A DNA stretch of 64,000 bases from Halomonas sp. Y3. GTDB taxonomy: Bacteria > Pseudomonadota > Gammaproteobacteria > Pseudomonadales > Halomonadaceae. Where the stretch lies: NCBI RefSeq assembly GCF_024137965.1, contig NZ_CP099975.1, positions 682,001 through 746,000 on the forward strand. The letters are read 5' to 3'. The first letter of the stretch is position 1. The number at the start of each line of letters is the position of its first letter. Positions 1 through 64,000 of this stretch are shown in pieces. The notes below the pieces were generated by a model. The model saw only the letters and a list, made by a program, of their open reading frames with translations. It had not been told where the DNA came from and did not search any database. The position numbers and the translations under genes are program-made.

Positions 1-1
1 C

Positions 2-547
2 GTCACCGGCGGCACCCTGCGTCTGCACTTCGAGGAGGGTGACCTGTCGCTGGAGACCCTGCCCGCCCACGCCTGGCACAACCTGCGTCGCGACGTGATC
101 GGCTACGTCAGCCAGTTCCTGCGCGTGGTGCCCCGGGTGCCCGCGGTGGAGGTGGTGATGGAGCCGCTGCTGGCCCGCGGCGCGGGTGAGGCCGAGGCAC
201 GCGTGCGTGCCGAATCGATGCTGGCCCGCCTCAACCTGCCCGAGCGTCTGTGGCACCTGGCCCCGGGGACCTTTTCCGGCGGCGAGCAGCAGCGGGTCAA
301 TATCGCCCGCGGCTTCATTGCCGAGCATCCGCTGCTGCTGCTGGATGAACCGACGGCCTCCCTGGATGCCGCCAACCGTGAGGTGGTGGTCGAGCTGATC
401 CAGGAAGCCAAGGCGCGTGGTGCCGCCCTGCTGGGCATCTTCCATGACGAGGACGTGCGCGAGCGGGTGGCCGATCGCCTGCTGCCGTTGACGCCCTATA
501 TGGGAATGCCATCAACGCCCATCCATGAAGAGGAAAAGCCGTCATGA
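2..547 (+). CDS. phnL: C-P lyase subunit PhnL, ATP-binding (5' partial)
   Basis: This is the 3' part of an ABC-type ATPase of the carbon-phosphorus lyase machinery. The open frame runs in from the window edge, so roughly 45 N-terminal residues including Walker A are missing. The ABC signature ([14 protein letters not shown]) and Walker B ([12 protein letters not shown]) are clear. Family knowledge: PhnL works with PhnI/G/H in attaching methylphosphonate to ATP; it is not a membrane transporter ATPase despite the fold. The identification depends on the following phn genes (phnM, phnN, phnP). Its stop overlaps the start of the next gene (ATGA), so it is the upstream member of a tight operon. 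Confidence 0.88.
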
Positions 548-1200
548 ACCAGCCGCGAATGACGCCTCTTGCGCCCGAGCCCAGGGTGCACCCCTCAGCG
601 CGCTTGAACGCAACGCAGCTAGGCTGCTGGACAGAAGTTGGGGAGCGCTGCGTGCTCAACCATGTCGAGCTGGGCGACTACAGCTATATCGAGCGTGATG
701 GTGACCTGATGTTTGCCCAGGTGGGCCGTTTCACCTCCATCGCGTCCAGCGTGCGAGTTAACCCCAGTAACCATCCATGGTGGCGCCCCACGCTGCACCA
801 CTTTACCTATCGGCCGGGCAAGTTCGGGTTCACGTCGGACAGTCAGTCTGTCGATCAGGAGGTCTTCGCTTGGCGTGAAAAGGAGCGTGTGGTCGTGGGG
901 CACGATGTCTGGATTGGCCATGGTGCGATCATCCTGCCGGGCGTGCATATCGGCAATGGTGCCATCGTGGGCGCCGGGAGCGTGGTCACGCGGGATGTAC
1001 CGCCCTACATGATCGTGGTGGGCAACCCCGCAAGGGTCTTGAGGCCGCGCTTCGAGAATCCCGAGATTCCGGGTCGTCTTGAAGCCGTCGGCTGGTGGCA
1101 CTGGCCACATGAACGGCTACAGACCCATCTCAAGGACTTTCAAGGAGATGCTCTGGCATTCCTTGAAGTGGCCGAAACCGTGACCGAGGAGCCTCGCTGA
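544..1200 (+). CDS. Hexapeptide-repeat acetyltransferase-like protein of the phn operon
   Basis: A 218-aa left-handed beta-helix (hexapeptide repeat) protein with repeated I-G-x-x-x-x turns ([27 protein letters not shown]) and the C-terminal [13 protein letters not shown] motif typical of the CatB/XAT-type transferase family. A subfamily of these proteins is known to sit in phosphonate-utilisation operons, but its substrate is unknown to me. It overlaps phnL by ATGA and phnM by one base, so translation is probably coupled. By context it may acylate a phosphonate or a C-P lyase intermediate; this is inference. Confidence 0.85.
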
Positions 1201-2348
1201 TGTCTGCCGATGAGCAGGTGCTGACCAATGTACGCCTGATACTGGATGACGAAGTGCGCCAGGGTTCGCTGCTGATCCATGAAGGACGCATCGCCGCCCT
1301 GGATACTGCCCCGAGCCGTCTGGCCTCGGCCGTGGACTGCGATGGCGACTATCTGATGCCGGGGATGGTGGAGCTGCATACCGACAACATGGAGAAATAT
1401 TTCCAGCCGCGGCCCAAGGTGGCATGGCCCTCGCGGCAGGCGGCGCTGGCCCACGACGCTCAAATGGCTGCCAGCGGCATTACCACGGTGTTCGACTCGC
1501 TCGCGATTGGCAGCGTGGAGACCAACAGCATGCGCGCCAGGGCGCTGAGCGGGATGCATGACGCTCTGCTGGACATGCAGCAGCGTGGCCTGGCGCGGGT
1601 TGACCACCGTCTCCACCTGCGCTGCGAGGTGAGTCATCCCGGCACGCTGGCCACGTTCGAGGCCATGGAAGCATCACCATTGCTGGGTCTGGTATCGCTG
1701 ATGGACCACGCGCCGGGACAGCGCCAGTTCGTCAGTCTGGAAGCCTATCGCACCTACTATCAGGGCAAGTTCCGCCTTTCCGACGCCGAGATGGCGGCCT
1801 TTATCGAGCAGCAAAAGGCCAACAGCCTGCGCTACAGCGGCGAGCAGCGACGCGAGATTGCGGCACGCTGCCGAGCGCGCGGCCTGGCCCTGGCCAGCCA
1901 TGACGATGCCACCGTCGAGCACGTGGCGGAAAGCCGCGAATATGGCATTGGCGTGGCGGAATTCCCGACTACCCTGGAGGCGGCGGAAGCGTCCCACCGC
2001 GCGGGTATGGCGGTGCTGATGGGGGCACCCAACGTGGTGCGGGGCGGCTCCCACTCGGGCAATATCGCGGCTGCCGAGCTGGTCCGACGTGGCGTGCTCG
2101 ACGTGCTGTCTTCCGACTATTATCCGGCGTCACTGCTGGATGCGGTGTTCCGGATTGCCGAGATGGCGGAGGGCTACAGCCTGCCCCAGGCGGTTGCCAC
2201 AGCCACGCGCCATCCCGCCGATGCGGTGGGGTTGCACGACCGCGGGCGCCTGGCGGCCGGGCAGCGTGCCGACCTCATTCGTATCCGGGTCTGCGACGGG
2301 CATCCGCTGGTGCAGCGTGTCTGGTGCGCCGGCAGGCAGGTGCACTGA
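1200..2348 (+). CDS. phnM: Alpha-D-ribose 1-methylphosphonate 5-triphosphate diphosphatase
   Basis: A 382-aa amidohydrolase-fold enzyme of the C-P lyase pathway. PhnM removes diphosphate from the ribose 1-phosphonate 5-triphosphate intermediate. The hallmark metal-binding segment near the N-terminus (MPGMVELHTDNMEKYFQP) and the later ASHDDATVEHV and SSDYYPASLLDAVF segments match the family, and the length is normal. The start codon overlaps the stop of the upstream hexapeptide gene by one base, and the stop overlaps the phnN start (TGATG). Nothing in the sequence suggests damage. Confidence 0.95.
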   Translation: MSADEQVLTNVRLILDDEVRQGSLLIHEGRIAALDTAPSRLASAVDCDGDYLMPGMVELHTDNMEKYFQPRPKVAWPSRQAALAHDAQMAASGITTVFDSLAIGSVETNSMRARALSGMHDALLDMQQRGLARVDHRLHLRCEVSHPGTLATFEAMEASPLLGLVSLMDHAPGQRQFVSLEAYRTYYQGKFRLSDAEMAAFIEQQKANSLRYSGEQRREIAARCRARGLALASHDDATVEHVAESREYGIGVAEFPTTLEAAEASHRAGMAVLMGAPNVVRGGSHSGNIAAAELVRRGVLDVLSSDYYPASLLDAVFRIAEMAEGYSLPQAVATATRHPADAVGLHDRGRLAAGQRADLIRIRVCDGHPLVQRVWCAGRQVH

Positions 2349-2890
2349 TGGCCCGGCTCGTGTATCTGATGGGGGCCAGCGGGGTCGGCAAGGACACGCT
2401 GCTGGCCGCGGCACGCAGCCGGCACCCCGAGTGGCTGGTGGCGCACCGCTACGTGACCCGGGAGAGCGGCGCCAGCGAAAACAGCGTTGCCCTGAGCGAC
2501 GAAGAGTTTGCGGTCCGCCGCCGGGCGGGGCTTTTCTGCCTCAGCTGGGAAGCCCACGGTCTCTGTTACGGCCTGGGCATCGAGCTGGAGGCCTGGCTGG
2601 GGCGCGACGCTATCGTGCTGGTCAACGGCAGCCGTCGGGCGCTGTCCGACGCCCGCTGCCGCTTCGGCGAGCGGCTGCTGCCGGTTCTGGTCACGGCACC
2701 GGAAGCGCTGCTGCGTCAGCGCCTGCTGACGCGCGGCAGAGAGGGGCCGGAGGCGATCGAGGCGCGCCTGGCGCGCCATCGCCAGCTGACGGCTTCCCTG
2801 CCGGAGGTGGTGCGTATCGATAATGCCGGCACCCCGGAGGCGAGCCTGGCGGCGCTGGCCCGGCTGCTGGCGGCGAGGTGCGTGCCATGA
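2348..2890 (+). CDS. phnN: Ribose 1,5-bisphosphate phosphokinase PhnN
   Basis: A 180-aa P-loop kinase of the guanylate-kinase-like type with Walker A at residues 8-19 (MGASGVGKDTLL). PhnN phosphorylates ribose 1,5-bisphosphate to PRPP, the last step that returns the ribose of the C-P lyase pathway to metabolism. The start at 2348 is chosen because its ATG overlaps the phnM stop and places the P-loop at the usual distance; an in-frame ATG 24 bases upstream would lie inside phnM. The stop overlaps the phnP start by ATGA. Confidence 0.93.
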   Translation: MARLVYLMGASGVGKDTLLAAARSRHPEWLVAHRYVTRESGASENSVALSDEEFAVRRRAGLFCLSWEAHGLCYGLGIELEAWLGRDAIVLVNGSRRALSDARCRFGERLLPVLVTAPEALLRQRLLTRGREGPEAIEARLARHRQLTASLPEVVRIDNAGTPEASLAALARLLAARCVP

Positions 2891-3723
2891 GGTTTCGCTT
2901 TGTGGGCACGGGAGACAGCGCCCAGATCCCCTGCTTCGGCTGCGACTGTCTCGCCTGTGCCCAGGCCCGAGTGCTGACCAGCGCCCGGCGGGGGCCCTGC
3001 AGCGCGGAATTCTGGGCGGATGGGCGCCGCTACCTGCTGGATGCCGGCCGCATGGATCTGGCGGAGAGCTGTGAGCGGGAGCGCCCCGCGGCGATCCTGC
3101 TGACGCACTACCATGCCGACCACGTGCAGGGGCTGCTGCACCTGCGCTGGGGGAGGGGAGAGCCCATTCCGGTGTTTGGCCCCAAGGACGCCCGCGGCTG
3201 CGCAGACCTCTATCGCAACCCCGGCATTCTCGACTTTCGTCCCGGTCTCAAGCCCTTCAAACCTCTGCATCTCGACAGCATGACCGTTACCCCCTTGCCT
3301 CTGGTACACAGCAAGCCGACGCTCGGCTACTGCCTGGATGACGGCGGCAGCAAACTGGCTTATCTCACCGATACCTGTGGCCTGCCGCCTGAGACGGAGC
3401 GCTTCCTGCGCGAGTGGGTGCCCGACGTGGTGGTGCTTGACGCCACCTATCCGTCCTCTTGTACTGCGCCGCGCAACCATAACAGCCTGCCCATGGCGCT
3501 GCAGATCATCGAGAGGCTCGGCGCGCCACGTGCCTTTCTGACCCATATGAGTCATGAGCTGGTGGCAGAGCTTCTGGAGGCGCCGAGTCCCTTGCCATCC
3601 CATGTGCGGCTGGCGCATGACGCCGAGGAGGTACGCATGGGACCGGAAGTGGCGCGCTTGGCGCCAGGGGCTTGGGTGTCCGCTGCGCCACACACCGTCG
3701 CTCATGAGGGAACGGGGGGCTGA
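2887..3723 (+). CDS. phnP: 5-phospho-alpha-D-ribosyl 1,2-cyclic phosphate phosphodiesterase PhnP
   Basis: A 278-aa metallo-beta-lactamase-fold phosphodiesterase. It opens the 1,2-cyclic phosphate that C-P lyase releases. The metal motif THYHADH lies at residues 73-79. A cysteine cluster at residues 16-24 (C16, C19, C21, C24) matches the extra structural zinc site of PhnP. The preferred start is the ATG overlapping the phnN stop; a start nine bases upstream is also in frame. It is the last recognised pathway gene of the operon and overlaps the following MFS gene by one base. Confidence 0.94.
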   Translation: MRFRFVGTGDSAQIPCFGCDCLACAQARVLTSARRGPCSAEFWADGRRYLLDAGRMDLAESCERERPAAILLTHYHADHVQGLLHLRWGRGEPIPVFGPKDARGCADLYRNPGILDFRPGLKPFKPLHLDSMTVTPLPLVHSKPTLGYCLDDGGSKLAYLTDTCGLPPETERFLREWVPDVVVLDATYPSSCTAPRNHNSLPMALQIIERLGAPRAFLTHMSHELVAELLEAPSPLPSHVRLAHDAEEVRMGPEVARLAPGAWVSAAPHTVAHEGTGG

Positions 3724-4904
3724 TGGCCATCGCCGGTTCGTCGGTCCGACTGACCATGCTGCTGGGCGTGACCCAGACCCTGGCCTGGGCGTCGAGCTAC
3801 TACCTGCCTGCTATCCTGGCCACGCCGATGGCCGCAGAGCTCGGCCTGAAGCGACACTGGGTGTTCGCGGCCTTTTCGCTGTCGCTGCTGATCACGGCTG
3901 CCTGCGGTCCCTGGGTGGGGCAGCGCATCGATCGCTTCGGGGGGCGCAAGATGCTGAGCCTCTCCAGCCTGACGCTGGCCGCTGGTCTGGTGCTGCTGGG
4001 ACTGGCCCAGGGCGCCACCGGGCTGGTGCTGGGCTGGGCCATCATGGGCGCTGGCATGGCGATGGGGCTCTACGATGCCGCCTTCGCCACCCTGACGCGT
4101 GTCTTTGGTCGCGATGCGCGGCGGGCGATCACCGGTGTGACGCTGATGGCAGGATTTGCCAGCACGCTTGGCTGGCCGATGACCGCCTGGCTGAACGACG
4201 TTTTCGGCTGGCGAGAGGCCTGTCTGATATGGGCTGCCGTACAGCTGCTGGTCTGCCTGCCGCTGCACCGCTGTCTGCCGAATGAAGAGGAGCGTCAGGC
4301 GGTGTCGAGCGCTCCGCCTGAGGATGCCGAGGCGGGGGAGTCGGCAACTGCCAGGCGCTGGACGATGGCAGGGCTGGCCTATGTGTTCGCGGCCGGCTGG
4401 TTCGTCTCGACGGCGATGGCGGCCCATCTGCCAGGGCTGCTTCAGGAGACCGGGATTTCCCTGGCCACGGCCGTGGCGGCCGCCGCGCTGGTCGGCCCGG
4501 CTCAGGTCGGGGCACGCTTCGCGGAGTTCGCATTGATGCGTCAGGCCCATCCGCTGGTGGCGGCCAGGGTGGCCACCTGCCTGCACCCACTGGGGGCGGC
4601 GCTGCTGGTGGCCCTCGGTATGCCGGCGGCCGGCTTTGCGATCCTTCACGGTGCCGGCAACGGCTTGTTGACCATTGCGGCCGGCACCCTGCCGCTGACG
4701 CTCTTCGGTGCTCGGGGGTACGGGGCGCGCCAGGGCTGGCTCATTGCCCCGGCGCGGGTGGCCCAGGCGCTGTCACCCTGGCTGTTCGGCATGATGCTGT
4801 CGGCGTGGGGCGCGGGGGCACTGTGGCTGACTTCCGGGCTGCTGCTGGCTGCCCTGGCAACGCTGATGATGATTCGCACTCGCTCAGCGGCAGTTCGCCC
4901 TTAG
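3723..4904 (+). CDS. MFS transporter at the end of the phn operon
   Basis: A 393-aa major facilitator protein with about twelve hydrophobic segments and an MFS loop motif between helices 2 and 3 (GQRIDRFGGRKML). The start ATG overlaps the phnP stop, so it is co-transcribed and probably translationally coupled with the phosphonate genes. Substrate is not visible from sequence. By position it could import a phosphonate or export a by-product of C-P cleavage. Its 3' end overlaps, in antiparallel, the probable original end of the minus-strand PPDK-like gene (restored stop at 4884). Confidence 0.85.
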   Translation: MAIAGSSVRLTMLLGVTQTLAWASSYYLPAILATPMAAELGLKRHWVFAAFSLSLLITAACGPWVGQRIDRFGGRKMLSLSSLTLAAGLVLLGLAQGATGLVLGWAIMGAGMAMGLYDAAFATLTRVFGRDARRAITGVTLMAGFASTLGWPMTAWLNDVFGWREACLIWAAVQLLVCLPLHRCLPNEEERQAVSSAPPEDAEAGESATARRWTMAGLAYVFAAGWFVSTAMAAHLPGLLQETGISLATAVAAAALVGPAQVGARFAEFALMRQAHPLVAARVATCLHPLGAALLVALGMPAAGFAILHGAGNGLLTIAAGTLPLTLFGARGYGARQGWLIAPARVAQALSPWLFGMMLSAWGAGALWLTSGLLLAALATLMMIRTRSAAVRP

Positions 4905-4993
4905 CCTGTCGAGCCGTGCCATCAGCTCTGGTGGCACCCGCTCCTCGATGCGTATCTCGCCGAGGTAGATGAGGCCCTGATTGCCATCCAGGG

Positions 4994-6487
4994 TCAGAGT
5001 ATCGCCCTCCTTGAGCCGGTGGTCGCCAAGGTGCGTGACGCCTCATCCAGGCTTAGCGTTTCACAGCCCACCAGGCAGACCTTGCCCAGCTGGCGCGCCA
5101 CCACCGCGGCATGGGAGGTGCGGGCGCCGCGCTGGGTCAGCAGACCTGCCGCGAGCTCTATGGCCGCGATGTCGTGAGTTTCAGCGTCGCGCTTCACCAG
5201 GATCGTGGGAACCCCCGCCGCCTTGCGTGCTCTTGCCCGGGCTTCATCCATGACGATTTCGCCGCATGCCACGCCATTTGCAGCGCTCGCCGCATGCGCC
5301 AGGGGAGAGAGGCGGCGACCATCGGTGCTTGCCACGCTGCGCAGGGTCAGAGCCGAGGCGTTCAGGTGCTGGGTGCGTGCCAGGGCCGTGGCGGAGTCGA
5401 TGATGCCTTGATCGAGCAGGTCCAGGGCAATGCGTGCCGCCGCCTGGGGGGTGCGCTTGCCGCTGCGGGTCTGGAGCAGATGAAGCCGGCCGCTCTCGAT
5501 GGTGAACTCGAAGTCCTGCATGTCACCAAATGCCGATTCGAGCTGCGAACAGATCCGTTTGAGGGTTTCCCAGAGGTTCGGGATGACCAGGGCAAGTTCG
5601 TCATGGCCCCGGGCGCTCCGCCTGCCGCTGACAACGTCTTCGCCCTGGGCGTTGAACAGGAAGTCTACCCAGGGGCAGGGCTCACCGCTGCTGGGGTTGC
5701 GGGTAAAGCCCACGCCGGCCCCGGAAAGCCCGCCGGCATTGCCGAACACCATGCGTTGTACCGTGACGGCGGTACCGATGTCGTGCGGAATGCCGTGCAG
5801 TTCCCGGTAGGCGCGGGCCTTGGCGCTCTGCCAGGAGGCGAACACGGCGGCAATGGCCTCGCGGAGCTGCACATGAGCATCCTGGGGAAAGGGTTCGCCG
5901 GCTTCGCGAACATAGGTCGAGAGGTGGCGGTTGGCGACCTCGCGCAGCGCGGCGAAATCGAGTTCACGCTCGTCATCTCCCTGACGGATGCCATCCAGGT
6001 CGGCTTCGAAGTGGGCGGCCGGAATGCCGGCAACCACCTCGCCGTAGGCGGCAATCAGGCGCCGGTAGGCGTCCCAGGCCAGGCGTGGATGCCCGGTCAG
6101 CCTCACCATGCCGGGCAGCGTCGCCTCGGTCAGCCCGATATTGAGCAGCGACTCCATCATGCCCGGCATGGAGACCGCCGCGCCGGAGCGGACCGAGAGC
6201 AACAGCGGGCGGCGGTGATCGCCGAGGCTCAGCCCGGTCAATGCCTCGAGCCGCTGCAGGGCTGCTGGCCAATGGGTATGTACATCCTCTGGCTGCTGGC
6301 ACCAACCGGTGCCGATCACGAAGGCCGGGGGAACCGGCAGGCCGAGGGCGGCCATCTTCGCCAGGTTCCAGGCCTTGGCGCCGAGCACGTCCAGCGAGGC
6401 ATCGGCAGGCAGTGGCGTCCCGTCGCCGATGACTTGGATCTGCTGTCCGGCGGTGTACGAGATCTCTTCTACGCTGAGCCGATTCAC
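4994..6487 (-). CDS. PPDK-like ATP-grasp plus swivelling phosphohistidine protein, 3' end frameshifted
   Basis: As read, 497 aa. The N-terminal part matches the nucleotide-binding domain of pyruvate phosphate dikinase (GAKAWNLAKMAALGLPVPPAF; SVRSGAAVSMPGMMES; NPSSGEP...NAQGEDVVSG). The C-terminal part is the swivelling phosphohistidine domain (TSHAAVVARQLGKVCLVGC, His about residue 459). The PEP/pyruvate-binding TIM barrel of true PPDK is absent. The frame ends early at 4994. One base missing near 5020-5040 would restore a family-like tail (GDTLTLDGNQGLIYLG) ending at 4884, giving about 534 aa. Start is GTG, overlapping the stop of the upstream DUF47 gene by four bases (GTGA), so the two form an operon. 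Expected chemistry: ATP-dependent phosphorylation of the His, then transfer to an unknown acceptor. Confidence 0.8.
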   Translation of the reverse strand: MNRLSVEEISYTAGQQIQVIGDGTPLPADASLDVLGAKAWNLAKMAALGLPVPPAFVIGTGWCQQPEDVHTHWPAALQRLEALTGLSLGDHRRPLLLSVRSGAAVSMPGMMESLLNIGLTEATLPGMVRLTGHPRLAWDAYRRLIAAYGEVVAGIPAAHFEADLDGIRQGDDERELDFAALREVANRHLSTYVREAGEPFPQDAHVQLREAIAAVFASWQSAKARAYRELHGIPHDIGTAVTVQRMVFGNAGGLSGAGVGFTRNPSSGEPCPWVDFLFNAQGEDVVSGRRSARGHDELALVIPNLWETLKRICSQLESAFGDMQDFEFTIESGRLHLLQTRSGKRTPQAAARIALDLLDQGIIDSATALARTQHLNASALTLRSVASTDGRRLSPLAHAASAANGVACGEIVMDEARARARKAAGVPTILVKRDAETHDIAAIELAAGLLTQRGARTSHAAVVARQLGKVCLVGCETLSLDEASRTLATTGSRRAIL

Positions 6488-8424
6488 AGGCCGCCTCCCA
6501 GCCGACTGAAGGCCAGCTTGCGCAGGCCGAAGCCGGTCGCCAGCAGGGCATCGGTGGAGCGTTCGAGTGCGAGCGCAAACTCTGTGCCCAGGCTATGCGT
6601 GACCGCATCGTTGGCGTGGCGCATCAGCGCTCGGCGGACGTCCCGCAGGAGCACGTCACAGCGTCGTTCGGCGCTGAGCACGCGCCACAGGGCGGCCACG
6701 AACTCCTCGTGATCCTCAGCCGTGCTCTGCTCGCCGAGCGTGCCGGCGATGGCCAGGGCCTTGACGTGATCCTGGGTGGCATTCAGCACTTCATCGGCAA
6801 GCCGCTGCATGGCCTGCTGCACGTCCTGCTCCCAGTCGCCGTGTCCTCCCTCGGCAATCAGGGAGAGCAGGAAGGTGGCCTCCTCCAGGTAGTCGGCCAC
6901 ATCGTCGGCGCGCTCGATCAGGCCGGTGAAAGGCCGCCAGCGGGGCTGGAGCTCGGCGCGGGAGCGGGAGCGCATCACCACCAGATCGGCCTGGTGCTCC
7001 CACTCCTTGGCGCGTCCGGCCAGCTTTTCGGCCGCCTTGCGCTTGAGGTGATGGCCGTGGGCGAGGGCGTCGCGCAGCCCTTCGGCCAGAGCGTGGCAGT
7101 AGGCGGCGTGTTCACTCAGCAGGTCGAATTCATCTCGACGCCGTTGCAGGTGGCGGACCAGCAGCAGGCGGGTCTCATCGGCGATCAGCGCAGCGCTGTG
7201 CCCCTGTTGCATCGACTGGCTGGCAAGGGTCAGGGCCTCGATCAGGAACTCCTGGGCCGGCACGGCGCCCAGCACCTGGTCGAGGCGGTCGCCAATATGG
7301 AAGTAGTCACTGCCCAGGGCCTGCATGGCGCCGAAGATCAGGCGTTCACCGCCGGCGACCAGCCAGGCCATGTGGCCCATTTCTCGGCGCGCGGTCTCGC
7401 TGAGGATGGCCACCGCTGAGGCCTTGCCGACGAACTGCACGAGACGCTTGCGGGCGCGGTTCCAGTCGATCAGGAAGACGATGCGAGCTCCGATGCCTGC
7501 CAGGGCGTCCTGCAGGCTCCCTTCGTCTTCGCAATCGAAGGTGGCGGTGCCGACGAAGAAGGCCTTGCCGTCATTCAGGCCGCTGGCGGTTCGCGCCTCG
7601 GGTGTCGACCACTGGGCGCCGATCTCGCCCAGCAGGTGCCGGAAGAAACCAAAGCGCTGGCGGTGCAGGTCGGAGTAGGTGAGGGCGATACGCAGCCCCT
7701 CGATCTGGATCACCAGGACATGGGCATCATTGGTGCCGATGTCGTTCTGCAGCAGAAGGCGATCGCCGTCGCGGGTGGCCGCGGTGTCCAGCCCCGGGTG
7801 GTCCAGCTTGAGGGGGCGAGTGCGATTTAGCCCTCCCATGAAGGCGGCCACCCGCGGGCGGTCCTGTTCCGCCAGTCCCCACACATGGGCCCCGTCGATG
7901 GTGTCATCCGACAGCTCGGCGGCCATGCGGTTGAGCGCCTTGTGCAGATCCATGACCAGGATGTGGAAGCTGTCTCCGTTGGCGCGTTTGCCGCTGGTCA
8001 ACGCCTGCAGCTGATGGTCATCGAGGGTGTCGTCACCGAGTGACGCCAGCCAGTCGCTCCAGTGGACCGTTCTTGCGCTGAGCTCCACGTGGTTGGCTGA
8101 TTCGATGAACGGGCGGGCCATGATGAGGAGATCCTCCCGCAGCAGGGCAGCGAGGCGGGGCAGCTCCGGGATATTCACCAGCCTTCCGGTGCGAAAGGCC
8201 GAAGCGGGCAGGTCCTTGAACCAGGGCGAACCGATGCGGATGGCGGCCAGCTCGCCCGACAGGTCAAGTGGCGGGGCGGTGGGGTCGTCGGCATGGGCCC
8301 GGGCCGCCTGCAGCAGCGAGAGATACACCTTCAGCCGATCATTGGCCCCCAGGGCGGCCGTGATCCAGGCAGGTCGAAGCAACTGTTCCTGTCCCAACGA
8401 TGCCACTACATCGACTTTCTCCAT
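6484..8424 (-). CDS. Large protein with C-terminal PhoU/DUF47-like domain
   Basis: About 646 aa. The last 200 residues are a helical PhoU/DUF47-like domain (AKEWEHQADLVVMRSR, IERADDVADYLEEATFLL), a family linked to phosphate transport and polyphosphate. The first 430 residues match nothing I can name; they are partly helical and contain GTNDAHVLVIQIEG and VFLIDWNRARKRL. Start choice: the ATG at 8424 has GGAGG at 8430-8434 at good spacing; an ATG twelve bases upstream lacks one. The downstream PPDK-like gene overlaps it by four bases, suggesting that the two proteins act together. Function is not established. Confidence 0.75.
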   Translation of the reverse strand: MEKVDVVASLGQEQLLRPAWITAALGANDRLKVYLSLLQAARAHADDPTAPPLDLSGELAAIRIGSPWFKDLPASAFRTGRLVNIPELPRLAALLREDLLIMARPFIESANHVELSARTVHWSDWLASLGDDTLDDHQLQALTSGKRANGDSFHILVMDLHKALNRMAAELSDDTIDGAHVWGLAEQDRPRVAAFMGGLNRTRPLKLDHPGLDTAATRDGDRLLLQNDIGTNDAHVLVIQIEGLRIALTYSDLHRQRFGFFRHLLGEIGAQWSTPEARTASGLNDGKAFFVGTATFDCEDEGSLQDALAGIGARIVFLIDWNRARKRLVQFVGKASAVAILSETARREMGHMAWLVAGGERLIFGAMQALGSDYFHIGDRLDQVLGAVPAQEFLIEALTLASQSMQQGHSAALIADETRLLLVRHLQRRRDEFDLLSEHAAYCHALAEGLRDALAHGHHLKRKAAEKLAGRAKEWEHQADLVVMRSRSRAELQPRWRPFTGLIERADDVADYLEEATFLLSLIAEGGHGDWEQDVQQAMQRLADEVLNATQDHVKALAIAGTLGEQSTAEDHEEFVAALWRVLSAERRCDVLLRDVRRALMRHANDAVTHSLGTEFALALERSTDALLATGFGLRKLAFSRLGGGL

Positions 8425-8497
8425 TCCAGCCTCCATACGGACCTTGCGTGCCCGTCATGCGAAAACCCCGTGTCATCCGGCATTGTTTCTGCGGCAT

Positions 8498-8515
8498 GTG
8501 ACGCTTGGGTGACGT
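8498..8515 (-). promoter_or_regulatory. Weak PHO-box-like direct repeat upstream of the DUF47 gene
   Basis: On the minus strand this reads ACGTCACCCAAGCGTCAC: two GTCAC cores spaced 11 bases apart, as in PhoB sites (consensus CTGTCAT-N4-CTGTCAT). About 10 of 18 positions agree with consensus. It lies in the 208-base divergent region between the DUF47 gene and the SixA-CHAD gene. No convincing -10 was picked out. This is tentative. Confidence 0.3.
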
Positions 8516-8632
8516 GCGCTGTGGCGATAGGTCGCAGACGGGATCTCGTCAGGGGGAATCGGGGCCGGATGGGGGAATTGCCGGTTCCCTTGGCCTACCA
8601 TGGCAACAGGAATCCCGATTCGGAGGCTCTCC

Positions 8633-10066
8633 ATGCGGCATCTCTTCTTGATGCGCCACGCCAAGTCAAAACAGGCGCGCGGCGACATGACCGATCACGA
8701 ACGCCCGTTGAGCCAGCGAGGCAGGCGTGAGGCGGCCGCCATGGCAATTCCCCTGCGGCAGTGGCAGGCCCTGGAGGGTGAGGTCCACGTCAGCGGTGCC
8801 ACGCGCGCGCAGGAGACGCTGGGCGAGGTTGCCGGGCAGCTGCCTGAACGCTCCCTGACCGATCGGGCCTTCGTCGACGAGACCCTCTACACCTTCGATG
8901 GTCAGACGCTGCTGACGTGGCTGAAGGCGCTGCCGGATGAGGCCGAGAGGGTGCTGGTGGTCGGTCACAATCCGGCGCTGCTGGAGCTGGCCCGGTGGCT
9001 CTGTGCCGAGGCGCCGGCTTCACTGCCCACCGCTGCGGCGCTGCATCTCACCCTGCCGGTGACAACGCCCTGGTCGGCAGTGCGCCAGCACGGGGCTGGT
9101 CTGGCCGCCAGCCTGATCCCGGAGGCGGCCAGCCACGCGCTTTTCCAGCGCCGAGCGCCCGAACCCCCTGACCCTGGCAAGGCCGATCTGGACGCGCGCA
9201 TCCTCGACCAGCTCGGCCACCAGTATCTTATGGTCAGGGCCCTGGAGCCGGGCGTAATGGCCGGCATCGATCCCGAGTTCCTGCACCAGTACCGCGTCAA
9301 CCTGCGCCGCAGCCGGGCGATTGGCGAGTCGGTTCTGGCTACCGCGAGGCAGCCCACAGGCAAGCAAACATCCAAGGGCAACAAGAAGCGATCCAGCGGT
9401 AACAAGGGGCTCGGTCTCAATAAGAGGCTGAAGCGGCTCAAGCATCGCGCCCAGGTCACTAGCGACCTGCGCGATCTCGATGTCTTCCTGGACAGTCTGG
9501 AAAAGACCCCGCCGCCGCTTTCGCCGCCGACCCGCCGAGCTCTGCAGCGCTGGCTCCATGCCAGAAACCGTGAGCAGCACGAGGCGCTGTGCCAGCAGCT
9601 TCGCGACCCCGGCTATGCCGAAGAGATGCAATCCTGGCAGGGGTTTCTCGGCGGCAGGGCGTTTCGGAAGACCCTGGAGCAGCTCTCGTCGAAGCGTATC
9701 GAATCGGTGCTTTCCGAGCGCATCCTCGGCCACGATAGCGACCTGGCCGCCCTCACGCCTGAGGCCCCCGACGAGGTCTTCCACGACCTGCGCAAGGCGG
9801 TGAAGCGCATCCGCTACCTGGCCGATCTGGATCCGAAGCGCCACCGACGTTTTCTCAAGGGGCTGAAGCAGCGCCAGTCGCTGCTCGGCGAGTTTCAGGA
9901 CCTCTGCACCCGCCAGGCCTGGATCGCGGCCTTCTTCGCCAGCGCCCCTTCTCTCTCCCGCGATGGGGCGCTGGAGCGCGAGAGCAATGCCTGGCGTGAG
10001 GTGATCGCCAGGGAGAAGCTGGCGCTGCGCGCGCAGATCATGGCGCTGTCGCCGCTGGCCGCGTGA
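8633..10066 (+). CDS. SixA-type histidine phosphatase fused to a CHAD domain
   Basis: A 477-aa fusion. Residues 1 to about 160 are a short histidine phosphatase domain of SixA type (FLMRHAKSKQ near the start, second His in VVGHNPALLE). Residues about 190-470 are a CHAD domain, with conserved His/Arg/Lys-rich helices (FLHQYRVNLRRSRAI; EVFHDLRKAVKRIRYLADL). CHAD domains are known to bind polyphosphate. A strongly basic, low-complexity insert (TGKQTSKGNKKRSSGNKG onward) interrupts the CHAD region. The ATG at 8633 is preferred: CGGAGG at 8621-8626 precedes it, and MRHLFLMRHA is the normal SixA N-terminus; an upstream in-frame ATG at 8600 adds 11 residues. Divergent from the DUF47/PPDK-like pair. 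Confidence 0.87.
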   Translation: MRHLFLMRHAKSKQARGDMTDHERPLSQRGRREAAAMAIPLRQWQALEGEVHVSGATRAQETLGEVAGQLPERSLTDRAFVDETLYTFDGQTLLTWLKALPDEAERVLVVGHNPALLELARWLCAEAPASLPTAAALHLTLPVTTPWSAVRQHGAGLAASLIPEAASHALFQRRAPEPPDPGKADLDARILDQLGHQYLMVRALEPGVMAGIDPEFLHQYRVNLRRSRAIGESVLATARQPTGKQTSKGNKKRSSGNKGLGLNKRLKRLKHRAQVTSDLRDLDVFLDSLEKTPPPLSPPTRRALQRWLHARNREQHEALCQQLRDPGYAEEMQSWQGFLGGRAFRKTLEQLSSKRIESVLSERILGHDSDLAALTPEAPDEVFHDLRKAVKRIRYLADLDPKRHRRFLKGLKQRQSLLGEFQDLCTRQAWIAAFFASAPSLSRDGALERESNAWREVIAREKLALRAQIMALSPLAA

Positions 10067-10779
10067 TGGGGAGCAACCCCACTTTCGCCCGGACCGTTTG
10101 GTAGAAAGTCGGCAGCGCGAATACGGGGAGACGCCAACTGACCCTAGGGGAAGGGGACGACAGCCAAGTTTCCCGAGCATGAACTTGAGGTGCGCCAGGG
10201 AAAGCCTGGTCATCCGGGAAGCAGTGTCAAACAGCTGAAAGGATGAAATGAAACCCAGTGGGTGCAAGTCCCACCCGGCCAAGGCTAGCCACCAGCCGGT
10301 AGCGAGTGTTGCGTGGTGTCGGGCAACCGCCGCTGCGAAGCGTACACAGCGAGTGAGCAGGCCGTGTGATAGAGCCCCGAAATTGTGAAACGTGGCTGCC
10401 GACATTGTCTTAAGAATGGAAGGCAAAACGTCTCCGCCTTATGGCTTGGCGGATGCGGGCCGCCGGGGTCGAAGAGCAGGGCATGTTCATATAGGGGTTT
10501 CCCAGGAACCTGGGAGGCCCGTCCTTCTCCTCCGAAAACCAGGACGACAGGCATGGGGCTGCCTGCCGAGAAAGCTCCCGGTCCGGTGCTGTCGTGCCTG
10601 ACGGTACCGGAAGCAAACAGCAGGCACTCAGGGGGTACGGCCAGGCGACGACAAGGAGCCAGCCGGATGGAGGGGCGGGAGTCGGAGTCGCTCATAGTAC
10701 CCGGGAAGGTGGGGAACCGACTCGACGGGACCCACTGGAGGGAAGGGGCGGCCAATCATCAGAACTGCACGAGGGCAAC

Positions 10780-12096
10780 ATGACAGGTGCACAGGAACCT
10801 GAGGTCATGTCCACGAAACAAGTGCGGATAGCAGCACTGGCAGAGTGCTTCCCGCAGCGTGCCTTCACGTCACTGGCGCATCATATCGATGCCCAGTGGC
10901 TGAAGACGGCCTACCTGATGACGCGCCGTGATGGCGCCGTCGGGATTGATGGCCAGACGGCGGACGACTTCGCGCGCGACTTCGAGGCCAATATCCAGCG
11001 GTTGCTGGAAGCGGCCAAGAGTGGTTGCTACCGGGCGCCGCCAGTGCGGCGTGTCCATATCCCCAAGGGAGATGGGCGCACCACACGGCCGATCGGCATC
11101 CCCACCTTCGAAGACAAGGTCCTGCAGCGTGCTGTAGTGGCCCTGCTGGAGCCGCTCTACGAGTACGACTTTCTGGACGGCTCGTACGGCTTCCGGCCGG
11201 GACGCTCGGCGCACCAGGCGATCGAGACGGTGAGGGAGAGCTTGATGTCGATGGGAGGTGGCTGGGTCATTGACCTGGACATCCAAGCCTTCTTCGACAC
11301 GATCGACCATCGGCACCTGCGTGAGTTTCTGCAGCAACGAGTGAAGGACGGTGTCGTCCTCCGCCTGATCGGTAAGTGGCTCAAGGCCGGAGTCCTGGAG
11401 GCCGGGCAGTGGCAGAAAGGTGAGGTAGGAAGCCCGCAAGGGGGTGTGATATCCCCCTTACTGGCGAATATCTACCTGCACTATGTGCTGGACGAGTGGT
11501 TTGAGAAAGACGTCAAGCCACGCCTGCGTGGACGCGCGTTCGAGGTAAGGTTTGCCGACGACGCCGTGCTCGCCTTCAGCAACGAAGCCGAAGCCCGCAA
11601 GGTGCTGGAGGTACTGCCCAGGCGTTTTGCACGCTTCGGCCTTACCCTGCACCCCGCCAAGACCCGACTGGTACGGTTTCAGCCACACGGTGGACAGCGC
11701 GCCGAGACCTTCGACTTCCTGGGCTTCACCCACTACTGGGGGAAGTCCCGGCGCGGTTACTGGGTTATCAAGCAGAAGACGGCCAAGGATCGACTCAAGC
11801 GAGCCTTGAGGCACCTGTCGGTCTGGTGCCGGGCGAATCGGCACCAGCCCCTTCTGATCCAGCATCGCCACCTATGTCGGAAGGTCAAGGGGCACTTTGC
11901 CTACTATGGCATCACAGGCAATTATGAAGCGCTGAAAGCGCTTGTGGATCAGGCCCGACGGATCTGGGTCAAATGGCTGAGACGTCGCTCTCAACGGGGA
12001 GGCTTCTCGTGGGATAAAGCCAACCTGCTGCTCAAGCGCCTGCCGTTACCCAAGGCAAGGATTGTGCACCAACGAACCCTTCAGCGAAGCTGGTGA
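10780..12096 (+). CDS. ltrA: Group II intron reverse transcriptase/maturase
   Basis: A 438-aa intron-encoded protein. Reverse transcriptase motifs are in order: IPKGDGRTTRPIGIP, DFLDGSYGFRPGRSAHQAI, WVIDLDIQAFFDTIDH, GSPQGGVISPLLANIYL, and RFADDAVLAF. The last has FADD where YADD is usual. The maturase (domain X, GIIM-type) region follows (DFLGFTHYWGKSRRGYWVIKQ). No HNH endonuclease domain is present at the C-terminus. The open frame continues upstream to 10594 within the intron RNA, but the ATG at 10780 starts normal RT sequence. The stop lies six bases before domain V. The protein would splice the intron RNA and support retrohoming. Confidence 0.92.
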   Translation: MTGAQEPEVMSTKQVRIAALAECFPQRAFTSLAHHIDAQWLKTAYLMTRRDGAVGIDGQTADDFARDFEANIQRLLEAAKSGCYRAPPVRRVHIPKGDGRTTRPIGIPTFEDKVLQRAVVALLEPLYEYDFLDGSYGFRPGRSAHQAIETVRESLMSMGGGWVIDLDIQAFFDTIDHRHLREFLQQRVKDGVVLRLIGKWLKAGVLEAGQWQKGEVGSPQGGVISPLLANIYLHYVLDEWFEKDVKPRLRGRAFEVRFADDAVLAFSNEAEARKVLEVLPRRFARFGLTLHPAKTRLVRFQPHGGQRAETFDFLGFTHYWGKSRRGYWVIKQKTAKDRLKRALRHLSVWCRANRHQPLLIQHRHLCRKVKGHFAYYGITGNYEALKALVDQARRIWVKWLRRRSQRGGFSWDKANLLLKRLPLPKARIVHQRTLQRSW

Positions 12097-12101
12097 TTGA
12101 A

Positions 12102-12134
12102 GAGCCGGATGCGTTAATCGCGCACGTCCGGCTC
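12102..12134 (+). ncRNA. Group II intron domain V
   Basis: A 33-base hairpin: outer stem GAGCCGGA/TCCGGCTC (8 perfect pairs), inner stem TGCG/CGCA, a two-base CG bulge, and loop TTAATCG. The catalytic AGC is in the first strand. This is the ribozyme core of the intron and fixes its 3' end, with domain VI in the next 40 bases. Confidence 0.88.
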
Positions 12135-12295
12135 TGTGGGGGGCCGGGTCGAGTAATCGCCCGGTCTACCCGACCATGCTGCCCGGGCAGCCAGGCGGTG
12201 GCGGCTTGGAAGGGAACCGGCGGGGAGGCGGCTGTCACACGAGTGCCATCCAATCGTCGCATCATCGCCGTTTCGCAACGGTCGAGACGGACAGG

Positions 12296-14041
12296 ATGGT
12301 GAACGAGCAGGTGCTGCTGGACGAGGTCATTACCGATGAGCAACTGACGCCTCTCTTCCAGCCCATCGTCGATGTCGCAAGGCGCGAGATTCACGGCTAT
12401 GAGGCGCTGATAAGGGGCCCGTCCGGGACGCTGTTCCATGCCCCTCAGCGGCTCTTCGAGGTCGCGCTGCAGACCGGGCGGCTGGTGGAGCTGGATCTGC
12501 TCTGCCGGCGCATCGCCATCGAGCGCTTCATGGCGCTGAGGCTCGAGGGCAAGCTGTTCCTCAATGTTATGCCCGCGACGCTTCTGGAACGAGACTTTCG
12601 CGAAGGGCTGACGCTGGGGTTTCTCGAACGGGCCGGCCTGGCTCCCGAGCGCGTGGTCATCGAGCTGACCGAGCACGACCCCATCCTGGACTACCAGGCC
12701 ATGCGCCAGGCCATGCGGCACTATCGCGATATGGGCTTTCGGGTGGCCCTGGATGACCTGGGCGCCGGCCACTCAAGCCTGCGTCATTGGGCCGAGCTAC
12801 GCCCTGACATGGTCAAGCTGGATCGTCACTTTGTGTCCGGCATCGATATTCAGCCCGACAAGCGCGAGTTCCTGCGCTCCCTGCTGGACGTGGCGAGAAA
12901 CCTGGGCTGCGAGCTGATCGTGGAAGGGGTCGAGACAGCGGCGGAGCAGCGCTGCCTTTGGGAGCTGGACCGCAGCCTGGCGCTGATGCAGGGGTATTAT
13001 TTTGCTCGCCCGAGCGCCGAGCCGGCTCGAGAGGTGAGTGCCTTGCTGCCGCTACACGATCTTCCGGCCTCGGCGCCTCGGCAGACCGCCAGTGCCCTGC
13101 TGGCCGCCGTGCCGCCGGTAACACCAGAGCTGCCGGTGGCTGCGCTGGCGGAGCGTTTCCGTGCTGAGCCCGGGCTGCGCTGCGTGGCGGTGGTCGCTTC
13201 AAGCCGCCCCGTGGCGGTCGTGCGTCGCCAGGAGTTCCTGACGCTCTTCACCAACCCCTACAGTCATGCCCTGTATGCCCGCAAACGGGTCAGGGACGTC
13301 GCCGACCGCCGGGTACTCTGCGTGAGCCGGGATACCTCTCTGGATCTCCTGAGCCAGCGGATTACCGACGTGAGCGGCCTGCAGCAGGAGGACTTCGTGA
13401 TCGTCGATGCCGAGGGGGGGTACCTGGGCATGGGCAATATCATTGATCTGCTGCGGGAGATCACGGCCATCCAGGTGCGGCAGGCGCGCAATGCCAACCC
13501 GCTCACCGGCCTGCCTGGCAATATCCTGATCCAGGAGAGCCTGGCCGAGCGGCTCATGCAGGGGCGGGGGTTCGTGGCCGTCTATGCCGATCTCGACAAC
13601 TTCAAGGCCTTCAACGACTGCTACGGCTATGCCGAGGGAGACCGGCTGATCCAGGCGCTCTCGAGGCTGCTGCTGTCGCACCTGAGCGAGGCCGAGGACT
13701 TCCTTGGCCATATCGGCGGCGACGACTTCATGCTGCTGCTCGGCGGCCCACGCTGGCGCGCCAGCTGTGAGCAGGTGCTTGCTGACTTTGCGGCGCTGGT
13801 CCCGGACTTCTATCAGCCAGAACACTGCGCGGCGGGTGGGCTTACGTGCGAGAACCGCCGCGGCGAGACGGTCTTTTACCCGTTGGTCAGCCTATCGCTG
13901 GCGGCCCGTCCGGTTCATGCCGGGGAGGGGCTCAGGCCCGTCCAGCTGGCGGCCGAGCTTTCCGAGCTGAAGGCCCAGGCCAAGCGCCGGGCGGGTAATA
14001 CGCTGTTTATCGATCGCCGCCGCCACGCCTGCCAGGCGTGA
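12296..14041 (+). CDS. EAL-CBS-GGDEF cyclic-di-GMP protein
   Basis: A 581-aa cytoplasmic protein without membrane segments. The order is EAL domain (residues about 15-250), a CBS-like pair (about 280-410) and GGDEF domain (about 420-575). EAL catalytic motifs look complete: EALIRG, LFLNVMP, VIELTEHD, LDDLGAGHSS, MVKLDR, VEGVET. The GGDEF signature is GGDDF, with the diguanylate cyclase features DLDNFKAFND kept. Phosphodiesterase activity is therefore likely; cyclase activity is uncertain. The start at 12296 (MVNEQV) was chosen because upstream in-frame sequence back to 12176 is Gly/Arg-rich and unlike the family. The gene stands just downstream of the group II intron. Confidence 0.85.
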   Translation: MVNEQVLLDEVITDEQLTPLFQPIVDVARREIHGYEALIRGPSGTLFHAPQRLFEVALQTGRLVELDLLCRRIAIERFMALRLEGKLFLNVMPATLLERDFREGLTLGFLERAGLAPERVVIELTEHDPILDYQAMRQAMRHYRDMGFRVALDDLGAGHSSLRHWAELRPDMVKLDRHFVSGIDIQPDKREFLRSLLDVARNLGCELIVEGVETAAEQRCLWELDRSLALMQGYYFARPSAEPAREVSALLPLHDLPASAPRQTASALLAAVPPVTPELPVAALAERFRAEPGLRCVAVVASSRPVAVVRRQEFLTLFTNPYSHALYARKRVRDVADRRVLCVSRDTSLDLLSQRITDVSGLQQEDFVIVDAEGGYLGMGNIIDLLREITAIQVRQARNANPLTGLPGNILIQESLAERLMQGRGFVAVYADLDNFKAFNDCYGYAEGDRLIQALSRLLLSHLSEAEDFLGHIGGDDFMLLLGGPRWRASCEQVLADFAALVPDFYQPEHCAAGGLTCENRRGETVFYPLVSLSLAARPVHAGEGLRPVQLAAELSELKAQAKRRAGNTLFIDRRRHACQA

Positions 14042-14053
14042 CGGCGGCGAGGG

Positions 14054-15751
14054 TCACCCCGCTATCGGCAGTCGCTTGCGGCTGAACACCGTCAGCGCCA
14101 CCAGCAGCGCCGTGGTGGTGAAGATCGCCACGGCGCTCATCGCCATGCCGACGCCGGGGGAGCCCTGCTCGAACTGGCCGAAGACGAAGGTCGAGACCGT
14201 GCGCATGCCGGCGGGCGCCACCATCAGCGAGGCGACGAGCTCCCGGGAGGCGATGGCGAAGACCAGCAGCATGGAGACGATCAGGCTGGGCGCCAGGGCC
14301 GGGAGCAGGATGCGCCGGAAGGCGGTGAAGAAGCCGGCCCCGCACACCCGGGCCGCGGCTTCCAGGCTCTCGCCCATCTGGCGGAAGGCCGCCGAGGCGT
14401 AGCGCACCGGATAGGGCAGCAGCAGGCAGGCGTAGGCGAGCAGCAGCATGGCGCCGGTGTTGTAGACCTGGATCGGCCACCAGCTCTGGTTCCAGGCCAG
14501 GATCAGCCCCACCGCCACCACGATGCCGGGCATGGTATTGGGCAGCAGCGAGAGCAGGTCGAGCAGCCCCTTGCCGCGTAGGTGAGCCCGCACCACCAGG
14601 TAGCCCACCAGGGCCCCCAGCACCCCGGTGAGCAGCGCCGCACCGATGGCGAGCCCCAGACTGGTGGAGAGCGCCTGCAGGGCGCCGCCGCGGTTGGCGA
14701 ACAGCGCCTCGAAGTGGCGCAGTGAGAGGTTTTCCGGGGTCAGGCCGCCGGAGAGAGTGCCGGTGAAGGCGGTGGCCAGTACGGCCAGAATCGGTACGCC
14801 CACCGAGATCGCCCCCACCAGGCCGAACAGCGCCAGCACCGGCCAGCGCCAGAGGCCGAGCTCGATGGGCTCTACCGCCGCGGGCTTACCGGTCTGGCTG
14901 ACGAAGGAGCGCCGCGTCACCAGCCAGTGCTGCAGATAGAAGGCGGCCATGGCCAGCATCACCAGCAGCAGCGAGAGCACCGCCGCGCCGGGGATGTCGA
15001 TGGGCCAGTCGGCGAAGCGCTCGTGGATACCGGTGACCAGCACCTTGTAGCCCGCCTGGGCGCCCAGGGTGGCCGGCGTGCCGAATTCCTCGATGGTGAG
15101 CGCGAAGACCAGCAGCAGGCTGGCGGCGATGCCGGGGGTGGAGAGCGGTAGAGTGATGCGCCAGAAGGCGCGCCAGGCCCCGGCGCCGCTGACCCGTGCG
15201 GCCGAGGCGTAGCGCCCGCCGACGCTCATCATGGTGCGCGACACCGCGAAATAGACCACCGGGAAGACGTTGAGCACCATCACGAAGACGATACCCGAAA
15301 AGGAGAACAGGAAGCCGCTAGCCGAGAACCCGGTGAGCTGCTCGGCGTAGCCCCGCGGCTGCAGCGTCAGCATCCAGGAGAGGGCCGCGATGTAGGGCGG
15401 GATCATGAAGGGGATCAGGAAGATCAGGTCCCAGGCGCCGCCGCCGGGCACCCGTGCCAGGGCGCGCAGCGCGCCCAGCGGGATGGCCAGCAGGGCGCAT
15501 ACTGCCACCACGGCGACGCCCAGGCGCAGGGTGTTGCCGAGAAGGCCCAGCAGCGCCGGATCGGAGAGCAGCGGCACGAAGAGGCCGAAGGCGCCGGCGA
15601 GCTCCCCTCGGGACCAGCCGGGGAAGATCGCCTGCAGCACCACGTAGAGCAGCGGCAGCCCCACCAGCATCAGCAGGGCCGCCGCCGTCAGCAGCATGAC
15701 GACGCCTGCCCCGGTGATCCGGGGCAGACGAGACGCGATGGCGGCCAGCAT
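14054..15751 (-). CDS. ABC transporter permease, double-length (Fbp/AepW type)
   Basis: A 565-aa inner-membrane protein with two fused binding-protein-dependent permease domains, each with an EAA-type loop (SAARVSGAGAWRAFWRITLPLSTPGI near residue 200; EAARVCGAGFFTAFRRILLPALAPSL near residue 475). About twelve membrane segments. It is the third gene of a minus-strand operon (ATPase, binding protein, permease) and overlaps the binding-protein gene by one base. The family is usually annotated as iron(III) permease FbpB. Double-length permeases are also known in 2-aminoethylphosphonate importers (AepXVW, PhnU2-like), which fits the PHO box upstream. Confidence 0.85.
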   Translation of the reverse strand: MLAAIASRLPRITGAGVVMLLTAAALLMLVGLPLLYVVLQAIFPGWSRGELAGAFGLFVPLLSDPALLGLLGNTLRLGVAVVAVCALLAIPLGALRALARVPGGGAWDLIFLIPFMIPPYIAALSWMLTLQPRGYAEQLTGFSASGFLFSFSGIVFVMVLNVFPVVYFAVSRTMMSVGGRYASAARVSGAGAWRAFWRITLPLSTPGIAASLLLVFALTIEEFGTPATLGAQAGYKVLVTGIHERFADWPIDIPGAAVLSLLLVMLAMAAFYLQHWLVTRRSFVSQTGKPAAVEPIELGLWRWPVLALFGLVGAISVGVPILAVLATAFTGTLSGGLTPENLSLRHFEALFANRGGALQALSTSLGLAIGAALLTGVLGALVGYLVVRAHLRGKGLLDLLSLLPNTMPGIVVAVGLILAWNQSWWPIQVYNTGAMLLLAYACLLLPYPVRYASAAFRQMGESLEAAARVCGAGFFTAFRRILLPALAPSLIVSMLLVFAIASRELVASLMVAPAGMRTVSTFVFGQFEQGSPGVGMAMSAVAIFTTTALLVALTVFSRKRLPIAG

Positions 15752-16716
15752 CAGCTACCCGTGGCCTCGCGGAAGCGGGTGAGGATCTCCTCGCGCTGGG
15801 CGTTCATCGCCTCGCTGTCCACCTCGATCAGGGTCAGCTCCTCGAGGGTCGGGCGCAGCGCCTCGATGTCGGTGCGGGCCGGCATCAGGTAGCGTTCGGC
15901 GACCCTCGCCTGGCCCTGCTCGGAGAGCACGAAATCGATGAACCGCTCGGCCTCCTCGGGCATGGAGGTGGAGGCAAGGATCATCATCGGCCGCGGCGCG
16001 ATCACGGTGCCGCTCTCGGGGAAGATCACCTCGATGGCCTCGCCCTCAGCCTGCTGGCCCAGGGAGATATAGTCCACCGCGCCGAAGACCACGGATTTCG
16101 CCCCCTGCAGTACCGGGTTCAGGGCGCGGGCGTTGGGACCGGGCACGATCATGTCGTTGTCGGCGAGCGCCTCCATCAGCGACCAGGTAGCGTCTTCACC
16201 CTTGGCGGTGAGCAGGCCGCTGATCAGCTCGAAGGCGGCGCCTGACTGGGCCGGGTCGGGCATGGTCACCTGGTCGCGGTAGGCGGCATCGGTGAGGTCG
16301 CTCCAGTCGGCCGGCTGAGGCACGCTGCTGTCCTGGTTCCACACCAGGGCCAGGGCCGAGACACCCTGGGCCACGTAGTGGTCGCTCTTGAGGAAGTCGG
16401 GAACGGTGTCGGCATTGGGAGAAAGGTACTCGTGCAGAAGGCCCTCCTGATGCAGAGACTCGGCGCTGTCCCAGGAGGCGGAGATCACGACATCGGCCAG
16501 CGGATTGGCCTGCTCGGATTCCAGGCGCGCCATCACCTGGCCGGTGGTGCTCTGGAAGACGTTGACCTCGATGCCGGTCTGGTCGGTGAAGTCGGCGGCG
16601 AGGTTCTCGATCAGGGCGCCGGGGCCGGCGGAGTAGACGGTCAGGGCGCCGGCGGCGGCAAGGCCCGGCAGGGCGAGCAGGCCGGCGCCGAAGGCGAGAG
16701 CTTTCAAGGGGAACAT
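15751..16716 (-). CDS. ABC transporter periplasmic substrate-binding protein (FbpA/AepX-like)
   Basis: A 321-aa secreted protein with a signal peptide (MFPLKALAFGAGLLALPGLAAAG). The mature part begins LTVYSAGPGALIENLAADFTDQTG, as in FbpA-like family 1 binding proteins. The paired tyrosines that bind iron in FbpA are not seen; the corresponding stretch reads FGAVDYISLGQ. I therefore doubt an iron ligand. The ATG at 16716 follows CAGGAG at good spacing; an ATG six codons upstream would spoil the signal peptide. It lies between the ATPase gene and the permease gene of the same operon. Confidence 0.84.
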   Translation of the reverse strand: MFPLKALAFGAGLLALPGLAAAGALTVYSAGPGALIENLAADFTDQTGIEVNVFQSTTGQVMARLESEQANPLADVVISASWDSAESLHQEGLLHEYLSPNADTVPDFLKSDHYVAQGVSALALVWNQDSSVPQPADWSDLTDAAYRDQVTMPDPAQSGAAFELISGLLTAKGEDATWSLMEALADNDMIVPGPNARALNPVLQGAKSVVFGAVDYISLGQQAEGEAIEVIFPESGTVIAPRPMMILASTSMPEEAERFIDFVLSEQGQARVAERYLMPARTDIEALRPTLEELTLIEVDSEAMNAQREEILTRFREATGS

Positions 16717-16756
16717 ATGGGTCTCCTGAATCACGGTGTGAGTGGATAGGCCGGGG

Positions 16757-17857
16757 TCAGCCGGTGGCGATGGCCGCCACGTCGGCGTAGGGCATCAGGT
16801 CGAGCAGGCGCGCATCGGTGTCCCAGGCGCGCAGGGCGCCGACATCGATGTTGACCCCCACCTGGCAGCCGCGCTCCGGCGCATGGGGGGCGTGCAGCTT
16901 GAGGGAGCGGCCGTCGGCGAGGCCAAGCTGCAGTGACAGATGCTCGCCCTGGAAGAGGCGGCCGGTGATGCGCGCCCGCAGCAGGCCGTCGTCGGGGGCG
17001 CAGAGGCGCAGGGCCCGGCGCGGCAGCAGCAGGCGGACCTCGCCTCGATAGCCGCAGGCCGCGGTCATCGGCAGCCGGGTGTCGGCGATGGCCAGGCCGT
17101 GAGCATCGAGCCGACCGTCGAGCAGGGTGCCGGCGTCCACGAAATCGGCGATGGCCGGCGTAGCCGGGGTGTGGAAGAGCGCCTCCGGCGAATCGACCTG
17201 CTGCAGGCGGCCCTGCTGCAGCACGGCGACCCGGTCGGCCAGGGCGAAGGCCTCGTGCTGGTCGTGGGTGACGAACACCGCCGTCAGGCTGAGCTCCTCG
17301 ATCAGGCCGCGGATCTCCAGTGCCAGGCTTTCCCGCAGGCCCTTGTCGAGGTTCGAGAGGGGCTCGTCCATCAGCAGCAGGCGCGGCTTGGCGACGATGG
17401 CCCGAGCCAGCGCCACCCGCTGCTGCTGGCCACCGGAGAGCTCACCCGGGGCGCGCTCGGCGTAGTCGGCAAGCCCCACCAGCGAAAGCGCCCACTCCAC
17501 CTGGGGGCGTCGGGCGTTGGCCTTCACCCCCTGCATCTCCAGCGGGAAGGCCACGTTGTGATAGACGCTCATATGGGGCCAGAGGGCATAGTCCTGGAAG
17601 ACCATGCCCAGGCGGCGGTCGTCGGGGCTCAGGTGGCGGCCCGGCGCGGCGACGCACTGGCCGTCGAGGTGAATCTCGCCGTCATCGGCGTCGGCCAGGC
17701 CGGCGATGCAGCGCAGCAGGGTGGTCTTGCCGCAGCCGGAGGGACCCAGCAGGGCCAGTACCTGGCCCCGGGGCAGGGCGAGGTCGATGCCGTCCAGGGC
17801 CAGGGTGTCGCCGAAGCGCTTGTGGAGTCCTGCGATCTTGAGCGCATGAGTGGACAT
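16757..17857 (-). CDS. ABC transporter ATP-binding protein (FbpC/PotA-like)
   Basis: A 366-aa ATPase with Walker A (LLGPSGCGKTTLLRCI), signature (GELSGGQQQRVALARAI), Walker B (LLLMDEPLSNLD) and H-loop (VTHDQHEAFALAD), plus a C-terminal TOBE-like domain from about residue 270. First gene of the importer operon. Start ATG at 17857 (MSTHALKIAG) has GAGAGG about nine bases upstream; an in-frame ATG seven codons earlier is less likely. A PHO box with a matched -10 lies 31-64 bases upstream, so the operon is probably induced by phosphate starvation through PhoB. Confidence 0.88.
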   Translation of the reverse strand: MSTHALKIAGLHKRFGDTLALDGIDLALPRGQVLALLGPSGCGKTTLLRCIAGLADADDGEIHLDGQCVAAPGRHLSPDDRRLGMVFQDYALWPHMSVYHNVAFPLEMQGVKANARRPQVEWALSLVGLADYAERAPGELSGGQQQRVALARAIVAKPRLLLMDEPLSNLDKGLRESLALEIRGLIEELSLTAVFVTHDQHEAFALADRVAVLQQGRLQQVDSPEALFHTPATPAIADFVDAGTLLDGRLDAHGLAIADTRLPMTAACGYRGEVRLLLPRRALRLCAPDDGLLRARITGRLFQGEHLSLQLGLADGRSLKLHAPHAPERGCQVGVNIDVGALRAWDTDARLLDLMPYADVAAIATG

Positions 17858-17887
17858 GACGCGGCGCCTCTCTTGCATAAAGAAACC

Positions 17888-17921
17888 AGGCTAAAGGTGG
17901 GAAATGTCAGCGACATGACAG
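17888..17921 (-). promoter_or_regulatory. PHO box and -10 element of the ABC importer operon
   Basis: On the minus strand, CTGTCATGTCGCTGACAT (17904-17921) matches 13 of 18 positions of the PhoB site, as two 7-base direct repeats spaced by 4. Ten bases further on is TAGCCT (17888-17893), a -10-like hexamer at the distance expected for a PhoB-activated promoter that lacks a -35. The start codon of the ATPase gene lies 31 bases beyond the -10. Confidence 0.7.
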
Positions 17922-17983
17922 GGAGGCTTGCTGATGAGAGCGGACACCTCCCTGTCCCGGTCGTCAGTGGAGCCAGGAGGGGG

Positions 17984-19450
17984 TCAGAATTCGTACTGCA
18001 GGCGCGCGCCCAGCACCCAGCTGTCCCACTCCTTGACGCCATCATCCAGGCTGGCGTCGCCGGCCTCGGCATCGATGTACATGACGTTGAACTTGGCGAT
18101 GATCTCGGGCTGCAGGTACCAGTTCAGGCCCAGCGTCCAGTGGTCCACCTGCTGCCTGCCGCGGGGCGCATGATGCTCGGTATGATCCGCTGTGGCGTAG
18201 CGGCCGAGCAGCTCGAAGGCGCCCCAGTGCCCCTGTGAGGGGTTGAAGGGGCGGTTGGGGGTGACTCGCCCGAAGTCGCCGCTGAAGGCGCGGTAGTTGC
18301 GCGATTCGCCGGTCAGGAAGACGCTGGCCTGGGCGTACCAGCCGTCCATCGTCATGCTGTCGACCTCGCCCTCGGAAAAGTTGGGGTCGTTGACGTCGCG
18401 GTTGAGGTCCTGGCGGATGTATTCCGCCTGTACCGAGAAGGGGCCGTGGCCGGCGGCGAACTCCAGATTGGAGGTGGTGAAGTCGCTGACCGCCTCCATG
18501 TCGCGGCGCCCGATGATGCGCCCGTCGACGGCGCGGGTGCCGAGACGGCTGCGCATACGCACGTCTTCGTAGGCTCCGTCATCCTCGTTGCGGGCATTCT
18601 TGCGGTAGTTGCCGGAGACGCCGAGGTGTACGAAGGCATTCTCCTCGTTGATCGGAGCGATGCTGGCGCGGCCGGAAACGGCATAGCCTTCCGAGACCTC
18701 TCGGTCGCGGCCCACTCCGTCGCCGCCGAAAGCGCCGATGGCCCCGTACCAGTCCTGCTGCAGGGTCTCGTACATCACGCCGAGGTTGCGGCTGGGGCGA
18801 TAGGCATCGATGGGCGTGGCCCGCTCGAGAAAGGAAATGCGGCGGGAGCTGGTGGAGCTCTCCAGGCTGAAGGGCTCCTTGAAATGGCCGAAGGCCAGGC
18901 GGCCATTGTCCATCAGGTAGGCGATATAGGCATTGGCGAAACGCACCTCCTCATCGCGGAAATCCACCTCCAGCTGCCACTCCCAGTTGTCATGGAAGAG
19001 CCCCAGGGCGCCCAGTCGTGCACGACGGATGATGGTGCCGAAGTCACCCAAGTTGCCTTCGCCGATGCGGTGGTCGTCGGTGGTGTCCTCGTTGTCATCG
19101 ACGTAGGCGGCATCGAGCATCAGGCGGCCGCGAATCCGGAAGCGATCGCTGCCGTCTGCGGTCTCTACCCCGAAGCGGCGTACCTGAACGTTGACGTCAT
19201 CCTGCTGCAGCCCCTCTTGAGGCTCGTATTGGAGGCCGTCATCACGGGTCGGCTGCTGGCTGGCGGCTTGGGTGGCCCGGTTCTCCGCACGCAGTTCATC
19301 CACATCCTGCTGGGTCAGCACGCCGCGCTCCAGGAGTCGTTGGAGCAGGGCGTCTTCGCTGGCGACGGCCATCTGGGCGGCGGAAGCGCCCGCAAGAGCG
19401 GCCATCACGGCCACGGCGCGAGTCAGGGGCATCTTCTTCAACATGTTCAT
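17984..19450 (-). CDS. OprP/OprO-type outer-membrane porin
   Basis: A 488-aa outer-membrane protein. It has a signal peptide (ending ASAAQMAVAS), a short N-terminal coiled-coil-like segment (EDALLQRLLERGVLTQQDVDELRAEN), then a beta-barrel of the phosphate-selective porin O/P family with the typical FGHFKEPFSLE motif, and a terminal Phe (RLQYEF). OprP and OprO carry phosphate and pyrophosphate, although members of this family vary in anion preference. It precedes the PHO-box importer operon on the same strand, with 126 bases between them. No clear PHO box was found in front of this gene itself. Confidence 0.85.
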   Translation of the reverse strand: MNMLKKMPLTRAVAVMAALAGASAAQMAVASEDALLQRLLERGVLTQQDVDELRAENRATQAASQQPTRDDGLQYEPQEGLQQDDVNVQVRRFGVETADGSDRFRIRGRLMLDAAYVDDNEDTTDDHRIGEGNLGDFGTIIRRARLGALGLFHDNWEWQLEVDFRDEEVRFANAYIAYLMDNGRLAFGHFKEPFSLESSTSSRRISFLERATPIDAYRPSRNLGVMYETLQQDWYGAIGAFGGDGVGRDREVSEGYAVSGRASIAPINEENAFVHLGVSGNYRKNARNEDDGAYEDVRMRSRLGTRAVDGRIIGRRDMEAVSDFTTSNLEFAAGHGPFSVQAEYIRQDLNRDVNDPNFSEGEVDSMTMDGWYAQASVFLTGESRNYRAFSGDFGRVTPNRPFNPSQGHWGAFELLGRYATADHTEHHAPRGRQQVDHWTLGLNWYLQPEIIAKFNVMYIDAEAGDASLDDGVKEWDSWVLGARLQYEF

Positions 19451-19882
19451 GAGCTTTGCCTGTCGTTATGGGATTCGACTCACCGGTCCGTGGCGAGCTG
19501 GAGGTCTCAACGTCAAGTCGTCCGATTCGACAGGCGCAAGGCTAGGGGGGGATTATGAAAAATAAACTTATATTCAATTACAGAGGATCTTGAATAATTT
19601 CTTGTTATTCAGGCAGGGTGCTGTGGTGGGTAGTGCCAGATTTTCTGCTTCCTTTCTTCTGAGGATAGGTCGGGGAGGCGCAAGCCCACCATGGCTCTCG
19701 GAGAGCTGAATGCGATCAAGATGCGTGAATAAAAGCGTCACCTTCCTGACATGATCCCGGGATTTCGTTCATCGCCATACAACAAGAAGCCACGAATGGC
19801 CCGCCCCTCTTGGCTGGAAGGTCCGGTCGAAAATGGGGGCATCCCTTTGCATATCCCAAGAGATCATTCAAGGAAGCCTCTC
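19451..19882. other. 432-bp divergent intergenic region between two porin genes
   Basis: No gene is seen. The part at 19551-19611 is AT-rich against the GC-rich background and contains a 7-bp inverted repeat TGAATAA (19591-19597) and TTATTCA (19605-19611) with a 7-base spacer, which could be an operator. The promoters for the minus-strand OprP-type gene and the plus-strand porin must lie here. AAGGAAG near 19870 is the ribosome-binding site for the porin ATG at 19883. Confidence 0.6.
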
Positions 19883-20961
19883 ATGTTCAAGAAGTCACTC
19901 ATCGCCACCGCCGTGGTTGGCGCGCTGTCCGCTTCTGCCGTCACCCAGGCGGCCACTGTCTACGATCAGGACGGCACCAAGGTCGATATCTACGGCCGCA
20001 TCAACTATATGATCACCTCGGGCGGTACCCAGGACCTGACGCCGGGTGCGGACAAGACCAGCGGCAGCGAATTCCAGAACAACGGCTCGCGCTTCGGCTT
20101 CCGTGCCAACCATGAGCTCAGCAGCGACCTGAGCGCCTTCGCCCGCATGGAGTTTCGCTTCAGGGCCGATGCGGTGAATCGTGATCCCATGCAGGTGCGC
20201 AACAGCTTCCTGGGGCTGCGCAGCCAGCAGCTTGGCACGATCACCATCGGCAACTTCGACAGCGTCTACAAGGAGGCCGTGACAGGGCTCTTCGACAACT
20301 ACGAGAACGACGGCTTCATCAGCCTGGATACAGGGTCCATCGGCTCCCGCGGCGACACCCTGGCCTATGCTTCACCGATCTTCAGCGGCCTGCAGGGCCA
20401 CGTCCAGGTCAAGCACTTGAGCGCCAATGGTGCAGATGTCGGTTGAGCGCCAATGGTGCAGATGTCGGTGCCCAGAACAATAGCTCTACCACCTCCGCCG
20501 CGGCGGCGGTGACCTATACTTGGGAAGGCCTTTACCTGGCGGCGGGCTATAACCAGTCGAAGGATGTCTCCGACCGGGGCGCCCGCTACGACGGTGGCAG
20601 CAACAACGCCGCCGGCGAGGATATCTGGGGCGTCTCCGCCCAGTACCAGTTCCTGCCCAATGTCTCCGCTCGTGTCATGTATGAAGAGCTGGGGTCGGTC
20701 AACGACGGTGCTTCTGCATCCGCCATCAAGGAGATCTTCGGCCTGGGTGCCACCTTCAACTACGGCCAGGGCAACCTCTATGCCGACGTCTATGACGTCA
20801 GCTACGTGGGCGATGTCAGCAGCAGCAACCCCTGGGCCATCGGCGTCGACTACCGCTTCAGCCCGATGCGCGTCTATGCCGAGATCTTCGACGAAGATAT
20901 CAGCGGCGAGAACATCGACGACAGCCTGCTCTACACTGTAGGTATCCGCTATGACTTTTAA
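19883..20961 (+). pseudogene. Gram-negative general porin disrupted by a 26-bp tandem duplication
   Basis: An OmpC-type trimeric porin: signal peptide (MFKKSLIATAVVGALSASAV), first strand TVYDQDGTKVDIYGRINYM, and a C-terminal aromatic residue (YTVGIRYDF). The frame is broken at 20444-20446 by a TGA inside the second copy of a 26-bp exact tandem repeat (20417-20442 and 20443-20468). Removing one copy restores one frame of 350 aa across the two halves, the normal length of this family. As it stands the first product is about 187 aa and would not form a barrel. A terminator follows at 21089. Confidence 0.9.
20417..20468 (+). repeat. 26-bp perfect tandem duplication inside the porin gene
   Basis: Two identical copies, 20417-20442 and 20443-20468, each beginning TTGAGCGCCAATGG and ending GATGTCGG. 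The length is not a multiple of three, so the duplication shifts the frame and creates the in-frame TGA at 20444. Confidence 0.97.
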
Positions 20962-21088
20962 GCGAGCCCTTCACTTTTGACTCTGCATGACCCTGCCGAT
21001 ATTCGCCGCCATCAGGCGGTGAGGGTCGGCAGGAGAGTCGCTGAAGATTCTCTTTCATCACCGTATGTCTCGCACTGATTCGATGCTT

Positions 21089-21117
21089 GCCGGCCGGGAT
21101 ATCCCGCCGGCCTTTTT
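21089..21117 (+). terminator. Intrinsic terminator downstream of the porin
   Basis: A hairpin with arms GCCGGCCGGGA and TCCCGCCGGC (one bulged C) is followed by CCTTTTT. It lies 128 bases after the porin stop on the plus strand and just before the converging phnE 3' end. Confidence 0.75.
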
Positions 21118-21809
21118 GGTTGCCTGCATCGAGTAACCAGGCCGGAAGGTCCGGGTGATCGGCCATGAAAAAGATCGCCCGAAGGCGGCCAAGGGACGAG
21201 AACGGGAAGTGGCTTGCGATCACATCACCCGCTTGCGGATCCAGGCGCTGACCTGCTCTACGCCGATCACCACCACCAGGATGGCCAGTATCACGGTGAG
21301 GGCCTGGTCGTAGCGGAAGAGGTTCATGGCGGCGGAGAGCTCCACGCCGATGCCGCCGGCGCCGACCAGGCCCAGCACCACGGCGCTGCGCACCGCCTTC
21401 TCCACCGAGAAGAGGCTGGTGGCCACGAAGGAGGGCGTGCACTCGGGGATGATGGCGCCGCAGACCACGCCGCTGCGCGAGGCGCCGGTGGCGGCCAGGG
21501 CCTGGCCGGGGCCGGGATCCACCTCCTCGATGCGCTCCGAGAAGAAGCGCGCGCAGAAGCCGATGGTGTCCATGACGATGGCCAGGATGCCGGCCAGCGG
21601 GCCCAGCCCCACGGCGACCACGAAGATCAGCGCCCACACCAGGTCCGGCACGGTGCGCAGGGTGGCGACGACATTGCGGGCGATCACCCGAACGATGGGA
21701 TGGGGGCTGGTGTTGCGGGCGCAGAGCAGCGCCATGGGCAGGCTCAGGATCACCCCGAACACCACGCCGACGATGGCCATCTGGAAGGTCTCCAGCATGG
21801 CCGTGGCGA

Positions 21810-22775
<966 letters not shown>

Positions 22776-22785
22776 GGAAGCTCCA

Positions 22786-23511
22786 TCAGTCGGAGAGGCC
22801 GAGCAGCGCGTAGGACTCGCGCACCATGTCGTACTCGCTGTCTTCCACCAGCACCATCTCGGCGCCGATGTACTTGTCGCGCTCGCCCGGGGCGAGGATC
22901 GCCTGCAGCAGGCCGTCCGGATCGTTCATGAAGGCCTCCTGCATCTCGCTGACGCACTCGGCGGAGATGTGCGGGCCGGCCACCATGGGGTCGCCCGGCA
23001 TGTCCTGGCCGCGCTCGATGATGCGGTAGTTCTCCTCGCCGTGCTGGGCGACGAAGGGGGCAAAGTCGCGCACGCCGGTGCCCACGGCATCCACCTCGCC
23101 GGAGGCCAGGGCCTGCATGCGGGCACCGTCCAGCAGCGAGATCCGCAGGTCGCGGTCGATGTCCAGGCCGGCCTGGCTCAGCATGTAGCTCGGCATGATG
23201 TGGCCGGTGGTGGAGCCGTGGTCCTTCATGGCCACGTGCTTGCCCTTGAGGTCCTCCAGGGTCTCGATGTCGCTGTCGGTGGGAGCGATGAACACCGAGT
23301 AGTACTCGGGGCGTACGATGGCGGTGACCGCCTTGGTGCCCGGGACCCGCTCGGCCATCAGCACGTACTCGGAGGGGCCGGCCAGCACGATATCGACCTG
23401 CTCGAAGCGCAGGGCGTTGATGGCGGTGGTGCGGTTGCCCACCGGGAAGAACTCCACCGTCACGCCGAGCCGGGACTCGACCTCGTCGACGAAGCCCTCG
23501 TGTGGTCCTGA
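22786..23511 (-). pseudogene. phnD: Phosphonate-binding protein PhnD, N-terminally truncated
   Basis: About 240 C-terminal residues of a PhnD-type binding protein (GFVDEVESRLGVTVEFFPVGN; VDIVLAGPSEYVLMAERV; HVAMKDHGSTTGHIMPSYML). The signal peptide and first part of the mature protein are gone. Family similarity stops near 23502-23511, where the upstream frame becomes the antisense of the cobB promoter region. No ATG, GTG or TTG lies at the junction; the first internal GTG is about ten codons further in. Without export the product cannot feed PhnC/PhnE. The stop is ten bases before phnC. Confidence 0.85.
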
Positions 23512-23571
23512 GCCGGCCGCAGGTGGTATTTTCAGCCCAGGTAGTTCAGATGCCCCGAGCGGAGAGAGTCG

Positions 23572-24309
23572 ATGGCAGAACAGCGCGCGCCGCATCTGGT
23601 GGTGTTCACCGGAGCGGGGATCAGTGCCGAGAGCGGTATCCAGACCTTCCGCGCCGAGGATGGCCTCTGGGCGGATCATCCGGTGGAGGAGGTGGCCACG
23701 CCCGGCGCCTGGCGGCGGGACCCGGCCCGGGTGCTGGCGTTCTACAATGCGCGCCGCGACCAGGTGCGCCAGGCGCGCCCCAATGCTGCCCACAAGGCGC
23801 TGGCGGCGCTGGAGAAGCAGGGCTTTCGGGTCAGTATCATCACCCAGAATATCGACGACCTGCACGAGCGGGCCGGCTCCCGCCACGTGCTCCACCTGCA
23901 CGGGGAGATCCTCAAGGCGCGCTCCAGCGTGGACCGGCGCATGCACTATCCGCTGCCTCGCGGGGGGATCGAACTGGGCGACATCTGCGACAAGGGCAGC
24001 CAGCTGCGGCCCGACGTGGTCTGGTTCGGCGAGGAGGTGCCCCATTTCGGGGAGGCCTGCGAGCTGGTCAGCGAGGCGGACCTGCTGCTGGTGGTGGGCA
24101 CCTCGCTTGCCGTGATGCCGGCGGCCTCGCTGCTGCAGTACGCGCCCTTCGGCGCCCCCTGCGTGCTGGTGGACCCCGAGGCCGAGGCGCTGTCGCCGCC
24201 GGGCGTCAGCCGGCTCAGCCAGCCCGCCGGCAAGGGAGTGCCGGCGCTGGTGTGCCACTGGAAGCGCGAGGGGCGGCTCTGGGTGCCGGAGATCCTGCTG
24301 ACCTCCTGA
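23572..24309 (+). CDS. cobB: NAD-dependent deacylase, sirtuin (CobB-like, class III)
   Basis: A 245-aa sirtuin. NAD-binding motif FTGAGISAESGIQTFR (residues 12-27), TQNIDDLHERAG (about 91-102), catalytic His in HLHGE (about H110), and VVGTSLAVMPAASLL. The acyl-pocket motif FYNARR (Y58, R61) matches the Tyr/Arg pair of desuccinylases and demalonylases such as E. coli CobB. The usual four zinc cysteines are not present: the first pair is replaced by KARSSVDRRM, and only one Cys is seen in DICDKG. GGAGAG precedes the ATG. Its promoter side abuts the broken 5' end of phnD. Confidence 0.92.
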   Translation: MAEQRAPHLVVFTGAGISAESGIQTFRAEDGLWADHPVEEVATPGAWRRDPARVLAFYNARRDQVRQARPNAAHKALAALEKQGFRVSIITQNIDDLHERAGSRHVLHLHGEILKARSSVDRRMHYPLPRGGIELGDICDKGSQLRPDVVWFGEEVPHFGEACELVSEADLLLVVGTSLAVMPAASLLQYAPFGAPCVLVDPEAEALSPPGVSRLSQPAGKGVPALVCHWKREGRLWVPEILLTS

Positions 24310-24363
24310 AGGGCGCCGGCGGAGGTGCTAGAATGCCGCGCCTTCTTCTTTGCGGTAGCCGCC

Positions 24364-25176
24364 ATGCAGCACGACAGCCCTGACATCTGTGCCGAACGTC
24401 CTCTGGACGGGGCGCTTTCCCATGACCCCGCCACCGGCCATCCGCGGCCGCCGCGGCGTGAGTTCAAGGCCCGAGGCAGCTTCGTCGTGCGCTGCCCGGG
24501 CTGCCAACTGCCCGAGCTCAACTGCCTCTGCCCCTATGCGGTGAGGGCCGAGAGCGAGGCGCGGGTGTGGCTGCTCACCCATCCCATGGAGCACCACAAG
24601 CCCACCAACACCGGGCGGTTGATCCGCGACGTGCTGCCCGAGACGGAGGTCTTTACCTGGTATCGCACCGCGCCGGACGAGCGGCTGCTGGCGCTGCTGG
24701 ACGACCTGCGCTACGCCCCCTTCGTGATCTTCCCCGACGACCAGCCGGACTACGCGGAGCGGGTGGTGGGGATCGACGCCGTGGCCGAGGCCAAGGCCGC
24801 CGGGCGCACGCCGGTCTATGTGCTGCTGGACGGCACCTGGCGCCAGGCCCGGCGCATCTTTCGCAAGAGCCCCTACCTCGACCGGCTGCCGGTACTGCCG
24901 CTGCACAGCGAGCGGCTGACCCGCTACCGGCTGCGCAAGCCGGCCTCGGCAGCCCATCTGTGCACCGCCGAGGTGGCCGCCGAGCTGCTGCGCCAGGGGG
25001 GCGACGGCTCGGCCGCCCAGGCCCTGGACGACTACTTCGACGCCTTCAACGAGAGCTACGCCGCCAGCCGGCGCTTCGAGAAGATCGAAGCGCCGACGGC
25101 GGCGATGCAAAGGTTACTTGAACGCCGCCATGGTCACCGAGAAGGCCCCAACTCGGCCATAAAGATTGCAAAATAA
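24364..25176 (+). CDS. DTW-domain tRNA-uridine aminocarboxypropyltransferase
   Basis: A 270-aa protein with the N-terminal zinc-type cluster CPGCQLPELNCLC, TNTGRLIRDVLP, and the DXTW motif as LLDGTWRQARR. DTW proteins (TapT family) transfer the aminocarboxypropyl group of SAM to a tRNA uridine (acp3U). The start at 24364 (MQHDSP) was chosen; an earlier in-frame codon at 24325 overlaps the -10-like TAGAAT at about 24329. Gene follows cobB by 54 bases on the same strand. Confidence 0.87.
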   Translation: MQHDSPDICAERPLDGALSHDPATGHPRPPRREFKARGSFVVRCPGCQLPELNCLCPYAVRAESEARVWLLTHPMEHHKPTNTGRLIRDVLPETEVFTWYRTAPDERLLALLDDLRYAPFVIFPDDQPDYAERVVGIDAVAEAKAAGRTPVYVLLDGTWRQARRIFRKSPYLDRLPVLPLHSERLTRYRLRKPASAAHLCTAEVAAELLRQGGDGSAAQALDDYFDAFNESYAASRRFEKIEAPTAAMQRLLERRHGHREGPNSAIKIAK

Positions 25177-25273
25177 CGCGCAGAGGATAAGAAACGACAA
25201 ACTCCTCGCGTTGCCTGGTGCCTAGAATCACAGGAGGTGATATCCCAAGGACAGGCCAGGAAAATGCGACGCC

Positions 25274-27018
25274 ATGTTTCGACCCCACTATCTCGATTCA
25301 ACTCGGCATCCCGCGGGATGGCTCCTTGACTCCCTCCACGATCGCCGCGCCCAGCTGTCCATCCTTGCCGGTGGCATGCAGGCTCCACGGCTGGTCCAGC
25401 TGGTGCGTCAGGACCCGGCAAAGGGGACACTGGTACTGAGCGTGCCCGCCGCCTATGGTGAGGATCTCCTGCCCCACCTTGCCGGCGGCGTCATGGAGCT
25501 GGACCTGGAAAGTCAGGCGCCCCTGACCCGCCAGGGGCGCCAGGAGCGCTTGATGTTCACGGGGGTGTCGGTCAAGGCGATGGCGCTGCCCACCGGCGAG
25601 CTGCAGCTGGATTGTCGGCTGCCCGATCTGCTGGAGCAGGGGCGGCAGGAGGGCACCTATCTGGCGCCGCTCCCCTGCCTTTACGGCATGAAGGTGGCCG
25701 TCAGTCTGGACGTCTATCCCGGCGAGTTCAGCATTCCCGGACAGGTGCTGAATCTCTCGGCCGACGAAGTGGCGGTGCTGCTCTATCTCGATGACAGCCT
25801 CGCCCTCGGTGACGGACAGACGCTGCCTGCCGTGACGCTGCGTTTTCCCAACGGGGAGTGTTTTCAGCTGCGCACCCGCGTAGCGCGCCTGAGGCCCTTC
25901 GGCAACCAGGACCGCGCCGTCGTCTGGCTGCCCCTCGAGGCGCTGTCGAGTGACGAGCGCGACAAGTGGCTGACGCTCAGGCGGGAGACACAGCGAGAGC
26001 TGCTGCATCGCGCGGGCAGGAGTGCCACAGGGGCGGGACGCTCCGAGATCTTCGTGCCCCGGGTGGAGCCCCGCGACGGCGGTTCGACGGAAGGCGAGGC
26101 GCATCACCAAGGCCGGCAGCACGCCTCCCGGCGGCTGGGCGTTCGCGAGGTGGTGCAGCAGCTGCAGCGCATCGCCATGATCATGCAGCATCATCAGCAC
26201 TTTCCCGAAGAGCTGCTCTACGACAGCGTGGATACCTTGATCTATCTGGCTCACCGTGACCGAGAGGGCCTGCTGTTCGGCCTCGGGCAGCTCTATCAGG
26301 AGGAGGGCTGGGTACGCCAGGCCGTGCAGGTGGCCGGTGAGCTGGCCGCCATCCTGGTGGCCCGGGATCCGGAGGCTCCCGGCCTGCGCGATGCGGTGGC
26401 CGGGGCGCTGCTGCACACCCTCGGCAAGCCGCTGCAGATCGGCGATGCGCTGCCGGCTCTGAGCGGCCACCTGACCCGCGCCCAGACCGAGCGGTTGCGC
26501 AGGTACTGCTGGAGCGGCTGGAAACGCTAGGCTGGGCTCCGGCGCGCATCTGCCGCGATGTGGTTGCCGGCATCAGCGAACGCCTGGACGGCACCGGCTA
26601 CCCTCAGGGGTGTCCTGGCCGCCGGCTCTCGGCGGAGGTTCGGTTGGCGGCGGTGCTCAAGGCGCTTAACGTCATGACCCATGAGCGCAATGGCCGTGCG
26701 GCCCTGACGCCCCTGGAGGCCTATCGTGAGCTGAATGCCCGGCCGGAGGCCTACGATCGAGAGCAGCTGATGGAGGTGATCCGCCGGCGCGGCCCCTATC
26801 CCGTGGGATCTCTGGCCATGTATACCGGCGGCTTCCTTGCCTGGGTCATGGATATCGGCGCCAAGGGGGTGCCGACCCGGGTCAAGGTGGTCAAGAATCT
26901 GGCCTTCGCCGACGCCTTCCTCGACACCGAGCTGGCGGCGGGAGAGATCGACCAGATCGGCCGCCTCGATCACGTGGTCAGCCCCGCCCGCTACGGGCTA
27001 CCGCGACTGCCGGTCTAG
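25274..27018 (+). pseudogene. PilZ-like/HD-GYP-type protein split by a single-base frameshift
   Basis: The first frame (25274-26530, 418 aa) has an N-terminal YcgR/PilZ-like region (PGEFSIPGQVLNLSADEVAVLLYL; RVARLRPFGNQ) and then the start of an HD-GYP-like domain. At about 26495-26505 the reading jumps: one missing base after TTGCGC would join LTRAQTERLR to QVLLERLETLGWAPARI and continue to 27018, 581 aa in all. The second half has ERLDGTGYPQG, a GYP motif. Catalytic residues look degenerate: HD is HT (ALLHTLGK), and the HH before E is IS. So it was probably a non-catalytic c-di-GMP-responsive protein even before the shift. Confidence 0.78.
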
Positions 27019-27020
27019 GG

Positions 27021-28268
27021 TCAGGCCGCGCCGCTGCCGAACAGGGCACCGGCGATGCGGAAGCCCGCGACCCAGGTGCCGGCGGCTGAGCCCAGGGTAG
27101 CCAGCATGAAGACCAGCAGGGTGCGCGAGACCCGGTTGCGCCACCAGCCCTTCAGTTCGGTGACGTCGTGGCGCAGGGTGGAGAAGTCGCCCACCTTGGG
27201 CTTGCGCAGCCAGAGCTCCACCCCGGCGGCCACGAAGCCGGCGCCGATGGTGGGGTTGAGCGAGGTGAGCGGGGCGGCGAAGAAGGTGGCCGCCACGGTC
27301 AGCGGATGCGCCAGGGCCACCAGGGTGGCCGCCGCCGAGAGCACGCCGTTGATCAGGAACCACTCGCCGACCAGCTGCCAGCCCAGCTCGGTGTTGCGCG
27401 AGAAGCCGATGGCGAAGCCGGTCAGCACCAGGACGGTGACCAGCCAGGGCAGCGCTCGCCACAGCTTCGAAGGCGGCGGGGTCTCCTCCAGCGCCTCGCG
27501 CTCCGCCGTGGGCGCCTCGGGCAGCGGGGTCTCGAACTCCTCGGCCATTCCCTTCAGATGCCCTGCGCCGATCACCACCAGGACATGGCGGTAGCGCCCC
27601 GGCGGGGCCTCTTCCGCCAGGCGCAGCACCATGTAGCGGTCGCGCTCGCTGATCAGCGGCGTGTAGAGGGTCTCGGACTCGGCGGCGAACTCGCTGAAGG
27701 TGGACTCCAGGACATCGCCCTCCTTGAGCCGCTCGATCTCCTCGGCGGAGACGTCCTGGCGCGACAGCACGCTGCCCAGCAGCCCCGAGAACAGCGAGAA
27801 GCGCTGCCACCAGGGGACGTTGTGGTAGATGCGCTTGAGAGTGACGCCCACGTCGCGGTCGATCAGCAGCAGCGGCAGTTCGGCCCGGCGGCTCTCCTCC
27901 AGGGCGGCGCGCATCTCGGCACCGGGTTCGATGCCCGACTGTTCGGCCACGCGCTGCTGGAAGGCGCCCAGCGCCAGGCTCGCCGCGACCATGCCTGCCT
28001 TGCCCTGGCGGAAGATCTCGAACAGGTCCTGGTTGTTCAGGGCGTCGGGGTTGTCGAGGCTGTGGTGGCGAGAGTCGCACAGCTCGATAGCCACGGCGTC
28101 GAATTCGCCGGAGCGGATCAGGGCGCGCACGTCATCGGCGCTCTCGGCGGAGACGTGGGCGGTGCCCAGCAGGGTGTAGCGGGTCTCGCCGAGCTGGATG
28201 ACGCGGCGGGGCCCGCTGGTGGCGAGGTCCGCGCCGGGCTGGATCGCAGTGTCCTGAGGGTCGGTCAT
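27021..28268 (-). CDS. TraB/PrgY-type membrane protein
   Basis: A 415-aa protein of the TraB/PrgY (GumN-like) family. N-terminal domain motifs: LLGTAHVSAESADDVRALI, VAIELCDSRH, LPLLLIDRDVGVTLKRIY, VVIGAGHLKGM. The C-terminal third has about four membrane segments (LPWLVTVLVLTGFAIGF; TLLVFMLATLGSAAGTWV). The family has been linked to peptide-pheromone shutdown in enterococci and is otherwise of unknown function. Start 28268 (MTDPQDT) is chosen by similarity; an ATG thirteen codons upstream is possible. The stop lies three bases from the end of the convergent HD-GYP gene. Confidence 0.85.
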   Translation of the reverse strand: MTDPQDTAIQPGADLATSGPRRVIQLGETRYTLLGTAHVSAESADDVRALIRSGEFDAVAIELCDSRHHSLDNPDALNNQDLFEIFRQGKAGMVAASLALGAFQQRVAEQSGIEPGAEMRAALEESRRAELPLLLIDRDVGVTLKRIYHNVPWWQRFSLFSGLLGSVLSRQDVSAEEIERLKEGDVLESTFSEFAAESETLYTPLISERDRYMVLRLAEEAPPGRYRHVLVVIGAGHLKGMAEEFETPLPEAPTAEREALEETPPPSKLWRALPWLVTVLVLTGFAIGFSRNTELGWQLVGEWFLINGVLSAAATLVALAHPLTVAATFFAAPLTSLNPTIGAGFVAAGVELWLRKPKVGDFSTLRHDVTELKGWWRNRVSRTLLVFMLATLGSAAGTWVAGFRIAGALFGSGAA

Positions 28269-28333
28269 GGAGGCTCGATCTGAAAGGGTGAGGCAACGAT
28301 TATCCATGATGCGCCCGGGCGGGCCAAATTCCC

Positions 28334-29782
28334 TCAGCGCCGCCAGAAGGCGGGGGTGAACAGCACCAGCACGGTGAAGATCTCCAGGCGGCCGAGCAGC
28401 ATGGCCACCACCAGGATCCACTTGGCCAGGGTCGGCAGGTCGCCGTAGTGGCCGGAGGCCTCGCCGAGTGCCGGGCCCAGGTTGTTGAGGGCCGAGGCGA
28501 CGGTGGACCAGGCGGTGACCTGGTCGACGCCGGTGGCCATCACCCCCACCAGCATCAGGAAGAAGAGCATCACGTAGACCGAGAAGAAGCCCCATACCGC
28601 CTGGGCGATGCCGTCCGGCACGCTCACCTTGCCCACCTTGACCGCGATCACCGCATTGGGGTGGATCAGACGCATCACCTCGCGCATGCCCTGCTTGAGG
28701 ATCAGGATGATGCGGATCACCTTCATGCCGCCGCCGGTGGAGCCGGAGCAGCCGCCCACGAAGGCGGCCATGAACAGCAGGAAGGGCAGGGCGCCCGGCC
28801 AGAGTGAGAAGTCGGCCACGCCGAAGCCGGCGGTAGTCGCCACCGAGACCACCTGGAAGAGGCCGTGGCGCAGGCCACGCTCGGTGCCATAGGTCTCGGT
28901 GAGCCACAGGGAGACCACGGTGATCACCACCAGGCCCAGCAGGAAGAGCAGCAGGAAGCGCGCCTCGGGGTCCTGGAAGTAGTGGGTCACGCTGCGCTGG
29001 CGCCAGGCGACGAAGTGCAGGCTGAAGCTTACCGCGGAGACGATCAGGAAGAAGACGCAGATCATCTCGATCAGGGCGCTGTCGAAGTGGCCGATGCTGG
29101 CGTCATGGGGAGAGAAGCCGCCGAGGGCCACGGTGGAGAAGCTGTGGCCCAGGGCGTCGAACCAGTTCATGCCGGCGGCCATGTAGGCCAGCATGCAGGT
29201 GATGGTCAGGGCGGCGTAGATGTACCAGAGCGCCTTGGCGGTCTCGGTGATGCGGGGGGTGAGCTTGGAGTCCTTGAGCGGGCCCGGGATCTCGGTGCGG
29301 TAGAGGGCCATGCCGCCGACGCCGAGCGTCGGCAGGATGGCGACGGCGAGTACCACGATGCCCATACCGCCCAGCCACTGCAGCTGCTGGCGATAGTAGA
29401 GGATCGACTCCGGCAGGTGCTCGATGCCGGTGATCACCGTGGCGCCGGTGGTGGTGAGGCCCGAGAAGGACTCGAAGACGGCGTCGGTCAGGGAGAGCGG
29501 GGCCACGTCGGTGAGCATCAGCGGCAGCGAGCCGAACAGCGCCAGGACGCTCCAGAACAGCGCGGCGATCAGGAAGCCGTCCCGGGTGCGCAGCTCCTTG
29601 CGGGCGCGGCGGTTGGGCAGGAACATCGCCAGGCCGGTCAGGACGGTGATGCCGATGGCCGCCATGAAGGCGTGCCACTGGCCGTCGCCGAACAGCAGCG
29701 AGATCAGGATCGGCGGCATCATGGTCAGGCTGAACAGCATCAGCAGCAGCCCCAGGATGCGCAGGATCATGCGCAGGCTCAT
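28334..29782 (-). CDS. trkH: Trk system potassium uptake protein TrkH
   Basis: A 482-aa inner-membrane potassium channel-like subunit with the repeated pore-loop filters of the TrkH/KtrB family (FSGLTTTGATVITG; STVALGGFSPHDA; ATTAGFGVADFS; ALNNLGPALGEA). Potassium uptake through Trk is central to osmotic balance in halophiles. It is transcribed after trkA, with 40 bases between. Confidence 0.95.
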   Translation of the reverse strand: MSLRMILRILGLLLMLFSLTMMPPILISLLFGDGQWHAFMAAIGITVLTGLAMFLPNRRARKELRTRDGFLIAALFWSVLALFGSLPLMLTDVAPLSLTDAVFESFSGLTTTGATVITGIEHLPESILYYRQQLQWLGGMGIVVLAVAILPTLGVGGMALYRTEIPGPLKDSKLTPRITETAKALWYIYAALTITCMLAYMAAGMNWFDALGHSFSTVALGGFSPHDASIGHFDSALIEMICVFFLIVSAVSFSLHFVAWRQRSVTHYFQDPEARFLLLFLLGLVVITVVSLWLTETYGTERGLRHGLFQVVSVATTAGFGVADFSLWPGALPFLLFMAAFVGGCSGSTGGGMKVIRIILILKQGMREVMRLIHPNAVIAVKVGKVSVPDGIAQAVWGFFSVYVMLFFLMLVGVMATGVDQVTAWSTVASALNNLGPALGEASGHYGDLPTLAKWILVVAMLLGRLEIFTVLVLFTPAFWRR

Positions 29783-29822
29783 CGAGCGGTGCTCCCCGTC
29801 GTTGTGTGGTCCGGTTGTCCGG

Positions 29823-31196
29823 CTAGAAGAAGGTGAGGCCGACCTGGAACAGCCGCTCTACCTCGCGGATGCGGCGCTTGTCGATCACGAACAGGATCAC
29901 ATGGTCGCCGGACTCCACCACCACGTCGTCGTGGGCGATCAGCACCTCCTTGCCGCGCACGATGGCGCCGATGGTGGTGCCGCGGGGCAGGTCGATCTCG
30001 CCGATGGCGCGCCCCACCACTTTCGAGGACTGGGTATCGCCGTGGGCGATCGCCTCGATGGCCTCGGCGGCGCCGCGGCGCAGGGAGTGGACGTTGACGA
30101 TATCGCCGCGCCGCACGTGGGTCAGCAGGCTGCCGATGGTGGCCTGCTGGGGCGAGATGGCGATATCGATCTCGCCGCCCTGCACCAGGTCCACGTAGGC
30201 GGCGTTGTTGATCAGCGTCAGCACCTTCTTGGCCCCCATGCGCTTGGCCAGCATCGACGACATGATGTTGACCTCGTCGTCGTTGGTCAGGGCGCAGAAG
30301 ATGTCGCACTCCTCGATGTTCTCCTCCTCCAGCAGCCGCTTGCTGGTGGCGCTGCCGTGCAGCACCACGGTGCGGTCCAGCCGCTCGGAGAGCACCGTGC
30401 AGCGCTCAAGGCTGTGCTCGATAATCTTCACCTGGTGGCTGTGCTCCAGGTGCTCGGCCAGGCGCTCACCGATATTGCCGCCGCCGGCGATGATGATCCG
30501 GCGAAAGTCGCGGTCGAGGCGGCGCAGCTCGCTCATCACCGCCCGGATATCGCGGCGGGCGGCGATGAAGAAGACCTCGTCGTCGGCCTCGATGACGGTG
30601 TCGCCCCGGGGGATGATCGGCCGGTTGCGGCGATAGATGGCGGCGACGCGGGTGTCCACGCTGGGCATGTGGCGGCGCAGGAAGGCGAGATCCTGGCCCA
30701 CCAGGGGGCCGCCATAGATCGCCTTGACGGCCACCAGCTGTACCAGGCCGCTGGCGAACTCCAGCACCTGCAGGGCACCGGGATGCTCGATCAGCCGGCG
30801 GATATGGTCGGTGACCACCTGCTCGGGGCTGATCAGCACGTCGATGGGCACCGCCTCGTGGGCGAAGAGCCCCTTGCGGGTCAGGTAGGCGGTGGCGCGC
30901 ACCCGGGCGATCTTGGTGGGGGTGCGAAACAGGGTATGGGCGACCTGGCAGGCGATCATGTTGACCTCGTCCTGGCTGGTCACCGCGATCAGCATGTCGG
31001 CGTCCTCGCAGCCCGCCTGGCGCAGCACCATGGGGTAGGAGCCGGGCCCCACCACGGTGCGAATGTCGAGCTTGGTATGCAGTTCGCGCAGCTTGTCACC
31101 GTCGGTATCGATGACGGTGATGTCGTTCTCCTCCCGGGCCAGGTGTTCGGCCAGGGTGCCGCCGACCTGGCCGGCGCCGAGGATGATGATCTTCAT
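29823..31196 (-). CDS. trkA: Trk system potassium transporter regulatory subunit TrkA
   Basis: A 457-aa cytoplasmic protein with two RCK-type NAD-binding domains ([20 protein letters not shown] at residue 1; [21 protein letters not shown] near residue 230), each followed by a TrkA-C domain. It gates TrkH. The ATG at 31196 begins the Rossmann motif directly; an upstream in-frame ATG adds 12 unlike residues. Confidence 0.96.
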
Positions 31197-31296
31197 GGAG
31201 TCTGAGGTCCGCTTCCAGCGAGTGCGGCGCACCTTGTGCGCCGCAACATGGTAGCGGCAAGCCTAAACCAGCCGCCGGGAGAAGAACAGCTCGCCA

Positions 31297-31503
31297 TCAG
31301 TCGAGGGTGAAGCCCACCTTGATGGTGACCTGCCAGTGGGCCACGCGGCCGTGCTCGATATGGCCGCGGGTATCGATGACCTCGAACCAGCGCATGCCGT
31401 GCAGGCTCTCGCTTGCCTTGGCAAGGGCGCTCTCGATGGCCTGCTGGATGCCCTCCTCGGAGGAGCCGGTCAGCTCGATATGCTTGTAGATGTGGTTGCT
31501 CAT
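31297..31503 (-). CDS. Dodecin family flavin-binding protein
   Basis: A 68-aa protein of normal dodecin length: [20 protein letters not shown], then [22 protein letters not shown] with the flavin-stacking Trp (W39) and the conserved Gln (Q58). Dodecins form hollow dodecamers that store or buffer flavin. GGAGG lies just before an ATG-ATG pair; the second ATG (31503) has the better spacing. It sits between rsmB and trkA on the same strand. Confidence 0.9.
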
Positions 31504-31532
31504 CATGCCTCCTGGGTTCAGGTGACTCGGGT

Positions 31533-32891
31533 TCATGCCTTACGCTTTCTCAGTCTGGCATAGAAGAAGCCATCGTGGCCGTCGAGCTCGGGGAGCAGCT
31601 GGCGGCCGGCGCCGGCGGGCCGCCCCCAGGCCACGTCCTCGGGGGTGGTGGCCTCGGCGTCCGGGGTGCGCGCGAGGAAGGCGTCGACCTGCTCGCTGTT
31701 CTCCTCGGGGAACACCGAGCAGGTGGCGTAGAGCAGGGTGCCCCCTTCGCGCAGCAGCGGCCAGAGGTTATCGAGCATCTTCCCCTGCAGGACGGCCAGG
31801 GCCTTGATGTCCGAGGGACGGCGCAGCCGCTTGATATCGGGGTGGCGGCGGATGACCCCGCTGCCGGAGCAGGGCGCATCGAGGAGGATCGCCTCGAAGG
31901 GCTCGCCGTCCCACCAGTCGCGCCCGGTAGCGTCGCCATGGGTCAGGCGAGCCTGGAGGTGCAGGCGGGCCAGGGCATCCTCGACCCGGGCCAGGCGCTC
32001 GGCGTCGCTGTCCACCGCCTGCATGTCGATGTCGAAGAGCTCCAGCAGGTGGCTGGTCTTGCCCCCGGGGGCGCAGCAGGCGTCCAGTACCCGGGCGCCG
32101 GGGCGGGGTGCCAGGATGGGGCCGAGCAGCACGCTGGTGAGCTGAGCGGCCTCGTCCTGAACGCTGACGTGGCCCTCCTCGAAGCCCGGCAGCAGCTGGA
32201 CATCACAGGGGGTTTTCAGGGTGATGCCGTCCGGGGCATGGAGGCAGAGGTGAGCCGTGATCCCGGCGGCGGCTAGGCGCTCCAGGTAGGCCTCGCGGTC
32301 GCCATGGCGGCGGTTGACCCGCAGCGTCATGGGGCCCGGTGCGTTGTTGGCCTGGGCGATGGCGCGCCAGTCGTCGGGCCAGGCCTGGCGCAGTGCCTTG
32401 AGCAGCCACTTCGGGTGCAGCAGTGCCACCGCCGGGTCGCGGTCCACCTCGGCCTGGAGCTCGGCGGCTTCCCGCTGCAGGCGGCGCAGGCAGCCGTTGA
32501 GCACCCGGGTGGCCCACTCCTTGCCGAGCAGCCGGGCGGCGCCGGCGGTCTCGCCCACCGCGGCGTGGGCCGGAATGCGCAGGTAGAGCAGCTGGTGGAT
32601 GCCGAGCAGCAGCAGCGCCTGGACGTCGGCATCCCGGGCCTTGAAGGGCTTCACCAGCAGCCTTGCCGCCAGCGCCTCGAGGCGGGGCAGGGTACGGCAG
32701 GTGCCGTAGCAGAGCGCCTTGAACAGGCTGCGGTCCCGGGCCACGACCTGGTGGTCGTCGAGGCCGGTGAGCGACCCCTTGCCGGTGATCACCGGGACCA
32801 GGGCGCGGGCGGCGGCGGCGCGTACCGCCAGGCCGCCGTCGTTTTCCAGCCCCCGGGACGCCTGGGCGCGGCGCTTGTTTGGCTGGCTCAT
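31533..32891 (-). CDS. rsmB: 16S rRNA m5C967 methyltransferase RsmB
   Basis: A 452-aa enzyme with an N-terminal NusB-like RNA-binding domain (residues about 18-150) and a C-terminal SAM-dependent domain: [18 protein letters not shown], catalytic cysteines in [15 protein letters not shown] and [11 protein letters not shown]. It methylates C967 of 16S rRNA. The start overlaps the fmt stop by ATGA, the usual fmt-rsmB arrangement. Confidence 0.95.
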
Positions 32892-33892
32892 GAGGCGCTC
32901 TCCTCGGCGATGCGGCCCAGGCGCTGGCCGGGTGCGAAGCGTTCGGCCCGGGCGCGAAGCAGCTCACTCACCGGCAGCGCCTTGCCGCCGGGCAGCTGGG
33001 CTCGAGTGACCTGCAGCACTTCGCGACCCGCGGGGCCGCAGGCGATGCGCAGGGCCTCGCCGTCGTGGTCGAGCAGGGTGCCGGGAGCGGCGGGGGCGTT
33101 GCCCGCCCCGAGTTCGCCCGCCTTGGGCTCGCCGGCCTCGGCCATCAGCAGGCGCAGGCGGTCGCCGTCGAAGGCGCACCAGGCCACCGGCCAGGGGTTG
33201 AAGGCGCGCACTCGAGCGGCCAGGGTCGCGGCGGGCTCGCGGAAGTCCAGCTCCGCCTCGGCCTTGGAGAGCTTGGCGGCGTAGGTGACGCCGGCCTCCG
33301 GCTGGGGCGTGGCGGGAAGCCCCTCGCCCGCCAGGGCGTCCAGGGCCTCGACGATGGCCTCGCCGCCCAGGGCGGCCAGGGTGTCGTGGAGCTCTCCGCC
33401 GGTGGTGGTGGCGGTGATCGGAGTACGCCGGATCAGCAGCATATCGCCGGTATCGAGCCCTTCGTCCATCTGCATGATGGTTACGCCGCTCTCGGCATCC
33501 CCGGCCTCGATGGCGCGCTGGATGGGCGCGGCGCCGCGCCAGCGGGGCAGCAGCGAGGCGTGGACGTTGAGGCAGCCGAGCCGTGGAGTCTCCAGCACCG
33601 CCTTGGGCAGGATCAGGCCGTAGGCCACCACCACCATGAGGTCGGCGCCGAGCGCGGCCAGCTCCGCCTGGGCCTCCGGCGACTTGAGCGTTGCGGGCTG
33701 GAAGACCGGAAGGTCGTGCTCGAGGGCCAGTCGCTTGACCGGGCTCGGCGTCAGCTTGCGGCCACGGCCTGCGGGGCGGTCCGGCTGGGTATAGACGGCG
33801 ATGACGCGGTGGCGGCTGGCGAGCAGCGCCTGGAGGCTCTCGGCGGCGAAATCGGGAGTGCCAGCGAAGATGATGCTGAGGGGTCGAGACAT
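32888..33892 (-). CDS. fmt: Methionyl-tRNA formyltransferase
   Basis: A 334-aa enzyme. Motifs: [64 protein letters not shown], and a C-terminal OB-like domain. It formylates initiator Met-tRNA using 10-formyl-THF. The ATG at 33892 (MSRPLSIIF) fits the family; the frame is open further upstream. Between this gene and def lies a perfect hairpin at 33953-33977. Confidence 0.95.
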
Positions 33893-33952
33893 GAATCCGG
33901 GCCTTGCCAGTGGGCGATGCCTCCATGATAACGGAGCCGGACGCAAACGACG

Positions 33953-33977
33953 AAGGCCGGCGCATGGCGCCGGCCTT
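33953..33977 (-). terminator. Perfect 11-bp hairpin between def and fmt
   Basis: Arms AAGGCCGGCGC and GCGCCGGCCTT with a 3-base loop. On the minus strand it is followed by CGTCGTTTGCG, a poor U-run, so it may attenuate def-fmt read-through or stabilise an RNA end rather than fully terminate. Confidence 0.5.
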
Positions 33978-34002
33978 CCGGAGGAGGAGAGACGCAGCGG
34001 CG

Positions 34003-34515
34003 TCAGGCGCCCTGCATCAGCTTGTGGCGCTTCTGCATCTTCTTCATCACGCGGTCGCGCTTGAGCGGCGAGAGGTAGTCCACGAAGAGCACGCCCTCGA
34101 GGTGGTCATGCTCATGCTGGATGCAGTGGGCCAGGAGGCCCTCGGCCTCGAGCTCGAAGGGCTTGCCGTCGCGATCCAGGGCCTTGAGGTGAACCTTGAG
34201 GGCGCGCGGCACCTCGGCATAGTACTCGGGGATCGACAGGCAGCCCTCGGACAGGAGGTCGCGCTCCTCGCCGATAGGCGTATATTCCGGGTTGATCATC
34301 ACCAGCGGCGCGTTCTGAGCATCGCTGACGTCCATCACGATCACCCGGCGATGCACGTCGACCTGGGTGGCTGCCAGCCCGATGCCGCGGGCGTCGTACA
34401 TGGTCTCGAGCATATCGTCGACCAGCCGGCGCACCTCGTCGTCGACCGACTCGACCGGCGCTGCCGTGGTGCGCAGGCGCTCGTCAGGGAATTCGAGGAT
34501 CGGTAATTTGGCCAT
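34003..34515 (-). CDS. def: Peptide deformylase
   Basis: A 170-aa metalloenzyme with the three deformylase motifs: [16 protein letters not shown] and the metal-binding HEHDH ([12 protein letters not shown]). It removes the formyl group from nascent N-terminal Met, the counterpart of Fmt next to it. It is divergent from the LysM gene; the shared 192-base region has a -10-like TATTCT and an imperfect 20-base tandem repeat (about 34637-34676). Confidence 0.97.
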
Positions 34516-34707
34516 GGCGTTGGTTTCACCGTTATGCTGTCATTTACGGAATGACACTATTCTAGAGGGGGGCGCTCGGGGCAGAAACCGCCGAATGCGC
34601 ATCACGTCGATAACCTCAGACTATACCACGCCAGCCAGGTTCACCTAGAGCCACCAGGTTCAGCTGGAGCAACAGAGGGCCGGTGCCGAAACGCGGGGAG
34701 AGCAGGG

Positions 34708-35817
34708 ATGAAGCAGAGCAGAGAGGGCAGGCAGCGGCGGCGTTGGCCGACCCGGGCCGCGGTGCTGCTGGGCGTGGCAGTGGCGCTGGGGGGGCTGGGT
34801 CTGGGCGCCCAGGCTCAGGGGCTCAGCTGGGACGATGGCCTGAGAGGCGACGCCCCGGAGCGCTACACGGTAGCGCGCGGCGATACCCTGTGGGATATCT
34901 CCGGCCGCTTCCTGCGCCACCCCTGGCAGTGGCCGGAGGTGTGGCGGGTCAACCCGCAGATCCGCAACCCGCACCTGATCTATCCCGGCGACGTCATCTA
35001 CCTCTACGACTGCAACGGTCGCCCCTGCCTGGGACTCGAGCGCGGCCAGGGGCAGGTGCGGCTTTCACCGGAGATGCGCACCATTCCCCATCGCGAGGCG
35101 ATAGAGCCAATGCCTATCGAGGCGGTGCGTCATTTCCTGCGCGACCACCGTATCATCGATGACCCGGAAAGCCTCGACGAGCTGGCCTATGTGGTGGGCG
35201 GGGACGACCGTCGCCTGATGAGTGGCGTGGGGGACCGTCTCTACGCCCGCGGTGAGGTTGAGGGGAGCGGCCGGGTCGGCTTCTATCGTGTGGGCGAGCG
35301 CTTCATGGATCCCGCCACTGGCGAACTGCTGGGGCTGGAACTCGAGAGCATCGGCCAGGCGCGCCGCGAGCGTCAGGAGGGCGATATCGTGGTGCTTGAG
35401 GTGACCTCGTCCCGCCAGGAAGTGCGCAACAACGATATCGTGCTGCCCCTGGAGGTTCGTGGCCTGGTGACCGAGTTCACTCCGCGCGCCCCGGAGCAGG
35501 AGGTGGAGGGCACCATCCTGGCGGTGCCGGGTGGCGTGCAGTTCATCGGTCGCCTGCAGGTGGTGGCCCTTGACCGCGGCCGCCGAGATGGCCTCGAGCC
35601 CGGCCACGTGCTGATGGTCGAGCAGCGCGGCGAGCGGGTCAGCGATCCTCGCACCGGTGAGTCCCTGCGCCTGCCCGGAGAGGATGCCGGCCTGGTGATG
35701 GTGTTCAAGCCCTACAAAAAGATGAGCTATGGCCTGGTGATGAAGGCCAGCCGGACCCTCTCCATCGGGGATCGCGTTCACACTCCGCAGCGCGGCCTGG
35801 ACGCCGCCCTGCGCTGA
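34708..35817 (+). CDS. LysM-domain exported protein
   Basis: A 369-aa protein with an N-terminal signal (RAAVLLGVAVALGGLGLGAQAQG) and one LysM domain at residues about 52-105 (YTVARGDTLWDISGRFLRHP...NPHLIYPGDVIYLYD). The rest is a conserved domain seen in the LysM protein that stands next to dprA in many gammaproteobacteria; it probably binds peptidoglycan in the periplasm. It ends seven bases before the GTG start of dprA, so the two are co-transcribed. Confidence 0.87.
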   Translation: MKQSREGRQRRRWPTRAAVLLGVAVALGGLGLGAQAQGLSWDDGLRGDAPERYTVARGDTLWDISGRFLRHPWQWPEVWRVNPQIRNPHLIYPGDVIYLYDCNGRPCLGLERGQGQVRLSPEMRTIPHREAIEPMPIEAVRHFLRDHRIIDDPESLDELAYVVGGDDRRLMSGVGDRLYARGEVEGSGRVGFYRVGERFMDPATGELLGLELESIGQARRERQEGDIVVLEVTSSRQEVRNNDIVLPLEVRGLVTEFTPRAPEQEVEGTILAVPGGVQFIGRLQVVALDRGRRDGLEPGHVLMVEQRGERVSDPRTGESLRLPGEDAGLVMVFKPYKKMSYGLVMKASRTLSIGDRVHTPQRGLDAALR

Positions 35818-35971
35818 GGGTGAGGTGAGCGCGGTGCGGCCCGGGGCCCGTGAGTGGCTGGTGCTGAGTCAGCTGCCGGGTATCGGCCCTGCACGGCTGG
35901 CCGAGGTGGCCTCATGTGCCTCGGCCTGGCCGGACGGCTGGCTGGCGCTGCTGCCGAAGGAGGCTGCCACG

Positions 35972-35987
35972 CAGGGCTATCGCAGTT
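35972..35987 (+). repeat. Left inverted repeat of the ISAs1 element
   Basis: CAGGGCTATCGCAGTT, exact complement of the right end. It is preceded by target copy GGCTGCCACG at 35962-35971. Confidence 0.95.
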
Positions 35988-37068
35988 GAGCGAACTGACG
36001 AATGAGGCTCAGCAGGTAGTCGTCATTCCAGCCAGCTTGCTTGCGCTTGCCTTTCATGGACCCTTTGGAAGGCTCCAGCTTGGCCACGTTGAGCGCCAGT
36101 CGGCGCAGCAGGGCCAGGTTCTCAGGGCCATGGCCCCGGCGGTTGCGGCTCTGGTCTTCCTGCATGGTGACGTCCAGCACCCAGTGGAGGCGATTCTCGA
36201 TGCCCCAATGCTGGCGGGTCACTTCCACAAGCCGCTCCGGGGACACTACGTCACTCAGGAGATAGTAAGCGACATCTTCACTGACCTTGTCAGCCAGTTC
36301 CCGACGGCGAGTGATGCGCCCCACGGCCTTCAGGCCCGGCCACTGATGGGCGCATTGCAGCCAGTCAATATCGGTGATCACCGTTGCCTGGCGTGACTCG
36401 ACACGGCCATGGCCGCTGTCAACGTGGGTCTCGCCGGCGCCTGCTGTCTCCATCATGAACTGAACGTCATCGAACAACGCCCTCTGGTTGTCTTTGACCG
36501 CCAGGGCATAGTGTCCGCCTTGCTCCGTAATCTGCTGGGACAGGGCCCGCTGGCAGTGCATGGCATCGGCGGTCACTGTGACGCCAGAGAGCGATAACAG
36601 CTTGAGCAGTTCTGGTACCGCTGTGATCTCGTTGGATTTTTCATCGACGGCGCGCTGACCCAGCACCAGGCGCTGGTCAGCCGCCCACAGGCTGACCAGG
36701 TGGAGAGGTGACTGGGAGGCGGCGCGGTCATAGGAGCGCCGCAGCGTCTTGCCGTCGACGGCCACGACCCCTTCCACCTGCTCGGCAAAACGAGACATGA
36801 AGGTAAGGAAATGATCGTGGAAGGCATCAGGGTCTAGGTGGCGGAAGATCCGGCTGAAGGTGTCATGGCTGGGGATGCCATGAGGCAGCGTCAGGAAGCG
36901 ACGCAGGAAAGGTTCTTTGGACTGCCCGAACAGCGCCATATCTGAGCAGTCCTCAGCCCCACAGAGCACCGCGCATAGGGCGATGAACAGGACTTCATCC
37001 AGCTTGTGACGAGCGTTGGAGCCCCTGGGGTCGGGCAGATCAGAAAAGCAGCTGGTGACAGGTGCCAT
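35977..37068 (-). CDS. ISAs1-family transposase
   Basis: A 363-aa DDE transposase. Start MAPVTSCFSDLPDPRGSNAR and LDEVLFIALCAVLCGAEDCSDM are typical of ISAs1 transposases. Likely catalytic residues: D in VVAVDGKTLRRSYD, D in VTADAMHCQRAL, and E in RQHWGIENRLHW. No frameshift or stop is seen, so it is probably active. Confidence 0.95.
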   Translation of the reverse strand: MAPVTSCFSDLPDPRGSNARHKLDEVLFIALCAVLCGAEDCSDMALFGQSKEPFLRRFLTLPHGIPSHDTFSRIFRHLDPDAFHDHFLTFMSRFAEQVEGVVAVDGKTLRRSYDRAASQSPLHLVSLWAADQRLVLGQRAVDEKSNEITAVPELLKLLSLSGVTVTADAMHCQRALSQQITEQGGHYALAVKDNQRALFDDVQFMMETAGAGETHVDSGHGRVESRQATVITDIDWLQCAHQWPGLKAVGRITRRRELADKVSEDVAYYLLSDVVSPERLVEVTRQHWGIENRLHWVLDVTMQEDQSRNRRGHGPENLALLRRLALNVAKLEPSKGSMKGKRKQAGWNDDYLLSLIRQFAQLR

Positions 37069-37151
37069 ATCACTCCTTGGGCCGGCTCAGCAGAGATACC
37101 CGCCAGAATGCCTATGATGCTGGCGGCGTGTCTATGAACGACTGCTCATCT

Positions 37152-37167
37152 AACTGCGATAGCCCTG
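37152..37167 (-). repeat. Right inverted repeat of the ISAs1 element
   Basis: AACTGCGATAGCCCTG on the plus strand, the exact complement of the left end. It is followed by target copy GGCTGCCACG at 37168-37177. Confidence 0.95.
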
Positions 37168-38185
37168 GGCTGCCACGGCGCTGCGGCTCTGGCTGGACCA
37201 CCCTGCCCGGAGCCCCCTGGGCGGCGACATCGCCCGGGCCGAGGCGTGGCTCGCTGCCGCGCCCGCCCGCCACCTGCTCCATCCTGACCACCCCGCCTGG
37301 CCGCGCCTGCTCGATGAAATCGCCGACCCGCCGCCCGTGCTGTGGGCCTGGGGAGATCTCGGTGCGCTCTCGCCACCGCGGCTGGCCATGGTGGGTGCCC
37401 GCCGCGCGACCCGAGAGGGGCTGACCAATGCGGCGCGCTTCGCCCGGGACCTGGCGGGGCGCGGCTGGTGCGTGGTCAGCGGCATGGCGCTGGGCATCGA
37501 TGCCGCGGCCCAGCAGGCGGCGCTGGCGGCCGGTGGAGCCAGCGTTGCCGTGCTGGGCTGCGGCGTCGACGTGGTCTACCCCGCACGCCACCATCGGCTG
37601 CATGAGCGGCTCCGTGAACCCGGTGGCCTGCTGCTCTCCGAGCATCCGCCCGGCACGCCGGCGCGGCCAGCCTATTTCCCGCGTCGCAATCGCATCGTCA
37701 CCGGCCTCTCCTATGGGGTGCTGGTGGTGGAGGCCGCCGAGCGCAGCGGCTCCCTGGTCAGCGCCCGGCTGGCCGCCGAGCAGGGGCGCGAGGTGTTCGC
37801 GCTGCCGGGCTCCATCCACAACCCCCAGGCCAGGGGCTGCCTGCGGCTGATCCGTGACGGCGCGGCGCTGGTCTGCGAGGTGGACGATATCATCGCTGAG
37901 CTGAGCCAGTGGCAGCCCGTCCAGGCCGCCGCGCCCCTGGCGGAGGCGTCCGCGGCCGGCGACCCGCGGCTCGGCGACCCCCTGCTGCGCTGGCTGAGCG
38001 GCACGCCGACGCCGGTGGATGCACTGGTGGGGCTCTCCGGGCTTGGTGTCATCGAGTGTCAGCGTCGCCTGCTTGAGCTGGAGCTGGAGGGGCGGGTCGC
38101 CCATGCCGCCGGCGGCTGGGTGCGGCTCTCGGGAGCGTGATAGAATCCGCGCCCGTTCCCGCCTCTTTGCCGCCCAGGAGTCTCC

Positions 38186-39702
<1,517 letters not shown>

Positions 39703-39715
39703 TCAAGGAGTGACC

Positions 39716-40528
39716 ATGACCGACCGCTACTGTGTCTTCGGCCATCCGGTGGCCCATTCCAAGTCGCCGGCCATCCATGCCGCCTTTGCCGCCCAGACCG
39801 GCGAGCCGATCGAGTACAGCGCCATCGAGGCGCCCCTGGACGACTTCGCCGGTGCCTGGCGGCGCTTCGTGGCCGAGGGCGGGCGCGGCGCCAACGTCAC
39901 CGTGCCCTTCAAGGAGGAGGCCTTCCGCCTCTGCGACACCCTGAGCCAGCGCGCCCGGCGGGCCGGGGCGGTGAATACCCTGATCCTGGGCGGCAACGGG
40001 GCGACGTATGGCGATACCACCGACGGGGTGGGGCTGGTGCGCGACCTGAAGCGCGCCGGGGTGGACCTGGCCGGCGCCCGGCTCCTGGTGCTGGGAGCCG
40101 GCGGGGCGGTGCGCGGTGTGCTGGAGCCGCTGCTGGCCGAGGCGCCGGCGAACCTGGTCGTGGCCAACCGCACCGTCGAAAAGGCCGAGCGGCTAGCCGC
40201 CGACTTCCGGGACCTGGGAGAGGTCGCCGGTGGCGGCTTCGACGCCGCGGCCGGTCCCTTCGACCTGGTGATCAACGGTACCAGCGCGAGCCTCGCCGGC
40301 GACCTGCCGCCGCTGCCCGACGACCTCTTCTCGGAGGGTGCCACCGCCTACGACATGATGTATGGCGCCGAGCCCACGGTCTTCCTGCGCTGGGCCGCCG
40401 AGCGCGGTGCCCGCACCGTGGATGGCCTTGGCATGCTGGTGGAGCAGGCGGCGGAGTCCTTCTTCCAGTGGCGCGGCAAGCGCCCCGACACCGCCCCGGT
40501 GCTGGAGGCGCTCAGGGCGTCGCTATGA
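39716..40528 (+). CDS. aroE: Shikimate dehydrogenase
   Basis: A 270-aa NADPH enzyme of the shikimate pathway: [30 protein letters not shown] (catalytic Lys), [41 protein letters not shown]. The ATG at 39716 has AAGGAG five bases upstream. An in-frame ATG at 39695 overlaps the hemF stop and would add seven residues. Confidence 0.95.
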
Positions 40529-40542
40529 TCTCGGCGCCGCTC

Positions 40543-40800
40543 TCAGCGTCTTTTGACATAGAGCCCGACCATGCAGAGCCCCACTCCGATCACCGACAGC
40601 AGCATGCCGCCGTTGACCAGCCAGGGGTAGCGCTGCAGCCAGGAGACGAAGGGCTGCGGGGTGTCACGGCACACCCTCTCCAGATAGTCCCAGTGGCCAC
40701 CCGAGAGCGTGCACTCCCGTACGCTCGAGTATTCCCAGAAGTAGACCCCCATCAACAGCAGGATGGGGGCGATCAGCAGCAGTAGTCCGAGTCTCAGCAT
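40543..40800 (-). CDS. Small membrane protein, unknown
   Basis: An 85-aa protein with two membrane segments (residues about 3-22, LRLGLLLLIAPILLLMGVYF, and about 63-82, LVNGGMLLSVIGVGLCMVGL). Between them is a hydrophilic loop with two Cys (C30, C44). GGAAAGCG precedes the ATG. It converges on aroE and follows the M48 protease gene by 36 bases. I do not recognise a family. Confidence 0.65.
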   Translation of the reverse strand: MLRLGLLLLIAPILLLMGVYFWEYSSVRECTLSGGHWDYLERVCRDTPQPFVSWLQRYPWLVNGGMLLSVIGVGLCMVGLYVKRR

Positions 40801-40836
40801 TCGCTTTCCAAAAATGAGTTGGGTCTCAGTGTTTTC

Positions 40837-41640
40837 CTAGGGGCGCAGGCAGTTGGGCGTCCGCCCCGCCTGGCGGGCGCGCTCGTAGCGGGCCACGGCG
40901 TCATCCATGTTGGCCTGGAGGCCGGCCATGCGCTGGCCCTGGCTCGGGTGGGTGGACATCCAGGCGGGCGGCCTCGCACCGCCGGCGGCCTCCATGTTCT
41001 GCCACAGCGTGACGCTGGCGCGGGGGTCGAAGCCGGCATCCGCCATCAGGCGCAGTCCGATCACGTCGGCCTCGCTCTCGTGGCGGCGCGAGAAGGGCAG
41101 CAGCACGCCATACTGGGCGCCCAGCCCCAGTGCCCCCATCATCTGCTCGCCGGCCGGCCCCTGCATGCCGGAGACCGAGGAGAGCACCGAGAGTCCGAGC
41201 TGGGTGGCGGTCTGGGTGGAGACCCGCTCGTTGGCGTGGCGGGCCAGCACGTGGCCCACCTCGTGGCCGATCACCGTGGCCAGCTGGTCCTGGGTTTCGG
41301 CGATGCGCAACAGACCGGTGTTGACCCCCATGTAGCCGCCGGGCAGGGCAAAGGCGTTGGCCTGATCCGACTCGAAGACGCGGATCTGCCAGTCCTGGGC
41401 GCGCTGCTGCTCCGGCGGCAGGGCGCCCACGATGGCATCGGCCACGCACTGCACATAGCGGTGGGTGGCGCCGCCCACGGTGGGCAGGTCCTGCTGGTAC
41501 TGCTCGAAGGCCTGGGCGCCCATCTGATTGAGCTGGGCGTCGGACACCAGGGTCAGCTGCTGTCGCCCGGTGGGCGAGGTGGCGCAGGCGGTGAGAGTCA
41601 GGCAGAGGGCACCGATGGCGAGGGGCTTGATCCAGCGCAT
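40837..41640 (-). CDS. M48-family metalloprotease lipoprotein
   Basis: A 267-aa lipoprotein: signal MRWIKPLAIGALCLTLTAC with lipobox LTAC. Zinc motif HEVGH (VIGHEVGHVLARHANERV) and the downstream ESEADVIGLRLMADAGFDP third-ligand motif are both present. Resembles LoiP/YcaL-type periplasmic proteases rather than the TPR-bearing BepA. Start 41640 is chosen for the signal peptide; the frame is open 24 codons further. Probably outer-membrane anchored and active in envelope quality control. Confidence 0.9.
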   Translation of the reverse strand: MRWIKPLAIGALCLTLTACATSPTGRQQLTLVSDAQLNQMGAQAFEQYQQDLPTVGGATHRYVQCVADAIVGALPPEQQRAQDWQIRVFESDQANAFALPGGYMGVNTGLLRIAETQDQLATVIGHEVGHVLARHANERVSTQTATQLGLSVLSSVSGMQGPAGEQMMGALGLGAQYGVLLPFSRRHESEADVIGLRLMADAGFDPRASVTLWQNMEAAGGARPPAWMSTHPSQGQRMAGLQANMDDAVARYERARQAGRTPNCLRP

Positions 41641-41768
41641 TGGGGGTCTCCTTGGCGGGCAAGCGGGAATCCAGACGCATGAGACGCTGGACGAGGCGTC
41701 GAAGTTCGCCACAAGATACCGGGAAGGATCTCAAGGTCAACCGCCTATCATACGGAGAAGGAGCCTTC

Positions 41769-42635
41769 ATGGACGCCGAGCTGACGCGCCGCCTGATAAA
41801 CCTGCTGGATCATGTGGAACACTGGCTGCCGCCGCCGCCCCAGGAGGTGGACTGGGCCCGTGATGTCGCGGCGCTCTGGCAGCGCCACAGCCTGGGCGGC
41901 CGGCTGCTGCCGGTGCCGCCGCGCGATGCCCTGAGCCTGGATGACCTGCTGGGCATCGAGCGCCAGAAGCTGGCGCTGGTGGACAACACCCGGGCCTTTC
42001 TCCAGGGCCTGCCGGCCAACCATGCGCTGCTGTGGGGCTCCCGGGGCAGCGGCAAGTCGTCGCTGATCCGGGCGCTGCTCAACTCCCTGGCCGATGAGGG
42101 GTTGAGGCTGGTGCAGGTGGATCGCCACGATCTCGCCGGCCTTCCCATGCTGGTCGCCCAGCTGCGCGACCAGCCGCACCGCTTCGTGGTCTACTGCGAC
42201 GACCTCTCCTTCGAGGGGCACGACGACGCCTACAAGGCGCTGAAGAGCGTGCTGGACGGTGCCCTGACCGGCCCGCCCCCCAACGTGCTGCTCTACGCCA
42301 CCTCCAACCGCCGCCACCTGCTGCCGGAATCCATGAGCGACAATGAGGGCTCACGGCTGGTGGGCGACGAGCTCCACCACGGCGACGCCGTGGAGGAGAA
42401 GATCTCGCTCTCCGATCGTTTCGGCCTGTGGCTGGGCTTCCACCCCTTCAATCAGGATGTCTACCTGGAGGCCTGCTGCCACTGGGTCACCCAGCTGGGC
42501 AGCCGCGAGGACTGGAGCGCCGAGGCCCGCGCCGAGGCCATTCGTTTCGCCACCCTGCGCGGCGGGCGCAGCGGCCGCGGCGCCTGGCAGTTCGCCACCC
42601 AGTGGGTGGGCCGCCGGCGCCTGCACGGGAAGTAG
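41769..42635 (+). CDS. DUF815-family AAA ATPase
   Basis: A 288-aa P-loop protein: Walker A WGSRGSGKSSLIRALL (near residue 93), Walker B VVYCDDLSFEG, and sensor-like LLYATSNRRHLLPE. The family is widespread and conserved but has no firm function. AAGGAG lies eight bases before the ATG at 41769. It is divergent from the M48 protease gene. Confidence 0.87.
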   Translation: MDAELTRRLINLLDHVEHWLPPPPQEVDWARDVAALWQRHSLGGRLLPVPPRDALSLDDLLGIERQKLALVDNTRAFLQGLPANHALLWGSRGSGKSSLIRALLNSLADEGLRLVQVDRHDLAGLPMLVAQLRDQPHRFVVYCDDLSFEGHDDAYKALKSVLDGALTGPPPNVLLYATSNRRHLLPESMSDNEGSRLVGDELHHGDAVEEKISLSDRFGLWLGFHPFNQDVYLEACCHWVTQLGSREDWSAEARAEAIRFATLRGGRSGRGAWQFATQWVGRRRLHGK

Positions 42636-42699
42636 GTATTACTCCTTGAGGGATGGCTGTATTGACGATGGTGGCATTTCGTCTGTAGATGCCGCCCTA

Positions 42700-42735
42700 G
42701 GGCCAGGCTCAATTTTCCCTTGAGGATCTGACCCC
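42700..42735. repeat. Degenerate REP-like hairpin
   Basis: An imperfect inverted repeat: GGGCCAGGCTCAA, a 7-base loop, then TTGAGGATCTGACCCC, in the 111-base gap between the DUF815 gene and the end of urtE. The second arm resembles common REP half-sites ending in GATCTGACCCC. It could also act as a weak bidirectional terminator. Confidence 0.4.
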
Positions 42736-42746
42736 GGTTGGGAGGC

Positions 42747-43439
42747 TCAAACGGAGAGGTAGGCGGTGATTTGCTCGGCGTTACAACCTTCCCGGGGGAC
42801 ATCGTGCACCATGTGGCCGGATTCGATGACCATCAGACGGTCGGCGACGTCCAGAGTGAAGCTCAGGATCTGTTCGGAGACCACGATGGTGATGTCGCGC
42901 ATTTTCTGGATGTCGTTCAGGGTCTGGGCAATCTCCTTGATGATGGAGGGCTGAATGCCCTCGGTGGGCTCGTCGAGCAGCAGCACCTTGGGCTCGGAGA
43001 CCAGCGCCCTGGCGATGGCGAGCTGCTGCTGCTGCCCGCCCGAGAGGTTGCCGCCCTTGCGGTGGCGCATCTCGTGCAGTACCGGAAACATCGAGAAGAT
43101 CTCGTCCGGGATACGACTGCGCTGGGTGGCGGTCTCGAGCCCGGCCTGGATATTCTCCAGCACCGTGAGATGAGAAAATATCATTCGGCCCTGGGGCACA
43201 TAGGCCAGGCCCGCCGCGACCCGGGCGTGGGAAGGCAGCCCGGTGAGCTCCTGGCCGTCGAGCACAATGCTGCCGGCCGTGTGCTTGAGAATGCCGATCA
43301 GGGTCTTGAACGTCGTGGTCTTGCCCATGCCGTTGCGACCCATGATCGCCAGCGTCTCGTTCTGGCGGGCGACGAAGTCGACGCCATGGATCACCTCGCT
43401 CTGTCCATAGCTGACCTTGAGACCTGAGACTTCCAGCAT
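42747..43439 (-). CDS. urtE: Urea/amide ABC transporter ATP-binding protein UrtE
   Basis: A 230-aa LivF-type ATPase: Walker A MGRNGMGKTTTFKTL, signature NLSGGQQQQLAIARAL, Walker B VLLLDEPTEGIQPS. The four-Gln signature and TEGIQPSIIKEI are typical of UrtE. It is the last gene of the five-gene minus-strand importer operon urtABCDE, 42 bases after urtD. The neighbouring amidase and formamidase genes suggest that amides may be carried as well as, or instead of, urea. Confidence 0.92.
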   Translation of the reverse strand: MLEVSGLKVSYGQSEVIHGVDFVARQNETLAIMGRNGMGKTTTFKTLIGILKHTAGSIVLDGQELTGLPSHARVAAGLAYVPQGRMIFSHLTVLENIQAGLETATQRSRIPDEIFSMFPVLHEMRHRKGGNLSGGQQQQLAIARALVSEPKVLLLDEPTEGIQPSIIKEIAQTLNDIQKMRDITIVVSEQILSFTLDVADRLMVIESGHMVHDVPREGCNAEQITAYLSV

Positions 43440-43481
43440 CGCTAACTCCTTGGGGGCCCTCGCCTTGGCGGGCGCCCCGGT

Positions 43482-44228
43482 TCAGTGGCCCAGATAGACG
43501 TCGATCACACGCCGGTCCGACTGCACGGTCTCCATATCGCCCTCGGCGAGAATGGTGCCCTGGTGCAATACCGTGACCTTGCGCCCGATCTGCTTGACGA
43601 AATTCATGTCGTGCTCGATAACGATGATGGAGTGCTTTCCGGCCAGGCGGTTGAGCAGTTCAGCCGTAAGCTCGCGCTCCCGGGCACTCATCCCGGCGAT
43701 GGGCTCATCGAGCATCAAGAGCGCCGGGTCCTGCATCAGCAGCATGCCGATCTCCAGCCACTGCTTCTGGCCATGGCTGAGCAGTCCTGCCTCCGTCTCC
43801 AGCGCCTCGGCGAGCAGCACCACGCTGGCAATCTCGTGGGTCTTCTCCCGGAGCGCCTCATCGCGCTTGAAGGCCACGGCCCCCCAGACCCCTCGGCCCC
43901 GGGGATAGGAGACCTCCAGGTTCTCGCGCACCGTCAGGCTGTCGTAGATCGACGGCGTCTGGAACTTGCGGCCGACACCCTCCCAGACGATGCGATGCTC
44001 CGGCAGCTTGGTCAGCTCCTTGCCGCGAAACTTGATCGAGCCCTCGGTGGGCTTGGTCTTGCCGCAGATCAGATCCAGCAGCGTGGTCTTGCCCGCCCCA
44101 TTGGGGCCGATCACTACCCTCAGCTCCTTCTCATCCATGTAGAAGTTGAGGCCGTTGATGGCCTTGAAGCCGTCGAAAGAGACGGTCAGGTCTTCCACCG
44201 CCAGAAGAAAATCCGTATTGCTGCTCAT
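43482..44228 (-). CDS. urtD: Urea/amide ABC transporter ATP-binding protein UrtD
   Basis: A 248-aa LivG-type ATPase: Walker A GPNGAGKTTLLDLICG, signature LLSHGQKQWLEIGMLL (the SHGQKQ form typical of UrtD), Walker B LLMLDEPIAGMS, and H-loop IVIEHDMNFV. Its ATG overlaps the restored stop of urtC by ATGA, which supports the frameshift reading of urtC. Confidence 0.93.
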   Translation of the reverse strand: MSSNTDFLLAVEDLTVSFDGFKAINGLNFYMDEKELRVVIGPNGAGKTTLLDLICGKTKPTEGSIKFRGKELTKLPEHRIVWEGVGRKFQTPSIYDSLTVRENLEVSYPRGRGVWGAVAFKRDEALREKTHEIASVVLLAEALETEAGLLSHGQKQWLEIGMLLMQDPALLMLDEPIAGMSARERELTAELLNRLAGKHSIIVIEHDMNFVKQIGRKVTVLHQGTILAEGDMETVQSDRRVIDVYLGH

Positions 44229-44277
44229 GAGCGTGCCTCCGAGGGCTGCGAAGATGGGGCATCGGGCGCGCGACGGG

Positions 44278-45354
44278 TCAGCAGGCGGCGCGCCCTAGGC
44301 GCATATTTCTCGTAGAGCCCGGCCAGGCCATGGGCAGGAAGAGCACCACCACGATAAACACCGTGCCCATCAGGAAGAGCCAGAGCTGGGGGTAGGCCTC
44401 GGCGAAGGCGATGCGCAGGAAGCCGATGGCCAGGGCGCCATACACGGCCCCGATCAGCGACAGCCGCCCCCCGACCGCCGCGAAGATGACGAACTCGATG
44501 GAGGGGATGATGCCGATCAGCGACGGCGACATGAAACCTTCCTGCAAGGTGAACATGGCGCCGCCGATCGCCGAGAAGGTGGCGGCGATGCAGAAGGCAA
44601 AGGCCTTGAAGTTGGCGACGTCGTAGCCCGAGAAGCGCACTCGATCCTCGCGGTCGCGCATGGCGATAAGGATGCGCCCGAACTTGGTGTGCAGCAGCCA
44701 CTTGCCCAGCACAATCACCGCCAGCAGCAGCACCGCGGTGATGAAGTAGAGCGTCACCAAGGCCTCGTCGGTGTTGATGCTCCAGCCCTTGAGGGTGCGC
44801 AGGTCGGTGATGCCGTTGGCGCCGCCGGTAAAGCCCTGCTGCGCCACCAGCAGGATGGTGAGAATGACCACCAGGGCCTGGGTGATGATGGCAAAGTAGA
44901 CACCGCTGACGCGGCGCTTGAACATCGCGATGCCCATCAGGTAGGCGAAGGCCGCCGGCAGCACCAGGATGGCCAGCAGGGTGAAGGTGAGGCTGTGGAA
45001 GGGGACCCAGAACCAGGGCAGCTCGGTCAGACGGTTCCAGTCCATGAAATCCGGGATGCCGGGAGTGGTCTGGATGGCGGTGGCCTCCGGGGTCGAGGCC
45101 TCCAGCTTCAGAAACATGGCCATGCAGTAGCCGCCGATGCCGAAGAAGATCCCCTGCCCCAGGCTCAGGATGCCGCCATAGCCCCAACACAGCACCAGAC
45201 CCACGGCGACGAAGCTGAAACTCAGGAAGCGGCCGGTGAGGTTCAGCTGATCCACCCCCATGGCCAGCGGGAAGACGATCAGGATCAGGGCGGCCAGCAC
45301 AAGCAGGCTGACCAGCCCATTCCTGCCATCGAGAAAATCCAGTTTCGCGTTCAT
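44278..45354 (-). CDS. urtC: Urea/amide ABC transporter permease UrtC, C-terminus frameshifted
   Basis: As read, 358 aa: a LivM-type inner-membrane permease with about ten membrane segments and a permease loop (MRDREDRVRFSGYDVANFK). The last 15 residues (AWPGSTRNMRLGRAAC) are unlike the family. One base missing in the C-run near 44335 would give a tail with GLAGLYEKYAPRARRLL and a stop at 44225, exactly overlapping the urtD start. The restored protein has 376 aa. The loss affects only the cytoplasmic tail, so the product may still work, but coupling to urtD translation would be altered. Confidence 0.88.
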   Translation of the reverse strand: MNAKLDFLDGRNGLVSLLVLAALILIVFPLAMGVDQLNLTGRFLSFSFVAVGLVLCWGYGGILSLGQGIFFGIGGYCMAMFLKLEASTPEATAIQTTPGIPDFMDWNRLTELPWFWVPFHSLTFTLLAILVLPAAFAYLMGIAMFKRRVSGVYFAIITQALVVILTILLVAQQGFTGGANGITDLRTLKGWSINTDEALVTLYFITAVLLLAVIVLGKWLLHTKFGRILIAMRDREDRVRFSGYDVANFKAFAFCIAATFSAIGGAMFTLQEGFMSPSLIGIIPSIEFVIFAAVGGRLSLIGAVYGALAIGFLRIAFAEAYPQLWLFLMGTVFIVVVLFLPMAWPGSTRNMRLGRAAC

Positions 45355-45380
45355 GGTCAGATTCCTCCTGCCCGGCTCGC

Positions 45381-46304
45381 CTAACGGCGCACCTTGCTGG
45401 CAAAGAGCCCTTGCGGGCGGATCATGAGGATGGCGACGACGATCAGCAAGGTAATCACCTTGCCCATGGAGCCACCGATGAAGAAGTCGAGCACCGATTG
45501 CCCCTGGGCGATGGTGAAGGCCGAGGCGACCGTGCCGAGCAGGCTTCCCGCGCCGCCGAACACCACCACCAGGAAGGTATCGACGATATAGAGAGACCCG
45601 CTGGTGGGGCCGGTGGAGGAGATGGTGGTAAAGGCCGCACCGGCAATCCCGGCGATGCCGCAGCCGAGTGCAAACGTCAGGCGGTCGACGCCTCGGGTGT
45701 TGATACCTACGGCGCCGGCCATTTCACGGTTGGCGGTGGCGCAGCGCACGCGCAGCCCCCAGCGGGAGCGAAACAGGAGCCAGGCGATGCCTAGGGTGAC
45801 CACTAGGGTGAGCCCCATGATCGCCAGGCCGTTGATCGGAATGTCGATCATCATCGTCGGTCGATAGGAGCCCTGCAGCCAGTCCGGCAGGCGGACGCTG
45901 ACCTCACGGGCCCCGAAGCCGGAGCGAAAGGCCTGCTGCATGATCAGCGCCAGCCCCCAGGTGGCCAGCAGTGTATCCAGGGGACGGTGGTAGAGATGCC
46001 GAATCAGCACGAACTCGACCACCCAGCCGACGATAAAGGCGACCAGGAAGGCGAAGGGAATGGCCAGGATCAGGTAGTAGTCCATCATCCACGGCATCTG
46101 CGCCGAGACAAAGGTAGAGAAGAGATAGGTGGCGTAGGCGCCGATCACCATGAACTCGCCATGGGCCATATTGATCACGCGCATCTGCCCGTAAATGATC
46201 GCCAGGCCCAGCGCCATCAACAGCAGGACACTGAAGAAGCTCAGGCCGGCGAAGCCCTGCATGGCGAAGATCGCCATCAACTCCTGAGTCGTGAAATCAC
46301 TCAT
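45381..46304 (-). CDS. urtB: Urea/amide ABC transporter permease UrtB
   Basis: A 307-aa LivH-type permease: GLAIIYGQMRVINMAHGEFMVIGAY at the N-terminus (typical of UrtB) and the loop RCATANREMAGAVGINT. About eight membrane segments. It pairs with UrtC in the inner membrane. The spacing to urtC is 26 bases. Confidence 0.93.
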   Translation of the reverse strand: MSDFTTQELMAIFAMQGFAGLSFFSVLLLMALGLAIIYGQMRVINMAHGEFMVIGAYATYLFSTFVSAQMPWMMDYYLILAIPFAFLVAFIVGWVVEFVLIRHLYHRPLDTLLATWGLALIMQQAFRSGFGAREVSVRLPDWLQGSYRPTMMIDIPINGLAIMGLTLVVTLGIAWLLFRSRWGLRVRCATANREMAGAVGINTRGVDRLTFALGCGIAGIAGAAFTTISSTGPTSGSLYIVDTFLVVVFGGAGSLLGTVASAFTIAQGQSVLDFFIGGSMGKVITLLIVVAILMIRPQGLFASKVRR

Positions 46305-46416
46305 TGGATGAGTCTCCGTAGGTCATGACGCCCGAGGTTCCGCGAAAAGCGCTTGAGTGGGACCATTGACGGCACCGGGGAGGCACCAGGCAGTGCCACC
46401 CCGGTATCGCTGGACC

Positions 46417-47709
46417 TTACTGATAGCCTTCGGGGAAGGGGTTGGGTTCGATCATTTCGGGGGACTCCCACACCACCTCGGCCTGGCCGTCGCCGTTCCA
46501 CTTGCCGATGCGGGTATAGCTCCACAGGTGATGGTTGGGATGCACTTTCACATAGCCTTCCGGTGCGGTGGTGATCTCGATACCCGGCAGATGCTCGCGA
46601 ATCTTGTCGATATCGAAGCTGCCGGCACGCTCGACCGCTTCCTTCCAGATCCAGGGGCCGAGATAGGCGGCCTGAGTCACATCGCCGATCACGCTATCCT
46701 CGCCCCAGCGCTCCTTGAAGGCCTGGACAAACGCCTGATTATTCTCGTTGTCGAGACTCTGGAAGTACTTCATGGCCGAGTAGAAACCTTCGACGTTCTC
46801 ACCGCCGATCCCCAGCACTTCATCCTCGGTCACGGAGATGGCAAGCACATTCTGGCTCTCGCCATTGATGCCGGCCGCGTTGAGCTGGCGGTGCCAGGCA
46901 ACGTTGGAGCCCCCTACCACGGCATGGAAGATCATGTCTGGCCGGCGCAGGCGGATGCGGTTGATGGCCGAGCCGAAGGAGGTGTGGCCCAGGGCGTAAT
47001 AATCCTCGCCCACCACTTCTCCCCCCAGCACGTCCTCGATGTGAATGCGGGCGATCTTCATCGAGGTGCGCGGCCAGATGTAGTCGGAGCCGATCAGATA
47101 GAAGCTACGCGCGCCCTTCTCGTTCCAGGCCCAATCGATACCGGCAAGAATCTGCTGGGTGGCCTCCTGGCCGGTATAGACCACGTTGGGTGACTGTTCG
47201 AGCCCCTCATAGAAGGTCGGATAGAAGAGCATGCCGTTCTCACGCTCGAACACCGGTAGAATCGCCTTGCGTGACGCCGAGGTCCAGGCGCCGAAGACGG
47301 CAGCCACGTTATCCTGGCGGAGCAGCTTGCGGGAGCGGTCGGCGAAGGTCGGCCAGTCGCTGGCGCCATCTTCCAGGATAATTTCGATCTGGCGGCCCAG
47401 CACGCCGCCCATCTCATTGATCTGCTCGATGGCCAGGGTTTCCGCTTCGACGGAGCCGGTTTCACTGATGGCCATGGTGCCGGAAAGCGAGTGCAGAATG
47501 CCCACCTTCACGGTGTCATCGGTAACGGCCAGCCCGGTCGTATTGACCTCGGCAGTGGGCCATTCGGAGTTGGCCTGGGCGGTGGTGCTGAAACTGAGCG
47601 ACAACGCCACTGGGGCGGCAATCAGACTGCTGACGAGGGTGCGACGCAGCCGTTTGAATAGTCGATCCTGCTCTGAAGAACGATAACGCTCTGAGGAACG
47701 AAGAGACAT
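46417..47709 (-). CDS. urtA: Urea/short-chain amide ABC transporter substrate-binding protein UrtA
   Basis: A 430-aa periplasmic binding protein: basic N-terminus and signal sequence (RRTLVSSLIAAPVALSLSF, cleavage after AQA), then VKVGILHSLSGTMAISE, VFGAWTSASRKAILP, YPTFYEGLEQSPNVVYTG, all UrtA/AmiC/FmdD-type. The start at 47709 is preferred because CAGGAG lies six bases upstream; an ATG seven codons earlier lacks it. First gene of the operon, divergent from the sensor kinase, with a palindromic operator in the shared region. Confidence 0.92.
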   Translation of the reverse strand: MSLRSSERYRSSEQDRLFKRLRRTLVSSLIAAPVALSLSFSTTAQANSEWPTAEVNTTGLAVTDDTVKVGILHSLSGTMAISETGSVEAETLAIEQINEMGGVLGRQIEIILEDGASDWPTFADRSRKLLRQDNVAAVFGAWTSASRKAILPVFERENGMLFYPTFYEGLEQSPNVVYTGQEATQQILAGIDWAWNEKGARSFYLIGSDYIWPRTSMKIARIHIEDVLGGEVVGEDYYALGHTSFGSAINRIRLRRPDMIFHAVVGGSNVAWHRQLNAAGINGESQNVLAISVTEDEVLGIGGENVEGFYSAMKYFQSLDNENNQAFVQAFKERWGEDSVIGDVTQAAYLGPWIWKEAVERAGSFDIDKIREHLPGIEITTAPEGYVKVHPNHHLWSYTRIGKWNGDGQAEVVWESPEMIEPNPFPEGYQ

Positions 47710-48026
47710 CCCGGACTCCTGGGGCTGCATGGTGACAGCCAGTTGCGGAAAGTTGCGGATAAGCAGTGGCCGAATACTGCTTCGACGCTAGGAAGCTTCG
47801 TCCCTTGCTGCGCTGCGGAACAATACGTCGATTAACGTATGGTGACGGCTAGGAGACGCAGGCAGAGTCTGCGAGTAGAAACCGAAGAACCGCCCACACG
47901 GTCGGCGCCGGCGATCAGGGCATGCTTATTGCATCTTGAGGTTGCTGGCCATTGTCTGCCGATGGCCTTTCGTCCAGGCCATCCCATATCAGCGATGACG
48001 CGGCTGTTCACCCCGGGAGCCCAAGC
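47710..48026. other. 317-bp divergent control region between urtA and the sensor kinase
   Basis: No gene is seen. It contains the palindrome at 47824-47839 and a tandem 10-base repeat AGTTGCGGA(A/T) at 47741-47760, between that palindrome and the urtA start. GGGAG at 48014-48018 serves the GTG start of the kinase gene. No sigma-54 site of the form TGGCAC-N5-TTGC was found. Confidence 0.6.
47824..47839. promoter_or_regulatory. Amide-regulon operator, copy 1
   Basis: TACGTCGATTAACGTA: arms TACGT/ACGTA with a 6-base centre. Copy 1 of three matching TACGTYRAYTRACGTA. It lies 115 bases upstream of urtA (minus strand) and 187 bases upstream of the kinase start (plus strand). Confidence 0.75.
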
Positions 48027-51000
48027 GTGACACGACCCTATTGCTCTGCCTCTTCTTCACCGCCGGATGACGACCCTGCGGCCCAGGCCCGCCAGTGGGA
48101 GGCCATTCCCTCGGCCCCCCTCCTTCCGGAAGAGGGGGCGCCAGGAGATGCGACGTTGGGCGATGGCCTGTCGAGGGCCCAGCGCGTGCCGCGGGTGCGG
48201 CGCACCTACAACCAGTGGGTAGCCAATCAGACTCTGGAGGACTATGCGCTGCGCTTTACCGCCAAGCGGGCACGGCGCTTCTCCTGTTTCCAGGTGGCCA
48301 ATACCGCCCTGGGCGCCGTCTCCTTCCTGGCGCTCGAAGCGGTCGGTGGCGTGATTACCGTGCTCTACGGCTTTCACAACGCGGTCCTGGCGATCCTGGC
48401 GGTGTCGGCGCTGATTTTCCTGACCGGTCTGCCCATCGCCTATCATGCCGCCCGCTCTGGCCTGGATATCGACCTGCTCACCCGCGGCGCCGGCTTCGGC
48501 TATATCGGCTCCACGATCACGTCGCTGATCTATGCGTCCTTCACCTTCATCTTCTTTGCCATCGAAGCCGCCATCCTGGCCCTGCTCCTGGAGATGTGGT
48601 TCGGCCTGCCACTGTGGGCGGGTTATAGCCTGAGCGCCGTGGCCGTGATCCCTTTAGTGACTCACGGCATCACTCTGATCAGCCGCTTCCAGTCGCTGAC
48701 CCAGCCGGTCTGGCTGGCGCTGCACCTGCTGCCCTTCCTGGCTCTGGGGGTGCATGGCCAGCTCGACCTGACGGGCTGGATGGGCGTTACAGGCAGCCAT
48801 TCCGAGGCGGACGGCGGCTTCAATTTGCTGCTTTTTGGTGCAGCCTCGGCGGTGATCTTCGCCTTGGTGGCACAGATCGGCGAACAGGTGGACTACTTGC
48901 GCTTCCTGCCGCGGGATTCCGGCAAGGGGCGGCTGGGCTGGTGGCTGGCGCTGATCGCGGCGGGGCCCGGGTGGATCATCCCAGGGGCACTGAAGATGCT
49001 GCTGGGATCGTTCCTGGCCTATTTCGTGCTCAGCCTGGGGGGCACCGAGCAGCAGGCGACCGACCCCAACAGCATGTACCTGGCCGCCTTTCAGTTCGTG
49101 ACCCTCAATGCCGAGCTGGCCATGCTGCTGACCGGTCTATTCGTGATCCTGTCGCAGATGAAGATCAACGTGACCAACGCCTATGCCGGCTCCATTGCCT
49201 GGTCGAACTTCTTCTCGCGGCTCACCCGCAGCCATCCCGGGCGGGTAGTCTGGCTGGTGTTCAACGTCGCCATTGCACTGTTGCTGATGCAGATCGGCAT
49301 CTACAAGGCGCTGGAGCAGATCCTCAGCCTCTATTGCCTGGTGGCCGTGGCCTGGGTCGGGACCCTGGTCGCTGATCTGCTGATCAACAAGCCCCTGGGC
49401 CTGAGCCCCGCGCATCTCGAGTTCAAGCGCGCCCATCTGCACGACGTCAACCCGGTGGGAGTGGTCTCCATGCTACTGTCGCTGCTGCTGGGCGTGACAG
49501 CGTTCATCGGCCTGTTCGGCGAGACGGCTCGGGCCCTGGCGCCTTTCCTTGCGCTGGGGCTGCCGTTTCTCACCGCCCCGCTGATCGCTCTGATCACCGG
49601 CGGCCGCTACTACATCGCCCGCACACCCAAAGCAGACTGGGAGGCCAGAGATGTGATCCGCTGCTCGGTGTGTGAGCACGGCCTCGAGTCGGAGGACATG
49701 GCCGAATGCCCGGCCTACGGCGGGCCCATCTGCTCGCTGTGCTGTTCGCTGGATGCCCGCTGCAACGACCTCTGCAAGCCCGAGGCGCGCCTGTCGCTGC
49801 AGACCCTGGCGGTGCTCAATGTCCTGCTGCCGCCGCAGATGGTGGACCGCCTGCATTCACGCTTCGGCAAGTACCTCTTCCTGCTGCTGGTGATGGTGCT
49901 GGTGGTGGGGTCGTCGCTGGCGGTGATCTATGTGCAGGCGACCCTGGATGACCGGCTATATGCCGAGGTGGTGGCGGCGACACTCTGGCAGACCTTCTTC
50001 ATCCTGTTCCTGATCGCTGGCGTCGTCGCCTGGCTGATCGTCCTGGCCCACGAGAGCCGGGTCGCTGCGGAGCAGGAGTCGCGCTATCAGAATGATCTGC
50101 TCATGGCGGAAATCGACGCCCATGAGCGCACCGATCTGGAGCTGCAGAAAGCCAAGGAGGTAGCCGAGGCGGCGAACATGGCCAAGAGCCGTTATATGGT
50201 GGGCATGAGCCATGAGCTGCGTACCCCACTGAACACGGTCCTGGGCTATGCCCAGCTGCTGGAGCGAGATACCGCGCTATCGCCTCTCCACCGCAACTCC
50301 GTCCAGGTACTGCGACATAGTGCCGAGCACCTCTCCGGACTGATCGACGGCGTTCTGGATATCTCGCGTATCGAGGCCGGGCGACTGGAGCTGCACCGCG
50401 AAGAGGTCAATATTCGCGAACTACTCGAGCAGCTGGTGCAGATCTTCCGGCGCCAGGCAGAGGAGAAGGGACTATCGCTGACCTTCCACTGCGCCGAGCG
50501 CCTCCCGGGCATGGTCTATACCGACGAACGCCGGCTGCGTCAGGTATTGATCAACCTGCTCTCCAATGCGGTGAAATTCACCGACGAGGGCGGCATTCGC
50601 TTCTACGTGGACTATGGCAGCCAGGTGGCGACCTTCCAGGTCTGCGATACCGGCTTGGGCATTCCGGCTTCACAGCTCGACAGCATCTTCAAGCCCTTCG
50701 AGCGAGTGGCACCCAGCCAGGGTGCCGCCCGCTCGGGCATGGGCATCGGCCTGACCATCACCAAGCTGCTGGCCGAGATCATGGGGGGCAGCATCGAGGC
50801 GAAGAGCGAGCTGGGGGTGGGCAGTGAGTTCCGGGTGCGGCTGATGCTCTCGGCGGTGCCTCAGGTGCTGCGACCTAATGCGCCGCCGCGCCGCATCGTC
50901 GGCTACCGGGGGACGCGGTGCAGCGTGCTGATCGCCGATGACGAGGCGCCACATCGCCACCTGCTGGCGGAATTTCTGGATGATCTGGGCTTCAGGGTGC

Positions 51001-51575
51001 ACACCGCTCCCGACGGTGAGGCGTGCCTGGCGCAGGCACTGCAGTGCCCGCCGGACCTCTTTCTGCTCGACATTACCATGCCAGGCATGAGCGGCTGGGA
51101 GCTAGCCGAGCGCCTGCGCGCCGCTGGTCTACGGGGAGGGATCATGATGGTGTCGGCCGACGCCTCGGGGTTGCAGCGCTTCAGCCGTGGCGAGGGGCCC
51201 TGGAGCGACTACCTGACCAAGCCTGTGGACCTGAACCAGTTATTAGAGAAGGTGGGCAGGCTGCTGGGGCTGAATTGGGTGCATGAAGTGGCAGATGAGG
51301 ACGTAGTGCCCCCCGCTCAAGCGGCCTCGGCTAACGACGCCTCGCGCCCCCTGGTGCTGCCCGCACCCGCTCTGCTGAACCCCCTGGAGCGGCTGGCGCG
51401 CATCGGGCACGTGGCCGGGGTGCGGGCGCAGCTGACACGCATCGCCGAGCAGGCGCCCGAGGCCACCGACTTCGTCGACCATGCTCGGCTGCTCACCCGG
51501 CAGTTCCGCTTTGGCGACCTTGTGGATCTGATCCAACAGCACCAGGCCAGCCGTCAGGAGGAAGATAATGCGTGA
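48027..51575 (+). CDS. NCS1-permease-fused hybrid histidine kinase
   Basis: A 1182-aa receptor. Residues about 60-530 form an NCS1 (purine/cytosine permease-like) transporter domain, opening with RRTYNQWVANQTLEDYALRF and followed by about twelve membrane segments. Residues about 544-587 are Cys-rich (CSVCEHG...CPAYGGPICSLCCS...CNDLC), perhaps a metal site. Two more membrane segments follow (about 610-690). Then come a coiled coil, HisKA with H about 728 (MSHELRTPLNTVLGY), HATPase (NLLSNAVKFTDEGG, DTGLGIP, GMGIGLTITK), and a receiver with D about 1014 (LFLLDITMPG). The GTG at 48027 has GGGAG upstream; a TTG 25 codons earlier is possible. It likely senses amide or urea. It overlaps the regulator gene by 8 bases. 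Confidence 0.88.
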   Translation: MTRPYCSASSSPPDDDPAAQARQWEAIPSAPLLPEEGAPGDATLGDGLSRAQRVPRVRRTYNQWVANQTLEDYALRFTAKRARRFSCFQVANTALGAVSFLALEAVGGVITVLYGFHNAVLAILAVSALIFLTGLPIAYHAARSGLDIDLLTRGAGFGYIGSTITSLIYASFTFIFFAIEAAILALLLEMWFGLPLWAGYSLSAVAVIPLVTHGITLISRFQSLTQPVWLALHLLPFLALGVHGQLDLTGWMGVTGSHSEADGGFNLLLFGAASAVIFALVAQIGEQVDYLRFLPRDSGKGRLGWWLALIAAGPGWIIPGALKMLLGSFLAYFVLSLGGTEQQATDPNSMYLAAFQFVTLNAELAMLLTGLFVILSQMKINVTNAYAGSIAWSNFFSRLTRSHPGRVVWLVFNVAIALLLMQIGIYKALEQILSLYCLVAVAWVGTLVADLLINKPLGLSPAHLEFKRAHLHDVNPVGVVSMLLSLLLGVTAFIGLFGETARALAPFLALGLPFLTAPLIALITGGRYYIARTPKADWEARDVIRCSVCEHGLESEDMAECPAYGGPICSLCCSLDARCNDLCKPEARLSLQTLAVLNVLLPPQMVDRLHSRFGKYLFLLLVMVLVVGSSLAVIYVQATLDDRLYAEVVAATLWQTFFILFLIAGVVAWLIVLAHESRVAAEQESRYQNDLLMAEIDAHERTDLELQKAKEVAEAANMAKSRYMVGMSHELRTPLNTVLGYAQLLERDTALSPLHRNSVQVLRHSAEHLSGLIDGVLDISRIEAGRLELHREEVNIRELLEQLVQIFRRQAEEKGLSLTFHCAERLPGMVYTDERRLRQVLINLLSNAVKFTDEGGIRFYVDYGSQVATFQVCDTGLGIPASQLDSIFKPFERVAPSQGAARSGMGIGLTITKLLAEIMGGSIEAKSELGVGSEFRVRLMLSAVPQVLRPNAPPRRIVGYRGTRCSVLIADDEAPHRHLLAEFLDDLGFRVHTAPDGEACLAQALQCPPDLFLLDITMPGMSGWELAERLRAAGLRGGIMMVSADASGLQRFSRGEGPWSDYLTKPVDLNQLLEKVGRLLGLNWVHEVADEDVVPPAQAASANDASRPLVLPAPALLNPLERLARIGHVAGVRAQLTRIAEQAPEATDFVDHARLLTRQFRFGDLVDLIQQHQASRQEEDNA

Positions 51576-52488
51576 TATCAACCAGCCGCAGCGACGGGAT
51601 ACCGTGCTGGTGGTCGACGATTCACCGGAGACCCTGAGCCTGATCACCGATGCCCTGGCCAGCGCTGGCGTCACGGTGCTGGTAGCCCTGGATGGCCGCA
51701 GTGCCCTGACGATGCTCGACGAGATCACCCCGGACATCGTGCTCATGGATGCCATGATGCCGGGGCTGGATGGCTTCGAGACCTGTCGGCTGCTGAAACA
51801 GCGCCACGACCTGCCGGTGATCTTCATGACGGGCCTATGCGAGACCGAGCACATCGTGCGGGGCATGGAAGTGGGCGGTGTGGATTACATCACCAAGCCG
51901 GTGACGCCCGATGAGCTGCTGGCGAGAATGCGGGTACACCTGACCAACGCGCGCCGGACGAGCAGCGCCCGCGCCGCGCTGGATGCCAGTGGTCGGCATA
52001 TGCTGGCGGTCAATGCGGCAGGCGCCATGCTATGGAGTACCCCTCAGGCCAACCGCCTGCTGGAGGAGTGCCTGCAGGCTGAGCGCCTGACCGTCGAGGG
52101 CACAACGCTGACGCTTGCCGAGTGGCTGGTGCGCTGCCTCGGCGCCGAGAGCGGCCCGCCAGTCTCGGTGCCCGACGCCGAGGCGCGCATCGAGGCCCAG
52201 CTGATCGGCCAGCTGGCCGAGGATGAGTTTCTGCTGAGCCTGGCGCGCAAGCGTGATGTGCCGCCCGAGCAGCTGCTGGGTGAGCGCCTGGGACTGACCC
52301 AGCGTCAGGCCGAGGTGCTCTACTGGGTCGCCAACGGCAAGGCCAATCGCGATATCGCCCTGATCCTGAGCATGAGCCCCAGAACCGTAAACAAGCATCT
52401 TGAGCAGATCTTCCTGAAGCTGGGCGTCGAGAACCGCACCTCGGCGGCGGTCATCGGCCTGAATGCCCTGGAACCCTACGTTGATTGA
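51568..52488 (+). CDS. LuxR/FixJ-type response regulator
   Basis: A 306-aa regulator: receiver domain with phospho-acceptor D61 ([15 protein letters not shown]) and Lys in DYITKPV; a middle linker (about 130-235) with a PAS-like feel ([16 protein letters not shown]); and a C-terminal LuxR-type helix-turn-helix ([28 protein letters not shown] onward). AGGAGG lies eight bases before the ATG, and the start overlaps the kinase gene, so the pair is co-translated. Its last codons (PYVD, stop) coincide with operator copy 2. It is probably the protein that binds the palindrome. Confidence 0.9.
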
Positions 52489-52492
52489 CGTA
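52477..52492. promoter_or_regulatory. Amide-regulon operator, copy 2
   Basis: TACGTTGATTGACGTA, overlapping the last three codons and TGA stop (52486-52488) of the response regulator gene and 154 bases upstream of the amiE ATG. A 14-bp palindrome CGGCAGCGCTGCCG (52501-52514) follows within the 158-base amiE leader. Confidence 0.75.
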
Positions 52493-52646
52493 TTTCCTCC
52501 CGGCAGCGCTGCCGCCAGACTCATCCTTGACATCCATCGCCGGCCCCCTGGCGCAGCGCTCGAATCGTCCATGTTATTTCTCCATGACGGCACGACTCTC
52601 GACCCTGGCGGCGATCCCCCTCTCGTCAGTCAAGGAGACTCGTACA

Positions 52647-53693
52647 ATGCGACATGGTGATATTTCCAGCAGTGCCGATACCGTGGGTGTGGCGGTGGTG
52701 AACTACAAGATGCCGCGGCTGCATAGCCGCGCCGAGGTGCTGGAGAACGCCCAAAAGATTGCCGATATGGTGGTGGGCATGAAAAAAGGATTGCCAGGCA
52801 TGGACCTGGTAATCTTTCCGGAGTACAGCACCCACGGCATCATGTACGACCATGACGAGATGATGGAGACCGCCTCCGTCATTCCCGGTGACGAGACGGC
52901 GATCTTCTCGCGCGCCTGCCGCGAGGCCAATACCTGGGGTGTGTTCTCCCTGACGGGCGAACGCCATGAGGAGCATCCGAAAAAACATCCCTACAATACC
53001 CTGGTGCTGATCGACAACGAGGGCGAGATCGTTCAGAAATATCGCAAGATCATTCCCTGGTGCCCCATCGAGGGCTGGTACCCTGGCGGCCAGACCTTCG
53101 TCAGCGAAGGCCCCAAGGGCATGAAGCTCAGCCTGATCATCTGCGACGACGGCAACTACCCCGAGATCTGGCGGGACTGTGTCATGAAGGGCGCCGAGCT
53201 GGTGGTGCGCTGTCAGGGCTATATGTACCCCGCCAAGGATCAGCAGGTGATGATGGCCAAGAGCATGGCCTGGGCCAACAACTGCTACGTGGCGGTAGCC
53301 AACGCCAGCGGCTTCGACGGCGTCTATAGCTACTTCGGACACTCGGCCATTATCGGCTTTGACGGCCGCACGCTCGGCGAGTGTGGTGAAGAGGATATGG
53401 GCGTGCAGTACGCGCAGCTCTCCCTGAGCCAGATTCGTGATGCGCGCGCCAACGACCAGTCCCAGAACCATCTCTTCAAGCTGCTGCACCGAGGCTACAC
53501 CGGCGTGCATGGCTCCGGAGACGGCGACAAGGGCGTGGCCGACTGTCCCTTCGAGTTCTATCGCACCTGGGTGCTAGATGCCGAAAAGGCCCGCGAGCAG
53601 GTGGAAAGCTTCACGCGCAGCAGCGTGGGGGTCGCCCAGTGCCCGGTCGGCAGCCTGCCCGTGGAGGGCAAGGAAAAGGGCGCCGCGGGGTAG
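52647..53693 (+). CDS. amiE: Aliphatic amidase
   Basis: A 348-aa nitrilase-superfamily amidase close to Pseudomonas AmiE from the first residues ([25 protein letters not shown]). The catalytic set is at the canonical positions: E59 (IFPEYSTHG), K134 (KYRKIIPW), E142 (IEGWYPG) and C166 ([10 protein letters not shown]). It hydrolyses acetamide, propionamide and similar short amides to the acid and ammonia. AAGGAG precedes the ATG. The gene lies behind operator copy 2 and six bases before amiB. Confidence 0.97.
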
Positions 53694-53699
53694 GCGGCC

Positions 53700-54743
53700 A
53701 TGCCGTTTATCAATGACCGACTGGAGGGCCAGAACGCCGGCTCGGCGCCGGCGTCGCGGCTCACTCCGGGAGTGAGCCGCTTCACCTTCGACCCCGCTCG
53801 GGTGATGGCGCAGCTGCGCCAGGGAATCCTGGGGCAGCCACAGGCGCTGGCGGCCCTTGAGGATCTGCTCCATGTGGTTAAGGCAGAGCTCTCGCCGGAG
53901 CAGCGGCCTCTCGGGGTGGTGCTGCTGATGGGCCCCACCGGTGTCGGCAAGACCGAGACCGTTCGCCTGCTGGCCCGAGCGATTCAGGGTCGCGACGATG
54001 GGCTGTGCCGCATCGACATGAACACCTTGGGCCAGGAGCACTATGCGTCGGCGCTGGTGGGGGCGCCACCGGGCTATGTGGGCAGCAAGGAGGGCCACAG
54101 CCTCTTCGATGCGGAGCGCATTCGCGGCAGCTTCAGTACACCCGGCGTGGTGCTGTTCGACGAGCTTGAGAAGGCCAGTCCGGAGGTGATACGCACGCTG
54201 CTCAACGTGCTGGACAGCGGATGGCTGACGCTACCCGCGGGCAACCGTCAGGTCGATTTTTGCAACGCCCTGATCTTCATGACCAGCAACCTGGGCGCCG
54301 CCGAGCTGGCGCGCTACCAGGGACGCTTCCAGCGCGGCTGGCGGCGGCTGTTCGCGCCTGACCCTGCCAGGCAGAAACAGCTGCTGGAAGAGGCCCTGCA
54401 CCGTCGCTTCGAACCCGAATTCATCAATCGCATCGACCGGATCCTGCACTACCAGCCGGTGGCCGGCGCACCGCTCGAGGCGCTGCTGGACCTCGAGCTC
54501 GCCAAGCTGAATGAACGCCTCTCCCGACAGGGGCGTACCTTGAGCCTCGGCCCGACGGCACGACGATGGCTTCAGGAGCAGCACGACTCCCGCTTCGGTG
54601 CTCGTGATCTCGCGCGTCGTCTACGCACTCAGCTGCTGCCGTTACTGGCGCGAGAGATGATGCATCACCCGGAGATCATGCACTGGCATGCCGATCTGCA
54701 TAAAGGCGAATGGGTCATGCGGGGCGCACCCTACGTCAACTGA
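53700..54743 (+). CDS. amiB: AmiB-type AAA ATPase of the amidase operon
   Basis: A 347-aa ClpX/ClpB-related ATPase: Walker A LMGPTGVGKTETVRLL, Walker B VVLFDELEKASPEV, sensor 1 FMTSNLGAAEL, sensor 2 in FGARDLARRLRTQL. AmiB is known in the Pseudomonas amidase operon (amiEBCRS), where its role is thought to be chaperone-like or linked to transport. Here amiC, amiR and amiS are absent and the kinase/regulator pair and Urt importer take their place. Its last codons (PYVN, stop) coincide with operator copy 3. Confidence 0.9.
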   Translation: MPFINDRLEGQNAGSAPASRLTPGVSRFTFDPARVMAQLRQGILGQPQALAALEDLLHVVKAELSPEQRPLGVVLLMGPTGVGKTETVRLLARAIQGRDDGLCRIDMNTLGQEHYASALVGAPPGYVGSKEGHSLFDAERIRGSFSTPGVVLFDELEKASPEVIRTLLNVLDSGWLTLPAGNRQVDFCNALIFMTSNLGAAELARYQGRFQRGWRRLFAPDPARQKQLLEEALHRRFEPEFINRIDRILHYQPVAGAPLEALLDLELAKLNERLSRQGRTLSLGPTARRWLQEQHDSRFGARDLARRLRTQLLPLLAREMMHHPEIMHWHADLHKGEWVMRGAPYVN

Positions 54744-54747
54744 CGTA
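54732..54747. promoter_or_regulatory. Amide-regulon operator, copy 3
   Basis: TACGTCAACTGACGTA, overlapping the stop codon of amiB (54741-54743) and 95 bases upstream of the fmdA ATG. A -10-like GATAGT (54771-54776) follows at a distance that would place the operator centre near -43, a usual position for LuxR-type activators. The -10 call is tentative. Confidence 0.75.
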
Positions 54748-54842
54748 TGGCACGCCCAGTGACCTTGTCTGATAGTGAAATGGCGAGGCGTTGACTCCGC
54801 TGTCGTGATTTCCGATCAAGCAAAGCGCAAGGAGTAGTTGCC

Positions 54843-56075
54843 ATGGCCGATACCCTTATCAAGATTGATCTCGACAAGTCGCCGTACGAAAACGACATGA
54901 TTCACAACCGCTGGCACCCGGACATTCCGATGGTTGCCACCGTCAAACCTGGGGATGACTTTGTCGTCGAGTGCTATGACTGGACAGGCGGCCAGATTCA
55001 CAACAATGACAGCGCCGACGATGTCCGCGATGTCGACCTGACTCAGGTCCATTTTCTTTCCGGCCCGGTCGGGGTCGAGGGGGCCGAGCCGGGCGACCTG
55101 CTCGAGGTGGATATCCTGGATATCGGCGCCTTCGAGTCCAGTCAGTGGGGCTTCAATGGCTTCTTTTCCAAGCAGAACGGCGGCGGGTTTTTGACCGAGC
55201 ACTTCCCGGAGGCGCAGAAATCGATCTGGGGTTTCAATGGCATGTTTACCAAGTCCCGTCACATTCCCAACGTGGAATTCGCTGGCCTGATCCACCCCGG
55301 TCTGATCGGCTGCTTGCCATCCAGGGAGATGCTCGCCGAGTGGAACAAGCGAGAACAGGCCCTGGTGGACACGGACCCCGATCGTGTCCCTCCGCTGGCG
55401 GCCCTGCCCTTCGCCGATACCGCCCATATGGGGAGAATGTCCGCCGATCAGGCCAAGCTCGCCGGGGCAGAAGGCGCACGCACCGTGCCTCCGCGCGAGC
55501 ACGGCGGCAACTGTGACATCAAGGACCTGTCGCGGGGCGCCAAGATCTACTTCCCCGTCTACGTGAAGGGCGGCGGTCTCTCGGTGGGTGACCTGCACTT
55601 CAGCCAGGGCGATGGCGAGATCACCTTCTGCGGCGCTATCGAGATGGCCGGCTGGATCCATCTGCGGGTCAACGTCATCAAGGGGGGCATGGCCAAGTAC
55701 GGGATCAAGAACCCGATCTTCAAGCCAAGCCCGATCAAGCCTCGCTACGACGACTATGTGATCTTCGAAGGCATCTCGGTGGATGAGCAGGGCGAGCAGC
55801 ACTATCTGGATGTGCACGTGGCCTATCGCCAGGCGTGTCTCAACGCCATCGAATACCTGACCAAGTTCGGCTATACCCCCGCTCAGGCCTACGCCATTCT
55901 CGGCTGCGCACCGGTCGAGGGCCATATCAGCGGCGTGGTGGATATTCCCAACGCCTGCGCCACCCTCTGGCTGCCCACGGGGATCTTCGATTTCGACATC
56001 AACCCCAGCGCCGCCGGCCCCGAGGTCAAGGTCAAGGGGGGGGTGGACGTGCCGCTGTCGCCGGACAAGGAGTGA
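54843..56075 (+). CDS. fmdA: Formamidase FmdA
   Basis: A 410-aa acetamidase/formamidase family enzyme close to Methylophilus FmdA: WTGGQIHNNDSADDVRDVDL, HFLSGPVGVEGAEPGDLL, REHGGNCDIKDLSRGAKIYFP, GDLHFSQGDGEITFCGAIE. It hydrolyses formamide to formate and ammonia. AAGGAG lies eight bases before the ATG. It is preceded by operator copy 3 and followed four bases later by fmdB. Confidence 0.96.
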   Translation: MADTLIKIDLDKSPYENDMIHNRWHPDIPMVATVKPGDDFVVECYDWTGGQIHNNDSADDVRDVDLTQVHFLSGPVGVEGAEPGDLLEVDILDIGAFESSQWGFNGFFSKQNGGGFLTEHFPEAQKSIWGFNGMFTKSRHIPNVEFAGLIHPGLIGCLPSREMLAEWNKREQALVDTDPDRVPPLAALPFADTAHMGRMSADQAKLAGAEGARTVPPREHGGNCDIKDLSRGAKIYFPVYVKGGGLSVGDLHFSQGDGEITFCGAIEMAGWIHLRVNVIKGGMAKYGIKNPIFKPSPIKPRYDDYVIFEGISVDEQGEQHYLDVHVAYRQACLNAIEYLTKFGYTPAQAYAILGCAPVEGHISGVVDIPNACATLWLPTGIFDFDINPSAAGPEVKVKGGVDVPLSPDKE

Positions 56076-56079
56076 GCCT

Positions 56080-56448
56080 ATGCCCCTGTACGACTACAAG
56101 TGCCAGGAGCACGGCCTCTTCCAAGAGCTGGCCACCTTCGCGGAGAGCGCCCTGCCCAGGCCGTGTCCCCAGTGCGGCACTCTGGCGGCCCGGGTGATTC
56201 TGCTGCCGCCGGCGCTGCGCGCCCTGGACGCGGCGACCCGGGAGGCCATGCAGCGCAACGAGCGCAGCCGGCATGAGCCGCAGTTCTCGACGCCGGAACA
56301 GCGCACCGAAGCGCAGGCGCGTCATGAGCACCGCCATGGCAAGGGCTGCGGCTGCGCCCACCGCGACCTCGACAAGCCCCAGGTGTTCTACACCGCCGAC
56401 GGCAAGAAGATGTTCCCTTCCGCGAGGCCCTGGATGATCAGCCACTAG
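56080..56448 (+). CDS. fmdB: FmdB-type zinc-ribbon protein
   Basis: A 122-aa protein with an N-terminal zinc ribbon (YDYKCQEHG...CPQCG). The middle is charged, with a His/Cys stretch (HEHRHGKGCGC). FmdB proteins stand beside formamidase genes in methylotrophs and are thought to regulate or assist expression; the mechanism is not clear. It is the last gene of the amide-degradation unit; a strong hairpin follows at 56477-56514. Confidence 0.9.
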   Translation: MPLYDYKCQEHGLFQELATFAESALPRPCPQCGTLAARVILLPPALRALDAATREAMQRNERSRHEPQFSTPEQRTEAQARHEHRHGKGCGCAHRDLDKPQVFYTADGKKMFPSARPWMISH

Positions 56449-56476
56449 GCTAAGCTGTCCGTATAACCGCCAGTCC

Positions 56477-56514
56477 GGTGTCAGACTCTTAAAGATCATT
56501 AAGGGTCTGGCGCC
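56477..56514. repeat. REP-like palindrome downstream of fmdB
   Basis: A 16-base arm GGTGTCAGACTCTTAA and its partner TTAAGGGTCTGGCGCC around a 6-base loop; the three mismatches are G-U compatible on the RNA. There is no T-run, so it is more like a repetitive extragenic palindrome than a classical terminator, though it may end the fmd transcript. It resembles intergenic palindromes of many proteobacteria. Confidence 0.55.
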
Positions 56515-56599
56515 ATTGATTCGAACTGCGGCACCCAAATACTGCAAAGTACATACCGCCTTCTGATGTGAAATGAGGAGTCGGAAGAGGTCTTGCGGT

Positions 56600-57226
56600 T
56601 TACCCCCGCGGAATCAGCCTGCCGTCCTCGCCCACGCCCAGGCGGATGGTGGGGGTGAGCAGGCCGGCGGGCAGGGTCATGCCCAGGCCGCGCAGGTCCC
56701 CGGGGGTGATGGCAAGCTCGCTGCCGGCGGGCAGCTCGCCCTGGCGTGCCAGCTGGCTGGCCAGCTCCACCATGGGGCCGAGCCCCTCGCGGCCGCCGGC
56801 CAGCAGGTCGAAGGCCACCGGCAGGCGCAGGTTGGCGTCGTCACCCGAGGTCAGGGTCACGTCCTGCTCATACTGGCCGCTGACCGGGTCGACGCCCGGC
56901 ATGTCCAGGCTCCAGCGGAAGCCGGACATCTCCACCGGCGGCATGCCGGTGGGCAGCCCCAGGCCCATGGCCAGGGTCGCCTGCACCGGCAGGCTGCCGG
57001 CGCCCAGGCTCGAGAGCGCCAGGGACATGATATCGCTGGTGTCGAGGCGGGCATCCACGGCGTAGGGGCCGATGCGCACCTCCTCCACCCCCAGCGAGGT
57101 CACCGCCAGGCGGAAGGCGAAGAGCCCGGTCTGGGGCAGCGCCAGGCAGCCGGCGAGCAGGGCGGAGAGGCACAGCGGGGCAAGCAGCCGCCAGCGCCGG
57201 AAACGGGCAGGAACGAGACGAAACAT
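56600..57226 (-). CDS. Predicted lipoprotein, unknown function
   Basis: A 208-aa protein with a basic start (MFRLVPARFRRWR) and lipobox LLAGC at residues about 23-27. The mature part (LFAFRLAVTSLGVEEVRIGPYAVDARLDTSD; LGLPTGMPPVEMSGFRWSLDMPGVDPVSGQYEQD) looks like a beta-rich LEA-type or lipid-binding fold, but I do not recognise a family. It stands alone between the fmd unit and der. Confidence 0.7.
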   Translation of the reverse strand: MFRLVPARFRRWRLLAPLCLSALLAGCLALPQTGLFAFRLAVTSLGVEEVRIGPYAVDARLDTSDIMSLALSSLGAGSLPVQATLAMGLGLPTGMPPVEMSGFRWSLDMPGVDPVSGQYEQDVTLTSGDDANLRLPVAFDLLAGGREGLGPMVELASQLARQGELPAGSELAITPGDLRGLGMTLPAGLLTPTIRLGVGEDGRLIPRG

Positions 57227-57368
57227 GGGCGGAGATGCCTCCTGTCGGAATGGGGGGTAACGATGGGCGGGGCCCGCGGCGCACTATGCTGCGCTGCAAA
57301 ATCGGCGCATTAGAGAGCCGGCAGCCCTCCCTGTCAAGAAGATTGCGGGAAGTGACCGAAAAGCGACA

Positions 57369-57415
57369 GCGCCCGACGGCTCCAGGCGTCGTTCCTGGGG
57401 TCGTCGGGCGCTTTT
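57369..57415. terminator. Hairpin downstream of der
   Basis: Ten-base arms GCGCCCGACG (57369-57378) and CGTCGGGCGC (57402-57411) around a 23-base loop. TTTT follows on the plus side; on the minus strand, the der direction, TGTCGCTTTT follows. It probably ends the rodZ-to-der transcript. Confidence 0.6.
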
Positions 57416-57444
57416 GGAGTGGACGCCGTTGACGTGGACTGGGC

Positions 57445-58851
57445 TCAGCGGCGGCGGCTGTTGCGCGCCTCCTTGGTGCGGCCCAGTTCGCGCTTCTTGG
57501 CCTTCTCGCGGTCGCTGGCATCGGCCATGGGGTCGAAGGGGTTCTTGCCCGAGCGGAATTCGAAACGCATCGGCGTGCCGCGGACCTTGAGCACCTTGCG
57601 GAAGGTGTTGGTCAGGTAGCGGCGGTAGGCCTCGGGCAGCGACTCGGTCTGGTTGCCGTGGACCACGATGATCGGCGGATTGGCGCCGCCCTGGTGGGCC
57701 ATGCGCAGCTTGATCCGTCGGCCGTGCACCATGGGCGGCTGGTGGGACTCCACCGCGTCCTGGAGGATGGTGGTCAGGCGGTTGGTGGACCAGTGGGCGT
57801 TGGCCGAGGCGAAGGCGCGCTCGATGGAGGGGTAGAGGTCGCCCACCCCGGTGCCGTGCAGCGCCGAGATGTAGTGCAGGTCGGCGTAGTCGGCGAAGCC
57901 CAGGCGGCGCTTGATCTCGGCGCGCATCTTCTCCTTGGCCTCGCTCTCCAGGCCGTCCCACTTGTTGACCACCAGCACCAGGGCGCGGCCGCTGGTCAGC
58001 ACATAGTCGAGCAGGTGCAGGTCCTGCTCCACCAGGCCGGTGCGGCCATCCAGCACCATGATGGCGACATGGCACTCCTTGATCGCATCCAGGGTCTTGA
58101 TGATCGAGAACTTCTCGGCGATCTCATGGACGTTCTTGCGCCGCCGGACCCCGGCGGTATCCACCAGCACATAGGGCTTGCCGCGGCGTTCGAAGGGGAT
58201 CTCGATGGCGTCGCGGGTGGTGCCCGCCTCGTCGAAGACCACCACCCGCTCCTCGCCGAGCAGTCGGTTGACCAGGGTCGACTTGCCCACGTTGGGGCGG
58301 CCGATCACGCCGATGCGGATGCCCTTGGTGCCGGTATCCACCGGGATGCTCTCGTCGCGCTCGGGGAAGGGAGCGAGCACCTCGTCGATCAGCGCGGTGA
58401 CGTTGCGGCCGTGGGCGGCGGCGATGGGGCGTGGATCCCCCAGGCCCAGCTCCCAGAACTCGGCCGTGGCGGTGGCCTCGTCCAGGCCATCGGTCTTGTT
58501 GACCACCAGCCAGGTCTTCTTCTGATTGACCCTCAGGTGGTTGGCGATGGCCTGGTCGGCCACGTTGAGGCCGGCTCGGGCATCCACCAGGAAGAGCACG
58601 ATGTCCGCCTCGTCGATGGCGACGAGAGACTGCTCGGCCATGGCGGCATCGATGCCCTCCTCGTCGCCGCTGATGCCGCCGGTATCGATCACCGTATAGG
58701 CCTTGCCGCCGAGCACGCCGTTACCGTACTTGCGGTCGCGGGTCAGGCCCGGAAAGTCGGCCACCAGGGCGTCCCGGGAGCGGGTCAGGCGGTTGAACAG
58801 GGTCGACTTGCCCACATTGGGGCGGCCGACCAGGGCGATCACTGGGGTCAT
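57445..58851 (-). CDS. der: Ribosome biogenesis GTPase Der
   Basis: A 468-aa protein with two tandem GTPase domains: G1 motifs [14 protein letters not shown] (residue about 8) and [14 protein letters not shown] (about 183), NKTDG and NKWDG G4 motifs, and a C-terminal KH-like domain with a basic tail. It is needed for 50S subunit maturation. The start overlaps the bamB stop by four bases. Confidence 0.97.
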
Positions 58852-59999
58852 TGGCGAATATCCAGGGCCTTGAGGGTGCCGTCATTGGCCAGCACGTGAA
58901 TGCGGCGGCCGTCGGTGATGGGGCGCACGCTGATACCGGAGCGGTCGACCCGATCGCGGCCTACCAGCTCCCCGCTGCGGGCGTCGATCAGGTGCAGGTA
59001 GCCCTCGAAGTCGCCGAACACCAGGCGGCCGTCGGCGAAGGCCGGGGCGGTGATGCTGCGGCCCTCCAGGGCGGTGTTGCGCCAGATCTCCTCGCCGCTG
59101 TTGGCGTCCAGGGCGTGGACATGGCCCGCCTCGTCCACGACGAACAGGAAGTCGCCCACCAGGACCGGCGTATGGTAGCTGGAGAAGTCGATGGCCCACA
59201 GCGGCTCGCCGCGGGTGGCCTCCAGAGCGACCAGGCGGCCGTTGAAGCTGGTGACGAAGAGACGGCCGTCCGGGGTCAGCACCGGCTGGGCGGCCAGGTC
59301 CACCAGGCGCTCGATATCGCTGCGGCCCTGGGCCACGGCGATGCGGCGCTCCCACAGCGGCTGGCCGCTGCGGTTGTCCAGGGTCACCAGGCGGCCGTTG
59401 GCGAAGCCGGCGAAGGTCACGGGGTCGATCACCATGGGGGTGCCGGTGCCGCGCAGGGTGAGCGCCGGCCGGCTGGCGCTGTAGCGCCAGCGCTCCTCGC
59501 CGCTGGCGCGGTCCAGGGCGGTGACGCTGCCGTCGACGCTCTGCACCACCAGCAGCTGCTGGTTGGGCTGCGGGGCGGCCAGCACCTCGCTGGGGACCCG
59601 GGCGCGCCAGCGCACGCTGCCATCGCGCTGGCTCAGGGCCAGCACCTCGCCGTTGCGGGTGCCCAGATAGACGTCGCCGGCCACGGCAGTCAGGGCGCTG
59701 GAGACCGGCACCTCGAGGTCCACCTGCCACTGGCGGTCGCCGTCGTCGGCGGCAAAGGCCGAGAGCCGGCCGCGCTCATCGGCGGCGAAGAGGGTGTCGC
59801 CATCCCGGGAGGGGGCGATGGGGTAGCCGGCGCGGCCCAGGCCGCGGCCTGCCCGCTGGCTCCAGGCCGTGGAGAGGGTATCGCGCTCCTCGAAGCTTGA
59901 GAGCTCCTTGGGCGGATACTGAGGCTCCACCTGGTTGCCGGCGCAGCCGGCCAGCAGGGCGAGCCCGGCCAGGGCGGCGATCAGAAAGGTCGGTTTCAT
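58848..59999 (-). CDS. bamB: Outer-membrane assembly lipoprotein BamB
   Basis: A 383-aa lipoprotein: signal [19 protein letters not shown] with lipobox LAGC, then an eight-bladed beta-propeller of PQQ-like repeats ([50 protein letters not shown]). It is part of the BAM complex for outer-membrane protein insertion. It overlaps yfgM and der by four bases each. Confidence 0.95.
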
Positions 60000-60652
60000 G
60001 AGTCGACTCCAAGACCCAGGTTGTCGAGCTTGAGCTGCACGCCGTAGAGCGGCTGGTCGCGGGCTTCGGCCAGGTCCAGCGCCTCGCGCCAGGCCTCGCC
60101 GGCATCGCCTTCGCGCCCCAGGGCGTGGTAGGCGTCGCCGCGCACCTCGGCGCGCTGTGCCGCCAGCGCCTCAGGCACGCCGGCGTCCAGGGTGGAGAGC
60201 GCCGCCTCGGCGTCGCCCTGGGCGACCTGCAGGCGCGCCAGGCGCAGGCGTGCCAGGCCCTTGACGTAGTCGCGGCCGCTGGCATCGATCACCGCCTCCA
60301 GGGCGGCGCGGGCGCCGGGGAGGTCCTCGTCGGCCACTGCCAGGCGGGCATCGATCAGCCGCGCCAGGTCGGCGTAGAGGGTCTTGCCGTGGTTGTCGGT
60401 GATCTCCACCACCAGCTCCCGGGCCTCGGCCAGGGTGGCGTCATCGAGCTGGCTGCCGGCGGTCAGGTTGATCAGGTACTGGTAGCGGGCCGAGGCGGCG
60501 CTGGCCTGGTTCTCCTGATAGCTCTGCCAGGCGTTCCAGCCGATCACGCCGGCGGCGGCGATGGCCACCCCGGCGATCAGCGATACGCCATTCTCCTTCC
60601 ACCAGCGCTTGAGCGCTTCGAGCTGCTCTTCTTCGGTTCTCAGCTCCGCCAC
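59996..60652 (-). CDS. yfgM: YfgM-type tetratricopeptide protein
   Basis: A 218-aa protein with a cytoplasmic start (MAELRTEEEQLEALKRWWKENG), one membrane segment (VSLIAGVAIAAAGVIGWNAWQSY) and periplasmic TPR-like helices. YfgM is an ancillary SecYEG/PpiD partner in the inner membrane. It lies between hisS and bamB, its usual place. Confidence 0.93.
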   Translation of the reverse strand: MAELRTEEEQLEALKRWWKENGVSLIAGVAIAAAGVIGWNAWQSYQENQASAASARYQYLINLTAGSQLDDATLAEARELVVEITDNHGKTLYADLARLIDARLAVADEDLPGARAALEAVIDASGRDYVKGLARLRLARLQVAQGDAEAALSTLDAGVPEALAAQRAEVRGDAYHALGREGDAGEAWREALDLAEARDQPLYGVQLKLDNLGLGVDS

Positions 60653-60709
60653 GGGCGGCCTCCTTGTAGGGTTCCGATGGGCGCAGGCGACAGGCCGGCG
60701 CCGGAATGA

Positions 60710-62020
<1,311 letters not shown>

Positions 62021-62064
62021 CGCTTGCTCCTTGATGGGTCGCCGCGGCGATCTGGTGCTGAGAT

Positions 62065-63177
62065 TCAGCCGCGGGCGATCATGTCCTTCTCGGCCTGCTC
62101 CTTCTCGCGCACCTTGTCGCGGATCAGCCGCTCGAGGTCGTCGACCAGGTGGTCGTTGCGCAGCTTGGAGGCCGGCTTGCCATCGATATAGACGAGGTTG
62201 GCCGGCGAGCCGCCGGTGAGCCCGATATCGCTCTCCTTGGCCTCGCCGGGGCCGTTGACCACGCAGCCGATCACCGAGACATCCAGCGGGGTCATGATGT
62301 CCTCGAGGCGCTCCTCCAGGGCGTTCATGGTGCCGATGACGTCGAAGTTCTGGCGCGAGCAGCTGGGGCAGGCGATGAAGTTGATGCCCTTGGCGCGCAG
62401 GCGCAGGCTCTTGAGCATGTCGAAGCCGACCTTGATCTCCTCGACGGGGTCGGCGGCCAGGGAGACCCGGATGGTGTCGCCGATGCCGTCCATCAGCAGC
62501 AGCCCGAGTCCGATGGAGGACTTGACGGTGCCCGAGCGCAGCCCGCCCGCCTCGGTGATCCCGAGGTGCAGGGGCTGTTCGATCAGGCCGGCCAGCTTGC
62601 GGTAGGCGGCCACCGCCATGAACACATCGGAGGCCTTGACGCTGACCTTGTACTCCTGGAAGTCGAGGCGGTCGAGGTGGTCGATATGGCGCATGGCGGA
62701 CTCGACCAGGGCGTCCGGGGTGGGCTCGCCGTACTTCTTCTGCAGGTCCTTCTCGAGCGAACCCGCGTTGACGCCGATGCGGATGGGGATGCCGTTGTCC
62801 CGGGCGGCGCTGACCACGGCGCGTACGCGATCCTCACGGCCGATATTGCCGGGATTGATGCGCAGGCAGTCGACGCCGAGCTCGGCGACGCGCAGGGCAA
62901 TCTTGTAGTCGAAGTGGATGTCGGCCACCAGGGGGACCTCCACCTCACGCTTGATCTTGCCGAAGGCCTCGGCGGCATCCATGTCGGGAACGGAGACGCG
63001 CACGATGTCGGCGCCGGCCTCTTCGAGGCGGCGAATCTGCGCCACGGTGGCGGCCACGTCCAGGGTGTCGGTGTTGGTCATGCTCTGCACCGAGATGGGG
63101 GCATCGCCCCCGACCGGCACCTTGCCGACGTGGATCTGGCGGGACTTGCGGCGAACGATGGAGGATGGGGCGTGCAT
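62065..63177 (-). CDS. ispG: 4-hydroxy-3-methylbut-2-enyl diphosphate synthase IspG
   Basis: A 370-aa enzyme of the MEP isoprenoid pathway: [16 protein letters not shown] near the start, TIM-barrel motifs, and the 4Fe-4S cysteines in [10 protein letters not shown] and [13 protein letters not shown]. It follows rodZ by nine bases and precedes hisS by 44. Confidence 0.97.
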
Positions 63178-63186
63178 GGTGGCGGA

Positions 63187-64000
63187 TCAATCTCCCAGAG
63201 TGAAGCGGGCGACATTGTTGGCGCCGGCGCGGGCGCCGAGGTCAACGGCCTCGCCGGCCCAGGTCAGTTCTACGCCGGTGGCGTTGCCCACGGTGAGGCG
63301 GAAAGGCGGCTCCCCTTCGACGCTGGCCGAGGTGCCGGGTTCCTGCAGGCCGACGAAGATGCGCTGGTTGTTGGCGTCGAAGATCTCGGTCCAGGACTGC
63401 TCGTTGAAGGTCAGCTCCAGCCGGCGTGGGTCGGCGGCGGCCTCCTCCACGACGGCTTCCTCGATGGCGGCCTCGTCGGCCATCTCGGGCTCGGCATCAG
63501 CCAGGGCCAGGGCGCCATCGGCGTCGACGCTCGCCGCTTCGGCCTCGTCGGCCATGGCATCAGGGTCTTCCACCAGGCCCAGCCCCTCGTCCTCTTCGGG
63601 AAGGGGGGGCAGGCTCTCGGCGGGGGGCACTTCGCTCACCGCCGGGGCTTCGGGTTCGCTGATGGTGGTGGTGGTGCCGTCAAGCCCATCCACGGCCACC
63701 GGGCCACTGTCGCTGATGCCGGGCGGCTCGTTCCCGCCGCGGCTCTGCCACCACATCAGGGTCAGCCCGATCAGGCCGGCGATCACCAGCAGGGTCACCA
63801 GCCGGAACAGCCAGGCACCGATTCGCGAGGGGGGGCGCGTCACCTGTACCGGGGTGACCTTGCGCTCGCTCTCCTCGCTGCCGAAGCGGCTGCGGTAGGC
63901 GTCGAGTACCGGCCTCTCCTCGATGCCCAGCAGGTGGGCATAGGCGCGCAGGTAGCCCCGCCGATAGGTGGGGATCGGCACCTCCTCGTAGTCGTCCTCC
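63187..64000 (-). CDS. rodZ: Cytoskeletal protein RodZ (5' partial)
   Basis: C-terminal 270 residues of RodZ; the N-terminal helix-turn-helix continues beyond the window edge. Visible are the end of the HTH domain (PTYRRGYLRAYAHLLGI), a basic juxtamembrane stretch, one membrane segment (LFRLVTLLVIAGLIGLTLMWW), an acidic low-complexity periplasmic linker rich in Glu/Ala, and the C-terminal beta domain (LELTFNEQSWTEIFDANNQRIF). RodZ links MreB to the wall-elongation machinery. The acidic linker fits a halophile. Confidence 0.92.
   Translation of the reverse strand, partial: EDDYEEVPIPTYRRGYLRAYAHLLGIEERPVLDAYRSRFGSEESERKVTPVQVTRPPSRIGAWLFRLVTLLVIAGLIGLTLMWWQSRGGNEPPGISDSGPVAVDGLDGTTTTISEPEAPAVSEVPPAESLPPLPEEDEGLGLVEDPDAMADEAEAASVDADGALALADAEPEMADEAAIEEAVVEEAAADPRRLELTFNEQSWTEIFDANNQRIFVGLQEPGTSASVEGEPPFRLTVGNATGVELTWAGEAVDLGARAGANNVARFTLGD

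Follow-up and report, generated by a model that had tools for sequence, protein, structure and literature searches.

Introduction

The closest known system to the kinase/regulator pair analyzed here is the acetate system CrbS/CrbR (MxtR/ErdR) with its ACTU motif. At acs of P. fluorescens, the ACTU repeat lies at -52 to -36, and ACTU sequences start with TACTACC, TACGACT and the like (PMC5715377). CrbS carries an SLC5 domain joined through a STAC domain, and the same SLC5/STAC arrangement is found in RpuS of the Sinorhizobium pyruvate system RpuS/RpuR, where a transporter-fused kinase is paired with a regulator that activates the transporter operon via a promoter element, an imperfect direct repeat at -80 to -43 (PMC9100948). 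For amides, AmiR of the AmiC/AmiR system is an RNA-binding antiterminator, and P. veronii Yu15 has the same amiE-fmdAB-urtABCDE gene set as the locus studied here, without amiC/amiR (PMC13209695). In B. japonicum, a urt-like cluster adjoining fmdA and amiE was interpreted as an amide transporter (PMC3098086). The terms "two-component" and "response regulator" have 0 occurrences in the main texts of PMC13209695 and PMC3098086. Among the matches listed for open-licence PubMed Central, no title or abstract describes the kinase, the regulator or the site, and six common 16-mers are absent from the open-licence PubMed Central papers searched.

Here, we analyze a 64-kb stretch of Halomonas DNA (the window), in which an earlier note had proposed that three copies of a palindrome define an amide/urea regulon. 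This palindrome recurs before equivalent amide/urea genes in many proteobacteria that have the same unusual sensor, so that it very probably acts as the switch under this sensor's control.

Results

An amide/urea locus with three palindromic sites

The locus comprises a urea/amide ABC transporter, amidase and formamidase genes, a two-component pair, and three candidate operators:

42747..43439, minus strand: urtE, ATPase (TIGR03410)
43482..44228, minus strand: urtD, ATPase (TIGR03411)
44278..45354, minus strand: urtC, permease (TIGR03408)
45381..46304, minus strand: urtB, permease (TIGR03409)
46417..47730, minus strand: urtA, substrate-binding protein of the urea/amide ABC transporter (TIGR03407)
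47824..47839, no strand assigned: operator 1, TACGTCGATTAACGTA, in the gap separating the divergent urtA and sensor kinase genes; equivalent place in relatives
47952..51575, plus strand: hybrid sensor histidine kinase with predicted NCS1-like transporter domain, Cys-rich segment, HisKA, HATPase_c and receiver
51568..52488, plus strand: response regulator with receiver and GerE/LuxR HTH, proposed operator ligand
52477..52492, no strand assigned: operator 2, TACGTTGATTGACGTA, 5' of amiE, overlapping the regulator stop codon
52647..53693, plus strand: amiE, aliphatic amidase (NF009802, 709.8 bits)
53700..54743, plus strand: AAA ATPase, AmiB-like (PF07724)
54732..54747, no strand assigned: operator 3, TACGTCAACTGACGTA, 5' of fmdA, overlapping the amiB-like stop; same place in relatives
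54843..56075, plus strand: fmdA, formamidase (NF045496, 785 bits)
56080..56448, plus strand: fmdB-like zinc-ribbon protein

The gene at 53700..54743 is named after what we take to be its counterpart, AmiB, in the Pseudomonas amidase operon. With Pfam matches to PF00072 (5.4e-28) and PF00196 (8.9e-17), the regulator is of the NarL/LuxR type; an ANTAR domain had no Pfam match. The three copies with identical arms lie where the earlier note had placed them, and its claim that the window holds no more of them also stands, the nearest alternatives (18556 and 32693) carrying 2 arm mismatches. TACGT-N6-ACGTA occurs 3 times in the window, whereas none of 100 dinucleotide shuffles contains it. Operators 2 and 3 cover the final codons and stop of the preceding genes (regulator, EPYVD-stop; AmiB-like protein, APYVN-stop), and the gaps from site to start codon are 93 bp for urtA (ATG), 154 bp for amiE (ATG), 95 bp for fmdA (ATG) and 112 bp for the kinase (TTG), whose start is uncertain given that similarity to family relatives starts near residue 62-77. 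No known RNA elements were found in 41000-57500.

A sensor kinase with a predicted transporter fold

Domain matches and structure modelling describe the kinase as a transporter-like membrane domain, predicted from the model, that is fused to HisKA, HATPase_c and a receiver. Stretches related to it number at least 525 in one genome collection. Two parts of the protein deserve separate mention:

48177..49871, plus strand: modelled sensor part with a predicted fold of the NCS1 type (Mhp1/CodB); the Cys-rich segment lies toward its end
49662..49775, plus strand: eight-cysteine segment, cysteines invariant in 68 aligned relatives

Modelling from 8 sequences gave a poor structure (pLDDT 50.4), and the model used here was built from 68 (pLDDT 84.7). 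Its top matches in the PDB are the NCS1 transporters Mhp1 and CodB (2jln, 4.2e-10; 7qoa_A, 4.7e-10), with SSS/SLC5 structures ranking below them (from 2.2e-6), so that an NCS1 transporter fold is predicted for the sensor half and we rejected the SLC5 sensor class (CrbS, CbrA, RpuS) for this kinase. At the sequence level, no Pfam family matched the window's sensor half even with E values of up to 10 allowed, the kinases of two relatives matched no transporter family in Pfam, and no related PDB sequence was found. Pfam includes NCS1 models. Between sensor and HisKA, where a STAC linker would lie, Pfam gave no match, and the conserved Cys-rich segment is located there.

Specificity in the own genome

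TACGT-N6-ACGTA is present at only 4 places in the 4,112,032 bases of the genome (reversed pattern: 2), namely the three window copies and 3399801-3399816 within the coding sequence of guaB (IMP dehydrogenase; gene named by eye). Random scatter across the genome, which the earlier note had named as a possible refutation, therefore comes down to this single coding match outside the amide cluster. When up to 3 mismatches to the strict consensus were allowed, 25 places were found versus 83 for the reversed pattern; specificity is thus confined to tight matches, and we used these alone for regulon inference and dropped loose matching. The best extra place (3270560, one mismatch) has flanking genes that look by eye like those of a mobile element, and it was taken as chance. 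The genome also encodes urease at 2.569 Mb, with a second urtA-like gene close by at 2.576 Mb; urease was rejected as an extra target in this genome because none of the 25 loose-match places is nearby.

The palindrome is conserved before orthologous genes

We collected 87 loci that carry the kinase; they come from alpha-, beta- and gammaproteobacteria. A script found the kinase followed by the regulator at 83 of them; locus L076, where the kinase was read in two pieces, likewise has the regulator, and the other three stop at or near a contig end. In an inverted-repeat census of 67 de-duplicated kinase-upstream regions, from which the window was left out, TACGT with a spacer of 6 was the top-ranked repeat 5' of the kinase (21/67 regions), while no repeat reached more than 6 regions in 50 first-order Markov resamples. 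Best matches with at most 1 arm mismatch were present in 44/67 regions versus 6/1340 resampled ones. All 39 exact-arm sites in the 87 loci lie directly 5' of urt, fmdA or kinase genes, and 11 exact sites stand alone before fmdA. The predicted conservation before orthologous urtA and fmdA is hence seen in other genera and classes; for amiE it was not borne out in that no site was seen in relatives before amiE as a separate unit, the gene usually lying inside a longer gene run.

From these relatives we derived the refined operator consensus ATACGTCA-NN-TGACGTAT, with TACGTCA-NN-TGACGTA as the best form and TACGTCA as the half-site. Positions 6, 7, 10 and 11, which were outside the selection criteria, show symmetric conservation. 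The motif first proposed, TACGTYRAYTRACGTA, was slightly over-fitted, and relatives yield TACGTYRNNYRACGTA instead.

In each of the seven other family genomes with the regulator, a single exact site precedes urtA, a urtA-like gene or fmdA. Searching them for TACGTYRNNYRACGTA with at most 1 mismatch gave 31 places (reversed control: 63), of which 10 are in clusters (7/8 exact matches and 3/23 with one mismatch). Among sites beyond the known clusters, two are within coding sequences (G154:C132 and G167:C11) and one belongs to a second copy of the kinase-regulator system (G167:C23). A site is also seen before a unit that contains a urtA of the second type and lies on a contig other than the kinase's. 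One site (G016:C7) is directly before an aldo/keto-reductase-like gene, which is unexplained or chance.

In the Bradyrhizobium/Afipia block, the 20 related loci contain no exact copy of TACGT-N6-ACGTA and 2 near matches. In 17/20 of these loci, the outer arms are retained in a variant (ATACGCAAGAT[CT]GCGTAT or a sequence like it), and 3/20 have neither palindrome nor variant.

The site follows the kinase

In a class sample of 274 unselected genomes, the strict motif was found in 5 of the 15 that bear the kinase, being missing from the other 10, and in none of the 259 without it (Fisher p = 2.4e-7; own genome removed, 4.4e-6). Where fmdA or a close urtA is present, the site was found in 4/6 genomes with the kinase and 0/10 without it (p = 0.008; own genome removed, 0.022). 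Amide genes without the kinase thus go without the site, meaning that the site tracks the regulator and not the enzymes. Two of the 6 kinase genomes with fmdA (G433 and G240) show no exact-arm site within the stretches examined. In some lineages, a urease cluster lies next to the same kinase, regulator and site, the urease hits having been reached via a greedy ORF choice that took wrong frames in GC-rich loci. The proposed amide/urea regulon is therefore supported with a wider scope than the earlier note had given it.

Promoter spacing

The -10 matrix and start-site arithmetic follow textbook values. In relatives, a -10-like hexamer lies +24 or +46 after the site, with 0/300 rotations scoring as high in the pooled set and 1/300 reaching the observed score for fmdA promoters taken alone. 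This spacing fits an activator. Two candidate elements in the window have the shorter distance:

52516..52521, plus strand: CAGACT, -10-like, +24 after operator 2; inferred amiE promoter, weak
54771..54776, plus strand: GATAGT, -10-like, +24 after operator 3; inferred fmdA promoter, second-best hexamer there

CAGACT ties in score with CATCCT at +30, and in the fmdA stretch another hexamer scores slightly above GATAGT. The window's urtA promoter has no convincing -10 at +24 or +46; the kinase side of operator 1 has CAGAGT at +24, which is not the top hexamer there.

Discussion

The sites, their specificity in the genome, their conservation, their linkage to kinase and regulator, and the fixed -10-like spacing in relatives argue for a reading that we hold with considerable confidence: The regulator (51568-52488) would bind ATACGTCA-NN-TGACGTAT and activate the urt, ami and fmd units upon an amide/urea signal from the kinase. 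In this mechanism, the membrane hybrid kinase would detect a small amide or urea with its NCS1-like sensor half and hand phosphate to the LuxR-type regulator, whose phosphorylated dimer would bind the operator before urtABCDE, amiE-amiB and fmdAB, possibly also controlling the kinase-regulator operon (autoregulation). It would activate sigma-70-type promoters from a site centered around -43 or, in many gammaproteobacteria, around -65.

Most loci have the site between divergent urtA and kinase genes, which makes its direction ambiguous, and the window's kinase side carries its CAGAGT at +24. The same regulator might thus act mainly as a repressor or in autoregulation of the kinase-regulator operon, with the other targets being incidental, yet we consider this improbable in view of the 11 lone sites before fmdA, of the second-type urtA unit on a different contig from the kinase, and of a spacing that puts the site 5' of the -10, the usual position of an activator. 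Slightly less probable still is that a different transcription factor of amide/urea metabolism binds the site with the two-component pair as a bystander. Alphaproteobacterial urtA promoters do have a second conserved palindrome directly 3' of the site, so another factor may act there, but the site itself follows the kinase and not the enzymes (0/10 vs 4/6; 0/259 vs 5/15). That the three copies arose by chance or as coding by-products could be argued from the overlap of operators 2 and 3 with PYV(D/N)-stop codons and from guaB as the sole other genomic location; this we regard as extremely improbable and already refuted by the conservation of the palindrome across classes 5' of the same genes, besides the 0 copies in shuffles.

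Beyond activation by the regulator, we hold a broader interpretation tentatively and find it somewhat easier to doubt than to accept: An undescribed class of NCS1-like, eight-cysteine kinases may sense extracellular amides or urea directly and work through one 16-18-bp operator in alpha-, beta- and gammaproteobacteria. With the same reservation, the eight-cysteine segment might bind metal or be redox-active, the regulon might be compact and often single-cluster, and the operator might stay with the transporter genes when amidases give way to urease.

For amide/urea use, this work offers a regulator, an operator and a set of genes that lend themselves to testing. If true, our reading would extend the few sensor kinases built from transporters, a group of interest for how a transporter fold passes on a signal, by one that is NCS1-like, and would supply a promoter module responding to amides or urea.

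Among known systems, AmiC/AmiR likewise controls amiE; antitermination of this type was rejected here given the GerE domain of the regulator, its lack of an ANTAR match and its partner kinase. RpuS/RpuR has a transporter-fused kinase and a regulator in common with the amide pair and differs in sensor and element type. With CrbS/CrbR, the amide pair shares a transporter-like hybrid kinase, a LuxR-type regulator and an inverted repeat of similar length (imperfect for CrbR), and the ACTU position at acs is close to the -43 center inferred for the amide operator. We nonetheless rejected membership in the CrbR ACTU regulon, because the half-site here is TACGTCA (by-eye comparison) and the targets are urt, ami and fmd, not acetate genes. 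The sensors differ as well, that of CrbS being SLC5/STAC and that of the amide kinase having a predicted fold nearest to NCS1, followed by the eight-cysteine segment.

A probable operator and its cluster in Halomonas sp. Y3

The palindrome TACGT-N6-ACGTA had been proposed to define an amide/urea regulon from three 16-bp copies in the window, and all three positions proved exact on re-checking. The arms alone gave three places in the window versus none in shuffled windows, and the whole-genome scan that had been suggested returned four places (the three window sites and one inside the guaB coding sequence) against two for the reversed pattern, our control for chance matches. The features concerned, proposed operators included, are as follows.

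42747-47730, minus strand: urtABCDE
47824-47839: operator between urtA and the kinase gene
47952-51575, plus strand: hybrid sensor histidine kinase, 1207 aa
49662-49775: eight-cysteine segment of the kinase (residues 571-608, annotated frame)
51568-52488, plus strand: LuxR-type response regulator, 306 aa, with receiver and GerE domains
52477-52492: operator before amiE
54732-54747: operator before fmdA

On the plus strand, the gene order is kinase, regulator, amiE, an AAA ATPase that we take to be AmiB-like, fmdA, and fmdB. Two of the three sites run over the stop codon of the preceding gene, and the unrelated regulator and AmiB-like proteins both end in PYV[DN]-stop (52477-52488 and 54732-54743) because the operator overlaps the 3' ends of their genes. 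Several gammaproteobacterial relatives carry amiE directly after urtE (loci L045-L048, L071, L078, L081, L089, L090, and L123); the window differs in that amiE comes after the regulator and has its own site, which gives the differently arranged cluster one operator per transcription unit. The window's UrtA exceeds the curated cut-off of a urea ABC substrate-binding protein model, which was also passed by UrtA from amidase loci and from urease loci (4/4 tested), and this model therefore leaves the UrtA substrate unsettled.

Conservation of the probable operator in relatives

With E-values up to 1e-30, the regulator turned up in 8 of 151 family genomes, a count that includes the genome of the window but no other sampled member of its genus, so the cluster is patchy. 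The sensor half of the kinase matched at least 525 relatives; the best 80 loci, which come from alpha-, beta-, and gammaproteobacteria (classes assigned from organism names), were joined with 7 family loci into a comparison set of 87. By script, kinase is followed by regulator in 83 of these; L076, where the kinase appears as two separate reading frames, has the regulator too, and the remaining three loci (L072, L103, and L112) are on stretches that stop at or near a contig end. Some genomes (G419, G433, G307, and G167) have the kinase sensor in two copies, the second copy in G167 likewise with a site between kinase and urtA.

We took a census of all exact inverted repeats with 5-bp arms and spacers of 0-12 in the kinase-upstream regions, leaving the window out. 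TACGT with a spacer of 6 ranked top, in 21 of 67 de-duplicated regions, whereas no repeat exceeded 6 in any of 50 first-order Markov resamples; a best match within one arm mismatch was present in 44/67 regions versus 6/1340 resampled ones. Without de-duplication (n = 87), ATACG with a spacer of 8, which is this palindrome shifted outward by one base, leads with 30 regions over 23 for TACGT with a spacer of 6. Conservation before orthologous urtA and fmdA genes, on which the earlier note had made its regulon depend, was borne out: all 39 exact places across the 87 loci immediately precede urt genes, fmdA, or the kinase gene, as do 35 of 39 one-mismatch places (2 others are inside urtA and 2 elsewhere), these 78 places giving an exact site in 36 loci and one within a mismatch in 54. 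After dropping the 4 non-target places, the symmetric consensus of 74 sites is ATACGTCA-NN-TGACGTAT, in which positions 6, 7, 10, and 11 are symmetrically conserved though outside the arm criterion.

The Bradyrhizobium/Afipia block (20 loci) has no exact site and 2 within one mismatch. The variant TACG[CT]-N6-[AG]CGTA, mostly ATACGCAAGAT[CT]GCGTAT, occupies the same region in 17 of these 20 loci, which are closely related and hence not independent, versus 2/1000 resampled regions. It replaces the TACGT form in Bradyrhizobium clusters L052-L065, L069, L070, and L102, and in L062 and L064 it is flanked on both sides by TGCGNTGCA-like elements.

Specificity across genomes

In 20 genomes picked for having sites in their clusters, TACGTYRNNYRACGTA was matched exactly at 26 places and the reversed pattern at 4. 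Of the 26, 23 belong to the retrieved clusters and one to an additional copy of the system, while 2 are in unrelated coding sequences. At least one arm match was found in 129 of 151 family genomes; many of the matches listed have letters identical to the guaB place and are presumably guaB too. In the seven other regulator-bearing family genomes, 7 of 8 exact places stand before either fmdA or urtA (in some cases a urtA-like gene), each genome having a single such place, with G033 and G121 seemingly site-less until the neighbouring stretch was examined.

In an unselected class sample of 274 genomes, 15 encode the kinase, and the strict motif TACGTCANNTGACGTA occurs in 5, all of them among these 15 (p = 2.4e-7, or 4.4e-6 when the genome of the window is left out); the strict form is absent from the other 10, and its reversed version is found in 4 genomes, all of which lack the kinase. 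fmdA is present in 15 class genomes and, among the matches listed, a close urtA (at least 59% identity) in 12; in the 16 genomes with either, stretches of about 1500 bases on both sides of these genes contain an exact-arm site in 4 of 6 with the kinase and, exact or with one mismatch, in 0 of 10 without it (p = 0.008, or 0.022 when the genome of the window is left out). The site thus tracks the kinase, a result that tells the adjacent kinase-regulator pair apart from a regulator of amide genes in general.

Promoter geometry

Of 69 site-to-target-gene flanks, 63 were left after dropping near-duplicates and very short ones. Counted from the site, their -10-like hexamers peak at +46 and +24, 22 bp or about two helical turns apart, with a pooled maximum that was reached by 0/300 independent rotations. 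The +24 peak is that of the urease-adjoining transporter type (15 flanks, 0/300 rotations), and +46 that of first-type urtA (36 flanks, 0/300) and fmdA (11 flanks, 1/300). If transcription starts 7 bp downstream of the hexamer, the site would be centred at about -43 or -65, positions that are both typical of LuxR-type activators. Among the window's own flanks, that of fmdA has GATAGT at +24 (score 3.8) and TGAAAT at +29 (4.0), that of amiE has CAGACT at +24 tied with CATCCT at +30, and the site-to-gene flank of urtA shows no convincing -10-like hexamer.

Gammaproteobacterial promoters share a second conserved element at about +13 to +25 (ATT...CGAATGG). By eye, alphaproteobacterial urtA promoters carry a second palindrome of the type TTGYTGC-NN-GCARCAA immediately past the site on its urtA side (L105:9826-9840, L074:9892-9908, and L067:9591-9606, among others). 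It is clearest in the first-type group, with hints of it in a few second-type loci and on the window's urtA side (TTGTTCCGCAGCGCAGCAA), and is possibly the operator of another regulator.

The sensor half of the kinase

The first half of the kinase matched no Pfam family and, by sequence, no solved structure. Its structure model (mean pLDDT 84.7), for which 68 sequences were aligned, is closest to NCS1 transporters (Mhp1, E 4.2e-10; CodB, 4.7e-10, TM-score 0.83 on the target), and the urea transporter DUR3 is a later match (2.2e-6); we infer that this NCS1-like domain may act as the ligand sensor. Between it and the kinase core, eight cysteines in the pattern CxxC...CPAY...ICSLCCSLDARC.D.CK are invariant in 68/68 aligned relatives. 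This segment, without Pfam match in the sensor-half scan, resembles a metal- or redox-binding linker.

Targets and comparison with known systems

First-type UrtA loci (55% identity or more, n = 62) contain fmdA in 52 cases and urease genes in none, second-type loci (n = 17) urease genes in 10 and fmdA in none, and 8 loci have no urtA, all absences being soft since many loci stop at contig ends. Judged from gene content, what these loci share is the predicted ability to take up and hydrolyse small amides, urea among them. The genome motif scan found no site at the urease of Halomonas sp. Y3, which lies outside the cluster, so the regulon as seen in this strain is the amide cluster. In G367 (L158:2528-3718), the site precedes a gene that by eye is porin-like (outer-membrane), followed by second-type urtA.

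Clusters of amiE, fmd, and urt genes are covered in PMC3098086 and PMC13209695, whose accessible text parts do not, by term counts, treat regulation by the kinase-regulator pair, and no description of kinase, regulator, or site turned up among the open-access papers that our searches listed. The nearest described system is CrbS/CrbR, which, in the accessible parts of its description, likewise pairs a hybrid kinase built on a transporter with a LuxR-type regulator and has an inverted repeat, which at acs spans -52 to -36 (PMC5715377). Our model is that the Halomonas system works like CrbS/CrbR, yet it would stand outside the SLC5/STAC family: its predicted fold is NCS1-like, and its half-site and targets differ.
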